From Thermoanaerobaculia bacterium (GTDB taxonomy: Bacteria > Acidobacteriota > Thermoanaerobaculia > UBA5066), in NCBI GenBank assembly GCA_022071945.1, contig JAJVIN010000058.1:1-42306 (forward strand): a stretch of 42,306 bases of DNA, in the 5' to 3' direction. Position numbers and translations under genes: made by a program. The first letter of the stretch is position 1. Each line of letters starts with the position of its first letter. Below the pieces are notes generated by a model. That model was not told the DNA's origin, did no database searches, and worked only from the letters and a program-made list of their open reading frames with translations. Shown here one piece after another: positions 1 through 42,306 of this stretch.

Positions 1-190
1 GTCTCGCAGATCGCCAACTCAGGGTCCTCTTCGCCATGCTCGCGACGGGGACCCCTTATCAACCCAGAATTCCCATCTCCAATGCCACCTGACGCCCTTG
101 ACAAAGGGTGGGGAGTCCTCTCCCCGCAGCGGCGGGGCGAGGGCAGGGAAGAAGTAGGATCGGCTCATCTCGAGAGCTACTTGGAATAAG

Positions 191-3100
191 CTAAGGATGC
201 TTGAGCGATGTGTTGTCCGCCCCCCCGTTGTAGGTCCCGGCGCTCTTCTTGAAGGAGACCACCTGGCCTGACTTCGTCTGACGGAACGAGACCGTGTACT
301 CGAAATCGGTCAGACCCGCGAAGAAGATCAGGTACGGGCGATCCGCTCCCCAGTCCAAGACCTTGACGAAGACCTCGGGGTTACCAGGATCCGAGAAGTA
401 GAAGAACCCGAACTGGTCGCCCTGAGGCAAGGCCAGGGCGGTTCCCGAGGCGCCGCTGTACTGGTTCCGGTAGCTCACCGTCACCGCGACGGTTCCCCGG
501 GAAAGGAGAAGCTCGGCCCCGAGTGGACCCGGCTCCCCGGCGTCCGCGGGATCTCGCTGGGCTTCCGGTAGCGGCCAGAAGGCGATGTTCTCCGAACCGC
601 CCGCCGATTTGAGAAGGGAGGGCGGAAGCGGCGCGACCTCTTCGCTCACTCCATCCCAGAGGCCGCCGTCCATGCTGACGTGCGGAAGGGAGGTGTTGTC
701 ACCCCAGCCGTTGAGCGAGCCCGCGGGTTTCGTGAACGTGACGGACTTGCCCGTCTCGAGGTTCGCGTAAGTGACGCGGTATTCGAAATCGGTCAGCCCG
801 GCGTAAAAGAGGAGGTAGGGACTCGTCGAGCCGAAGTCCAGCACCTTGACGAAGACCTCGGGATTTCCGGGATCCGAGAAGTAGAAATAGCCGAACCCAT
901 CGCCCTGGGGGATTGTCAGGGCATCACCCGTCTGTCCGCTGTACTGATTGCGGTACCAGACCGTGACCTTGACGCGGCCCTTCGAGAGCAGCATGGCCTT
1001 GGAGGATCCGAAGGAGAGTGAAGGGGAATCAACGCTGTAGGCGCCGGAGCGGTCGAACGCCGCGACGGTGAAACGGTACGGACGGTTCGCGTCGAGTCCG
1101 GAGAGGGTCTTGCTGGTGGTCGATAGAACAGTGGTCTCGTTTCGGAACCCGGCTTCCGCGACCTCGTCCGTATATCGGACAAGGTATCCCACTGCCGAGG
1201 GAGAGGGATCCCACGAGAGCCGGACGGTCCCTCCGTCTCGAGTTCCATGCAGGTTAGACGGAGCCGCAAGGGAAGAGACGCCGCCCACGCGAATCGGCGA
1301 AGGGTACGAGACAAAGCTGCTCGGATTGACGCCATCGTCCGTGCGCGCGCCGAGATAGTAGTCTCCGGCAGGGAATCCAGTCGTGTCCCACGTTCCACCA
1401 ACGGACCCCGAGGCCGCCGTCTGTGGGGGCACGACGACGAGGCCGCCCCACTCGCCCTTCCTGCGCGAAACGAAGAAAGATGTCGAGGTGGCGGCCGAGG
1501 CGGGGGTGACGCGCGCGGTGAAGGTGGCCCAGCGGCCGTCGAACTGGACGTGGGAGAAGGCCGTCACAGGTGGTGCCTGGGGAACGAGGGCGTAGAGGTC
1601 GACTTCTCCGGACGACAGGTTCGAGGACGAAAGGGTCCAGTTGCCGGCCTCGGCTCCGGGAACGACGAACATTGCCTGCGATGCATTGCCGAAGTAGCGC
1701 GTGTTGGGATAGTCGGACGGGTTCGCCGGCGTGATCTGCTTTCCCGACGGGGTCGTCAGAGTGATCGCCGGGGCCGGCTTTCCTGGCCTGGAAACCGCAC
1801 TGAAAACCACCCCCGAAGGCGCAGGAAGGTTGATTCGCTGTTCGACGGAGTGTGGACCGGACTCTCGCCACGGCTTGAAGACCTGGTACATGTCGATGAG
1901 GTTCCAGCCGATCTTGAGGTGAACGGCCTCGTCCCAGTAGCCGACTTCCTGGGCGATCGTGATACCGAGGACGCTGCCCGAACGCTTGAAGGACGCGATC
2001 CAGCTGCCGTTTCCACCCTTTCCCACCCAGACCGAGGTCTCCGATGCGGCCAGGTCGTACGGTAAGGGCCCGAATCCGGATTCGAGCAGGAACCTCAGGC
2101 TCTGACAGAAGCCATCAAAAGTCCCACACTGGATACTGGGAATCCTCAGGCCGGCGTAGAGGCGCCCGGAGAACTCGGGGCGAGACGGGTCCAAGAGCAC
2201 GGATACGCTCCCGTGAAGGAGGCCGAACAGGTCGATGACACCATCGAGCGAGAAGGACTGATGGCCGGCGGAAAGATCAAGCTTTGCCTCCAGGCTGCCG
2301 ATCTCCTGCCCCAGCAGCATTCCCCGTCCTCCGTGGAATGTGACGGGCCCGGCCAGATCGATTGTGAGCCCAACTTCCTGCAACTCCAGAATGGGAAGGG
2401 TGGACGCCCCGAGCCGGATCTTGCCGCACGGAACGCAGGCCAGATCCGCAGCCCCGAAGATGGTCAGCTTCGATGGTTCACTGATGTTGCTGACCTCGAA
2501 GGTGAGCCCACTCAGCTCGAAGTAGTACGGAGGGATCTTCAGGCTCGTGGGAAAGCCGAGCTTGGCGCGATCGATCGCGCCGTTCCGGAGTCCGAGGCCA
2601 ACCTTGAGGAAATCGATGTCGTTGATTTTGCCGAAGCGGATGTCGGCATCGACGGAGAGCTTGTTCTCCCCAGGCTCGTATCCGAAACGCACATCGCCGA
2701 ACGACAGAATCGATTGCAGGAACGAGTTCTCGGGTCCGAACGTTCCCTGGACGCTCTTGAGCTCGAGAAAGGGCGCCTCGGGCCGGGCGAGGACTCCCAG
2801 ACTGATCTTGGCCAGAGAGAAGTTGCTGGGACCGATGGAAACGAGGCTGTCGAAAAGGACTCCGTCGCAACGGGGCTTGATCGTGCCATCGCCGCCGCCG
2901 GTGAGGACCATTCCGCCCAGGGTCAGGGAATAGGCGCCCGGAATCGGCGCGGGCCTCAGTCCATTGCCGTACGCGCAGCCGTCGGCTCCGGCACCGCTGA
3001 CGTCGAACTTCAGCCCCGATACGGTCGCGGCGTCCAGGATGACCGGACCCGTCGGTCCAGAGTCTCGAGACACACGGAGTGCGCCTGTGCCGCTGAACAC

Positions 3101-5275
3101 ACCGCTGCTTTCGAATTGGCGGACGAACTTCGCATCGCCGTCCATCCAGAGGATCTTGTTGAAGTTGACGCGCCCCTTCAGGGTGAATGTGTTCATGGGG
3201 CTCTCGACCACCGAGTCCGCGCACAGTTTGAGTCCGCCCGTGTTGACGCACGACTCGGATGCAGTCACGACGATCGTGCCGCTCTTCTCGCAAGTTGGGG
3301 CTCCCGGTGCGTTCACGGTCAATCTCCATCCGTAGGTCCCGGGAGCGGAGTAGGTCTTGGTACCCGAAGCGGACGCCTGGTTTCCGCCGTCCCCGAAGGA
3401 CCAGCTGAAGGCCGCTGCTCCGCTGGCACAGTTGCTGCGAGCCTCCGTGGCCGAGAAGGAAATGGGGGTGCCAGCCGGCGCGGTCGACGGCATGTTCGCC
3501 GTGCATGTGAGAGTGCACGCCGCCGCGGCCGAGAAGGGGTAGCTCGAGAGGTTGTTGCTCTCGTTGGATTCCACGACGGCCGAGGTGTCGTCTATCTCGA
3601 TCCGGAAGGCGTGCGGCCCAGGCGTGAGAATCCAGGCTTCTGTTGTGCGGAGCGGAAGGGTCGCGCCAGGAGCTTGGGGAACGCCCACCGTGGCTGCTTG
3701 ATAGGCCTGCCCGTCCTTGTAGGCCGTGACGTGCACGGTACTCACCGGAACAGACCCCGCCCCGCGGTTGGCGAGCGTCATGTCGAAATAGACCGCCTGG
3801 CCGGCCTGCGGAGAGCTCACGTTGGCGCCGCTCGCATCGACCATCCGCAGGTTCTCGATCGTGAGGTCGGGCAGGGCCGGAGCCCCGACCGTGAAGTCGA
3901 AGCTCACGACGTTGTTGGCGTCGCTCGACTCCGGCAGGAGATTCGTGTCGTCGACGAAGACCCGGAAGTTGTGAGCGCCAGCCGTCAGGATCCAGGGCTC
4001 GGTCGTCCGCTGTTCCTTCACCGCCCCTGGCTGGATGGGAATCGAGAGGAATCCGGAGTCATAGAGCTGGCCATCCCTGTAGGCCGAAAGATGAACGGAA
4101 CTGACTGTGGCGGCGGCGGTTCCCCGGTTCGCCAGAGTCCAGAGGAATCGAACGTCCTGTCCCGGTTGCGGAGACGTGATCGGAACCAGGCTCGCATCCG
4201 TCATCCGGAGGTTCTCCACCACAAGGTCCGCAAGTGCACCGGCCGTCGCTTCACCAAGTGTCCACGTGTCCGACAGGGTGCTTCCGCTCGACGTGGTGCC
4301 TCCGAAGAGGACGGTGACTCTATTCACCTGGTCGTGGGCCATCGCGTGATAGCGGCGAGCCGCCGGGCTTCCTGACGGATAGATCTGCTTCCACGACATC
4401 CCATCGAACGCCCATGTGTCGCCGAGGACGCCGGAGCTGTTGTTGCCTCCGAACAGAATGGTCTGCATCCGTGCGTCATCGCGTGCGGCTGAGGCATTCG
4501 CCCGATTCGTCGGGACTCCTCCGACCCACTTCTCCCAGTACCCTCCCTCGACGATCCAGTGTCCATCGAGGAGCCCCGACGGGCCTCCTCCCCCGATGGC
4601 GGCCGCATGGTCGGAAGGGGTCAGCGCATACGCAACGCCGGCACGAGCCGGGAGCTTGTAGGAGGATCGCGTCAGGTTTTGCCAGTTCGAGCCGTTCCAG
4701 TACCAAACGTCGTCGAAGTACTGGGCAGCGGAGTTCACGCCGCCATAGAGAGCGACTCCCTTCGTCGAGGTAAGCCCATCGAAGGCCATTCCATGTCCGA
4801 AGCGCGCCTGCGGCTTGGTGGAAGGCGACATCTGGATCCAGTTCGATCCGTTCCAGACCCAAGTGTCGTCCAGAGCCCACATTCCGTTGCCGCCGCCGAA
4901 CATCACGATGTTCTGTTGCCGAGGATCCCACGCCATCGCATGCAGATATCGGGCAGGTGGTGGGGTCAGAGGAGCAGCCTGACTCCACGTCGTTCCATTC
5001 CAGGTCCAAGTGTCGCCCAAGATCTCGCCGGAGCTGTTCGCTCCCCCGAAAAGTACGACCTGCCTCCGGACGGGGTCGTAGGCCATGGTGTGCCCGTATC
5101 GAGCACTCGGGGCGTATGCCGGAGACTTCGCCGTCCACTGCCATTCGATTGCCGCAGCCGAGTGTGTCCAGATTGAAAAGATCAGCAAAGCCGCCAACGG
5201 GATCAGCCGTCTTCCTCGCCATTCCGCGAAACCTTCAAGGGCCCGGGAGAGGGAACGACTTCCAGTATCGATCAT
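191..5275 (-). CDS. Secreted kelch/CARDB/PKD/FN3 multidomain protein
   Basis: A 1694-residue exported protein of unknown function, probably extracellular or surface-attached. The N-terminus has a basic region (GRR, residues 21-23), a hydrophobic core (about 24-37) and a likely cleavage after SAAA (about 39-42). About six kelch repeats follow (about 55-345, each with an ARxxHxMAxD start, a FGG core and a DTWxWNGxxW end). Next are two CARDB-type adhesion modules (about 348-465 and 466-582) and a PKD-like domain (about 585-672, WSFGDG). A long beta-rich middle (about 680-1050) is unrecognised. Near the C-terminus are a fibronectin type III domain (about 1335-1418) and two copies of a 100-residue domain (about 1428-1532 and 1587-1694). 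The ATG at 5275 is preceded by AAGAAGG at 6-nt spacing. Kelch and CARDB modules usually mediate binding, so an adhesin-like role is inferred; no catalytic motif is visible. It is divergent from the radical SAM genes. Confidence 0.85.
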   Translation of the reverse strand: MIDTGSRSLSRALEGFAEWRGRRLIPLAALLIFSIWTHSAAAIEWQWTAKSPAYAPSARYGHTMAYDPVRRQVVLFGGANSSGEILGDTWTWNGTTWSQAAPLTPPPARYLHAMAWDPRQQNIVMFGGGNGMWALDDTWVWNGSNWIQMSPSTKPQARFGHGMAFDGLTSTKGVALYGGVNSAAQYFDDVWYWNGSNWQNLTRSSYKLPARAGVAYALTPSDHAAAIGGGGPSGLLDGHWIVEGGYWEKWVGGVPTNRANASAARDDARMQTILFGGNNSSGVLGDTWAFDGMSWKQIYPSGSPAARRYHAMAHDQVNRVTVLFGGTTSSGSTLSDTWTLGEATAGALADLVVENLRMTDASLVPITSPQPGQDVRFLWTLANRGTAAATVSSVHLSAYRDGQLYDSGFLSIPIQPGAVKEQRTTEPWILTAGAHNFRVFVDDTNLLPESSDANNVVSFDFTVGAPALPDLTIENLRMVDASGANVSSPQAGQAVYFDMTLANRGAGSVPVSTVHVTAYKDGQAYQAATVGVPQAPGATLPLRTTEAWILTPGPHAFRIEIDDTSAVVESNESNNLSSYPFSAAAACTLTCTANMPSTAPAGTPISFSATEARSNCASGAAAFSWSFGDGGNQASASGTKTYSAPGTYGWRLTVNAPGAPTCEKSGTIVVTASESCVNTGGLKLCADSVVESPMNTFTLKGRVNFNKILWMDGDAKFVRQFESSGVFSGTGALRVSRDSGPTGPVILDAATVSGLKFDVSGAGADGCAYGNGLRPAPIPGAYSLTLGGMVLTGGGDGTIKPRCDGVLFDSLVSIGPSNFSLAKISLGVLARPEAPFLELKSVQGTFGPENSFLQSILSFGDVRFGYEPGENKLSVDADIRFGKINDIDFLKVGLGLRNGAIDRAKLGFPTSLKIPPYYFELSGLTFEVSNISEPSKLTIFGAADLACVPCGKIRLGASTLPILELQEVGLTIDLAGPVTFHGGRGMLLGQEIGSLEAKLDLSAGHQSFSLDGVIDLFGLLHGSVSVLLDPSRPEFSGRLYAGLRIPSIQCGTFDGFCQSLRFLLESGFGPLPYDLAASETSVWVGKGGNGSWIASFKRSGSVLGITIAQEVGYWDEAVHLKIGWNLIDMYQVFKPWRESGPHSVEQRINLPAPSGVVFSAVSRPGKPAPAITLTTPSGKQITPANPSDYPNTRYFGNASQAMFVVPGAEAGNWTLSSSNLSSGEVDLYALVPQAPPVTAFSHVQFDGRWATFTARVTPASAATSTSFFVSRRKGEWGGLVVVPPQTAASGSVGGTWDTTGFPAGDYYLGARTDDGVNPSSFVSYPSPIRVGGVSSLAAPSNLHGTRDGGTVRLSWDPSPSAVGYLVRYTDEVAEAGFRNETTVLSTTSKTLSGLDANRPYRFTVAAFDRSGAYSVDSPSLSFGSSKAMLLSKGRVKVTVWYRNQYSGQTGDALTIPQGDGFGYFYFSDPGNPEVFVKVLDFGSTSPYLLFYAGLTDFEYRVTYANLETGKSVTFTKPAGSLNGWGDNTSLPHVSMDGGLWDGVSEEVAPLPPSLLKSAGGSENIAFWPLPEAQRDPADAGEPGPLGAELLLSRGTVAVTVSYRNQYSGASGTALALPQGDQFGFFYFSDPGNPEVFVKVLDWGADRPYLIFFAGLTDFEYTVSFRQTKSGQVVSFKKSAGTYNGGADNTSLKHP
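194..517 (-). repeat. C-terminal domain repeat, copy 2 (distal)
   Basis: This encodes the second copy of the C-terminal domain of the kelch/CARDB protein (residues about 1587-1694). It shares with copy 1 the pattern LLSxGxVxVTVxYRNQYSG, a GFxYFSDPGNPEVFVKVLD core, an FxAGLTDFEY segment and an ending in DNTSL. DNA identity is also high in the core (the stretch reading accttgacgaagacctcgg is identical in both), pointing to a tandem intragenic duplication. Confidence 0.85.
680..994 (-). repeat. C-terminal domain repeat, copy 1 (proximal)
   Basis: First copy of the roughly 100-residue C-terminal domain (residues about 1428-1532). It is separated from copy 2 by a linker of about 55 residues rich in proline, acidic residues and alanine. 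I associate this domain type with the ends of large secreted proteins in Acidobacteriota; its function is not known to me. Confidence 0.85.
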
Positions 5276-5577
5276 CGCCGCCTTCTTTCAGGCCGGATGC
5301 GTGGGATCCGGCCGCCAGAGATCCTCTGGAGCTCCACCAGGCCGCGAGTTCCGAGGCGCTGGTACCTCGCAACCACGGGAGAACGTCATCTTAGCGTGGG
5401 ATCCTTGTGGAAGGCACTGCGGACACGCCGAGGCGGGAACTCGGATGGCGCTTGGCCGCGGCGCGGCGCCCGCCCCGGCCGCTCCTCCCTCGCCAGCCCC
5501 CGGGGGCGGCAGCGGCGTTAGCGGCAGCGGCGTTAGCGGCAGCGGCGTTAGCGGCAGCGGCGTTATCCTTCCGCGCG
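5276..5577. other. Divergent intergenic region with tandem repeat
   Basis: About 300 bases separate the start of the minus-strand kelch protein from the likely GTG start of the first radical SAM gene. The region should hold promoters for both directions, but I could not identify convincing -35/-10 pairs. Its only clear structure is a 15-bp tandem repeat near the right end. The radical SAM reading frame stays open upstream through this region, but that stretch encodes Arg/Pro/Ala-rich low-complexity sequence with no family resemblance. Confidence 0.5.
5506..5565. repeat. Four perfect 15-bp tandem repeats
   Basis: The unit gcggcagcggcgtta occurs four times head to tail without a mismatch, ending 12 bases before the likely GTG start at 5578. 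Read in the downstream frame it would encode LAAAA-type pentapeptides. It is more likely an untranslated minisatellite in the 5' leader that may vary in copy number by slippage. Confidence 0.9.
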
Positions 5578-6933
5578 GTGAGTCATCAGAGCACAGAGCC
5601 GCCGGGGATCCCGTCGGGACCGAGAATCCTCTTGATCTCGCCGCGTGGCCCTCTCTACCGCCACCGGACCGGGATCTGGAAGAAGTCCCTCCGCTATGCG
5701 CCGTTGACGCTGACGACCCTGGCGTCCCTCGTCCCGCCGGAGCTCGGGGCCACCGTCGAGATCGTCGACGAGGGGATATCGGATATCACTCCGGACACAA
5801 AGGCCGATCTCGTCGGGATCAGCGCCATCACGGGTACGGCGCCGCGCTCGTACGAGCTCGCCGCCGAATTCAGGAGGCGCGGCCTCCCGGTCGTCCTCGG
5901 CGGGGTCCACCCGACCCTCCTGCCCGATGAGGCCGCCCGGCATGCGGATTCCGTCGTCACGGGATACGCCGAGGAGTCCTGGCCCGAGCTCCTGCGCGAC
6001 TTCGTGAAGGGCCGGATGAAGGCGCGCTACGACCAGAGTCCCGCGCTGACGCTCTCGGGCCTGCCGTTTCCCCGACGCGAGCTCCTTTCGCGGAAGCACT
6101 TCACGGTCTTCCACACGATCGAGACGACCCGGGGCTGCATCCATCACTGTGAGTTCTGCGTCGTCCCCACGGCATGGGGGAAGCCTCTTCACAAGCCCGT
6201 GGCCGAGGTCGTCGCCGACATCCGCCAGATGGGAGCCAAGAAACTCCTGTTCCTCGATCTCAACCTGATTTCCAGCTTCGACTACGCAAGAGAGCTCTTC
6301 ACGGCCCTCATCCCTCTGAAGGTGAGGTGGGGCGGGCTTTCGACGACCCTCATTGCCTCGGATGAAAGCCTCCTCGACCTGGCCGCCCGAAGCGGCTGCC
6401 GAGGTCTCCTGCTCGGGTTCGAGTCGCTGCGGGGAGACTCGCTGAAAGAGACGGGGAAGCCCTTCAACCTGAGGCGGGAGTACCGCGAGGTCGTCAGGAA
6501 GATCCACGACCGGGGCATTGCCATCCAGGGCTGCTTTGCCTTCGGGTTCGACCACGACGACTCCGGGGTTTTCGCCGAGACCGCCGAGTTCGCCATCGAG
6601 GCCGGCATCGACCTGCCGCGCTTCGCCGTCCTGACCCCGTTTCCCGCGACACCCCTCTTCCGGCGGCTCGATGGCGAGGGCCGGATCCTCACGACGGACT
6701 GGACTCTCTACGACGGCCAGCACGTCGTTTTCGAGCCCGCCCGGATGTCGGTTTCCGAGCTCCAGCTCGGGATCGAGAGGGCCTGGAAGACGGCCTACAG
6801 CTATCGTGGCGTGGCGCGCCGGCTGCTCTCGTCGAGGGTCCAGCTCCCGCTCTCGTTCGCCGCCAATCTCGGCTACCGCTTCTACGCCCACAACCTCTCG
6901 CGCTTCTACACCTGCCGCGAAGCGCTCGTGTGA
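5578..6933 (+). CDS. B12-binding radical SAM protein, copy A
   Basis: A 451-residue radical SAM enzyme with an N-terminal cobalamin-binding-type Rossmann region, substrate unknown. The start is placed at GTG 5578 because the recognisable family sequence (ILLISPRGPLYR) begins about 15 residues later, whereas the upstream open frame is low complexity. The N-terminal region (about 15-140) has the B12-binding fold pattern (VDEGISDI, DLVGISAITG, PVVLGGVHPTLLPDEA). No DxHxxG cobalamin ligand motif is seen, as in many members of this group. The iron-sulfur motif CX3CX2C is at C187, C191 and C194 (GCIHHCEFC). Later radical SAM barrel signatures are present (LLLGFESL, FAFGFDHDD, TPFPATPLFRRL). It is followed by a clearly related paralogue after one base, so the two are surely co-transcribed. 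The reaction could be methylation or another radical rearrangement. Confidence 0.85.
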   Translation: MSHQSTEPPGIPSGPRILLISPRGPLYRHRTGIWKKSLRYAPLTLTTLASLVPPELGATVEIVDEGISDITPDTKADLVGISAITGTAPRSYELAAEFRRRGLPVVLGGVHPTLLPDEAARHADSVVTGYAEESWPELLRDFVKGRMKARYDQSPALTLSGLPFPRRELLSRKHFTVFHTIETTRGCIHHCEFCVVPTAWGKPLHKPVAEVVADIRQMGAKKLLFLDLNLISSFDYARELFTALIPLKVRWGGLSTTLIASDESLLDLAARSGCRGLLLGFESLRGDSLKETGKPFNLRREYREVVRKIHDRGIAIQGCFAFGFDHDDSGVFAETAEFAIEAGIDLPRFAVLTPFPATPLFRRLDGEGRILTTDWTLYDGQHVVFEPARMSVSELQLGIERAWKTAYSYRGVARRLLSSRVQLPLSFAANLGYRFYAHNLSRFYTCREALV

Positions 6934-6934
6934 C

Positions 6935-8332
6935 GTGAGGCTCACCCTCGTCCATCCCTGCATCGGCAGGAAGCGTGGCCAGCCGTACATCAAGAGCTGG
7001 CAGATGGAGCCGCTGGCGCCCGCCCTCATCGCGGCCCTCACTCCCGGGGATGTCGAGGTGCGCTTCCACGACGACCGCATGGAGGAAGTCCCGTTCGACG
7101 AGCCTTCGGACCTCGTGGCGATCAGCGTCGAGACCTACACCGCCCGCCGCTCGTACGAGATCGCCACCGAGTACCGCAGGCGCGGCGTTCCCGTCGTGAT
7201 GGGAGGCTTTCATCCGACTCTCGTTCCCGGTGAGGCCGCGGTCTTCGCCGATGCGGTCGTCGTGGGAGAGGCGGAGGCCGTGTGGCCCGAGCTGATCGAC
7301 GACTTTCGATCCGGCTCCCTGAAGGAGCTGTACAGAAGCCCCGCCCGGCCCGTCCTCTCGGATAGCCGGCCCGACCGCCGCATCTTTCGGGACAAGCGCT
7401 ACCTTCCGATCGGACTCGTCGAGGCCGGACGGGGCTGCCACTTCCGGTGCGAGTTCTGCGCGGTCCAGTCCTTCTTCGGCAGCACGCAGAACCGGCGGGA
7501 TGTCGACTCGCTCCTTTCCGAGATCCGCTCCCTTCCTCAGCGGCTCCTCTTCTTCGTGGACGACAACATCACGTCGAACATGGACGAGGCCAAGGAGTTC
7601 TTTCGCGCCCTGATCCCGCTCGGGCGAAAGTGGGTGAGTCAGGCAAGCATCAACGCGGCGCACGACGAGGAATTCCTTGACTTGATCAAGCGAAGCGGCT
7701 GCCAGGGGCTTCTGATCGGGTTCGAGTCCCTCGATCCCGAGACCCTGCGCCGCATGCACAAGGGATTCAACACAATGGCCGGCGGCTACGAGCGGGCCCT
7801 CTCGAACCTGCGGAGGTTCAGGATCCCGCTCTATGCGACCTTTCTTTTCGGTAACGACGAGGACACCCATTCAACTTTCCGGGATGTCCTGGAATTCTGC
7901 GAGGAGAGCCGCTTTTTCATCGTCGCGTTCAATCACGTCACCCCGTTTCCCGGTACCCCGCTCTACAAGCGCCTGCAGGATGAGGGCAGGCTCCGGTTCG
8001 AGCGCTGGTGGCTTCATCCGGCCTATCGCTACGGCGACGTCCCGTTTCACCCCCGGCACCTCACCTGCGAAGAGGTCCGGGATGGGTGTCTGAAGCTGCG
8101 CGGCAGTTTCTACCGCTGGGGCGGAATCGCCCGGAGAAGCCTCGACCTCAGGGTCAACGCCCCGACCCCCTTCATGTGGGGAAACTTCTTTCTCATCAAT
8201 ATGATGATCCGGTCGGAGGTGAGGGCGAGGGCCGGGTACCCCCTCGGGGACGAGAGCTTCGTGGGTCCGCTCGCCGCAAGGGCGGGGGATCAAGCCAGCA
8301 TTTCCTCCTCCGTGCTTGAGCAATCGGCATAG
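6935..8332 (+). CDS. B12-binding radical SAM protein, copy B
   Basis: A 465-residue paralogue of the preceding gene. The GTG start at 6935 lies one base after the upstream TGA, implying translational coupling; the open frame continues upstream only as an overlap with copy A. The N-terminal B12-binding-like region has HPCIGRKRGQPY, FHDDRMEEVPFDEP and PVVMGGFHPTLVPGEA. The radical SAM cluster motif is CX3CX2C at C168, C172 and C175 (GCHFRCEFC). It is followed by FFVDDNIT (the usual VDDN motif), LLIGFESLDPETL and the TPFPGTPLYKRL exit-side motif. Copy A has LDLNL where copy B has VDDN, so the two have diverged and probably act on different substrates or at different steps. The HDDR segment near residue 48 is common in this family. 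The substrate cannot be deduced from the neighbours. Confidence 0.87.
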   Translation: MRLTLVHPCIGRKRGQPYIKSWQMEPLAPALIAALTPGDVEVRFHDDRMEEVPFDEPSDLVAISVETYTARRSYEIATEYRRRGVPVVMGGFHPTLVPGEAAVFADAVVVGEAEAVWPELIDDFRSGSLKELYRSPARPVLSDSRPDRRIFRDKRYLPIGLVEAGRGCHFRCEFCAVQSFFGSTQNRRDVDSLLSEIRSLPQRLLFFVDDNITSNMDEAKEFFRALIPLGRKWVSQASINAAHDEEFLDLIKRSGCQGLLIGFESLDPETLRRMHKGFNTMAGGYERALSNLRRFRIPLYATFLFGNDEDTHSTFRDVLEFCEESRFFIVAFNHVTPFPGTPLYKRLQDEGRLRFERWWLHPAYRYGDVPFHPRHLTCEEVRDGCLKLRGSFYRWGGIARRSLDLRVNAPTPFMWGNFFLINMMIRSEVRARAGYPLGDESFVGPLAARAGDQASISSSVLEQSA

Positions 8333-8414
8333 ACTGCCGGTATCTGGCGCATGGGGACGGACCTGTCTCGTGCGGGCCCTCCCGGCTTCGAAAGTGAAAG
8401 GGGGGATGACGCAG

Positions 8415-9554
8415 ATGGTGACAGCACTCGCCGGCAAGACCGCGGATCTCGCGGGTCCCGGCATCAGCACTTACGAGGAAGTGGAGAAGATCCTGCCCGT
8501 AGGCTACAGCTCGCTTCTCGATCCCAAGGAGACTCAGGTGGCCATCACGGCGGCCAAGCGCTTCATCGAGGACGGGCTGTGCAAGGAACTGAACCTGATC
8601 CGGGTCGAGGTGCCCCTCATCGTGACGAAGGAGAGCGGCGTCAACGACTACCTGGATCGCGATGGCTCACGCACCCCGATCGATTTTCCGTGCGGCCTCG
8701 GACTTCCGAAGAGGATGGAGGCCCAGATCGTCCAGGCGGCCACGAAGTGGAAGAGGATGGCTCTCCGCCAGTTCGGGATGAAGCCCGGCGAGGGCCTCGT
8801 GACCGACATGAGGGCGGTCCGCAAGGACTACTTCCTCGATCACGACCACAGCGCCTATGTCGATCAGTGGGACTGGGAGAAAGTGATCACCGCCGAAACG
8901 CGGAACCTCGACACCCTCAAGGACACGGTCCGGAAGATCTGGAAGGTCATCAAGGGAGCGGAGACCTACCTCTATGACCTCTTTCCGAAGCTGAAGGACT
9001 CCCGCTACCCGGATCTGCCCGAGGAGCTCGTCTTCTTCCACGCGGAGGAGATCCTCGAGATGTACCCCGATCTGCCGAGAAAGCAGCGCGAGACGCTTCT
9101 CGTTCAGAAGCACCCGGCCGTCTTCATCATCGGGATCGGGTGGGTGCTCGCCGATGGGTATCCCCACGAGATGCGGGCGGCCGACTATGACGACTGGGTG
9201 ACCCCGACCGTCACGGACGATGGGCGGCCGATGCACGGCTTAAACGGCGACATCCTGGTCTGGAACCCGGTCACGAAGCGCCGCCACGAGCTCTCTTCGA
9301 TGGGGATCCGCGTGACCAAGGAGACCCTCGTCCAGCAACTCCAGATCGCCCACCAGCTCGACTTCCTGAAGCTTCCGTACCACCAGGCCATCCTCAACGA
9401 CCAGATCCCCCTGTCGATCGGGGGCGGAATCGGCCAATCCCGGACCATGATGTACCTCCTGAAAAAGGCCCACCTCGGCGAGGTCAGCGTGACCGTCTGG
9501 CCCCGCCAGCTGAAGGAGATCTGCGAGAAGAAGAACATCCACGTTCTCGACTAG
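8415..9554 (+). CDS. asnA: Aspartate--ammonia ligase (asparagine synthetase A)
   Basis: Makes asparagine from aspartate, ammonia and ATP through an aspartyl-adenylate. It is related to class II aminoacyl-tRNA synthetases and acts in the cytoplasm. Family hallmarks run through the protein: TKWKRMALRQFG, GEGLVTDMRAVR, YVDQWDWEKVI, HAEEILEMYPDLP, a YDDWVTP segment, GLNGDILVWNP, LSSMGIRV and the class II motif-3-like SIGGGIGQSR. From ATG 8415 it has 379 residues, slightly longer than the roughly 330 of the E. coli enzyme because of a longer N-terminus. I prefer ATG 8415 over in-frame ATG 8406 because the aaaggggg Shine-Dalgarno tract abuts 8406 but lies 9 nt before 8415. A perfect-stem terminator follows. 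Confidence in function is high; position 8406 remains a possible start. Confidence 0.95.
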   Translation: MVTALAGKTADLAGPGISTYEEVEKILPVGYSSLLDPKETQVAITAAKRFIEDGLCKELNLIRVEVPLIVTKESGVNDYLDRDGSRTPIDFPCGLGLPKRMEAQIVQAATKWKRMALRQFGMKPGEGLVTDMRAVRKDYFLDHDHSAYVDQWDWEKVITAETRNLDTLKDTVRKIWKVIKGAETYLYDLFPKLKDSRYPDLPEELVFFHAEEILEMYPDLPRKQRETLLVQKHPAVFIIGIGWVLADGYPHEMRAADYDDWVTPTVTDDGRPMHGLNGDILVWNPVTKRRHELSSMGIRVTKETLVQQLQIAHQLDFLKLPYHQAILNDQIPLSIGGGIGQSRTMMYLLKKAHLGEVSVTVWPRQLKEICEKKNIHVLD

Positions 9555-9577
9555 CCGGAAGACGCGGTTCTGACGGA

Positions 9578-9608
9578 AAGGCCCTCGCTCGTTCGGAGCG
9601 AGGGCCTT
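9578..9608. terminator. Bidirectional terminator hairpin
   Basis: A perfect 13-bp stem (9578-9590 with 9596-9608; arm aaggccctcgctc) and a 5-base loop lie between the convergent asnA and the secreted-protein gene. There is no long T-run on the plus strand; the minus strand reads cctttcc after the stem. The placement between two converging stop codons supports a shared terminator. Confidence 0.8.
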
Positions 9609-9632
9609 CTCACCAGGAACCCGGATGGGGAG

Positions 9633-10469
9633 TCAGCGCTTGGCGGCCAGGAGCTTTTCCGCGGCGCCGTGACCCGACAGCGCTTCGTAGTTCGAGAACT
9701 CGAACCGCATGTCCTCCCGGACCTTGAAGAACATCGCGGCCCGCGCACTGACCTTGATCTCCTCGAAGCAGGGAGCCCAGGTTCCCGGAAGAACGGGCCG
9801 CGCCTCGTAGACCAGCTTGATGTCGTGCAGGTCCAGCGCGAGACCCCCGGCAACCTTGACCGGCTGCAGCAGATGTCCCTCGATCCTCAGGACTTGGTGC
9901 TCGGCGACGTCGATCCAGGCCCTCCCGGCGAAGTTGTTCAGGACACGGTCGCGAATCGTCTTCGAGACGAGACCCGGTCTCGGACCGTACTCGACGACGT
10001 AGCTCGGCCGCCCGTCGACGACTTCTTCATGCAGCAGCTTGTACTCGAACCGGAGCAGGAGATCGGCCAGCGGCATCCTGCCGGTCATCAGGTCGTCGTC
10101 CTCCGTCTCGCTTCCCGCTTCCTTGCCCGCCTGAGCCCGGCGGCGCTTCTCGTTCTGCTGCCGGATCTTCTGCTTTTCCTTCTCGGTCGCGGGCCTGCCG
10201 TCCACGTCGATCAGCTCCCGCGTCACGACGCCCTTCCCCTCGGAAACGGTGAGGTAGCGCTGCCGCCTCGGGAGGGAGGGCTTGTGGTCGGAATCGTAGG
10301 AGGTCTTCACCTCGACCTGGACAAAGGAAAAGGGCTTCCCCGCCCGCTCGGCCTCTTTCTGACGCTCCGCCGCGTGCCGCACGACTTCGTTGATGTCGAC
10401 CGCCTGGAGGGGCGCGCCACAGCACAGAAGGACCAGGGGGAGAGTCAGGAGGATCTTTCGATCAAGCAA
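9633..10469 (-). CDS. Exported LolA-like hypothetical protein
   Basis: A 278-residue protein with a clear signal peptide (basic start RK, hydrophobic LLTLPLVLLCC, likely cleavage near PLQA about residue 23). The mature part begins with an amphipathic charged helix and has a highly charged Lys/Glu/Arg linker around 95-125. It continues as beta-rich sequence (YKLLHEEVVDGRPSYVVEYGPRPG, FAGRAWIDVAEHQVLRIEGHL). This resembles the outer-membrane lipoprotein-sorting (LolA/LolB-like) fold of many uncharacterised exported proteins; I cannot assign a specific job. The start is TTG 10469, with GAGGAG 10 nt upstream on the minus strand; no ATG lies before the signal peptide. It is convergent with asnA and divergent from the GNAT-like gene. 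Confidence 0.75.
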   Translation of the reverse strand: MLDRKILLTLPLVLLCCGAPLQAVDINEVVRHAAERQKEAERAGKPFSFVQVEVKTSYDSDHKPSLPRRQRYLTVSEGKGVVTRELIDVDGRPATEKEKQKIRQQNEKRRRAQAGKEAGSETEDDDLMTGRMPLADLLLRFEYKLLHEEVVDGRPSYVVEYGPRPGLVSKTIRDRVLNNFAGRAWIDVAEHQVLRIEGHLLQPVKVAGGLALDLHDIKLVYEARPVLPGTWAPCFEEIKVSARAAMFFKVREDMRFEFSNYEALSGHGAAEKLLAAKR

Positions 10470-10700
10470 GTCCGCGTCACTCCTCGGCCCGTCTTCTTCC
10501 GTCCGGGCGGTCTTGGGATGTTGGGGTTGAGTGGGTTCGTGGGGGGAATCGAAGAAGGAGCTGCCGAAAAAACAATAAACATATCACTGATTCTTCATGA
10601 AGGACAACTGGGAGCTGCCGGTTCATGCCGCGCCCCAAGTTCGCCTCCCACGGAAAACCGGAATTGATCCCGGCGGGACGCTCCGGCAGGATCGAAGCAC
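10470..10700. promoter_or_regulatory. Divergent intergenic region with AT-rich patch
   Basis: This 231-base gap separates divergent genes. An AT-rich patch (about 10563-10604, including aaaaaacaataaacatatcac) stands out against the GC-rich background and contains the 10-bp palindrome CTTCATGAAG at 10593-10602. It is the obvious place for promoters in both directions. No strong sigma-70 consensus pair could be fixed by eye. Confidence 0.35.
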
Positions 10701-11816
10701 ATGGGAGGCAATCGCCCCGTCTCGTTTTCGTTCGAGCTCGCCCGTCCGTCCGATGAAGAGGAGTTGAGGCGCCTCGCCCGGAGCGCTCCCGTGCCCGGTT
10801 CCGTCACGGTCGCCTACGAACGAGAACCCGATTACTTTCGAGGGTGTCTGGCCCACGCGCCCTTTTGCCAGGTCCTGATCGCCCGGCGGGAGGGGAAGGG
10901 GGAGATCGCCGCCATGGCCGTCCGGGCCATCCGGGAGTACTGGAGAGATTCCGCCGTGGTGCCCGCCGCATACCTGGGACAGCTCCGCGTCTCCCCGAAG
11001 CACCGGGGGCGGTGGCTCGTTCCCGCGGGATTCCGGTTTCTTCGGGAGCTCGCGCGGGACGGCCGGACCGGGGAGTCCTTCACCACCGTCATCGAGGGAA
11101 ACCAGGAGGCCGAGCGGCTCCTCGTGGAAGCGCCCCGGCGATCGTTGCCGAGATACCGGCCCGTGACTCGAGTGGTTTCGCTCGTTCTCCCCGTCCCCGA
11201 ACACCCGCTGCCGCGACCGCCGGACGTGGAAACGCTCGAGCCCGCCCTCTGGGACCCCTGCCTCGATTTCTGGCGGCAGAGATCGTTCGAGAGGCGGCTG
11301 ATTCCCGTCATCGACCTCGAGAACCCGGAATCGACCGGATTCCCGGATCTTGATGCCGGGGACATCTTCGTCTCGCAACCGGCTGGCTCCATCCAGGCCA
11401 CCCTGGGTCTGTGGGATTGCAGCCGCTTCAAGCAGGCCGTCATCGTCGAGTTCGGGCGCGGCCTGACGTTACTGCGGCCCCTTCTTCACCTTCTCTGCCG
11501 GCTCCGTGGGTGGCCGCGCCTGCCCGGCGAAGGGGCTCCCCTGCGGATGGCGTTCGGAACTCTCCTGGTTGCCGCTCGCGGTGAGGAGAACCGGCTGACC
11601 GGCCTGGTCCGGGCTGTCCTCGAACGGGCCCGGGAGCGGTCTCTGGACTTTCTCGTTCTCGCGCTGGACGAGCGCGATCCAGCCCTTCCGGCCGTTTCAC
11701 GGTTTCCCCACATGAAATATCGCAGCCGGCTCTTCACGGTCTCGTTTCAGGAGCCGGATTCCCTTTTTCCCGATCTCTCCTCTCACGTTGTGCACGTGGA
11801 ACCGGGCACTCTTTAG
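10701..11816 (+). CDS. GNAT-family acyltransferase-like protein
   Basis: A 371-residue protein that appears to hold two GNAT-type acyltransferase regions. The N-terminal half (about 8-150) has the GNAT order: an opening FELARPSDEEELRRL, a central strand with YLGQLRVSPKHRGRWL (motif A, Q/RxxGxG/A-like) and then FTTVIEGNQEAERLL. The C-terminal half has PAGSIQATLGLWDCSRFKQAVI and a further LVAARGEENR...LDFLVLALDERD stretch. The acyl donor and acceptor are unknown. It ends 12 bases before the next gene and seems to form an operon with that gene and the GH3-type enzyme, so a role in making or modifying an acyl-amino acid or similar conjugate is an inference from context. The ATG at 10701 has only a weak upstream ribosome-binding sequence. 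Confidence 0.75.
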   Translation: MGGNRPVSFSFELARPSDEEELRRLARSAPVPGSVTVAYEREPDYFRGCLAHAPFCQVLIARREGKGEIAAMAVRAIREYWRDSAVVPAAYLGQLRVSPKHRGRWLVPAGFRFLRELARDGRTGESFTTVIEGNQEAERLLVEAPRRSLPRYRPVTRVVSLVLPVPEHPLPRPPDVETLEPALWDPCLDFWRQRSFERRLIPVIDLENPESTGFPDLDAGDIFVSQPAGSIQATLGLWDCSRFKQAVIVEFGRGLTLLRPLLHLLCRLRGWPRLPGEGAPLRMAFGTLLVAARGEENRLTGLVRAVLERARERSLDFLVLALDERDPALPAVSRFPHMKYRSRLFTVSFQEPDSLFPDLSSHVVHVEPGTL

Positions 11817-11828
11817 AATCGGGATCCG

Positions 11829-12557
11829 ATGTCGTCTGGCCTTGAGCGAGTACGAGGCGAAGTCCTGGAATGCCAGAAACTCGGGCCCCGGGAGAAGGAC
11901 GCTCTCTTCTCGCTGATGGAGAGGCACTACGACCGGGTGGAGCGGGGGGCCTTCGAAAGCGACCTCTCTGAGAAGCACTGGGTCGTCTTGCTCAGAGCCG
12001 AGGGCGGGGACGTCAAGGGCTTCTCGACCCTCGCCGAGATGCGCCACTCTGTGGGACAGGAGAGCATCCGTGCTCTTTTTTCCGGAGACACCGTCGTCGA
12101 TCGGGCCTTTCGAGTCTCTCCAGAGCTTTCGCGGACCTGGGGGGCGTTCGCCTTTCGCTGGGCCGAGGAGGTTCCAACCGAGCGGTCCTTCTGGTTCCTG
12201 ATCTCGAGCGGGTTCCGGACCTTTCGCTTTCTCCCGGTCTTTTTCTCCCGGTACGTTCCCAGTCCTGCCGGAAACGAAGTCGAGGACTGGTCCCGGATCC
12301 TCTTCTCGCTCGCGAGGGAGCGATTCGGACAGAGTTTCGATCCAGAAACCGGCATTGTCAGGCTGAAGAACCCGACTCCCCTGAAAGCGGGAGAGGGGGA
12401 GCCAACCGGACGCGAGAGGTCAGACCCGGATGTCGAGTTCTTCCTGCGAAGAAATCCGGGCTGGGCAGCGGGAGACGAACTCGCGTGTCTGACCGAGATC
12501 TCGAGGACCAACCTGACGCGGGCGGGAGCGCGCATGCTTCGCGAGCCGGGCCGCTGA
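11829..12557 (+). CDS. Hypothetical protein, partner of GH3 enzyme
   Basis: A 242-residue soluble protein that I cannot assign firmly. The first half (about 20-140) shows an alternating helix/strand pattern with KHWVVLLRAEGGDVKGFSTL and TVVDRAFRVSPELSR. This would fit a degenerate GNAT fold, giving two acyltransferase-like genes in a row. The C-terminal quarter is charged and contains a DPDVEFFLRRNPGWAAGDELACL segment. It lies between the double-GNAT gene (12 bases) and the GH3 gene (4 bases), so tight co-transcription is nearly certain and a shared pathway is likely. Confidence 0.65.
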   Translation: MSSGLERVRGEVLECQKLGPREKDALFSLMERHYDRVERGAFESDLSEKHWVVLLRAEGGDVKGFSTLAEMRHSVGQESIRALFSGDTVVDRAFRVSPELSRTWGAFAFRWAEEVPTERSFWFLISSGFRTFRFLPVFFSRYVPSPAGNEVEDWSRILFSLARERFGQSFDPETGIVRLKNPTPLKAGEGEPTGRERSDPDVEFFLRRNPGWAAGDELACLTEISRTNLTRAGARMLREPGR

Positions 12558-12561
12558 GCCG

Positions 12562-14142
12562 GTGCGGGCAGCCGTCGTCAACCAGCTGTGGCGGGGGGTC
12601 TCGCGGGGAGCCTTCCACCGGTTCCAGATCGCGGCCGAGGCGCCCGACGAGGCGCAAGAAGAGGTCCTGCTGCGGCTCGTGAGACGAAACGCCCGCACGT
12701 GGTTCGGCCGGCGCCATGGCTTTTCCCGGATTCGGGGGCTGGCCGCCTTTCAGAATCGGGTCCCCATCTCCTCGTATCGGGATTACGAGGCCGCAATTGC
12801 GCGAATTCGAGCGGGGGAGAAGAACGTCCTGACATCGGAGCCGGTCCTTCGGCTCGTCCCCACGAGCGGGACGGCCTGTGCGCGAAAGCGGATCCCGTAC
12901 ACGAGGAGCCTCCTTCTCGAGTACGAACGGGCCGTGTCGGTCTGGATCTCGGACCTCTTCGAGGAGTTCCCGGAGGCCTTCCACGGGAGAGCCTACTGGG
13001 CCCTCTCTCCGCCCCTCGAGACCCAGGCGCCGTCTGGTTCCGTCATTCCCGAGGGATTCGAGGCCGATCACACCTACCTGGGCCGGATCGGGATGCTCCT
13101 GAAGAGCGCAGTCCTGGCCGTCGGTCCCGGCGCGCGGTTCCGTCCGGAGATCGGGGCCTTTCGCCGAGAGACCCTGAGTGCCCTGATCGCCTGCGAGGAT
13201 CTCGCCCTCGTCTCGGTCTGGCATCCATCCTTCATGCTGCTACTTCTCGAGGCCCTTCCGGAGCTTCTGCCTGAGCTCGCTCAGAGCATCCCCGCGAGCC
13301 GGGAGAGGCTGCTTCGAGCCAGGACGGCTCCACCCGGCGAGAGAGCTCGGGTGATCTGGCCGCGCCTGGCGCTCGTGAGCGCCTGGCTGGACGGCCCGGC
13401 CGCGGCCGGCGGACGCAGGCTCGAGAAGCTCCTGCCGGGAGTCCCGTTTCAGGCGAAGGGTCTGATGGCCACGGAGGGAGTCGTCTCGATCCCCTCGGGG
13501 CGCTCTGGGTACTCGGTTCCCGCCCTCACGTCGCACTTTCTCGAGTTCCTGGACCCGAACGGAAAGGTCCGCACCGCCGGCCAGCTTGAAACCGGGCAGA
13601 CGTACGAGGTCCTCCTGACGACGGGCGGCGGGTTCACCCGGTACGGCCTGGGAGATCGCGTGAGGGTGGCTGGCCATTCTGGGAAGCTCCCGCTCCTGGC
13701 CTTTGCGGGCAGGTCCGGGGGAGTCAGCGACCGCTTCGGGGAGAAGCTCGACGACGAGCTCGTGGCGAGGGCGATCGGGACCCTCCTGGAGGAGCTGGCT
13801 CTCGATCCCGAGCTGTGGTTCCTCTCGTTCGAGGAGGCGGCGGGCGGGTATGTCCTCTTCCTGGAAGCTGCGCCGAATGGAGCAGCCCCGAGGCTCGATC
13901 TCGAGGCCGACTCGGCCCTCCGGCGGATCTATCACTACGACGTGGCCCGGCGCCTCGGCCAGCTCGGACCGGCCAGGGTGTTCTGGCTGGCGAGGGGGAG
14001 CCGGGCGAGAGTTTTCGAGGTTCTCGGGCGGGGCGGGAAGCGCGCTTCGGAGGTCAAGCCCGGCCACCTGTTCCTGACGGAAGGGTGGCTCCCGGTTCTG
14101 GACGGCCGCCTGACACCCTGCCGGGACGAGGAGAAGCCGTGA
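12562..14142 (+). CDS. GH3 auxin-responsive-promoter-family acyl adenylase
   Basis: A 526-residue bacterial member of the GH3 family. The plant members are ANL-type enzymes that adenylate a carboxylic acid and transfer it to an amino acid. Family signatures are in order: FQNRVPISSYRDYEAAIARI (about 63-82), GEKNVLTSEPV, the phosphate-binding TSGTACARKRIPYT (101-114), MATEGVVSIPSG (from 302), the ATP-site GGGFTRYGLGDRVRV (about 355-369) and GEKLDDELVARAI (from 393). The C-terminal part (about 400-520) matches the small mobile domain. The start is GTG 12562, four bases after the preceding stop. The substrates of bacterial GH3 proteins are poorly known; two acyltransferase-like genes immediately upstream suggest a small amide or conjugate pathway, which is inference only. 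Confidence 0.88.
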   Translation: MRAAVVNQLWRGVSRGAFHRFQIAAEAPDEAQEEVLLRLVRRNARTWFGRRHGFSRIRGLAAFQNRVPISSYRDYEAAIARIRAGEKNVLTSEPVLRLVPTSGTACARKRIPYTRSLLLEYERAVSVWISDLFEEFPEAFHGRAYWALSPPLETQAPSGSVIPEGFEADHTYLGRIGMLLKSAVLAVGPGARFRPEIGAFRRETLSALIACEDLALVSVWHPSFMLLLLEALPELLPELAQSIPASRERLLRARTAPPGERARVIWPRLALVSAWLDGPAAAGGRRLEKLLPGVPFQAKGLMATEGVVSIPSGRSGYSVPALTSHFLEFLDPNGKVRTAGQLETGQTYEVLLTTGGGFTRYGLGDRVRVAGHSGKLPLLAFAGRSGGVSDRFGEKLDDELVARAIGTLLEELALDPELWFLSFEEAAGGYVLFLEAAPNGAAPRLDLEADSALRRIYHYDVARRLGQLGPARVFWLARGSRARVFEVLGRGGKRASEVKPGHLFLTEGWLPVLDGRLTPCRDEEKP

Positions 14143-14234
14143 GGCGCCGGCTTTCTATAATTCGCCCCGCCCGTTCGAACGCCGTCGAGCCGCTTTCGTA
14201 AGAGGAGTGTTTCATCCTGAAATCCGCTTTCCCG

Positions 14235-15137
14235 GTGGGACTCTTCCCACGCCTCGAGCGAGGGGGGGCCGCGCTCCTGGCCTTCCTGCTCGTGGCGCAC
14301 GCACTCGTCGCGGAGCCACGAGAGGCAGGGGCCAAGGGTCACCTCGTTCTCGTTGGGGGAGGGAAGAAGCCCCGTTCTGTCCTGTCGAAGTTCGTCGAGC
14401 TTTCGGGCGGAGCCCGGGCCCGCATCCTGATCGTTCCGACAGCCTCCAAGGACTCGGAGGCAGGAGAAGAAAACAAGAAGGTCCTCGAGAAGGAGTTCGG
14501 GTGCCAGAACGTGAAGGTCTTGCCAATCTCGACCCGCGCGGACGCGCAGCGGCAGCTCCTCGCGGACATGGTCGAGGAGGCGGGCGGAGTCTTCTTCACG
14601 GGCGGCGACCAGAGGCGGATCGTGTCGGCACTGAGGGACACGATCGTTCTCGACGCCCTTCGGCGGGTGTTTGCGAAAGGGGCGGTTGTGGGGGGAACGT
14701 CAGCCGGAGCGGCCTGCATGAGCGAGCTGATGCTGACGGGTGAGGGGAAGCCCGACATCCTGAAAGCGAAGAACGTGGAGCTCTGGCCGGGTCTCGGATT
14801 CTGGAAGGGCGTCATCGTCGATCAACACTTCGTCGCGCGGCAGAGGCAGAACCGGCTGATCTCGGCCGTCCTCGAGAACCCGGACTCTCTCGGGGTCGGC
14901 GTCGATGAAGGAACCGCCGTCTGGGTCAAGCCGGATGGGACATTCGAGGTGCTGGGAGAAGGCTCGGTGTTCGTTTTCGATGCTTCTGGCGCGAGCATCA
15001 CGTCTCGCCCGTCAGCCGGCGGATCGAGCTTGCTGGGCGTCCAGGCTCTCCTTACGCATGTGCTCTTGCCAGGCGAGGTCTTCGATGCCGCCGCGAGAAA
15101 AGTCGTCCCCGGCACGGAAAGGCCGTCCGCGCCATGA
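14235..15137 (+). CDS. Cyanophycinase, exported (peptidase family S51)
   Basis: A serine exopeptidase of the S51 family, expected to cut cyanophycin (a poly-aspartate backbone bearing arginine) to beta-Asp-Arg dipeptides. Seen in the sequence: HLVLVGGGKKP, ILIVPTASKDSEAGEENKK, the GGVFFTGGDQRRI segment, the nucleophile elbow GGTSAGAA (Ser about 156), DQHFVARQRQNRL and GVGVDEGTAVWV. An N-terminal hydrophobic stretch (ALLAFLLVAHALVA) followed by a polar AEPREAGAKG looks like a signal peptide, so the mature enzyme is probably periplasmic or extracellular. The canonical start is GTG 14235, but the Shine-Dalgarno AGAGGAG (14201-14207) is 27 nt away; the in-frame CTG 14217 at 9-nt spacing is a possible non-canonical start. 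No cyanophycin synthetase is in the window. Confidence 0.88.
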   Translation: MGLFPRLERGGAALLAFLLVAHALVAEPREAGAKGHLVLVGGGKKPRSVLSKFVELSGGARARILIVPTASKDSEAGEENKKVLEKEFGCQNVKVLPISTRADAQRQLLADMVEEAGGVFFTGGDQRRIVSALRDTIVLDALRRVFAKGAVVGGTSAGAACMSELMLTGEGKPDILKAKNVELWPGLGFWKGVIVDQHFVARQRQNRLISAVLENPDSLGVGVDEGTAVWVKPDGTFEVLGEGSVFVFDASGASITSRPSAGGSSLLGVQALLTHVLLPGEVFDAAARKVVPGTERPSAP

Positions 15138-15277
15138 ACACGGAACGGGGAAGGGTCCCGCAGGACGAGGAGACGTTTCCGATCCCCGAATCCTTCCACA
15201 CCAGCCTGGCTCTCGCCGGCCTTGGCGGAGGAGCCTGACCCGGCGAAGGCCGGAACGGTCCTGACGGAGGAGTCCCG

Positions 15278-16042
15278 ATGAGCGATCCGAACGACCCGTA
15301 CTCGCGATTGAACTACCGAAAGCTGATCGCCTGGCCCGCGAGAATCGAGCGCGAGGCGCCCTTCCTGAAGGAGGTCTTTGGCGAGGACGGACAGGGCCGC
15401 AATCTCGCCGACCTCGGGTGTGGAACCGGCGAGCACGCCGCATTCCTCTCGTCCCTCGGGTTTTCGGTGACGGGTATCGACAGGTCGACGGAGAACATCG
15501 AGGCGGCCCGAAGCTCGCATCCCGGCGTGACCTTCGTGGCGGCGGACATGACGGAGTGCGGCCCGCTGCTCCCGGCCCCGCTTCACGGAGCGCTGACGAT
15601 CGGAAACACCCTTCCGCATCTCGACACCGACGAGGGGTTGAACTCGTTTCTCGCGGCAGTCGGCAAGTCGCTCACGCGGGAGGGCGCGCTTCTCATCCAG
15701 ATCCTGAATTACACGAAGATCGTGGAGAGAAACGAGCGGCTCCTGACCCCGAATCTCCGGCCCGATGACGAGGGAGAGATCCTGTTCCTGCGCCTGATGA
15801 CCTCGCGGCCCGGCGGGAGAATCCTGTTTAATCCTTGTACGCTGAAATACCGGCCCGGGGCCGAGCCGCCGCTCGAGGTGGTTTCCGCCAGAAACGTCCT
15901 CTTGCGGGCCTGGCAGAAGGACGAGCTCATGGCGAACCTAGCAAGCACGGGGTATTCGCGTGTCGAGATCTTCGGCGGGATGAGGGGGGAGCCTTTCCAC
16001 CCGCTCGATTCACCGGATCTCGTCGTCGTCGCCAGGCGGTGA
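15278..16042 (+). CDS. Class I SAM-dependent methyltransferase
   Basis: A 254-residue methyltransferase with the class I Rossmann order. Motif I is LADLGCGTG (D45 to G51), then VTGIDRSTENIEAA (motif II with the acidic residue that binds the SAM ribose), VTFVAADMTE (motif III), GALTIGNTLPHL (motif IV) and LTREGALLIQILNY. The C-terminal part is beta-rich (ILFNPCTLKYRPG) and closes with GEPFHPLDSPDLVVVARR, a type seen in small-molecule methyltransferases with the N-terminal YSRLNYRKLIAWPARI lid. The substrate is unknown. ATG 15278 has GGAGGAG at 5-nt spacing. It follows the cyanophycinase by 140 bases and precedes the T6SS locus; a functional link to either is not evident. Confidence 0.85.
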   Translation: MSDPNDPYSRLNYRKLIAWPARIEREAPFLKEVFGEDGQGRNLADLGCGTGEHAAFLSSLGFSVTGIDRSTENIEAARSSHPGVTFVAADMTECGPLLPAPLHGALTIGNTLPHLDTDEGLNSFLAAVGKSLTREGALLIQILNYTKIVERNERLLTPNLRPDDEGEILFLRLMTSRPGGRILFNPCTLKYRPGAEPPLEVVSARNVLLRAWQKDELMANLASTGYSRVEIFGGMRGEPFHPLDSPDLVVVARR

Positions 16043-16043
16043 G

Positions 16044-16067
16044 GTACCGGATCGGCGGGATCGGTAC
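16044..16067 (+). terminator. Possible weak terminator before T6SS locus
   Basis: An imperfect inverted repeat (16044-16053 against 16059-16067, with one bulged base) starts two bases after the methyltransferase stop. It would separate that gene from the T6SS operon. There is no T-run, so the call is tentative. Confidence 0.3.
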
Positions 16068-16168
16068 TACACTCGAATTCGTTCTGGAAGTCTGGCCGCC
16101 CGACCCGGACGTGGGTTAGCCGCGTTCTGAAAGGGCACCCAGGGAGTTTCTCTGACGGAGGGCGACCC

Positions 16169-18313
16169 GTGAAAGAACTTGATTCGGCGCAGCTGTTTCC
16201 CTTCGAGGGCGAGCCCTTTGGCTATTCCCTTCACCTGCTTCTTGGCCAGGGTTCGGACGGAGATCCAGCTCCGATTCTTCTCGGGCAAGACCGGGAAGAG
16301 ATGACGGCGCGGGTGTACCTCGGAGCCATCGTGGGGGAGCCGGACAGCCTCGTCGACCTCGTGGCGATCAAGATGCTCCCGAACGATTCGAATCAGGCGG
16401 CGGGGGGAGGCCAGATCGCCGTCACGAACCAGATGCTCTGGGAAAGGTGGGACCGGGAGCGTCTGAGGCTCACCGCTCTGCGGCAGAGCGGGATCTTCTT
16501 CCCGAAGCTCTTCCAGCCCGAGGATGGCAGGAAGGGACTGGGGCTCGCGCAGATCCCACCCCTGTTTTTCGCCCGGGAGGCCAAGCAGCTCTTCACGCCT
16601 CCGTGCCCTTACTGCGCCCGTCCCCTGGAGACGATCCGGGACGAGACCTTCCTCAGAACGAGGCGCCTGCCTTCTTTCGAGGAGAGCGCCTACAGGCTGA
16701 CGGGGTGCCTGGCCTGTGCAGACCGTGAAGGGGCCGTCGCGGTCTTCTCGGCGATGCCGCTGAGGCTTCCGGGCTCGGTGGCGGTGGGCAAGCCGGAAGA
16801 GCTGGCTCGAAGCCTCGCCAAGGCGCTCCTGAGAGACTGGGACGAGAAGACCGTGCAGACCTTTGCGTCGAAGGCGTGCGCCGAAGAGGCGCTGGCAGCA
16901 AGGAAATCGGGCAACGTCCCCAATCCCCTGGCGTTCAGTCTTCGCTGGCTTCCCTTCAACTTCGCGTTGTCTCCGGTCCTGGTGACGGGGCTTTCCCCCC
17001 TGCGCTGGGACGAATGGGCCGACGTGCTGGGCGGGCGTGACCTCGCGGAGATCATCCCGTCGGCGACCGCGGACCACTTGCAGAATCAGTCGATCCAGCG
17101 CCGCGTCGAGTGGTTGAAGAGCCGCCTGCCCGAGTCGGGCCAGTTCTTTTTCGCCGAGGAGGGGAACGGGCTAGATGCCAACGAGGTCCTGTGCCTGAAG
17201 TTGATCGGGTTCCACCAGGTCGTCACGGCTCTCGCCGCCTTCTACAGGACCACGAGCCAGCCTCATCTCGACCTCAATGCGGGCCACGTGCTGTTTGACC
17301 CGTTCGGGGCAGGCGCCTCCCTGCCGTCATTCTGGTCGTTCGAGGCGAAGCTGCACGGGGTCGCCTCGTCGCTCAGCGCCGCGTCCTTGGGGTTCGACGT
17401 CGTCCTGCCTCCGGCGCATCCGACGTATCCGTATGCCGCCCCCGAGATCGTGGAGTTCCAGATGGCCCATCCGAGAGCCGCGGATGTCTTTTTCCAGGAC
17501 ATCTTGCCGGATCAAGGCAGCGGGGGAATGAGGGTCGTCGGGCGTCTCGTGGATCCGAACGGCCTCTTCCCCACGCCTTCAGCGGCTGATCCGATCCGGC
17601 TCGCGCTTCCCGAGGAGGTGGCGGGCCTCGGGCTGTCGGGGCTGACGGTCTTTCTCAAGGAGGGGTCGGAGCCCTCGTATCAGGAGTTCGAGTTCCAATC
17701 CGAACCCGTCGAGATCGATGAGATCCTGGTCAAGAAGTTCAGGAGGATGTTCGGGGCGAGATTCCCGGGTGTCCGTTACAAGGTGTTCCCGAGGTTTGGC
17801 TCGCCCTCTGACCTCTACTCGCTCGGAATCCTGCTTCTGAGGGCGCTCTCGCACGACGAGGCGCATTTCGGCGCCATCGTGCAGGCCCTGCCCCGGCTCT
17901 CGCCCGTCCTTTCGAAGCAGGACTCGGACAGGCCGGCCGAGGCCCGGCTCCGGGCGGCTGCGGCGGGGGAGCCAGCCGTCCTGGCCCTGCTCGATCGCTC
18001 GAGCATCTTCTTCGGGAACAGGGAACGGGCGGCCGCCCGCCCGAACGCGATTCCGCAGAGTCTGTGGGAGCAGGCCGCCTGCCTGGCCTTCCGCCTGGCG
18101 ACCAGGACGAGCGGCTTTTCCGTGTGTGCGTCCGCCTCGGATTTCGATCCCGCCAATCCGGTCGAGAAGCTCGAGCTGCTCCTCGCCGAGACGGAGGGCC
18201 TCATCGGATCCCTCAGGACGCTCCTCTTCCACCGGCAGGCCATTCACCGCGAGATCCAGACGATCCTCGCCGAGTTCCTTCTCGACGAACCCGGGGGGAG
18301 AGAAGAAGCGTAG
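16169..18313 (+). CDS. Divergent protein kinase with zinc-ribbon insert (T6SS)
   Basis: A 714-residue protein at the head of the T6SS locus. Protein-kinase landmarks are in the right order: a Gly-rich loop LLGQGSDG (about 24-31), the ATP-lysine motif VAIK (K68), a likely alpha-C helix (MLWERWDRERLRLTAL, about 89-104), a catalytic-loop-like HLDLNAGHVLFD (366-377; D368 matches HRD aspartate, but K and N positions are N and H), YAAPE (422-426) and DLYSLGILLLRAL (548-560). No clear DFG is seen. A four-cysteine zinc-ribbon-like insert, CPYC and CLAC (C146, C149, C180, C183), lies between the lobes. A further insertion of about 120 residues separates APE from DLYSLG. It starts at GTG 16169 with GGAG at 8-nt spacing. 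No trans-membrane segment is seen, unlike classical PpkA. Given the FHA protein next door, a threonine kinase or pseudokinase regulating secretion is inferred. Activity is uncertain. Confidence 0.65.
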   Translation: MKELDSAQLFPFEGEPFGYSLHLLLGQGSDGDPAPILLGQDREEMTARVYLGAIVGEPDSLVDLVAIKMLPNDSNQAAGGGQIAVTNQMLWERWDRERLRLTALRQSGIFFPKLFQPEDGRKGLGLAQIPPLFFAREAKQLFTPPCPYCARPLETIRDETFLRTRRLPSFEESAYRLTGCLACADREGAVAVFSAMPLRLPGSVAVGKPEELARSLAKALLRDWDEKTVQTFASKACAEEALAARKSGNVPNPLAFSLRWLPFNFALSPVLVTGLSPLRWDEWADVLGGRDLAEIIPSATADHLQNQSIQRRVEWLKSRLPESGQFFFAEEGNGLDANEVLCLKLIGFHQVVTALAAFYRTTSQPHLDLNAGHVLFDPFGAGASLPSFWSFEAKLHGVASSLSAASLGFDVVLPPAHPTYPYAAPEIVEFQMAHPRAADVFFQDILPDQGSGGMRVVGRLVDPNGLFPTPSAADPIRLALPEEVAGLGLSGLTVFLKEGSEPSYQEFEFQSEPVEIDEILVKKFRRMFGARFPGVRYKVFPRFGSPSDLYSLGILLLRALSHDEAHFGAIVQALPRLSPVLSKQDSDRPAEARLRAAAAGEPAVLALLDRSSIFFGNRERAAARPNAIPQSLWEQAACLAFRLATRTSGFSVCASASDFDPANPVEKLELLLAETEGLIGSLRTLLFHRQAIHREIQTILAEFLLDEPGGREEA

Positions 18314-18468
18314 GAAGTCCCGAGACCGGTCTTCAAGATGTGGGCTAAGATCTTTTGGGAAACAACTCTTCAGTCAGAAGCACGGCGCGGTCACGCGGCC
18401 GCTCCGATATCGAGCCGGAGAAGGCGGTCTCCTTGCGAGGCAGCCGCTATCGAGACGAGTAGAAAGCT

Positions 18469-20550
18469 ATGAGTCCAGCACCCCGAGCCCTCTCCCTGGA
18501 AGTCTGGCTGGGACCCATGGAGGGGCTGCGATATGTCGCCGATGTCAGGAGCGCGGCCCAGATCGCCCGCATCGGCCGGCTTCCGTTCGACAAGAAGGAG
18601 CGGGTGCCGAACCAGCTCGTTTTGTCGAGCTGCGTCGGCGTCTCCGGGAGCCACGCTCTCGTCCGGTACACCCAGGGGAAGCTCGCGGTCGCCGACCTGA
18701 AGAGCACGAACGGCACCTTCGTGGCGGGTGACCTCGTTTCGGCGGACACGCCCGTGGAGAACGGAGACATCTTTCTCGTCTCCCTGACGCCGCTCCGGGT
18801 CACGGCGGATGAGCGGCCCGTCTATCCCAGCCCGCCGATGGAACCCGTCTCGATGAACAGCTGGAACGATGCCGCGCTCGGGCCCGTCCTGAGATCCGCG
18901 CGAGACGTCGCGGCGAAGCGGGGCGAGCGCTACATCGACTCCCGGCACCTGGCGGAAGCCGTCCTCACATCCTCCCTACCCCCTGTCCAGGAGTCCCTGG
19001 AGGCCGCCGGGACCGGCGTGAACCGGCTTCTCGGAGAACTCTGGTCCAAGGAGCTCTTTTCGGCGGACCTGGAGTGGATCGCGGAGGTCCTCATCAAGCC
19101 CGTGGGGCTGCCGGCGGATGTGGACGGTGCCGTCGTGGCTCCGAAGGTCGCCCGGTTCCTGACCTCGGCCCAGCTCGCATCGGAAGACATCTCGCCAGCC
19201 CTCAAGCCGGCGTTTCTGGCGGCGAGCCTTCTGACCTCTATCTTGAAGGACGCGAGCGGCGCGGTGGGCAGCTGGCTGGCCCGGCACGGAGTGCAGCCGC
19301 CGGCCGTCGCCGGAGCCGTTCCCACCCCGGGTCCGACGCGGACGGCGTCCAGCAAGGACCTGATTCCGTCCGGGATTTCGAAGGTCGACGAGACGTCTCC
19401 GAGCGCCGTCATCGTCAAGCCTCACGCGAGCAGGAGCGGGGCCCGTCCGACGACCGTGATGACGAGTCCTCCGATCTCGACTCCGCCGCCTGTGACGGAG
19501 CCGATCCCGCAGGCCTCTCAGGAGGTCGAGGCGGGAGAGGGAACCGTCGACGTCAAGAAGGTCGCGAGGTCGAGGCGCGAGCCGGCCGTTGTCCCGCCGC
19601 CTCCGCCGATGACCCCGGTGGCTCCGGCGCAGCCCCCCGCCTTGCCTGCTCAGCCGGCGGCCGCGCCCGCGCAACCCGCGACGCCCCCGCCTCCCATGAG
19701 CGCGGCTCTCGAGAGGCGGGCCCGTCAGCTTGCCGAGGAGCTGAGCCTTCTGGCCGCCCAGAACCGTTTCGGAACCCCCGATGACCGCCACCGGCTCCTG
19801 CGCGGCCGTGTCACGAAAGAGCTCGGCTCGGTGCCCCGCGCCAACAAGCGAGCTCTCATCGAGCGTACCCAGGCCTACTTTCCGGTCGTCGAGGTCCAGT
19901 CTTCGGTGGACGCGGAGATCGTCCAGCTCAGAAAACAGCTGGCGGAGCAGAAGCGGGTCGAGGCCGGCCTGAGGGAAGCTCTCGCGAGCGCCTCGTCGCG
20001 CCGCAACGAGTCCGAGGTGAACTGGAAGAGCCTGGTCGGAGGGATGGAAGCTCCCCCGCAGGACAAAAGCCAGAGGATCCTGCGCGACATCGTCCAGTTC
20101 GCGCTGACGATGGAGAACTTCCTCCTCGGTCTCATCCAGTCGACGACGAACCCGGGAGATCAGACCTCCAATTTCAGGCTTCCCCGGCACAGGGACACCC
20201 TGCGGTCCCTGATGATGGCGGTGGCGGAGGGGAACCCGCCGTCCCAGCAGAAGATCAATGAGTACCTCCTGGAGCTCCAGCAGTGGCAGGTCGCCTGCCT
20301 CGCCGCTTACCTGCAGGCTCCGAAGGAGTGGTTCGGGCGCCTATGGAAGAGGACCAATCCGGCGACGATCGAGGGCTTCGCCCGTCAGGGAGGGCTCCTC
20401 AGAAAGGCCGAGGAGGAGTGGTGGCAGACGTACAAGGCTGCCGTCAAGGACCTCGGACCCGACGTCGTTCAGGACCAAGTTCTGCAGATCACGAGCAAGC
20501 TCGCTCAAGACGAATTCGAGAGATTGAGATCAGCCACGAAGGAGAAATGA
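18469..20550 (+). CDS. FHA-domain T6SS regulator with Clp-N-like module
   Basis: A 693-residue cytoplasmic protein. The N-terminal FHA domain (about 12-112) has IARIGR, SGSHALVRY and the LKSTNGTFVAG core that reads phosphothreonine. It is followed (about 131-275) by two helical repeats resembling the Clp/ClpV N-domain: LRSARDVAAKRGERYIDSRH then LAEAVL in the first, VARFLTSAQLASEDISPALK then LAASLL in the second. Next come a Pro/Ala-rich linker (about 285-410), a charged probable coiled coil (about 480-512) and a helical C-terminal domain (about 530-690) that could correspond to the TagH/Fha C-terminal region. In known T6SS loci Fha scaffolds assembly after PpkA phosphorylation. Its last codon overlaps the start codons of tssJ. 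The Clp-N resemblance is my own reading by pattern and needs a profile search. Confidence 0.8.
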   Translation: MSPAPRALSLEVWLGPMEGLRYVADVRSAAQIARIGRLPFDKKERVPNQLVLSSCVGVSGSHALVRYTQGKLAVADLKSTNGTFVAGDLVSADTPVENGDIFLVSLTPLRVTADERPVYPSPPMEPVSMNSWNDAALGPVLRSARDVAAKRGERYIDSRHLAEAVLTSSLPPVQESLEAAGTGVNRLLGELWSKELFSADLEWIAEVLIKPVGLPADVDGAVVAPKVARFLTSAQLASEDISPALKPAFLAASLLTSILKDASGAVGSWLARHGVQPPAVAGAVPTPGPTRTASSKDLIPSGISKVDETSPSAVIVKPHASRSGARPTTVMTSPPISTPPPVTEPIPQASQEVEAGEGTVDVKKVARSRREPAVVPPPPPMTPVAPAQPPALPAQPAAAPAQPATPPPPMSAALERRARQLAEELSLLAAQNRFGTPDDRHRLLRGRVTKELGSVPRANKRALIERTQAYFPVVEVQSSVDAEIVQLRKQLAEQKRVEAGLREALASASSRRNESEVNWKSLVGGMEAPPQDKSQRILRDIVQFALTMENFLLGLIQSTTNPGDQTSNFRLPRHRDTLRSLMMAVAEGNPPSQQKINEYLLELQQWQVACLAAYLQAPKEWFGRLWKRTNPATIEGFARQGGLLRKAEEEWWQTYKAAVKDLGPDVVQDQVLQITSKLAQDEFERLRSATKEK

Positions 20551-20552
20551 TG

Positions 20553-20999
20553 ATGTCGAGAAGGTTTCTGGCCCTTTCGGTCCTTGCTGGGGCGATCCTT
20601 TTGCCCGCCTGCAGCACCCCGGTCGCCAAGATCGACTTCCGGTGCAATTCGAGCCGGATCAACGACGGGAACCTGCTGACTGTCGACGTGGTCCGGGCCA
20701 CGGAGGGGGATGTCCGAGAGATTCAGCAGCTCGGGGAGAAGTGGTTCTACGAGGCCAAGCGGATGAGCATGGGCGAGAAGGTGAAGACGGTGGCATTCCC
20801 CGCGCCGGATGGGACCTGCGACCGGATGATCGAGGTCCCCGCCGCCAAGGGCGAGAAATTCCTCGTCGTCATCGCCGACTACAAGTTCCAGACCGCGGAT
20901 GCCTCCCAGTACGTCAAGGTCCTGCCCGCCGAGAAGTGGGCCGGGCGCAAGATCCGGATCTCCATCCAGGAGCGCGAGCTCATCATCACGAGCCAATAG
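20553..20999 (+). CDS. tssJ: T6SS outer-membrane lipoprotein TssJ
   Basis: A 148-residue lipoprotein of the trans-envelope complex, anchoring TssM at the outer membrane. A lipoprotein signal peptide MSRRFLALSVLAGAILLPAC carries a lipobox-like LPAC with the lipidated Cys at 20. The mature part is beta-rich with the TssJ layout: a first strand LLTVDVVRAT, a loop EIQQLGEKWFYEAKRMSMG where TssJ has its TssM-binding loop, then IEVPAAKGEKFLVVIADYK. Three in-frame ATGs (20547, 20550, 20553) follow an AAGGAG; 20553 gives the best spacing (8 nt), while 20547 overlaps the FHA gene stop. Sequence similarity is weak, as is usual for TssJ; position before tssK-tssL-tssM supports the call. Confidence 0.75.
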   Translation: MSRRFLALSVLAGAILLPACSTPVAKIDFRCNSSRINDGNLLTVDVVRATEGDVREIQQLGEKWFYEAKRMSMGEKVKTVAFPAPDGTCDRMIEVPAAKGEKFLVVIADYKFQTADASQYVKVLPAEKWAGRKIRISIQERELIITSQ

Positions 21000-21014
21000 C
21001 GGCAGGATCCAGGG

Positions 21015-22535
21015 ATGAAAAAGACGCCTCAGGTCTTCTGGGGGGAGGGGATGTTCCTCCGCCCCCACCACCTGCAGTCGGCCGAACGGTTCCGTGAGGA
21101 GTCGCTGGCTCGCGAGATCCAGCGGATCCAGCCGTTCTCGTACGGCCTCGCGAGCCTCGACATCGCCAGCGATCAGCTCGAGAACTTCATCTTCGAGATC
21201 CGGGACGTCTCGGTGAAGCTGAGGGATGGAACCCCGCTGTCGATGGACTCGACCCTCCGCATCTTCCCGCGGTCGTTCAAGAAGGAAATCGACCAGGCCG
21301 GCGGCCGGATGCGGGTTTTCGTCGGAGTCCCCGTGATGCGGGAGACGGCCCCGAACGTCTTTGCTCCCGGCGAGGGACCAGGAGGGCAGGACAGGCGCTA
21401 CGTGGTGGAGTCGGTCGAGGTCCTCGACGAGAACACCGGCTCCAACCCGCAGCCCGTCAGCATCCGCCGGTGCAATGGCCGGCTCTTTTTCGGTGCCGAG
21501 AGCAGAGAAGGCTACGAGTGTCTCGAGATCGCCGTCGTCGAGAGGTCGGGCGTGGGCCGGAACTTCCCGATGCTGGCCAAGGACTTCATCCCCTCGGTGA
21601 CCGAGATCGGGGCCTCCAAGACACTCCAGGTCCTCTGCGATTCGGTCACCAACAGGGTCGAGGCCAAACACCGCCTCCTGATGTCGGAAGCGGTCCAGGG
21701 CCGGGTCAACCTCATGACCGGAGGAGGCGGACTCCAGACCGTCATCAAGCTCCAGATCCTGGGGAGCTACCTGTTCCTGTTCCAGCAGCTGACGAGGATT
21801 CCCAGGATCCACCCCTTCAGCGTCTACACGGAGTTCTGCCGGCTTGCCGGGGAGCTCTCGGTCTTCGACGACGGCAAGAAACCGATCAAGATCCCGACCT
21901 ACGATCACGACAATCTGGGCTCCTGCTTCCAGGAGGTTTGCCGCGTCATCGAGGAACTCCTCGAGAAGATCGTGGCGACGCGCTACGTGAAGATCGACTT
22001 CGCGCTCCGCGAGGAGATGCTCGTCGCGGATCTCCTGCCCGAGCACTTCGCGCCGGACAACGAGTACTTCGTCGCCGTCGAGACGAACGTCGACGTGGAG
22101 GAAATCGGGAGGCGGTTCGACACCGAGACCGTCAAGATGGGGAGCGTCAGGGACATGCCCGCGTTCCGCCAGGGACGGCTGAAGGGACTGCCCTTCGAGC
22201 TGCAGAAGGTCTCTCCCGCGGGGCTGCCGGCCCGGGAGGACTATGTCTACTTCAAGCTGGCAAAGGACCGGACGAACTGGCCCGAGGTCGTCGAGGAACG
22301 CAAGCTCGCCATCTGTCTGATGACCGAGGACCAGCCGATGGGACCCCGGCCGGCGGATTCGCGCGTGCAGCGGACAGGGTCCTCGCCGTTCTTGATGGAC
22401 TACGACGCGGGCCGCCGGGACCTTTCCCCTCCGGGGGAGCGCAAACCCGGCGAGCGGGCCCCCTTGACCCTCAGGGAGGTTCTCGAGGGCAAGTTCCGCT
22501 TCTCCCTCTATATCGTTTCCAAGCCAGGGAGCTGA
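21015..22535 (+). CDS. tssK: T6SS baseplate protein TssK
   Basis: A 506-residue TssK, the trimeric adaptor that links the baseplate wedges to the cytoplasmic parts of TssL and TssM. The opening VFWGEGMFLRPHHLQSAERF is the typical TssK N-terminus (W-x-EGMFLxPQHxQ in the family). It is followed by YGLASLDIASDQLEN and an extended beta-sandwich. The middle (about 190-310) is the helical bundle and the C-terminal part (about 330-500) the membrane-complex-binding head. The length is slightly above the usual 440-460, mainly from extra loops around 115-135 and 445-480. The gene starts 15 bases after tssJ and is followed by tssL after 4 bases. Confidence 0.95.
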   Translation: MKKTPQVFWGEGMFLRPHHLQSAERFREESLAREIQRIQPFSYGLASLDIASDQLENFIFEIRDVSVKLRDGTPLSMDSTLRIFPRSFKKEIDQAGGRMRVFVGVPVMRETAPNVFAPGEGPGGQDRRYVVESVEVLDENTGSNPQPVSIRRCNGRLFFGAESREGYECLEIAVVERSGVGRNFPMLAKDFIPSVTEIGASKTLQVLCDSVTNRVEAKHRLLMSEAVQGRVNLMTGGGGLQTVIKLQILGSYLFLFQQLTRIPRIHPFSVYTEFCRLAGELSVFDDGKKPIKIPTYDHDNLGSCFQEVCRVIEELLEKIVATRYVKIDFALREEMLVADLLPEHFAPDNEYFVAVETNVDVEEIGRRFDTETVKMGSVRDMPAFRQGRLKGLPFELQKVSPAGLPAREDYVYFKLAKDRTNWPEVVEERKLAICLMTEDQPMGPRPADSRVQRTGSSPFLMDYDAGRRDLSPPGERKPGERAPLTLREVLEGKFRFSLYIVSKPGS

Positions 22536-22539
22536 GTGA

Positions 22540-23217
22540 ATGGACTACACGACAGAACTCTTCCGAGTTGCCTCGAAGGAATTCCTTTTCATCTCCGCGT
22601 TCAGGCAGAAGGTCCGCAAGGGCATCCGCATGAACATCGAGGACGTGGCCGCGGATTTGGAGGAGATTTTTCGCGACCAGGCCACGCAGGCCCGGACGGA
22701 CCCGAGGCTGGAAGCCTGGTACGACAAGGCCCGCTATCCCCTCGTCGTTCTGGCGGACGAGATCTTGATCCACTCGGGCTGGGAGTTCTCCCAGGAATGG
22801 GAAGGCAGGATTCTCGAGGCGAAGTACTTCCGGACCAACATCGGCGGCGACCAGTACTTCGACCTCGTCAGGAACATTGGCGCGGACGACACGCCCCTGG
22901 CCGCGATCCTCTTCGCGGGAATGGCGCTCGGCTTCAAGGGACGCTACCGGGAACGGCCGGAACGCCTCGTCGACATCCGGAAGAACCTCTACCGCGTCCT
23001 TTCCGAGTACATCTCCACGGTAGGAGACCGGCTGACACCGGAGGCGTACAACTTCCAGGCAGGTCCCCCAAAGAGGATCTCGCCCGCGGTCACGCTCGCT
23101 CGGGTCGCCATCATCGGAATCGGCGGCCTGCTCCTCTACTACATCCTCACGTTCGCAATCTGGAGCAGCCTCGTCAGTGATCTGAAGGCCGCTGCCCGAA
23201 ACATGGGAGCCCTGTGA
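22540..23217 (+). CDS. tssL: T6SS inner-membrane protein TssL (DotU)
   Basis: A 225-residue short-form TssL, partner of TssM in the inner membrane. The cytoplasmic N-terminal domain is all-helical and contains the DotU signatures YPLVVLADEILIHSGWEF, EAKYFRTNIGGDQYFDLV and LGFKGRYRE. A single C-terminal trans-membrane helix is at about 188-208 (VAIIGIGGLLLYYILTFAIW). There is no OmpA-like peptidoglycan-binding extension, so cell-wall anchoring must come from another protein. It starts 4 bases after tssK; tssM follows 32 bases downstream. Confidence 0.95.
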   Translation: MDYTTELFRVASKEFLFISAFRQKVRKGIRMNIEDVAADLEEIFRDQATQARTDPRLEAWYDKARYPLVVLADEILIHSGWEFSQEWEGRILEAKYFRTNIGGDQYFDLVRNIGADDTPLAAILFAGMALGFKGRYRERPERLVDIRKNLYRVLSEYISTVGDRLTPEAYNFQAGPPKRISPAVTLARVAIIGIGGLLLYYILTFAIWSSLVSDLKAAARNMGAL

Positions 23218-23249
23218 CTCGTCGCTTTCGGCGAGACGGATGACGAGAC

Positions 23250-26200
23250 ATGAACGAACTCATCTACCCACTGATAGACCTCCTCTACAGGCTGCCCAAG
23301 CCGGTCAAGTACCTGGGCGCCGTCATGCTCGGGGTACCGATCTGCATCGTGATCATGCGGCTGATGGGAGTCGAGCGGTACTGGTGGATCGCGGTGCTCG
23401 GCGGCATCGTGATCGCCGGAGCCGTCGCGCTCTTCGAGGGGATCAGGAGCAAGAGCGACCGTTCCAAGGGTGCCGAGTTCGCGGGCGAGCTCCAGAAGGA
23501 CGCCCAGAAGCCCGGCGCTTCCAAGCAGGAAGTCCGCCAGGCCCTCAAGGAGCTCTCGGACAAGTGGACGGAAGCGCTCGGAAAGCTCCAGGGCACCGGC
23601 CTCAACGTCTATTCCCTCCCCTGGTACCTCTTGATCGGAGAGCCGCAGTCCGGCAAGTCGACGACCCTGAAGAACTCGGGCCTGGAGTTCCCCGTGGGGG
23701 ACGAGGGCCTGTCGGGCTCCGGCGGCACGCGCAACTGTGACTGGTGGTTCGCCAACGAGGCCGTCATCCTGGACACGGCGGGACGCTTCACCTTCCAGGA
23801 AGAAGCCGCGCCGGATCAGGCCGAATGGTCGACCTTTCTCAAGCTCCTGAGGCGCTACCGCGGGGACTGCCCGATCAATGGCGTCCTCATCGTCATCCCC
23901 TGCACGTCGCTCCTCGAGGACAGCCCCGAGGAACAGGACCGCAAGGCGCAGAACATCAGGTCCAAGCTCCTGCACCTGCAGCGCGTCCTGGAGATCCGGT
24001 TCCCGATCTTCATGATGATCACGAAGGCCGACCGGATCCTCGGCTTCTCCGAGTTCTTCTCCAAGCTCGATCCGGTCGACCAGAGGCAGCTCTTCGGCTG
24101 GTCGGCGCAGGGCGGCATCGACACGGTCTACGACCCGGCGGCCTTCGAGAACTCGTTCGAGGACATGATCGGCCGGATGCACCGGCTGCGGCTGAAGTTC
24201 ACCTCCTCGGAGGAGAACGTCGCCACCGTCGACAAGCTCTTCGCCTTCCCCGAGGAGCTCCGGGCCCTGAAGGACCCCCTCAAGAAGTACTTCAACGTGA
24301 TCTTCCAGAAGACGCGGTACGACGAACCCCTCGTCTTCCGCGGCTACTACATCTCGAGCGGTGTCCAGCAGGGCAAGCCGATCGCCCGCGCGATGCGCGA
24401 GCTGCTCGGAACGTCGGCGGACGCCATGATGGAGAACCTCGAGCAGATCTTCAAGCGCTCGAGGGCGTTCTTCATCAAGGACTTCTACGAGAAGAAGGTC
24501 TTTCCCGAGCAGGGCCTCGTTGCAAAGACACGGGCCGCGGCCGAGAAGGACAAGAGAAACCTCTGGCTCTTCCGCGGACTTCTGGCCGCCCTGATCATCC
24601 TCGTTCTCGGCGGGCTCTTGCCCGCGTATCTGGCGGTCAAGAACGTCGTGGAGCCGATCCGCCGGGTCGTGACGCAGGCGGAGGAGTGCTGGGGCGACAA
24701 GCCGAAGCCCTGCACCGTCCTGAAGGCCTACGAGGTCTCGGTGGAGCTCCACCGGCAGCGTCAACTCCTGCAGGACCAGGGCTTCTGGCGCCGGGTGAGC
24801 TTCGCTCTCTTCTTCAGGGGATCGAAGGGAGAGCTCGACGAGCTCCTGCGGTCGGTCCAGGGACGCCTCTACATGGCCCGCGTCGTGAGTCCGCTCCTGA
24901 AGGAGTCCGAGGCTCGGATGGGGGCGATCAACTGGGAGACCTTCGACCAGTACCCGCTCTTTTTCCAGAGCTTCGAGTCGTACCTGAAGTGGTGGTGGAT
25001 GTTCCGGATCGGGAAGCCGCTCGATCCCAACACCAAGCCGCCCGTCGCCCCGGAGAACCTCGACGTCATGCCGATGGTGAAGGTGGCGGCCGCGATGAAG
25101 GGCGCCAACGTGACCGAGAAATCGAAGGAGATCGACGAGTGGGTCGGCAAGCTCGGGAGTGATCCCGTTCCCGACCGGATCCTCCAGTCGATCGTCCAGA
25201 AGGGCATGCCCGCCGACAAGGCGAGCTGGGACGTGAAGGACCCCGAGCGCCCGGTGGCGACGTTCGAGCGTTACTGGACGATCGAGAACCTCGCCCGCTG
25301 GGACTTCAGGCTCGTCAGCTTCCTCGAGAAGTACGTCCTGGCGTACAAGGCTATGGTGGCCCTCGACGATCCCAATTCCCGCTCTCATCTCGACCGGGCG
25401 GCGCAGATCGGCAAGGAGTTCAAGGGTGCCTACGACGCCGTCACCAAGCACCTGACTTCGCCCAGGCCCGGCGCCGTCGGGTTCCCCGGGGCGAACCTCG
25501 AGGAGTGGAAGAAGAACCTCGAGGCCGAGTACGCCAAGCTCTACAAGTACCAGGACGCCGTCGAGAAGCTGAAGGAAGAGCGGATGCAGGAGATCCGCCG
25601 CGTTCTCGAGGAGAAGGCGAAGAACCTCGAATCCTCGCAGGGGCTCTACGCGCACCTCGTGATGATCGATCCCGCGGACGCGACGAAGGCGAAGCGGAAG
25701 TGGACGCCGGCGGCGGAGGGGCTGTCGCCTCTCCTCGTCGAAGTGACCGCCTATGCCGACATCGCCGCCTTCGAGGCCGCCGAGCATCCCCAGCAGGTTC
25801 TGGAAGAGGCTCTCCGGCTCACGACGCCGGGTGAGCAGAAGGGCAAGCTCGAGGCGTTCTCGAACAAGCAGCGCGACCTGAAAGTGAAGGCCGTGGAGAA
25901 GCAGGGGGCGGTGATCGGGGCGATTCCGCCCGAGCAGAAGGGGGCCTTCGTCGAGCCGCCGCTCAACTCGTTCATCACCAAGACGGCCGAGCTCGCTCTC
26001 ATCTATCGCGTGCTGCCGACAGCCCAGAAGTTCGTCGGAGATGCAAAGATCATCGGGGCCGGGTGCACTCCCAACATCTGCTTCTCTCCGGGCTACGCCA
26101 AGGAGATGGTCGGCTACACGATCTCGGTGATCAAGTTCGCGGAGGTCTCCTCGGTGGCCACGAGGCCCGACGTCGACCAGATGACGGGTGCAACGGCCCA

Positions 26201-27623
26201 GATCGCCATCGACTATCTGATCCGGTACATCGACCACTTCGCGGGGCGCGTCGTGGTGCCGCGACCGAGCGGGGGCGGGGGCTTCTCCATTCCGACGAGG
26301 GCTCGCAACGCCGTCGCCTGGTCCGAGTTCCAAAGAGCCATCATGGCGTGGAATCCGGAAGGCGGCGGGGGTGGCGGAGATGAAGCGGCCGCGGCTCCGC
26401 AGCCCCAGGTCGACATGTCCGGGAAGCTCTCGTTCTCGGATGTGGATGCCTTCGCCAACCAGAGCACCCGCTTCGTCAAGGTGCGCGACTACTTCAGAAG
26501 CAAGGAGCAGAAGGCCGTCGCTCCGCGTCCGTCGGGCGGGTCTGCCAAGACCCCGCCGGAAATCATCCAGGCGGCCCAGAAGTTCAAGGCCTGCGTGAGC
26601 GTTCTGAACGAGACCCCGCTGACCGCGTGGAAGCAGCTCTCGCGAGCGCAGGACGGGGCTTCGCTGAGGGACTATCACGCCTTCACCAGGGCTCCGGCGG
26701 TGAGGAGGCACCCCGTTTACGGCGATGCCCTCGTCGCCGTCGAGCGCAAGGGAGCGAACCTGATCCGCGAGGCCATTCGCGGGCCGTTCCAGCAGCGCTC
26801 GGAACCGGTCTGGCAGAAGCTCAAGACGACGGTCATGGGGACGTTCCCCTTCATCAGCCAGTCGGAGATCCGCGAGAAGAGAAGGGCCTACGACCTCGCT
26901 CCGGGCGAGCCGGGAAACCTCTTCAAACCTGGTCCGGCCGGGGCGGGTTCGGTCACTCTGAAGCTGGAGTTCCCGACGATCAACCAGACCCAGATCTCCG
27001 GTCCGCTCTCGGATGTCGGCGCGCTCGCCGACGAGTACGCGCTCGACCCGATCCTGTGGGGCGGCGAGCCGGACTTCGATTTCGTGGGCGACCCCCAGCG
27101 CAATCCGTACAACGTCGCCCGCCGGTGGCAGCGGTTCCTCTTCCGCGAGAGCGGAGCCGGCGGCATCAAGGAACACAAGATCGACATGCGCGCCCTGCAG
27201 ACGACGGCCTATGCGGGACGGAAGTTCATGGGCGACCGGATCGGTTCGCTCTTGCTGTTCGGGACGGGTTTCCGCCCGTCGACGGACGTCAAGACGGGGG
27301 CCGGGGCCCGGCCCTACATGTGGCGCCTGCCAAGCGGAGAGCAGCCGATGGAGATCATCGGCCGGAACGAGGACGTTGGTAAGGGCTGGACGGGCCGGGT
27401 CGAGCTGATCGGCGGGCCTCTCCGCTTCTACTACTACGTTCTCGTCGCCAGCGAGCCGCGCGCGAAGGAAGAGTTGATGGAGGACCCGGAGAAGCAGCGC
27501 GAGCGGGAGAGGACCTGGGTCATCCGGGTCGTCGTTCCGGACGCGGAGCGGATGAAGGAGGCTCTGGAGGGGCTCTTCGAGCTCGTCTTCTCCGAACCGA
27601 TGCCGAACGTTCTCCCGGGCTGA
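23250..27623 (+). CDS. tssM: T6SS inner-membrane protein TssM (IcmF)
   Basis: A 1457-residue TssM, the main channel component spanning the inner membrane and reaching TssJ in the periplasm. Two N-terminal membrane segments are visible (about 20-38 and 44-62), then a cytoplasmic GTPase-like domain with an intact Walker A GEPQSGKST (130-138) and Walker B VILDTAGRF (172-180). A third membrane helix (LLAALIILVLGGLLPAYLAV, about 445-465) precedes the long periplasmic part. The protein exceeds the usual 1100-1200 residues. The extra length includes a Gly/Pro/Ala-rich low-complexity stretch near 1005-1055 (PRPSGGGGF and EGGGGGGDEAAAAPQPQ). The C-terminal beta-rich domain (LRFYYYVLVASEP) is the probable TssJ-binding end. 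ATG 23250 has only a weak ribosome-binding site. Confidence 0.95.
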   Translation: MNELIYPLIDLLYRLPKPVKYLGAVMLGVPICIVIMRLMGVERYWWIAVLGGIVIAGAVALFEGIRSKSDRSKGAEFAGELQKDAQKPGASKQEVRQALKELSDKWTEALGKLQGTGLNVYSLPWYLLIGEPQSGKSTTLKNSGLEFPVGDEGLSGSGGTRNCDWWFANEAVILDTAGRFTFQEEAAPDQAEWSTFLKLLRRYRGDCPINGVLIVIPCTSLLEDSPEEQDRKAQNIRSKLLHLQRVLEIRFPIFMMITKADRILGFSEFFSKLDPVDQRQLFGWSAQGGIDTVYDPAAFENSFEDMIGRMHRLRLKFTSSEENVATVDKLFAFPEELRALKDPLKKYFNVIFQKTRYDEPLVFRGYYISSGVQQGKPIARAMRELLGTSADAMMENLEQIFKRSRAFFIKDFYEKKVFPEQGLVAKTRAAAEKDKRNLWLFRGLLAALIILVLGGLLPAYLAVKNVVEPIRRVVTQAEECWGDKPKPCTVLKAYEVSVELHRQRQLLQDQGFWRRVSFALFFRGSKGELDELLRSVQGRLYMARVVSPLLKESEARMGAINWETFDQYPLFFQSFESYLKWWWMFRIGKPLDPNTKPPVAPENLDVMPMVKVAAAMKGANVTEKSKEIDEWVGKLGSDPVPDRILQSIVQKGMPADKASWDVKDPERPVATFERYWTIENLARWDFRLVSFLEKYVLAYKAMVALDDPNSRSHLDRAAQIGKEFKGAYDAVTKHLTSPRPGAVGFPGANLEEWKKNLEAEYAKLYKYQDAVEKLKEERMQEIRRVLEEKAKNLESSQGLYAHLVMIDPADATKAKRKWTPAAEGLSPLLVEVTAYADIAAFEAAEHPQQVLEEALRLTTPGEQKGKLEAFSNKQRDLKVKAVEKQGAVIGAIPPEQKGAFVEPPLNSFITKTAELALIYRVLPTAQKFVGDAKIIGAGCTPNICFSPGYAKEMVGYTISVIKFAEVSSVATRPDVDQMTGATAQIAIDYLIRYIDHFAGRVVVPRPSGGGGFSIPTRARNAVAWSEFQRAIMAWNPEGGGGGGDEAAAAPQPQVDMSGKLSFSDVDAFANQSTRFVKVRDYFRSKEQKAVAPRPSGGSAKTPPEIIQAAQKFKACVSVLNETPLTAWKQLSRAQDGASLRDYHAFTRAPAVRRHPVYGDALVAVERKGANLIREAIRGPFQQRSEPVWQKLKTTVMGTFPFISQSEIREKRRAYDLAPGEPGNLFKPGPAGAGSVTLKLEFPTINQTQISGPLSDVGALADEYALDPILWGGEPDFDFVGDPQRNPYNVARRWQRFLFRESGAGGIKEHKIDMRALQTTAYAGRKFMGDRIGSLLLFGTGFRPSTDVKTGAGARPYMWRLPSGEQPMEIIGRNEDVGKGWTGRVELIGGPLRFYYYVLVASEPRAKEELMEDPEKQRERERTWVIRVVVPDAERMKEALEGLFELVFSEPMPNVLPG

Positions 27624-27635
27624 GGAGACAGGAGC

Positions 27636-28664
27636 ATGACCAACTCCAGCATCTTCGATCTGTTCTCGCGGCTGAGGCAGCCCCGGGGAGGGTCGGAAGC
27701 GGTGACCCTGAACGTCTTCGGGAAGCTGCCGATCTACAAGGACTTCATCTCGATCGGGCTCACGGAGAAGCCGGCCCAGGAGTTCAAGGACTGGATCTCG
27801 AACGGATTCAGCAAGCGCTACGCGGCCAGGGAGGAGTACCGCGGGGGAGTCATTCCCCAGTTCTCCTTCCTGCTCAGGCTGCCGGAGAGCGGCCGGTGCG
27901 TGGCCGGAGTTCTGTGGGGAAGCCACGACGAAGGGGGGCTGCGCCAGTTCCCCTTCACCCTGTTTTGTGTGGTGCCCGACTCGAGAACCTTCACGTTTCC
28001 CCTCGTGGCGCTCGACTACCTCCGGGTCTTCGAGCAACACGCGGGGGAGATCCGGAGGAACTATCAGTCGGGCGGGGCCTTGCAGGCTTTCTACAGTGTC
28101 TACCGGGGTCTGAGGCTCGAGGTCCCGGCCAGGGCTGCCGATCAGGTCGAGGCGGAAGCGAGAGATGCCCTCAACGACATCACCGTCGAGGAATTCGCCA
28201 ACTCGATTCCGGGGGTCCACTCGGCGGAGAACTGGAGAAAGCTGACGGCGGGGATCCGGCACGGCATGACCTCGACCGAGCACGTCCAGGACGGGGCCGT
28301 CAGGTTCCCGACAGGGGAGAGGCTCCGCCCGGCGCTGCAGATGCAGTTCTGGCTTCTCTGGGCGCTCGGTTCCCCGGCCGGGAGGAAGGCCGCCGTGCCG
28401 AGCGGGTTCCTCTTCGAGAGCCGGCCCTACGAGTCCGGCCGCGGGACGTTTCTCTTCCGGTCCATCCGGACCGACGATTTCCTGCTCTTTCACCCGACAC
28501 ACGCCGACTACGAGTTCGTCGAGGAGGTTCAGCCTCCCGGGGTTCCGGCGGATGCTTCGGCCTCCGGAGGTCCGAACGCCGGAGGTTCACCTTCCGCCGA
28601 GGAGGCGGGAGGCGACTGGGATCGGCCCATGGCTTCCCTTCTCCCGCGCCTGGAGGAACGGTGA
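27636..28664 (+). CDS. tagF: T6SS accessory regulator TagF (ImpM-like)
   Basis: A 342-residue TagF-family protein. In Pseudomonas aeruginosa TagF blocks T6SS firing after translation by sequestering Fha. The family core is clear in the first half: FGKLPIYKDFISIGL (the GKLPxxGDF motif), an FSFLLRLPESGRCVAGVLWGS strand pair and a GGLRQFPFTLFCVVP motif. A second region (about 215-290) and a disordered Gly/Ser/Ala tail (about 300-330) follow. The glycine of the GDF motif is replaced (IYKDF). It starts 12 bases after tssM with a good SD (GGAG). With the FHA and kinase-like genes it completes a likely post-translational control set. Confidence 0.88.
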   Translation: MTNSSIFDLFSRLRQPRGGSEAVTLNVFGKLPIYKDFISIGLTEKPAQEFKDWISNGFSKRYAAREEYRGGVIPQFSFLLRLPESGRCVAGVLWGSHDEGGLRQFPFTLFCVVPDSRTFTFPLVALDYLRVFEQHAGEIRRNYQSGGALQAFYSVYRGLRLEVPARAADQVEAEARDALNDITVEEFANSIPGVHSAENWRKLTAGIRHGMTSTEHVQDGAVRFPTGERLRPALQMQFWLLWALGSPAGRKAAVPSGFLFESRPYESGRGTFLFRSIRTDDFLLFHPTHADYEFVEEVQPPGVPADASASGGPNAGGSPSAEEAGGDWDRPMASLLPRLEER

Positions 28665-28694
28665 AGCCCTCCCTTCCCATCGTGTCCCTTTTCT

Positions 28695-28710
28695 GGGAGA
28701 ATTGCTTGCA
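28695..28710 (+). promoter_or_regulatory. Candidate sigma-54-type promoter upstream of hcp
   Basis: The motif GG (28696-28697), ten bases, GC (28708-28709) is embedded in TGGGAGAATTGCTTGCAC. The -12 part TTGCA fits the sigma-54 consensus; the -24 part is degenerate after GG. Hcp operons are sigma-54-driven in several T6SS clusters. No sigma-54 activator gene is in the window, so this stays a candidate. Confidence 0.3.
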
Positions 28711-28742
28711 CAGAACAGCGTCCCTTCGGGTAGGAACCCCTT

Positions 28743-28763
28743 TCCGGTCGTGGTACGACCGGA
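28743..28763. promoter_or_regulatory. 9-bp inverted repeat upstream of hcp
   Basis: TCCGGTCGT, a 3-base spacer GGT and ACGACCGGA form a perfect inverted repeat in the 207-base gap between tagF and hcp. It could be an operator for a dimeric regulator or an RNA hairpin that ends the tagF transcript; no T-run follows. Confidence 0.5.
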
Positions 28764-28871
28764 TTCGAAACCGTCAACCTGGTGTTGTGGATCACGGCAA
28801 TGTTAGCGGCGGCAACCCAAATTGAAATCGTCCGATGAGAAGGCGGATGGACCAAGAAAGGAGCTACGAAA

Positions 28872-29357
28872 ATGGCTGTTGACTATTTCCTGAAGATCGA
28901 GGGCGTTCCGGGCGAATCCCAGGACGAGCAGCACAAGGACTGGATCGACATGATGTCGTGGTCGTGGGGTGAGTCCCAGTCGGGCACGATGTCGTTCGGC
29001 GGCGGCGGCGGCGCGGGCAAGGTCACGATGCAGGACTTCCACTTCGTGATGAAGGTGAACAAGGCCTCGCCGAAGCTGCTCCTGGCCTGCGCGAAGGGCG
29101 ACCACATCGCGAGCGCAACCCTCGAGGCCCGCAAGGCCGGCGGCGGACAGCAGAAGTACCTGCAGATCAAGTTCACCGACCTTCTGGTCTCTTCGTTCCA
29201 GACGGGCGGCTCGGGCGGCGACGAACTCCCGCTCGACCAGATCTCGCTGAACTACTCGAAGATCGAGTACGAGTACTTCCTGCAGGACAACAAGGGCAAC
29301 ACGAAGTCGACGGGCGCGGTCAAGTACGACCTGAAGCTCAACAAGGGCGAGGGCTGA
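28872..29357 (+). CDS. hcp: T6SS tube protein Hcp (TssD)
   Basis: A 161-residue Hcp, the hexameric ring subunit that stacks into the inner tube and is secreted. Family features: MAVDYFLKIEGVPGESQDEQHKDWIDMM is cut here to its key parts, IxGxPGES and a DWIDMxSWSWG strand; then the Gly-rich loop, VTMQDFHFVMKVNKASPKLLLAC, a loop with GGGQQKYLQIKF and the closing ISLNYSKIEYEYF strand. The gene has the best ribosome-binding site of the locus (AAAGGAG at 8-nt spacing), its own 207-base upstream gap and a hairpin downstream, so it is probably a separately and strongly expressed unit. Confidence 0.97.
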   Translation: MAVDYFLKIEGVPGESQDEQHKDWIDMMSWSWGESQSGTMSFGGGGGAGKVTMQDFHFVMKVNKASPKLLLACAKGDHIASATLEARKAGGGQQKYLQIKFTDLLVSSFQTGGSGGDELPLDQISLNYSKIEYEYFLQDNKGNTKSTGAVKYDLKLNKGEG

Positions 29358-29372
29358 TCCTCACCAGACGAC

Positions 29373-29405
29373 GCGGCGTGCGGACCCTTTCGGGACGCAC
29401 GCCGC
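29373..29405 (+). terminator. Hairpin terminator after hcp
   Basis: A 10-bp perfect stem (29373-29382 with 29396-29405; arm gcggcgtgcg) lies 15 bases after the hcp stop. An inner ccc/ggg pairing extends it. There is no T-run. It also lies just beyond the stop codon of the convergent tagJ gene and so may serve both. Confidence 0.65.
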
Positions 29406-29430
29406 GGGGTTCACCACGATTTTGGCGGGT

Positions 29431-30243
29431 TTACGAGGGGGCGTTTGCCCCCTCGTCGAATTCAATGCGGCCGAGTTCCAGAAGCCCCATGTCGGCCTCG
29501 TCCGTCAGGAACATATGCATTCCGTGCCCCACCGAAATATCGGGTCCAGCCTCCGACCAGCTCGTCATCCGGCCCAGCCGGATGGCCGAATCGGCGTGGG
29601 ACTCGCTGGCAGGATAGCGAACGGGCAGGAACAGCTCGGTCTTGTTGCCCTCCCGGTCTTCCAGGCGCGCCGGCGCCCAGACGAGATCCCGGAGCTTCTT
29701 CGGGGCCTCGACCGAGAGCGACTTGATGAGGCCGAACGGCACCCAGTAGTAATCGCTGCCGCGGATCACCTCGAGGACGCCGCCGTAGCGGTCGTCGTAG
29801 TCGCGGAAGTCCTCGAACCGCCGGCCGGCAACCGAACCGGAGATCGCCGGGCGTTCCTCCTCGGCGGCATCCAGGAGCCGGCGGGCCTCTGCGAATTGGC
29901 CGGCCGCGATCTCCCGCAGGGCGGCCAGCTGGAACTCGACGTGCGCCGGGACCGTCCCGCCGGGCACGGTCGGTCTCGCCTTGCCCTTGAAGACGTCCTC
30001 CCGCTTCTTCTCGGCGGCCATGTTGGCCCGGTAGAGCTGGACGCCCATGGCGGACTCCGTGCTCTGGTGACCGACGACTTCGAGTTGCTTCCCGGCCCGG
30101 TCCCATTCTCCGTTCAGGCAGAGAACCTCGAACAGGGTGAGACGGAGAGGGATGTCAGAGGGGTTGGCACGCACGTCGTCGACGGCGGCGGCAACAGCCT
30201 CGGAAAGCCGCCCTTGATCGAGCAGCTCTTTGATTTGGCTCAT
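29431..30243 (-). CDS. tagJ: T6SS accessory protein TagJ (ImpE/SciE family)
   Basis: A 270-residue ImpE/TagJ-family protein. In P. aeruginosa TagJ binds the sheath protein TssB and may modulate ClpV action. The N-terminal half is TPR-like helical (LLDQGRLSEAVAAAVDDVRANPSDIPLRL, shown here only by its LxxGxLxEA opening and LFEVLCLNGEWDRA), with EFQLAALREIAAGQFAEARRLL. The C-terminal half is the family-specific beta domain, with FEDFRDYDDRYGGVLEVI, YYWVPFGLIKSLSV and FLPVRYPASE. It is the only T6SS gene on the minus strand, divergent from tssA and convergent with hcp. AAAGGAG lies 8 nt before ATG 30243. The stop codon overlaps an inverted repeat. Confidence 0.9.
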   Translation of the reverse strand: MSQIKELLDQGRLSEAVAAAVDDVRANPSDIPLRLTLFEVLCLNGEWDRAGKQLEVVGHQSTESAMGVQLYRANMAAEKKREDVFKGKARPTVPGGTVPAHVEFQLAALREIAAGQFAEARRLLDAAEEERPAISGSVAGRRFEDFRDYDDRYGGVLEVIRGSDYYWVPFGLIKSLSVEAPKKLRDLVWAPARLEDREGNKTELFLPVRYPASESHADSAIRLGRMTSWSEAGPDISVGHGMHMFLTDEADMGLLELGRIEFDEGANAPS

Positions 30244-30395
30244 GACCGCGCTCCTTTCAGATACTCGCAGATTAGAAACGCGACCATGGCCGCGTCAAGT
30301 GTTCCCTCATCTGGGGCCTCGCATTGACTCAGGACCAGCCTTATGCTTGGGTTAGAATTTGAACTCCAGCGAGATAGAAGGAAACGGAGAAGGTG
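30244..30395. promoter_or_regulatory. Divergent tagJ/tssA promoter region
   Basis: The 152 bases between divergent tagJ and tssA must contain both promoters. On the plus strand TTGACT (30324-30329) and TAGAAT (30353-30358) are visible, but 23 bases apart, too far for a normal sigma-70 pair. The exact promoter is therefore unresolved. Confidence 0.35.
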
Positions 30396-31520
30396 ATGCC
30401 GGAACCGGGTGTGCTCGACCTCGATGTTCTTCTTGCACCGATTTCGGAGGACGCTCCGGCTGGCGAGGATCTCCTCTACTCGGGGTTGCACTCCGAGATC
30501 AAGGAGGCCCGGCGGTCGGACGACGACCTCAACCAGGGTGATTGGAAGCGTGATCTCAAGACGGCCGACTGGGACAAGGTGGAGTCTCTGGCCACAGATG
30601 CCCTTAGGTCCAAGACGAAGGACCTTCAGATCGGGGCCTGGCTCACCGAGGCGGCGCTTCGCCTCTACGGGTTGCCTGGCCTGCGGGACGGGCTGCATCT
30701 CGAGAAGGGGCTGATCGACAAGTTCTGGGAGGGTCTCTTCCCCGAGAACGAGGATGGCGACCTCGAGGCGAGGGCAAACTGTCTCGCCTGGCTGGACAAA
30801 AACGCGACGCCCGGAATCGGGGCGCTCGTCGTCACGGGGCCCGGGACCGAGCCGTTCACGTTCCTGAAGTGGCAGTGGGCCTCCACTCCCGATCCGCCGC
30901 CGACGGAACAGCAGCGGAAGAACTCCGACACGATGCGCGAGCTCGACGCCGTCAGGGAGGAGAAGGAGAAGACCCTCGCCGAGATCCAGAAGGCGATCTC
31001 GCAGTCGCCCGGTCCCTTCTACGAACAGTACGCGGCCGCCTCCAAGGAGGCTCTCGAGGCTTTCCGCGAGCTCGACCACGCCATCGACGAACGCTTCGGG
31101 CGCCAGGCTCCGGCGCTTCTGGAGATGAAGAAGGCGCTCGAGGACATCACCTCCATGATGGAGAAGCTCGCCAAGGAGAAGCGCGCGGCGTCTCCCGAGG
31201 CGAGCGATGCCGCGGTTGGCGGAGGCGTCATGGGGCCCGCCGTGGCGGGGGCCACGGCCGCCGTGGGAGGGGGCGGAGGCGGATTCTCGGTGGCGGGAGC
31301 GATCGCGAGCCGGCAGGAAGCCCTGAGGCGCCTGACCGAGATCGCCGGCTATTTCGAGAAGACGGAGCCCCACAGCCCGGTTTCTTACCTCGTGAACCGC
31401 GCGGTCGCCTGGGGGAACATGCCCCTCGACAAGTGGCTGCGTGACGTCGTGAAGGACGACAGTGTCCTCGCGGGTATCCGCGAGACCCTTGGAATCAAGG
31501 AAGACGAGTCTTACTCGTGA
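30396..31520 (+). CDS. tssA: T6SS cap/priming protein TssA
   Basis: A 374-residue TssA, which coordinates priming and elongation of tube and sheath. The N-terminal ImpA domain (about 1-125) has the conserved APISEDAPAGEDLLYSGLH opening, a WLTEAALRLYGLPGLRDGL helix and FWEGLFPENEDGD. A helical middle (about 165-260) follows, then an Ala/Gly-rich hinge (about 265-300). The C-terminal motif, RQEALRRLTEIAGYFEKTEPH then SPVSYLVNRAVAWGNM, marks the VasJ-like class. ATG 30396 is preferred over the adjoining GTG 30393 because GGAG lies 6 nt upstream of the ATG. It starts the tssA-to-PAAR gene series. Confidence 0.93.
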   Translation: MPEPGVLDLDVLLAPISEDAPAGEDLLYSGLHSEIKEARRSDDDLNQGDWKRDLKTADWDKVESLATDALRSKTKDLQIGAWLTEAALRLYGLPGLRDGLHLEKGLIDKFWEGLFPENEDGDLEARANCLAWLDKNATPGIGALVVTGPGTEPFTFLKWQWASTPDPPPTEQQRKNSDTMRELDAVREEKEKTLAEIQKAISQSPGPFYEQYAAASKEALEAFRELDHAIDERFGRQAPALLEMKKALEDITSMMEKLAKEKRAASPEASDAAVGGGVMGPAVAGATAAVGGGGGGFSVAGAIASRQEALRRLTEIAGYFEKTEPHSPVSYLVNRAVAWGNMPLDKWLRDVVKDDSVLAGIRETLGIKEDESYS

Positions 31521-31596
31521 GTGAAAATGCGTTGAACCCATCGATTCTTGTCCGCGCTACGAACAACCGCTGAAGGGAACCAGAAGGAGGCTCGAG

Positions 31597-32124
31597 ATGC
31601 CGAAAAAAGAAAGCATCCAGCAGAAGCTCACCCGCATCCGCCCGCCGAGGGTCCAGATCACGTACGACGTAGAGGTCGGTGGCGCCATCGAACTGAAGGA
31701 GCTCCCCTTCGTCGTGGGCGTCATGGGCGACTTCTCCGGGAATCCGGAGCAGCCCCTGCCGAAGATGAAAGACCGGAAGATGGTCGAGGTCGACCGGGAC
31801 AATTTCGACTCGGTCATGGCCGGCATGGCGCCCCGCCTGACCTACAAGGTCGACAACAAGCTCGCCAACGACGGCAGCAAGCTCGGTGTCGAGCTCAACT
31901 TCAAGAGCATGGACGACTTCCACCCCGACAAGGTCGTCCAGCAGGTCGAGCCGCTCCGGCGCCTCGTGGAGGCCCGCCGCAAGCTCTCGGATCTGCTCTC
32001 CAAGACCGACGGCAACGACAAGCTCGAAGAGATCCTGCAGAACATCATGCGTGACTCCGATCAGCAGAAGGCCCTCTCTGCCGCTCTGGGCCTCGCGCAG
32101 AAGGACGAGAAGAAAGATGAGTAG
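31597..32124 (+). CDS. tssB: T6SS sheath small subunit TssB (VipA)
   Basis: A 175-residue TssB, which with TssC forms the contractile sheath. The characteristic N-terminus (SIQQKLTRIRPPRVQITYDVE) is followed by ELPFVVGVMGDFSG, a DRKMVEVDRDNFDSVMAGMAPRL segment and FKSMDDFHPDKVVQQVEPLRRL. The ATG has a strong AGAAGGAGG at 6-nt spacing. The stop overlaps the tssC start by 8 bases, giving coupled 1:1 translation. Confidence 0.97.
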   Translation: MPKKESIQQKLTRIRPPRVQITYDVEVGGAIELKELPFVVGVMGDFSGNPEQPLPKMKDRKMVEVDRDNFDSVMAGMAPRLTYKVDNKLANDGSKLGVELNFKSMDDFHPDKVVQQVEPLRRLVEARRKLSDLLSKTDGNDKLEEILQNIMRDSDQQKALSAALGLAQKDEKKDE

Positions 32125-33604
32125 CAATCCTGAACTCGCCCGTGCCCAGGCCGTAACCGAAACCCAGGAACAGGACCTCCTCAGCAAGATCATGTCCGAG
32201 GGCCGCATGGCTCGCGACGAGAGCCAGGTGCAGCAGGCCAAGGACATGATCGCGGAGTTCGTCCAGGAAGTCCTCGATGGCCAGATGGTCCTTTCGAAGG
32301 ACCTCGAGACGTCGATCAACGCTCGCATCGCCGAGATCGACCGGCTCCTGTCCGCCCAGCTCAACGAGGTCATGCACCACGAGAGCTACCAGAAGCTCGA
32401 AGGGTCGTGGCGCGGCCTGCGCTACCTCGTCTTCGAGTCCGAGACCTCGACGATGCTCAAGATCCGGGTCATGAACGCCAAGAAGGATGACCTGCGCAAG
32501 GATCTCGAGAGGGCCGTCGAGTTCGACCAGTCGGCGATCTTCAAGAAGATCTACGAAGAGGAGTACGGCATGTTCGGCGGCCAGCCGTACGGCGTCCTCA
32601 TCGGCGACTACGACTTCTCCAATCACCCGCAGGACATCTCGCTGCTCGAGAAGATGTCGGGCGTCGCGGCGGCGGCCAACGCCCCCTTCATCGCCGCGGC
32701 GGCTCCCCAGCTCTTCGGCTGGGACAGCTACCAGGACATGACGGAAGTCCGCGACCTCGCCAAGATCTTCGACCGGACCGAGTACGCGAAGTGGCGCGCC
32801 TTCCGCGAGTCCGAGGATTCCCGCTACGTCGGCCTGACGATGCCGCGGACGCTGGCCCGTCTGCCGTACGGCAAGGAGACGGAGCCGGTCGAGACGTTCA
32901 ATTTCGAGGAGGACGTCGACGGCCGCGACCACAACAAGTACCTCTGGTCCAACGCGGCGTATTCCTTCGGCACCCGCCTGACGGAGGCCTTCGCGCTCTA
33001 CGGCTGGTGCGTTGCGATCAGGGGCGTCGAGGGCGGCGGTCTCGTTCAGGGCCTCCCCACCCACACGTTCCAGACGGACGAGGGCGACGTCGCGATGAAG
33101 TGCCCGACCGAGATCGCCATCACGGACCGCCGTGAGAAGGAGCTCTCGGACCTCGGCTTCATCCCGCTCGTCCACTGCAAGAACACCGACTACGCGGCCT
33201 TCTTCGGCGCCCAGTCTTGCCAGAAGGCCAAGAAGTACGACACGGATGCCGCCAACGCGAACGCCCGCCTGTCGACTCAGCTCCAGTACATCTTCGCGGT
33301 CTCCCGCTTCGCCCACTACCTGAAGTCGATGGTCCGCGACAAGATCGGCAGCTTCATGTCGCGTCAGGAGTGCGAGATCTTCCTGAACCGCTGGATCAAC
33401 AACTACGTCCTCGAGAGCGACACCGCTGGCCAGTACGCCAAGGCCAAGACCCCGCTTCGCGAGGCGCGCGTCGAGGTGGCGGAAGTCCCGGGCAAGCCCG
33501 GCGTCTACCGCGCCGTCGCGTTCCTCAGGCCTCACTTCCAGCTGGACGAGCTCTCCGTCTCCCTGCGTCTCGTCGCCGATCTGCCGCCGTCTTCTCGCAA
33601 GTAA
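32117..33604 (+). CDS. tssC: T6SS sheath large subunit TssC (VipB)
   Basis: A 495-residue TssC. Conserved blocks: INARIAEIDRLLSAQLNEVMHH, LEGSWRGLRYLV, AVEFDQSAIFKKIYEEEYGMFGG, YGVLIGDYDF, FGWDSYQDM, WRAFRESEDSRYVGLTMPR, a FNFEEDVDGRDHNKYLW region and, near the C-terminus, FRPHFQ-type FLRPHFQLDELSVSLRLVADLP. The N-terminal helix (about residues 10-35) corresponds to the segment ClpV grips after contraction. ATG 32117 overlaps the end of tssB; the open frame extends upstream only inside tssB. A strong hairpin follows the stop. Confidence 0.97.
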   Translation: MSSNPELARAQAVTETQEQDLLSKIMSEGRMARDESQVQQAKDMIAEFVQEVLDGQMVLSKDLETSINARIAEIDRLLSAQLNEVMHHESYQKLEGSWRGLRYLVFESETSTMLKIRVMNAKKDDLRKDLERAVEFDQSAIFKKIYEEEYGMFGGQPYGVLIGDYDFSNHPQDISLLEKMSGVAAAANAPFIAAAAPQLFGWDSYQDMTEVRDLAKIFDRTEYAKWRAFRESEDSRYVGLTMPRTLARLPYGKETEPVETFNFEEDVDGRDHNKYLWSNAAYSFGTRLTEAFALYGWCVAIRGVEGGGLVQGLPTHTFQTDEGDVAMKCPTEIAITDRREKELSDLGFIPLVHCKNTDYAAFFGAQSCQKAKKYDTDAANANARLSTQLQYIFAVSRFAHYLKSMVRDKIGSFMSRQECEIFLNRWINNYVLESDTAGQYAKAKTPLREARVEVAEVPGKPGVYRAVAFLRPHFQLDELSVSLRLVADLPPSSRK

Positions 33605-33620
33605 GTTTTCCGAAACCCCG

Positions 33621-33665
33621 CCGCCAGCCCCCGGGACACGGGATCGACTCCCGGCGGGCTGGCGG
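33621..33665 (+). terminator. Strong hairpin between tssC and tssE
   Basis: Arms 33621-33635 (ccgccagcccccggg) and 33650-33665 pair almost perfectly, with one bulged base, around a 14-base loop; TTCTC follows. It lies inside an apparent operon, so it could act as a partial terminator or a 3'-stabilising stem that lifts sheath output over the baseplate genes. Confidence 0.6.
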
Positions 33666-33699
33666 TTCTCGCCTCCGAACTCTTCCGGGGCAGGACCAG

Positions 33700-34182
33700 A
33701 TGCCGCGATACGACAATGAAGTGAGGGTCACTCCCTCGGTCCTCGACCGTCTCATCGACTACGAGCCGGAGGTCAGCCGGGAGGCGCCGTCCTCCAGGGC
33801 CAAGAGCCTCCGCCTGCTCAAGCAGTCGGTGCGGCGCGATCTCGAGTGGCTGTTCAACACGCGCTTCACGGCCGACGTGCCCGAGAGCCTCGAGAACGTC
33901 CAGGAGTCGGTCTTGGTCTACGGGCTCCCCGATTTCACGGCTCTCTCCATCAAGAAGATCGACGATCGCGACCGCCTGCAGCAGGCCATCGAGAAGGCCG
34001 TCGCCGTCTTCGAGCCGCGCCTGGACAGTGTCGTCGTCGTCCTCGAGGAGGGCGACGCCCAGAAGGGCGTCCGGTTCCGGATCGAGGCCCGGCTCCTCGT
34101 CGATCCCGCGCCGGAACCGGTGACCTTCGACACCGCTTACCAGCCCCAGAGCGGGACATACTTCGTCAGGGGCGAGGCATGA
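33700..34182 (+). CDS. tssE: T6SS baseplate protein TssE (gp25-like)
   Basis: A 160-residue gp25/lysozyme-like baseplate wedge protein that nucleates sheath assembly. Typical elements are SVLDRLIDYEPEVSRE, the LKQSVRRDLEWLFNTR helix (the EWLLNTR-type motif), ESVLVYGLPDFTALS, IEKAVAVFEPRLDSVVV and RFRIEARLLVDP. ATG 33700 begins just before the PRYDNEVRVTPS opening typical of the family; the frame is open further upstream only as antisense-free overlap with tssC. The stop overlaps the tssF start (ATGA). Confidence 0.95.
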   Translation: MPRYDNEVRVTPSVLDRLIDYEPEVSREAPSSRAKSLRLLKQSVRRDLEWLFNTRFTADVPESLENVQESVLVYGLPDFTALSIKKIDDRDRLQQAIEKAVAVFEPRLDSVVVVLEEGDAQKGVRFRIEARLLVDPAPEPVTFDTAYQPQSGTYFVRGEA

Positions 34183-36035
34183 GACCCGATCTTCTCGGCT
34201 ACTACGAGCGCGAGCTCTCCTTTCTCAGGCAGATGGGAGCGAAGTTCGCCGAGCGCTATCCGAAGATCGCCAGCCGCCTCACGCTCGAGGCCGACCGGTG
34301 CGAGGACCCGCACGTCGAGAGACTCCTCGAGGCCTTCGCGTTCCTGTCGGCGCGCATTCAGCTGAAGGTCGACGACGAGTTCCCGCAGATCACCGAGTCG
34401 TTCCTCAACCTCCTCTACCCGAACCTCCTGGCCCCCGTGCCGGCGATGACGATCATCCAGTTCGTCATGGACCCCGCCCAGGGCGCCCTCCAGACCGGCC
34501 ACACCATCCCGCGAGGCTCCGTCGTCTTCGCCCGGCCCGTCGATGGCACCTCGTGCCGCTTCCAGACCGCCTACCCGGTGAAGCTCTGGCCCGTGGAGAT
34601 CCGCTCCCTGAAGTTCGAGCTGCCATTCCCCGGGATCGGGCCCCAGGAAGGTGTCCGGAGCCTGATGAGGATGGAGATCAAGACTTTCGGGGGCGTTCCC
34701 CTCAGGGAGGTCAAGGAGAAAGTCGCGGAGGGAGACGAACAGCCGCTCACGAACCTGCGCTTCTACCTGCAGGGCGACGGGAAGCTCCAGAACGCGCTCT
34801 ACGAGCAGATGCTCAACAACGTCGTCGCGGTCGAGCTCCGCCCGCCCGGACCGCGCGATGTGCCCTCCCCGGTCCGCCTGAAGACGGGCTCGATCCGGCC
34901 CGCCGGTTTCGAGAAAGACGAAGCGCTCCTGCCGCAGAACCCCAGGTTCTTCCAGGGCTACAGGCTCCTCCAGGAGTACTTCGCCTTTCCCGAGAAGTTC
35001 TTCTTCATCGACCTGTCGGGCCTCGAGGCGGTCAGCCAGCCGCCGTTCACCGACTCGTTCGAGATCGTCTTCTACTTCAACCGGGAGTTCCCGCTCGAGC
35101 GGCAGGTGACGGCGCAGAGCTTCCGGCTCGGCTGCACTCCGGTCGTCAATCTGTTCCGGCAGATCGCGGAACCGATCCGGCTGACCCACTATCAGCCCGA
35201 GTACCGGATCATCCCGGACGTCAGGCGTCAGGACGTCACCGAGGTCCACTCGATCCTCTCGGTCGGCAGCATCGACCGCGGAAGTGGAAAGCTGACCTCC
35301 TACCAGCCGTTCTACTCGATCAAGCATGGCGGGGAACGCGAAAAGGGCGCGACGTTCTGGTACGCCACCCGGCGCCCGTCGGTCCTCTCCGAGACCGACA
35401 CGACGGATGTCTTCCTCTCGCTCGTCGACATGGGCTTCAGCCCGTCGCAGCCCGAGACCGACACCATCACGGTCGAGACGCTCTGCTCGAATGCCTCGCT
35501 TCCCTCCCGGCTCCCGTTCCCCATGCACGACGGGGACTTCCAGCTCGAGGGGGCGGGGATCTTCTCGGCCATCAGGTGCCTGAGGAAACCGACGAATGCC
35601 GTGCGGCTGCCGCTGCGGCGAGGGCTTCACTGGCGTCTGATCTCGCACCTGTCGCTGAATGTCCTCTCGCTTCTGGAGGCCGAGCCCGAAAAGGGGCCAG
35701 ACGCGTTGAAGGAGATCCTGGCCCTGTACGACTTCGCGGACAGCTCCGTCACCAGGCAGCAGATCCAGGGGATCTCGCGGGTGACGAGCCGCCGCGTCCT
35801 GCGCTCGATCGGAGCGCTGCACACGAGCTTCGTCCGTGGTCTCGAGATCGCGGTCGAGCTCGACGAGAACCAGTTCATCGGGAGCGGGCCGTTCCTCTTC
35901 GCCTCGGTCCTGGAGAGGTTCTTTGGCCTCTACGTGTCGATCAACTCCTTCACCGAGCTCGTCGCGAAGACGACACAGCGAGAGGGAGTCCTGAAGAGAT
36001 GGCCGCCGAGATCCGCGGAGCAGATCATCGCATGA
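34179..36035 (+). CDS. tssF: T6SS baseplate protein TssF
   Basis: A 618-residue TssF, the gp6-like wedge subunit. The N-terminus LLGYYERELSFLRQMGAKFAE and the following YPKIASRLTLEADRCEDPHVERL (here split) are the classic TssF opening. FPQITESFLNLLYPNLLAPVPAM follows. Later elements include FPEKFFFIDLSGLE, LGCTPVVNLF, an EPIRLTHYQPEYRIIPD stretch and the C-terminal FVRGLEIAVELDENQF. The start at ATG 34179 is set by the 4-base ATGA overlap with tssE. It ends in a similar overlap with tssG, so E, F and G are translationally coupled. Confidence 0.96.
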   Translation: MRPDLLGYYERELSFLRQMGAKFAERYPKIASRLTLEADRCEDPHVERLLEAFAFLSARIQLKVDDEFPQITESFLNLLYPNLLAPVPAMTIIQFVMDPAQGALQTGHTIPRGSVVFARPVDGTSCRFQTAYPVKLWPVEIRSLKFELPFPGIGPQEGVRSLMRMEIKTFGGVPLREVKEKVAEGDEQPLTNLRFYLQGDGKLQNALYEQMLNNVVAVELRPPGPRDVPSPVRLKTGSIRPAGFEKDEALLPQNPRFFQGYRLLQEYFAFPEKFFFIDLSGLEAVSQPPFTDSFEIVFYFNREFPLERQVTAQSFRLGCTPVVNLFRQIAEPIRLTHYQPEYRIIPDVRRQDVTEVHSILSVGSIDRGSGKLTSYQPFYSIKHGGEREKGATFWYATRRPSVLSETDTTDVFLSLVDMGFSPSQPETDTITVETLCSNASLPSRLPFPMHDGDFQLEGAGIFSAIRCLRKPTNAVRLPLRRGLHWRLISHLSLNVLSLLEAEPEKGPDALKEILALYDFADSSVTRQQIQGISRVTSRRVLRSIGALHTSFVRGLEIAVELDENQFIGSGPFLFASVLERFFGLYVSINSFTELVAKTTQREGVLKRWPPRSAEQIIA

Positions 36036-37087
36036 GCGCCGTGCCGGGTTCCGTGCAGCGTCTTGGGGAGACGAAGCGGAGCCCAGCGGAGACTCCGCGC
36101 GCCGAACTGCTCTTTTCCGAACCCTATCGCTTCGGGTTCTTCCAGGCCGTGAGGCTTCTGGCCCGGATGTACCCGGAGAAGTCGGGGGTGGGGGAGGACG
36201 CACCGCCTGACGCCGAGCTCGTGCGGTTCCGGTCGATGGCGTCCCTCGCCTTTCCGCCCTCGGAGCTCGTGGATCTCGTCCCGGGCAGGGACCCGGAATC
36301 CCCTCCCGAGATGACGGTCGCGTTCGCCGGCCTGATCGGCGCTTCCGGCGTGATGCCGAACCCGTACACCGAGCTCGTCATCGAGCGGAAGCGGTTCCGG
36401 GACACGGCTCTGTGGGACTTCCTGGATCTCTTCACACACCGGCAGGTCTCGCTCTTTTACAGGGCCTGGGAAAAGTACAGATTCCCGATCAAGTTCGAGA
36501 AGGGGGAGCCCGACCGGGTCACGGAGGGCCTCCTCGCCCTCGTGGGCCTGGGAACCACGGGGCTTCGGGACCGGATGGCGGTGCCCGATCTCGGAGTGAT
36601 CTATTACGCGGGCCTCATTTCGCAGAGGCCTCACTCCGGGTCGGCCATCTCCGCCATCCTCAGCGACTACTTCGGGGTTCCGGCGGCCGCGGTCCCATTC
36701 ATCGGGATGTGGCACCCGCTGGAGCCGGAGAACCTGACCCGCATGGGCGAAGCGAACAGCGACCTCGGAAGGAACCTCATCGCCGGAGAGCAGGTGCTCA
36801 TCCGCCAGTCGAAGTTCCGGGTCCGCCTCGGGCCGCTGTGGCTCGAGCAATTCACCGACTTCCTTCCCACGGGCCGGTCGCTGAAGGCCCTCGGACAGCT
36901 GACGCGCTACCTGGCGGGCCCGGAATTCGACTTCGACATTCAGCTCGTGCTCCGGGCCGAGGAGGTCCCCATGTGCCAGCTGTCGAGCAAGGCGCCGCTT
37001 CTCCCCATGCTGGGATGGACCACCTGGATCCGGACACGCGAACTCGAGAATGACTGCGACGACGTCGTCTTTACCGCGGACTTCTGA
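36032..37087 (+). CDS. tssG: T6SS baseplate protein TssG
   Basis: A 351-residue TssG, the gp7-like wedge partner of TssF. Key blocks: SEPYRFGFFQAVRLLARMYP (the FFxxxRLL motif), VRFRSMASLAFPPSE, VAFAGLIGASGVMPNPYTELV, FLDLFTHRQVSLFYRAWEKYR, a YYAGLISQRPHSGSAI segment, and LGRNLIAGEQVLIRQSKFRVRLGP near the C-terminal domain. I use ATG 36032, which overlaps the tssF stop; in-frame ATG 35999 would add 11 residues inside tssF and cannot be excluded. Confidence 0.95.
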   Translation: MSAVPGSVQRLGETKRSPAETPRAELLFSEPYRFGFFQAVRLLARMYPEKSGVGEDAPPDAELVRFRSMASLAFPPSELVDLVPGRDPESPPEMTVAFAGLIGASGVMPNPYTELVIERKRFRDTALWDFLDLFTHRQVSLFYRAWEKYRFPIKFEKGEPDRVTEGLLALVGLGTTGLRDRMAVPDLGVIYYAGLISQRPHSGSAISAILSDYFGVPAAAVPFIGMWHPLEPENLTRMGEANSDLGRNLIAGEQVLIRQSKFRVRLGPLWLEQFTDFLPTGRSLKALGQLTRYLAGPEFDFDIQLVLRAEEVPMCQLSSKAPLLPMLGWTTWIRTRELENDCDDVVFTADF

Positions 37088-37113
37088 AAGAGGAAAAGGA
37101 AAGGGGTTCTCAT

Positions 37114-39753
37114 ATGGCAATTAGCTACAAGGCCCTCATCGGGAAGCTCAACGACACGCTCCGGACGTCGCTGGACGGCGCGGCCGGCCTCTGCGTCTCC
37201 CGCACTCACTACGACATCGAGATCGAGCACTGGTTCCTCAAGCTCCTCGATGTCCCCGACACCGACATGATCCGGATGATCCGGCATTTCGGTATCGATG
37301 CGGGCCGGGTCGCCAAGGATCTGACGAGGTCGCTCGATCGCCTGAAGACCGGCAACACCCGCCTCCCGGCCTTCTCGCCGAGGATTCCCAAGGTCATCGA
37401 GGGGGCATGGCTGCAGGCGTCCCTCGAGTACGGCGCGCCGCAGGTTCGCTCGGGACACGTCCTCCTGTTCATGCTGATGAACGAGGACCAGGCCCGTTTC
37501 GTCCGCGAGATCTCCAAGGAGCTCGCGTCGATCCCGGTCGAGAAGCTCACCGCCGAGTTCCTCACTGCCGTGAAGGGCTCTTCCGAGGACAAGGCAGTCC
37601 CGGCCGCCATCGGCGCCGCGGGCCGCGGTCCCGACGATGTCCAGGCGGGTGGCGTCGGAAAGACGAAGGCCCTCGACCAGTACACCATCGACCTCACGGC
37701 CCGGGCCAAGGCGGGACAGATCGACCCGGTCCTCGGGCGTGACTTCGAGATCCGTCAGATCATCGACATCCTCACCCGGCGCCGTCAGAACAACCCGATC
37801 CTCACCGGTGAGGCGGGCGTCGGAAAGACCGCCGTGGTCGAGGGCTTTGCCCTGAGGATTGCCAAGGGCGATGTCCCGGGCCCCCTCAAGAACGTCTCGG
37901 TGAGGACCCTCGACCTCGGGCTCCTGCAGGCCGGAGCCGGCGTCAAGGGAGAGTTCGAGAACCGTCTCAAGAACGTCATAGAGGAAGTCAAGGGATCCCC
38001 GACACCCATCATCGTCTTCATCGACGAGGCGCACCAGATGATCGGTGCCGGCGGTCAAGCCGGACAGGGCGACGCGGCCAACCTCCTCAAGCCGGCCCTG
38101 GCCCGCGGAGAGATGAGGACCATCGCCGCGACGACCTGGGCCGAATACAAGAAGTACTTCGAGAAGGATGCGGCCCTTGCCCGTCGGTTCCAGGTCGTGA
38201 AGGTCGAGGAGCCCACCGAGGAAGTCGCCGTGGTCATGATGCGCGGGATCACGGCCCCCCTCGAGAAGCACCACGGCGTGAGGATTCTCGCCGAGGCCGT
38301 CGAGGACTCGGTCCGGATCTCTCACCGGTACATTTCCGGGCGGCAGCTGCCCGACAAGTCCGTCAGCGTCCTCGACACGGCTTGCGCGCGGGTCGCGATC
38401 GGTCAGGCCGCCACTCCCGCCCAGGTCGAGGATGCGGAGCGCCGGATCACCCAGGTCGGTACGGAACTCGAGGCTCTCGAGCGCGAGCAGGCGACCGGAT
38501 CGGATCACACGAAGCGGATCGATGCCCTCAAGGCCGACAGGGAAGAGGCCCAGAAGAGACTCGAGAAGTACAAGGCGCAGTGGGAGAAGGAAAAGGAACT
38601 CGTCAAGGGCATCCAGGAGGTCCGGGAGAAGCTGGAGAAGGCGGGTGCCGGCTCGCCCGACGCCGCGACCCTCAAGCCGGAACTCGAGCGCTTGATGGGC
38701 GAACTGACGGCCGTCCAGGGCGAGGAGCCGCTGATGTTCCCGCACGTCAGCTCTCAGACCGTTGCCGAGGTCATCTCGGGCTGGACCGGGATCCCGGTCG
38801 GCAAGATGCAGGCGGACGAGGTCAATACGGTCCTGCAACTCCACACGCTCATGGGTGAGAGGGTCGTGGGCCAGAACCACGCTCTGGAGGCAATCGCGCA
38901 GAGGATCCGGACGTCCCGGGCCGGCCTGACGGACCCGCGCAAGCCCATCGGTGTCTTCATGCTCGTCGGAACGAGCGGCGTTGGAAAGACGGAGACCGCG
39001 ATCGCCCTGGCGGACCAGCTGTACGGCGGCGAGCGCAACATGGTCATCATCAACATGAGCGAGTTCCAGGAAGCGCACACCGTGTCCTCACTCAAGGGAT
39101 CGCCCCCGGGATACGTCGGCTACGGCGAAGGCGGCGTGCTGACGGAAGCCGTTCGCAGGCGTCCGTACTCCGTGGTTCTTCTGGACGAGGTCGAGAAGGC
39201 CCACCCGGACGTCCTGGAGCTCTTCTACCAGGTCTTCGACAAGGGAATGATGGAGGACGGCGAGGGCCGCGAGATCGACTTCAAGAACACCGTCATCCTG
39301 CTGACGACCAATGCCGCCAGCGACACGATGATGAAGCTCTGCGCCGATCCCGACACCGCGCCCCTGCCCGAGAAGCTGATCGAGACCATCAAGCCCGAGC
39401 TCGACAAGATCTTCAAGCCGGCCTTCCTCGGCCGCATGGCGATCGTCCCGTACTACCCGATCTCCGAGTCCGTCATGAAGATGATCATCAAGCTTCAGCT
39501 CGGGCGTATCGGGAAGCGGATCGGTGAGAACCACCAGGCCTCTTTCAGCTACGACGAGTCCGTCATCACCGAGATCGCGAACCGCTGCAAGGAAGTCGAG
39601 AGCGGCGCCCGGAACGTCGACCACATCCTGACCCGCACGGTCCTCCCGGAGATGTCGACCGAGGTGCTCGGCCGCATGGCGGAGGGACGTTCGATCGCGG
39701 GGGTCCACATCACCGTCGGTGAGGGTGGGAAGTTCGTCTACCAGTTCAGCTGA
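37114..39753 (+). CDS. clpV: T6SS sheath-disassembly ATPase TssH (ClpV)
   Basis: An 879-residue AAA+ unfoldase that dismantles contracted sheath. The N-domain (about 1-160) has two Clp-N repeats, with RTHYDIEIEHWFLKLLD in the first and ASLEYGAPQVRSGHVLLFML in the second. AAA module 1 has Walker A GEAGVGKT (232-239) and Walker B IVFIDEAHQ (about 300). The middle coiled-coil domain (about 440-540) is charged. AAA module 2 has Walker A GTSGVGKT (619-626), SEFQEAHTVSSLKGSPPGYVGYG and Walker B VVLLDEVEKAH (from 687; D691, E692). The SEFQE/HTVSxLKGSPPGYVGYGEGG block is diagnostic for ClpV over ClpB. SD AAGGAAAGGGG precedes ATG 37114. Confidence 0.97.
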   Translation: MAISYKALIGKLNDTLRTSLDGAAGLCVSRTHYDIEIEHWFLKLLDVPDTDMIRMIRHFGIDAGRVAKDLTRSLDRLKTGNTRLPAFSPRIPKVIEGAWLQASLEYGAPQVRSGHVLLFMLMNEDQARFVREISKELASIPVEKLTAEFLTAVKGSSEDKAVPAAIGAAGRGPDDVQAGGVGKTKALDQYTIDLTARAKAGQIDPVLGRDFEIRQIIDILTRRRQNNPILTGEAGVGKTAVVEGFALRIAKGDVPGPLKNVSVRTLDLGLLQAGAGVKGEFENRLKNVIEEVKGSPTPIIVFIDEAHQMIGAGGQAGQGDAANLLKPALARGEMRTIAATTWAEYKKYFEKDAALARRFQVVKVEEPTEEVAVVMMRGITAPLEKHHGVRILAEAVEDSVRISHRYISGRQLPDKSVSVLDTACARVAIGQAATPAQVEDAERRITQVGTELEALEREQATGSDHTKRIDALKADREEAQKRLEKYKAQWEKEKELVKGIQEVREKLEKAGAGSPDAATLKPELERLMGELTAVQGEEPLMFPHVSSQTVAEVISGWTGIPVGKMQADEVNTVLQLHTLMGERVVGQNHALEAIAQRIRTSRAGLTDPRKPIGVFMLVGTSGVGKTETAIALADQLYGGERNMVIINMSEFQEAHTVSSLKGSPPGYVGYGEGGVLTEAVRRRPYSVVLLDEVEKAHPDVLELFYQVFDKGMMEDGEGREIDFKNTVILLTTNAASDTMMKLCADPDTAPLPEKLIETIKPELDKIFKPAFLGRMAIVPYYPISESVMKMIIKLQLGRIGKRIGENHQASFSYDESVITEIANRCKEVESGARNVDHILTRTVLPEMSTEVLGRMAEGRSIAGVHITVGEGGKFVYQFS

Positions 39754-39793
39754 TTCACGCGGCCAGGCTCGGCCAATTGCTCAGGAGGGCAGG

Positions 39794-42037
39794 ATGTCTT
39801 ACACCCAGGACAACCGGAAATTCATTCTCAAGACCCCTCTCGGGAAGGACGTCCTGCTCTTCAAGGGGCTGACGGGCAAGGAGGCTCTGTCTCGCCTTTT
39901 CCAGTGGGAAGTCCACGCGATCGCCGAGAAGGACAAGGACAGCGAGATCAAGTTCGACGCGCTTCTGGGGAAGCCCTGCACCGTCGAGATGAAGATGGGG
40001 AAGTCGAAAAACCCCTGCTTTGTCAACGGCATCTGCAAGGCCGTCTCTCAGGCGAGCCGGGACGAGACCTTCATCTATTACAAGCTGGTCCTCGTTCCGA
40101 AGTTCTGGCTCGCCACGCGGAACTCGCAGAGCCGGATCTTCCAGCAGAAGAACGTCCCGGACATCCTCAAGGAGGTCTTGGCTCAGTTCTCGCCGACCTA
40201 TGAGCTCCAGGGCCAGTACGAACCCAGGGACTACTGCGTCCAGTATCGCGAGACCGACTTCAACTTCGCCTGCCGCCTGATGGAGGAGGAAGGGATCTTC
40301 TTCTTCTTCAAGCACAGCGATGGCGATCACAAGATGATCGTCTCCGACTCGTCCTCCAGCCATTCGGACGTCCCCGGCGAGAAGTCCCTCATCTACGAGG
40401 AACTCGCGGGGGGCGTTCGCGAGGAAGAACGGATCTACACGTGGGAGAAGGTCCAGGAGATGCGCTCCGGAAAGACCACTCTCTGGGACCACTGCTTCGA
40501 GCTTCCGCACAAGAACCTCGAGGCCATCGAGCAGACGCTCACCTCCATCACGGTGGGAACGGTCTCCCACAAGCTCAAGGTGGGGGGCAACGACTCCCTC
40601 GAGCTCTACGACTGGCCCGGCGAGTACGCCCAGCGATTCGACGGGGTGACGCCGGGCGGGGGAGATCGGGCCTCCGACGTTCAGAAGATCTTCCAGGACA
40701 ACAAGAGAACGGCGCGCCTGCGCATGGAAGAGGAGACGGCCCCCGCGGTCGTCATTCGAGGAGCCTCCAACTCCAAACACCTCAGGAGCGGGCACAAGTT
40801 CAACCTCAAGCGGCACTGGAATGCCGATGGGCCGTATGTGATTCTCGAGAACGACTTCGAGGCCGAGCAGGTCGGGGACTACAGGTCGGGAACCGATGAG
40901 ATCCGGTACGCGGCCTACTTCACGTGCTTTCCCTACGACCTTCCGTACCGGCCTCCGAGGACGACGCCGAAGCCGGTCGTTCCGGGCTCCCAGTCGGCTC
41001 AGGTCGTCGGCCCGCCCGGAGAAGAGCTCTTCACGGACAAGTATGGCCGCGTCAAGGTGCAGTTCCACTGGGACCGCAAGGGAAAGCGCGACGCCAACAG
41101 CTCGTGCTGGATTCGCGTCGCGCAGGTTGCGGCCGGACGGCGCTGGGGATCCTCGTTCTGGCCCCGGATCGGGCAAGAGGTCATCGTCGACTTCCTCGAG
41201 GGCGACCCGGATCAGCCGGTCATCATCGGGGTGGTCTACAACTCGGATCAGATGCCGCCCTACCTCGGCGAGGGCCTCGACTCCAAGCACAAGAATGACA
41301 ACAAGGTCAGCGGGATCAAGACCAACACGACCAAGGGGGGTGTCGGCTACAACGAGCTGAGGTTCGACGACACCAAGGACAAGGAGCAGATCTTCATCCA
41401 CTCCGAAAAGGACATGGATGTAAGGGTCAAGAAGGACCTCAAGGAGAAGATCCACGGGAACCGCCACCTGATCGTGGGGCCGGACGGCAAGGACGGCAGC
41501 AAGGGGGACTACCTCGAGCTGATCCACCAGGACCGGTTCATCAAGGTCAAGCGCCACAAGGAAGAGCAGGTCATGGGGAACATGAAGCTCTACATCGGGG
41601 GTGGCGAGGGCGGAAACGCTGACATCGTCGTCGCGAAGAAGAAGACCGAAGCGGTCGGCGGCGGAAGCGACTTGAAGGTCACGGGCGACTCGAAGGAGAA
41701 CGTCACCGGCAAGAAGAGCCTGACGGTCGGAGGCGATTTCGACACCAAGACGGGGCCCAAGTGCGCCGTGGAAGCCGCCCAGGAGATCCACCTCAAGGCC
41801 GGGATGAAGGTGACGATCGAGGCCGGGGTGCAGGTGACCATCAAGGGCGCTGGCGGGTTCATCTCGGTGGATGCTACTGGCGTGACGATTCAGGGCACCA
41901 TGGTCAAGATCAACAGCGGCGGTGCCGCCGGCTCTGGCGGAGGCTCGAGCCCCGCATCTCCGGCTGACGCCGCCCAGGCGAATCCGACGGAACCGATGGA
42001 AGCCGACAACTCCGTGAGCGGGTCGAAGTCGAGCTAG
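39794..42037 (+). CDS. vgrG: T6SS spike protein VgrG (TssI)
   Basis: A 747-residue VgrG trimer subunit, the tip of the Hcp tube. The gp27-like part covers about 1-390, including FQWEVHAIAEKD, CVQYRETDFNFACRLMEEEG and a YYKLVLVPKFWLATRN strand. The gp5 OB-fold (about 404-492) has EELFTDKYGRVKVQFHWDR, SCWIRVAQVAAGRRWGS and VIVDFLEGDPDQPVIIGVVYN. The C-terminal region is a needle of short repeats (VGGGSDLKVTGDSKENVTGK, VTIEAGVQVTIKGAGGFIS), ending in a Ser/Gly/Ala/Pro tail with no extra effector domain. AGGAGG lies 5 nt before ATG 39794. PAAR follows after 10 bases. Confidence 0.96.
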   Translation: MSYTQDNRKFILKTPLGKDVLLFKGLTGKEALSRLFQWEVHAIAEKDKDSEIKFDALLGKPCTVEMKMGKSKNPCFVNGICKAVSQASRDETFIYYKLVLVPKFWLATRNSQSRIFQQKNVPDILKEVLAQFSPTYELQGQYEPRDYCVQYRETDFNFACRLMEEEGIFFFFKHSDGDHKMIVSDSSSSHSDVPGEKSLIYEELAGGVREEERIYTWEKVQEMRSGKTTLWDHCFELPHKNLEAIEQTLTSITVGTVSHKLKVGGNDSLELYDWPGEYAQRFDGVTPGGGDRASDVQKIFQDNKRTARLRMEEETAPAVVIRGASNSKHLRSGHKFNLKRHWNADGPYVILENDFEAEQVGDYRSGTDEIRYAAYFTCFPYDLPYRPPRTTPKPVVPGSQSAQVVGPPGEELFTDKYGRVKVQFHWDRKGKRDANSSCWIRVAQVAAGRRWGSSFWPRIGQEVIVDFLEGDPDQPVIIGVVYNSDQMPPYLGEGLDSKHKNDNKVSGIKTNTTKGGVGYNELRFDDTKDKEQIFIHSEKDMDVRVKKDLKEKIHGNRHLIVGPDGKDGSKGDYLELIHQDRFIKVKRHKEEQVMGNMKLYIGGGEGGNADIVVAKKKTEAVGGGSDLKVTGDSKENVTGKKSLTVGGDFDTKTGPKCAVEAAQEIHLKAGMKVTIEAGVQVTIKGAGGFISVDATGVTIQGTMVKINSGGAAGSGGGSSPASPADAAQANPTEPMEADNSVSGSKSS

Positions 42038-42047
42038 GGGGCCTGCC

Positions 42048-42306
42048 ATGAGCGGAAAACCCGCCGCCCGAATCACCGATCCCGTCGTGCACCCGCTTCC
42101 GCCGGTCTTGACCGGAGGTCCGCCCGCTACGACGGTCCTCATCGGAATGCTCCCGGCCTGGAAGGGGATCCCTCCGGCGATGGGACCGGCCCTGCAGGCG
42201 GCCCAGAAAGCTTCGGAGGCCATTCTGCAAACTGCGGAAACGACGGCGAAGTCGGCTGAGGCCGCCGCCGTCGCCGCAGCGGGGACCCCGGGGGCCCCGG
42301 CCGCGG
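42048..42306 (+). CDS. PAAR-domain spike-tip protein (partial)
   Basis: The first 86 codons of an open frame that runs off the window end. The opening MSGKPAARITDPVVHPLPPV is the PAAR/DUF4150-like start, with TGGPPATTVLIGMLPAWKGI next (the usual pattern has TVLIGGxPAWRxGD). After that an Ala-rich helical segment (AAQKASEAILQTAETTAKSA) replaces the rest of a simple PAAR. The helical insert is typical of PAAR proteins with N-terminal trans-membrane or chaperone-bound effectors. It starts 10 bases after vgrG. The missing remainder would show whether it carries a toxin domain. Confidence 0.85.
   Translation, partial: MSGKPAARITDPVVHPLPPVLTGGPPATTVLIGMLPAWKGIPPAMGPALQAAQKASEAILQTAETTAKSAEAAAVAAAGTPGAPAA

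Follow-up and report, generated by a model that had tools for sequence, protein, structure and literature searches.

A putative T6SS-linked pseudokinase with two inserted domains in one class of Acidobacteriota

In a Thermoanaerobaculia bacterium, a T6SS operon opens with a gene for a 714-residue protein, for which a two-lobe Hanks-type kinase fold is supported by sequence profiles and by a structural model. The gene lies in a stretch of 42,306 nucleotides (contig JAJVIN010000058.1), hereafter the window, and the protein belongs to a small, undescribed family. We consider it probable that this protein is a dedicated T6SS pseudokinase with a zinc-ribbon region and a beta-barrel as inserts, and that it acts by binding, having abandoned the usual Mg-ATP phosphotransfer. 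On the best reading it would be paired with Fha in the clade of the window protein and with a TssB-TssC fusion paralogue in the sister clade, as a scaffold or a switch.

Gene and T6SS operon

The gene is followed by those for Fha, a TssJ-like lipoprotein, TssK, TssL, TssM, TagF, Hcp, TssA, TssB, TssC, TssE, TssG, ClpV and VgrG. The operon is complete, and the placing of the gene at the head of a T6SS locus, made in an earlier note on this DNA, is confirmed. Scans of Pfam (E up to 1-5), NCBIfam and PADLOC left the protein without a match, and in Pfam not even E 1-5 brought a kinase hit. The source genome of 6.17 Mb carries a single copy of the kinase-fold gene, while its matches to the canonical kinase family number about 100; among so many kinases this degenerate member is conspicuous. 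In the FHA domain of the adjoining Fha the phosphothreonine-binding residues (R, S..H, N-G) are intact. No PP2C-type (PppA) match was found among the window ORFs scanned, TagF included (Table 1).

Within the operon, TssG is confined to the C-terminal third of a 929-residue ORF (34298-37087), and TssF, undetected by Pfam, is probably encoded in the overlapping ORF 33846-36035. The ORF between Hcp and TssA (29422-30327, plus strand) looks spurious, 29431-30243 on the minus strand being the better gene candidate; by tblastn, L044, L046 and L063 have similar stretches at the corresponding position. Upstream of the T6SS genes, at 8316-15137, genes for AsnA (asparagine synthetase A), a GNAT protein, a GH3-family ligase and an S51 peptidase (cyanophycinase family) adjoin one another and perhaps form a small amino-acid-conjugate or aspartate-peptide cluster. 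At 191-5275 the minus strand encodes a large protein, probably located at the surface, whose repeats are of the Kelch, CARDB, PKD and Fn3 types.

Table 1. Features of the kinase-fold gene and its partners (window positions unless a contig is named)
Feature	Position	Strand	Basis or remark
T6SS-linked kinase-fold protein	16169..18313	+	GTG start, GGAGGG upstream; relatives found
N-lobe, strands 1-3 and helix C, residues 1-110	16169..16498	+	hhalign P 6e-4 for the piece; degenerate Gly-loop; model of low confidence before residue 85
Beta-3 K68	16370-16372	+	Motif table
Helix-C E97	16457-16459	+	Motif table
Zinc-ribbon-like CX2C...CX2C, residues 146-183, insert after helix C	16604..16717	+	Four Cys together in 12/14, absent in L011 and L057
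Mainly helical rest of first insert, before helix E, residues 205-334	16781..17170	+	Secondary structure of model; position by kinase motifs
Helix E and catalytic loop PHLDLNAGHVLFD, residues 335-378	17171..17302	+	hhalign P 2e-7 for the piece; D368 and H373 invariant
HLD	17264-17272	+	Catalytic loop
His373 in place of Asn	17285-17287	+	Catalytic loop
DFG position, LHG, residues 395-397	17351..17359	+	No metal-binding Asp; DFG in 0/14 members
APE motif, residues 424-426	17438..17446	+	Motif table, hhalign
Second insert (residues 428-544), beta-barrel-like domain of six strands that separates the APE helix from helix F	17450..17800	+	AF2 of the domain alone, Z 7.3
Helix F with invariant D548 (SDLYSLG)	17801..17848	+	APE and helix F piece against kinases, P 4e-8
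Rest of C-lobe and helical tail, residues 561-714	17849..18310	+	AF2 model, VIA-align
Fha, partner gene in window clade	18469..20550	+	N-terminal FHA domain, Pro-rich linker, T6SS_FHA_C-like tail
TssJ-like lipoprotein (lipobox LLPAC)	about 20547..20999	+	Inferred from position and signal
TagF, without PppA phosphatase domain	27636..28664	+	Domain scans
TssB-TssC fusion paralogues	L022:811-2613; L042:13075-14859 (-); L058:11790-13478; L060:9036-10388; L061:4735-6105

Evidence for the kinase fold

Alignment of the insert-free family profile to ten canonical kinases of the same genome with hhalign covered strand 1 through helix G in 211 columns, with a probability of 97.7, a P value of 1.8e-12 and a score of 90.3. 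Among the controls, 60 column-shuffled templates scored at most 24.5 and a reversed template 16.5, while random choices of segments reached a maximum of 42.9 without the catalytic loop and 82.4 with it. When the profile was left untrimmed, the catalytic loop alone aligned to these kinases (P 1.4e-5). Taken as separate pieces, the N-lobe, the catalytic loop and the APE motif with helix F each matched their own kinase counterparts in the right order (hhalign; P values in Table 1). A profile search of the PDB returned 14 matches, all to kinases at the catalytic loop but with E values of 0.7-1, and phmmer with the single sequence against the PDB gave a chance match only.

The AF2 model of the whole protein (13 sequences) reached a pLDDT of 67 and a pTM of 0.64, with low confidence in residues 1-85 of the N-lobe. 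Comparison of this model by VIA-align yielded Z 13.7 for PknS of X. citri (9eed) and 13.6 for the IRAK3 pseudokinase; 140 chains had a Z of at least 8, and all 50 among the matches listed were kinases. Foldseek with the whole 714-residue model did not rank kinases first, its top being GyrA chains at a TM-score of 0.08, which is meaningless. The whole chain is taken up by the kinase fold and the inserts, with no transmembrane segment or sensor region outside, and helix E of the fold accounts for the sole hydrophobic peak (KD 1.79). The two-lobe kinase fold, which the earlier note had left to a profile search and a structure prediction, is supported by both, and kinase ancestry with it. All the motifs that had been quoted are present in the translation: LLLGQGSDG (22-31), VAIK (K68), HLDLNAGHVLFD (366-377), YAAPE (422-426) and DLYSLG (548-553). 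Their kinase order goes beyond chance, given the conservation of K68, D368, H373 and D548 described below and the piecewise alignment to canonical kinases.

Active-site residues

Motif counts cover 14 members of the family, namely the window protein and 13 relatives. The HRD Asp (D368) and the helix-F Asp (D548) are found in all of them. The beta-3 Lys (K68) is kept in 12, with Arg and Gln in the other two, and the helix-C Glu (E97) and APE Glu (E426) in 11. The window clade keeps K68, E97 and the APE Glu in 11 of 11 members; all three positions are eroded in the sister clade. The catalytic-loop Asn is absent throughout, His (H373) standing there in 14/14, and the catalytic-loop Lys is replaced by Asn in the window protein and by His in most relatives. 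The DFG Asp is likewise missing from every member, the position reading (L/I)(H/L)G. These readings refine the earlier description of no clear DFG and a replaced K/N in the catalytic loop. The absence of both metal ligands from all members places their loss before the family split, after which the sister clade went on to lose more of the kinase signature. The Gly-rich loop, also described earlier, is present in the window sequence but is peculiar to it, as relatives read LVLGPLAGG, LLDVSGES, LELEADRVT and the like. H373 and H396 as a new metal pair was considered and dropped, because H396 falls at the Phe of DFG in the ungapped alignment and is Leu in the sister clade.

By the bioinformatic definition, a pseudokinase has a kinase fold without at least one of the motifs for nucleotide binding or catalysis (PMC4718504), and the 714-residue protein is, on its sequence, a pseudokinase in this sense. 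An intact Gly-loop together with the beta-3 Lys is the best predictor of activity, even in CASK (PMC4718504). Of the features of an active Hanks-type kinase, the window protein has K68 with E97 and D368 and lacks a conserved Gly-rich loop and the metal ligands. The earlier note had offered either an active, remodelled kinase or a pseudokinase; the latter fits better, given the lost DFG Asp, the change of Asn to His and the unconserved Gly-loop.

Inserted domains

Helix C and helix E are usually spaced by about 60 residues in kinases. Here they are about 225 residues apart, and this first insert holds helices and the CX2C...CX2C region, whose four cysteines (CPYC and CLAC; C146, C149, C180 and C183) stand where they had been reported. 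The two members without any of them belong to different clades, and the four Cys were lost as a unit, independently, twice. To be present or lost together is expected of a structural zinc site, which suits the region better than a sensor. Metal or redox sensing through the cysteines had been supposed in the earlier note; since the site is dispensable, such sensing cannot be the core function, and it may occur in members keeping the four Cys.

The second insert is a well conserved domain of 117 residues, seven of them invariant, for which AF2 on these residues alone gave a pLDDT of 85 and a pTM of 0.79. The best Z with flavin-reductase-type and UPF1-type barrels lies in the range of a common arrangement and is too weak to assign the domain (Table 1). 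The earlier note mentions neither this insert nor two features described below, the confinement of the family to T6SS loci in a single class and its link to a TssB-TssC fusion paralogue.

Distribution and partner genes

Relatives were sought in the relatives of the source genome, its family, class and phylum, and the genome collection. All 13 come from the same class of Acidobacteriota and lie in T6SS loci wherever the contig is long enough; none was found among the viral contigs or plasmids searched. Together with the window protein they form two supported clades, one of 11 members from the window's own taxonomic family and one of three from outside it (L022/G486, L030/G382 and L057/G425). 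TssC occurs in 20 of 149 genomes of the class, among them 13 of the 14 with the kinase-fold protein (Fisher P 6e-13, genomes counted irrespective of relatedness); the remaining one is 75% complete and in short contigs. A T6SS locus without the kinase-fold protein, in G452, has TssK as its first T6SS gene, with no kinase or Fha upstream.

In the window's family, wherever readable, the order is kinase-fold gene, Fha, TssJ, TssK, TssL and TssM, and the kinase-fold gene overlaps Fha by 4 bases in two loci. A need of the kinase-fold protein for Fha everywhere was rejected, as no FHA match is found nearby in G382, G486 and G425. The Fha linker was also examined for a conserved phosphothreonine motif; TT(L/M/V) is present in several members and missing in others, and was not used.

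All three sister-clade genomes carry the kinase-fold gene directly after a TssB-TssC fusion gene, spaced by 1-8 bases or overlapping. Fusion paralogues are also present in the genomes of most window-clade members; that of the window's genome (L060) is on another contig. They occur in 11 of 13 T6SS-positive genomes with the kinase-fold protein and 0 of 7 without it (Fisher P 5e-4), or in 3/3 against 0/5 when counted by taxonomic family (P 0.02). These paralogues score well below NCBIfam cut-offs, are additional to the canonical sheath genes and, in the window's family, have no sheath C-terminal domain. They fall into two separate groups, which may share an origin. In one sister-clade genome a canonical kinase (TPR, PEGA, Pkinase) is encoded shortly after the pseudokinase (L022:5996-8185).

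Proposed role and alternative explanations

We propose that the pseudokinase would dock on Fha in the window clade or on the TssB-TssC fusion in the sister clade and, by holding or releasing its partner, would set the timing of membrane or baseplate complex assembly. It probably helps to assemble or switch the T6SS by binding partners and not by phosphorylating them. As K68 and E97 are kept in the window clade, nucleotide may still bind there and set the conformation; their conservation, with that of E426, suggests a continuing role for nucleotide binding or for weak chemistry. The kept phosphothreonine pocket of Fha means that a phosphorylated partner probably exists. A different kinase would then place the phosphothreonines that Fha reads, as in Mycobacterium, where PknB phosphorylates the tail of the MviN pseudokinase and FhaA reads it (PMC12599244). 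By this analogy the partner is perhaps the pseudokinase itself, phosphorylated by one of the other kinases, of which the genome has many. A TagF without PppA would fit a phosphatase-independent Fha checkpoint, and control by TagF and Fha without threonine phosphorylation is known in Agrobacterium and Pseudomonas (PMC5995506).

Several observations count against this explanation. The HRD Asp is invariant, and the full retention of K68, E97 and the APE Glu in the window clade looks as if nucleotide binding or chemistry mattered, in the very clade that has an intact FHA reader adjoining. The binding partners are putative, the N-lobe of the model is of low confidence, and Foldseek did not place kinases first. 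The protein might instead be an active atypical kinase without the usual metal ligands, the PpkA of this T6SS, which phosphorylates Fha or TssL in the window clade and has lost its activity in the sister clade. The same residues would speak for it, being kept in all Fha-linked members and eroded in the three without a nearby Fha, as would the retained FHA pocket and the precedent of CASK, which phosphorylates without cations in the absence of the DFG Asp (PMC4718504). CASK, however, has an intact Gly-rich loop and this family does not, the catalytic-loop Asn is also lost, no PppA was found beside the gene among the ORFs scanned, and the other kinases of the genome could serve Fha. We regard an active kinase as unlikely.

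A fully structural part of the T6SS, in which the kinase fold only scaffolds the zinc ribbon and the barrel, no nucleotide is bound and the real partner is the TssB-TssC fusion, would account for the co-occurrence with the fusion paralogue and for the adjoining genes in the sister clade. We hold it to be improbable: the fusion gene is not adjacent in the window clade, the paralogues form two groups that may have separate origins, and the conservation of K68 and E97 would be unexplained. Gating of a kinase by zinc or redox state through the four Cys, the idea of the earlier note, draws on their presence in 12 of 14 members and is very improbable, since two unrelated members lost all four and kept the rest of the protein, and such CX2C pairs usually bind structural zinc. 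To return to the pseudokinase, a wider proposal, which we make tentatively and think rather doubtful, is that a class of T6SS in Acidobacteriota runs a module of pseudokinase and TssB-TssC fusion, in which the pseudokinase would bind the sheath-like protein (and Fha where present) and control sheath or baseplate assembly as a non-catalytic replacement of the PpkA/PppA switch.

Comparison with known systems

In T6SS operons with the PpkA-Fha-PppA-TagF pathway of threonine phosphorylation, Fha and TagF likewise have a gene with a kinase fold as a neighbour. PpkA carries a transmembrane segment and a sensor region outside its kinase domain. In contrast, the window protein has neither of these, lacks intact kinase motifs, including the active-site Asp and Asn, and has no cognate PppA among the window ORFs scanned. 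CASK and DLHK-type kinases also keep the HRD Asp and lose the DFG Asp, but CASK has an intact Gly-loop and DLHK kinases keep the Asn, both lost here, and neither is T6SS-linked. PknS, the best structural match, is similar in fold only, being a canonical Hanks kinase with a transmembrane segment, whose target is a sigma factor; it is reported to be needed for T6SS expression in Xanthomonas citri (PMC13147305). The T6SS kinases in the literature searched, PpkA and PknS, are described as active enzymes.

Precedents exist for pseudokinases in secretion systems and beside FHA proteins. YukC/EssB of type VIIb secretion also has a kinase fold whose catalytic motifs and Gly-loop are degraded, is encoded in a secretion locus and serves as a scaffold (PMC12599244). 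It differs in secretion system and phylum, is a membrane protein, has lost all motifs where the T6SS protein keeps the HRD Asp, and has no zinc ribbon or barrel insert. MviN-FhaA is a pseudokinase paired with an FHA protein (PMC12599244), but it acts in cell-wall regulation and FhaA is recruited through the phosphorylated tail. No T6SS-dedicated pseudokinase was found in the literature searched, and a 2025 review of bacterial pseudokinase families mentions neither T6SS nor Acidobacteria (PMC12599244). The fusion paralogue can be likened, by description only, to TssC40 of Agrobacterium, which is reported as an additional TssC homologue, non-redundant and required for secretion, and is not described there as a TssB-TssC fusion (PMC3702570).

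If the proposal is true, a pseudokinase fixed beside Fha in a T6SS operon would mean that the Fha switch is workable without a kinase and phosphatase of its own. The T6SS would then have its own equivalent of the YukC/EssB of type VII secretion, and bacterial pseudokinases would gain a family with two inserted domains.
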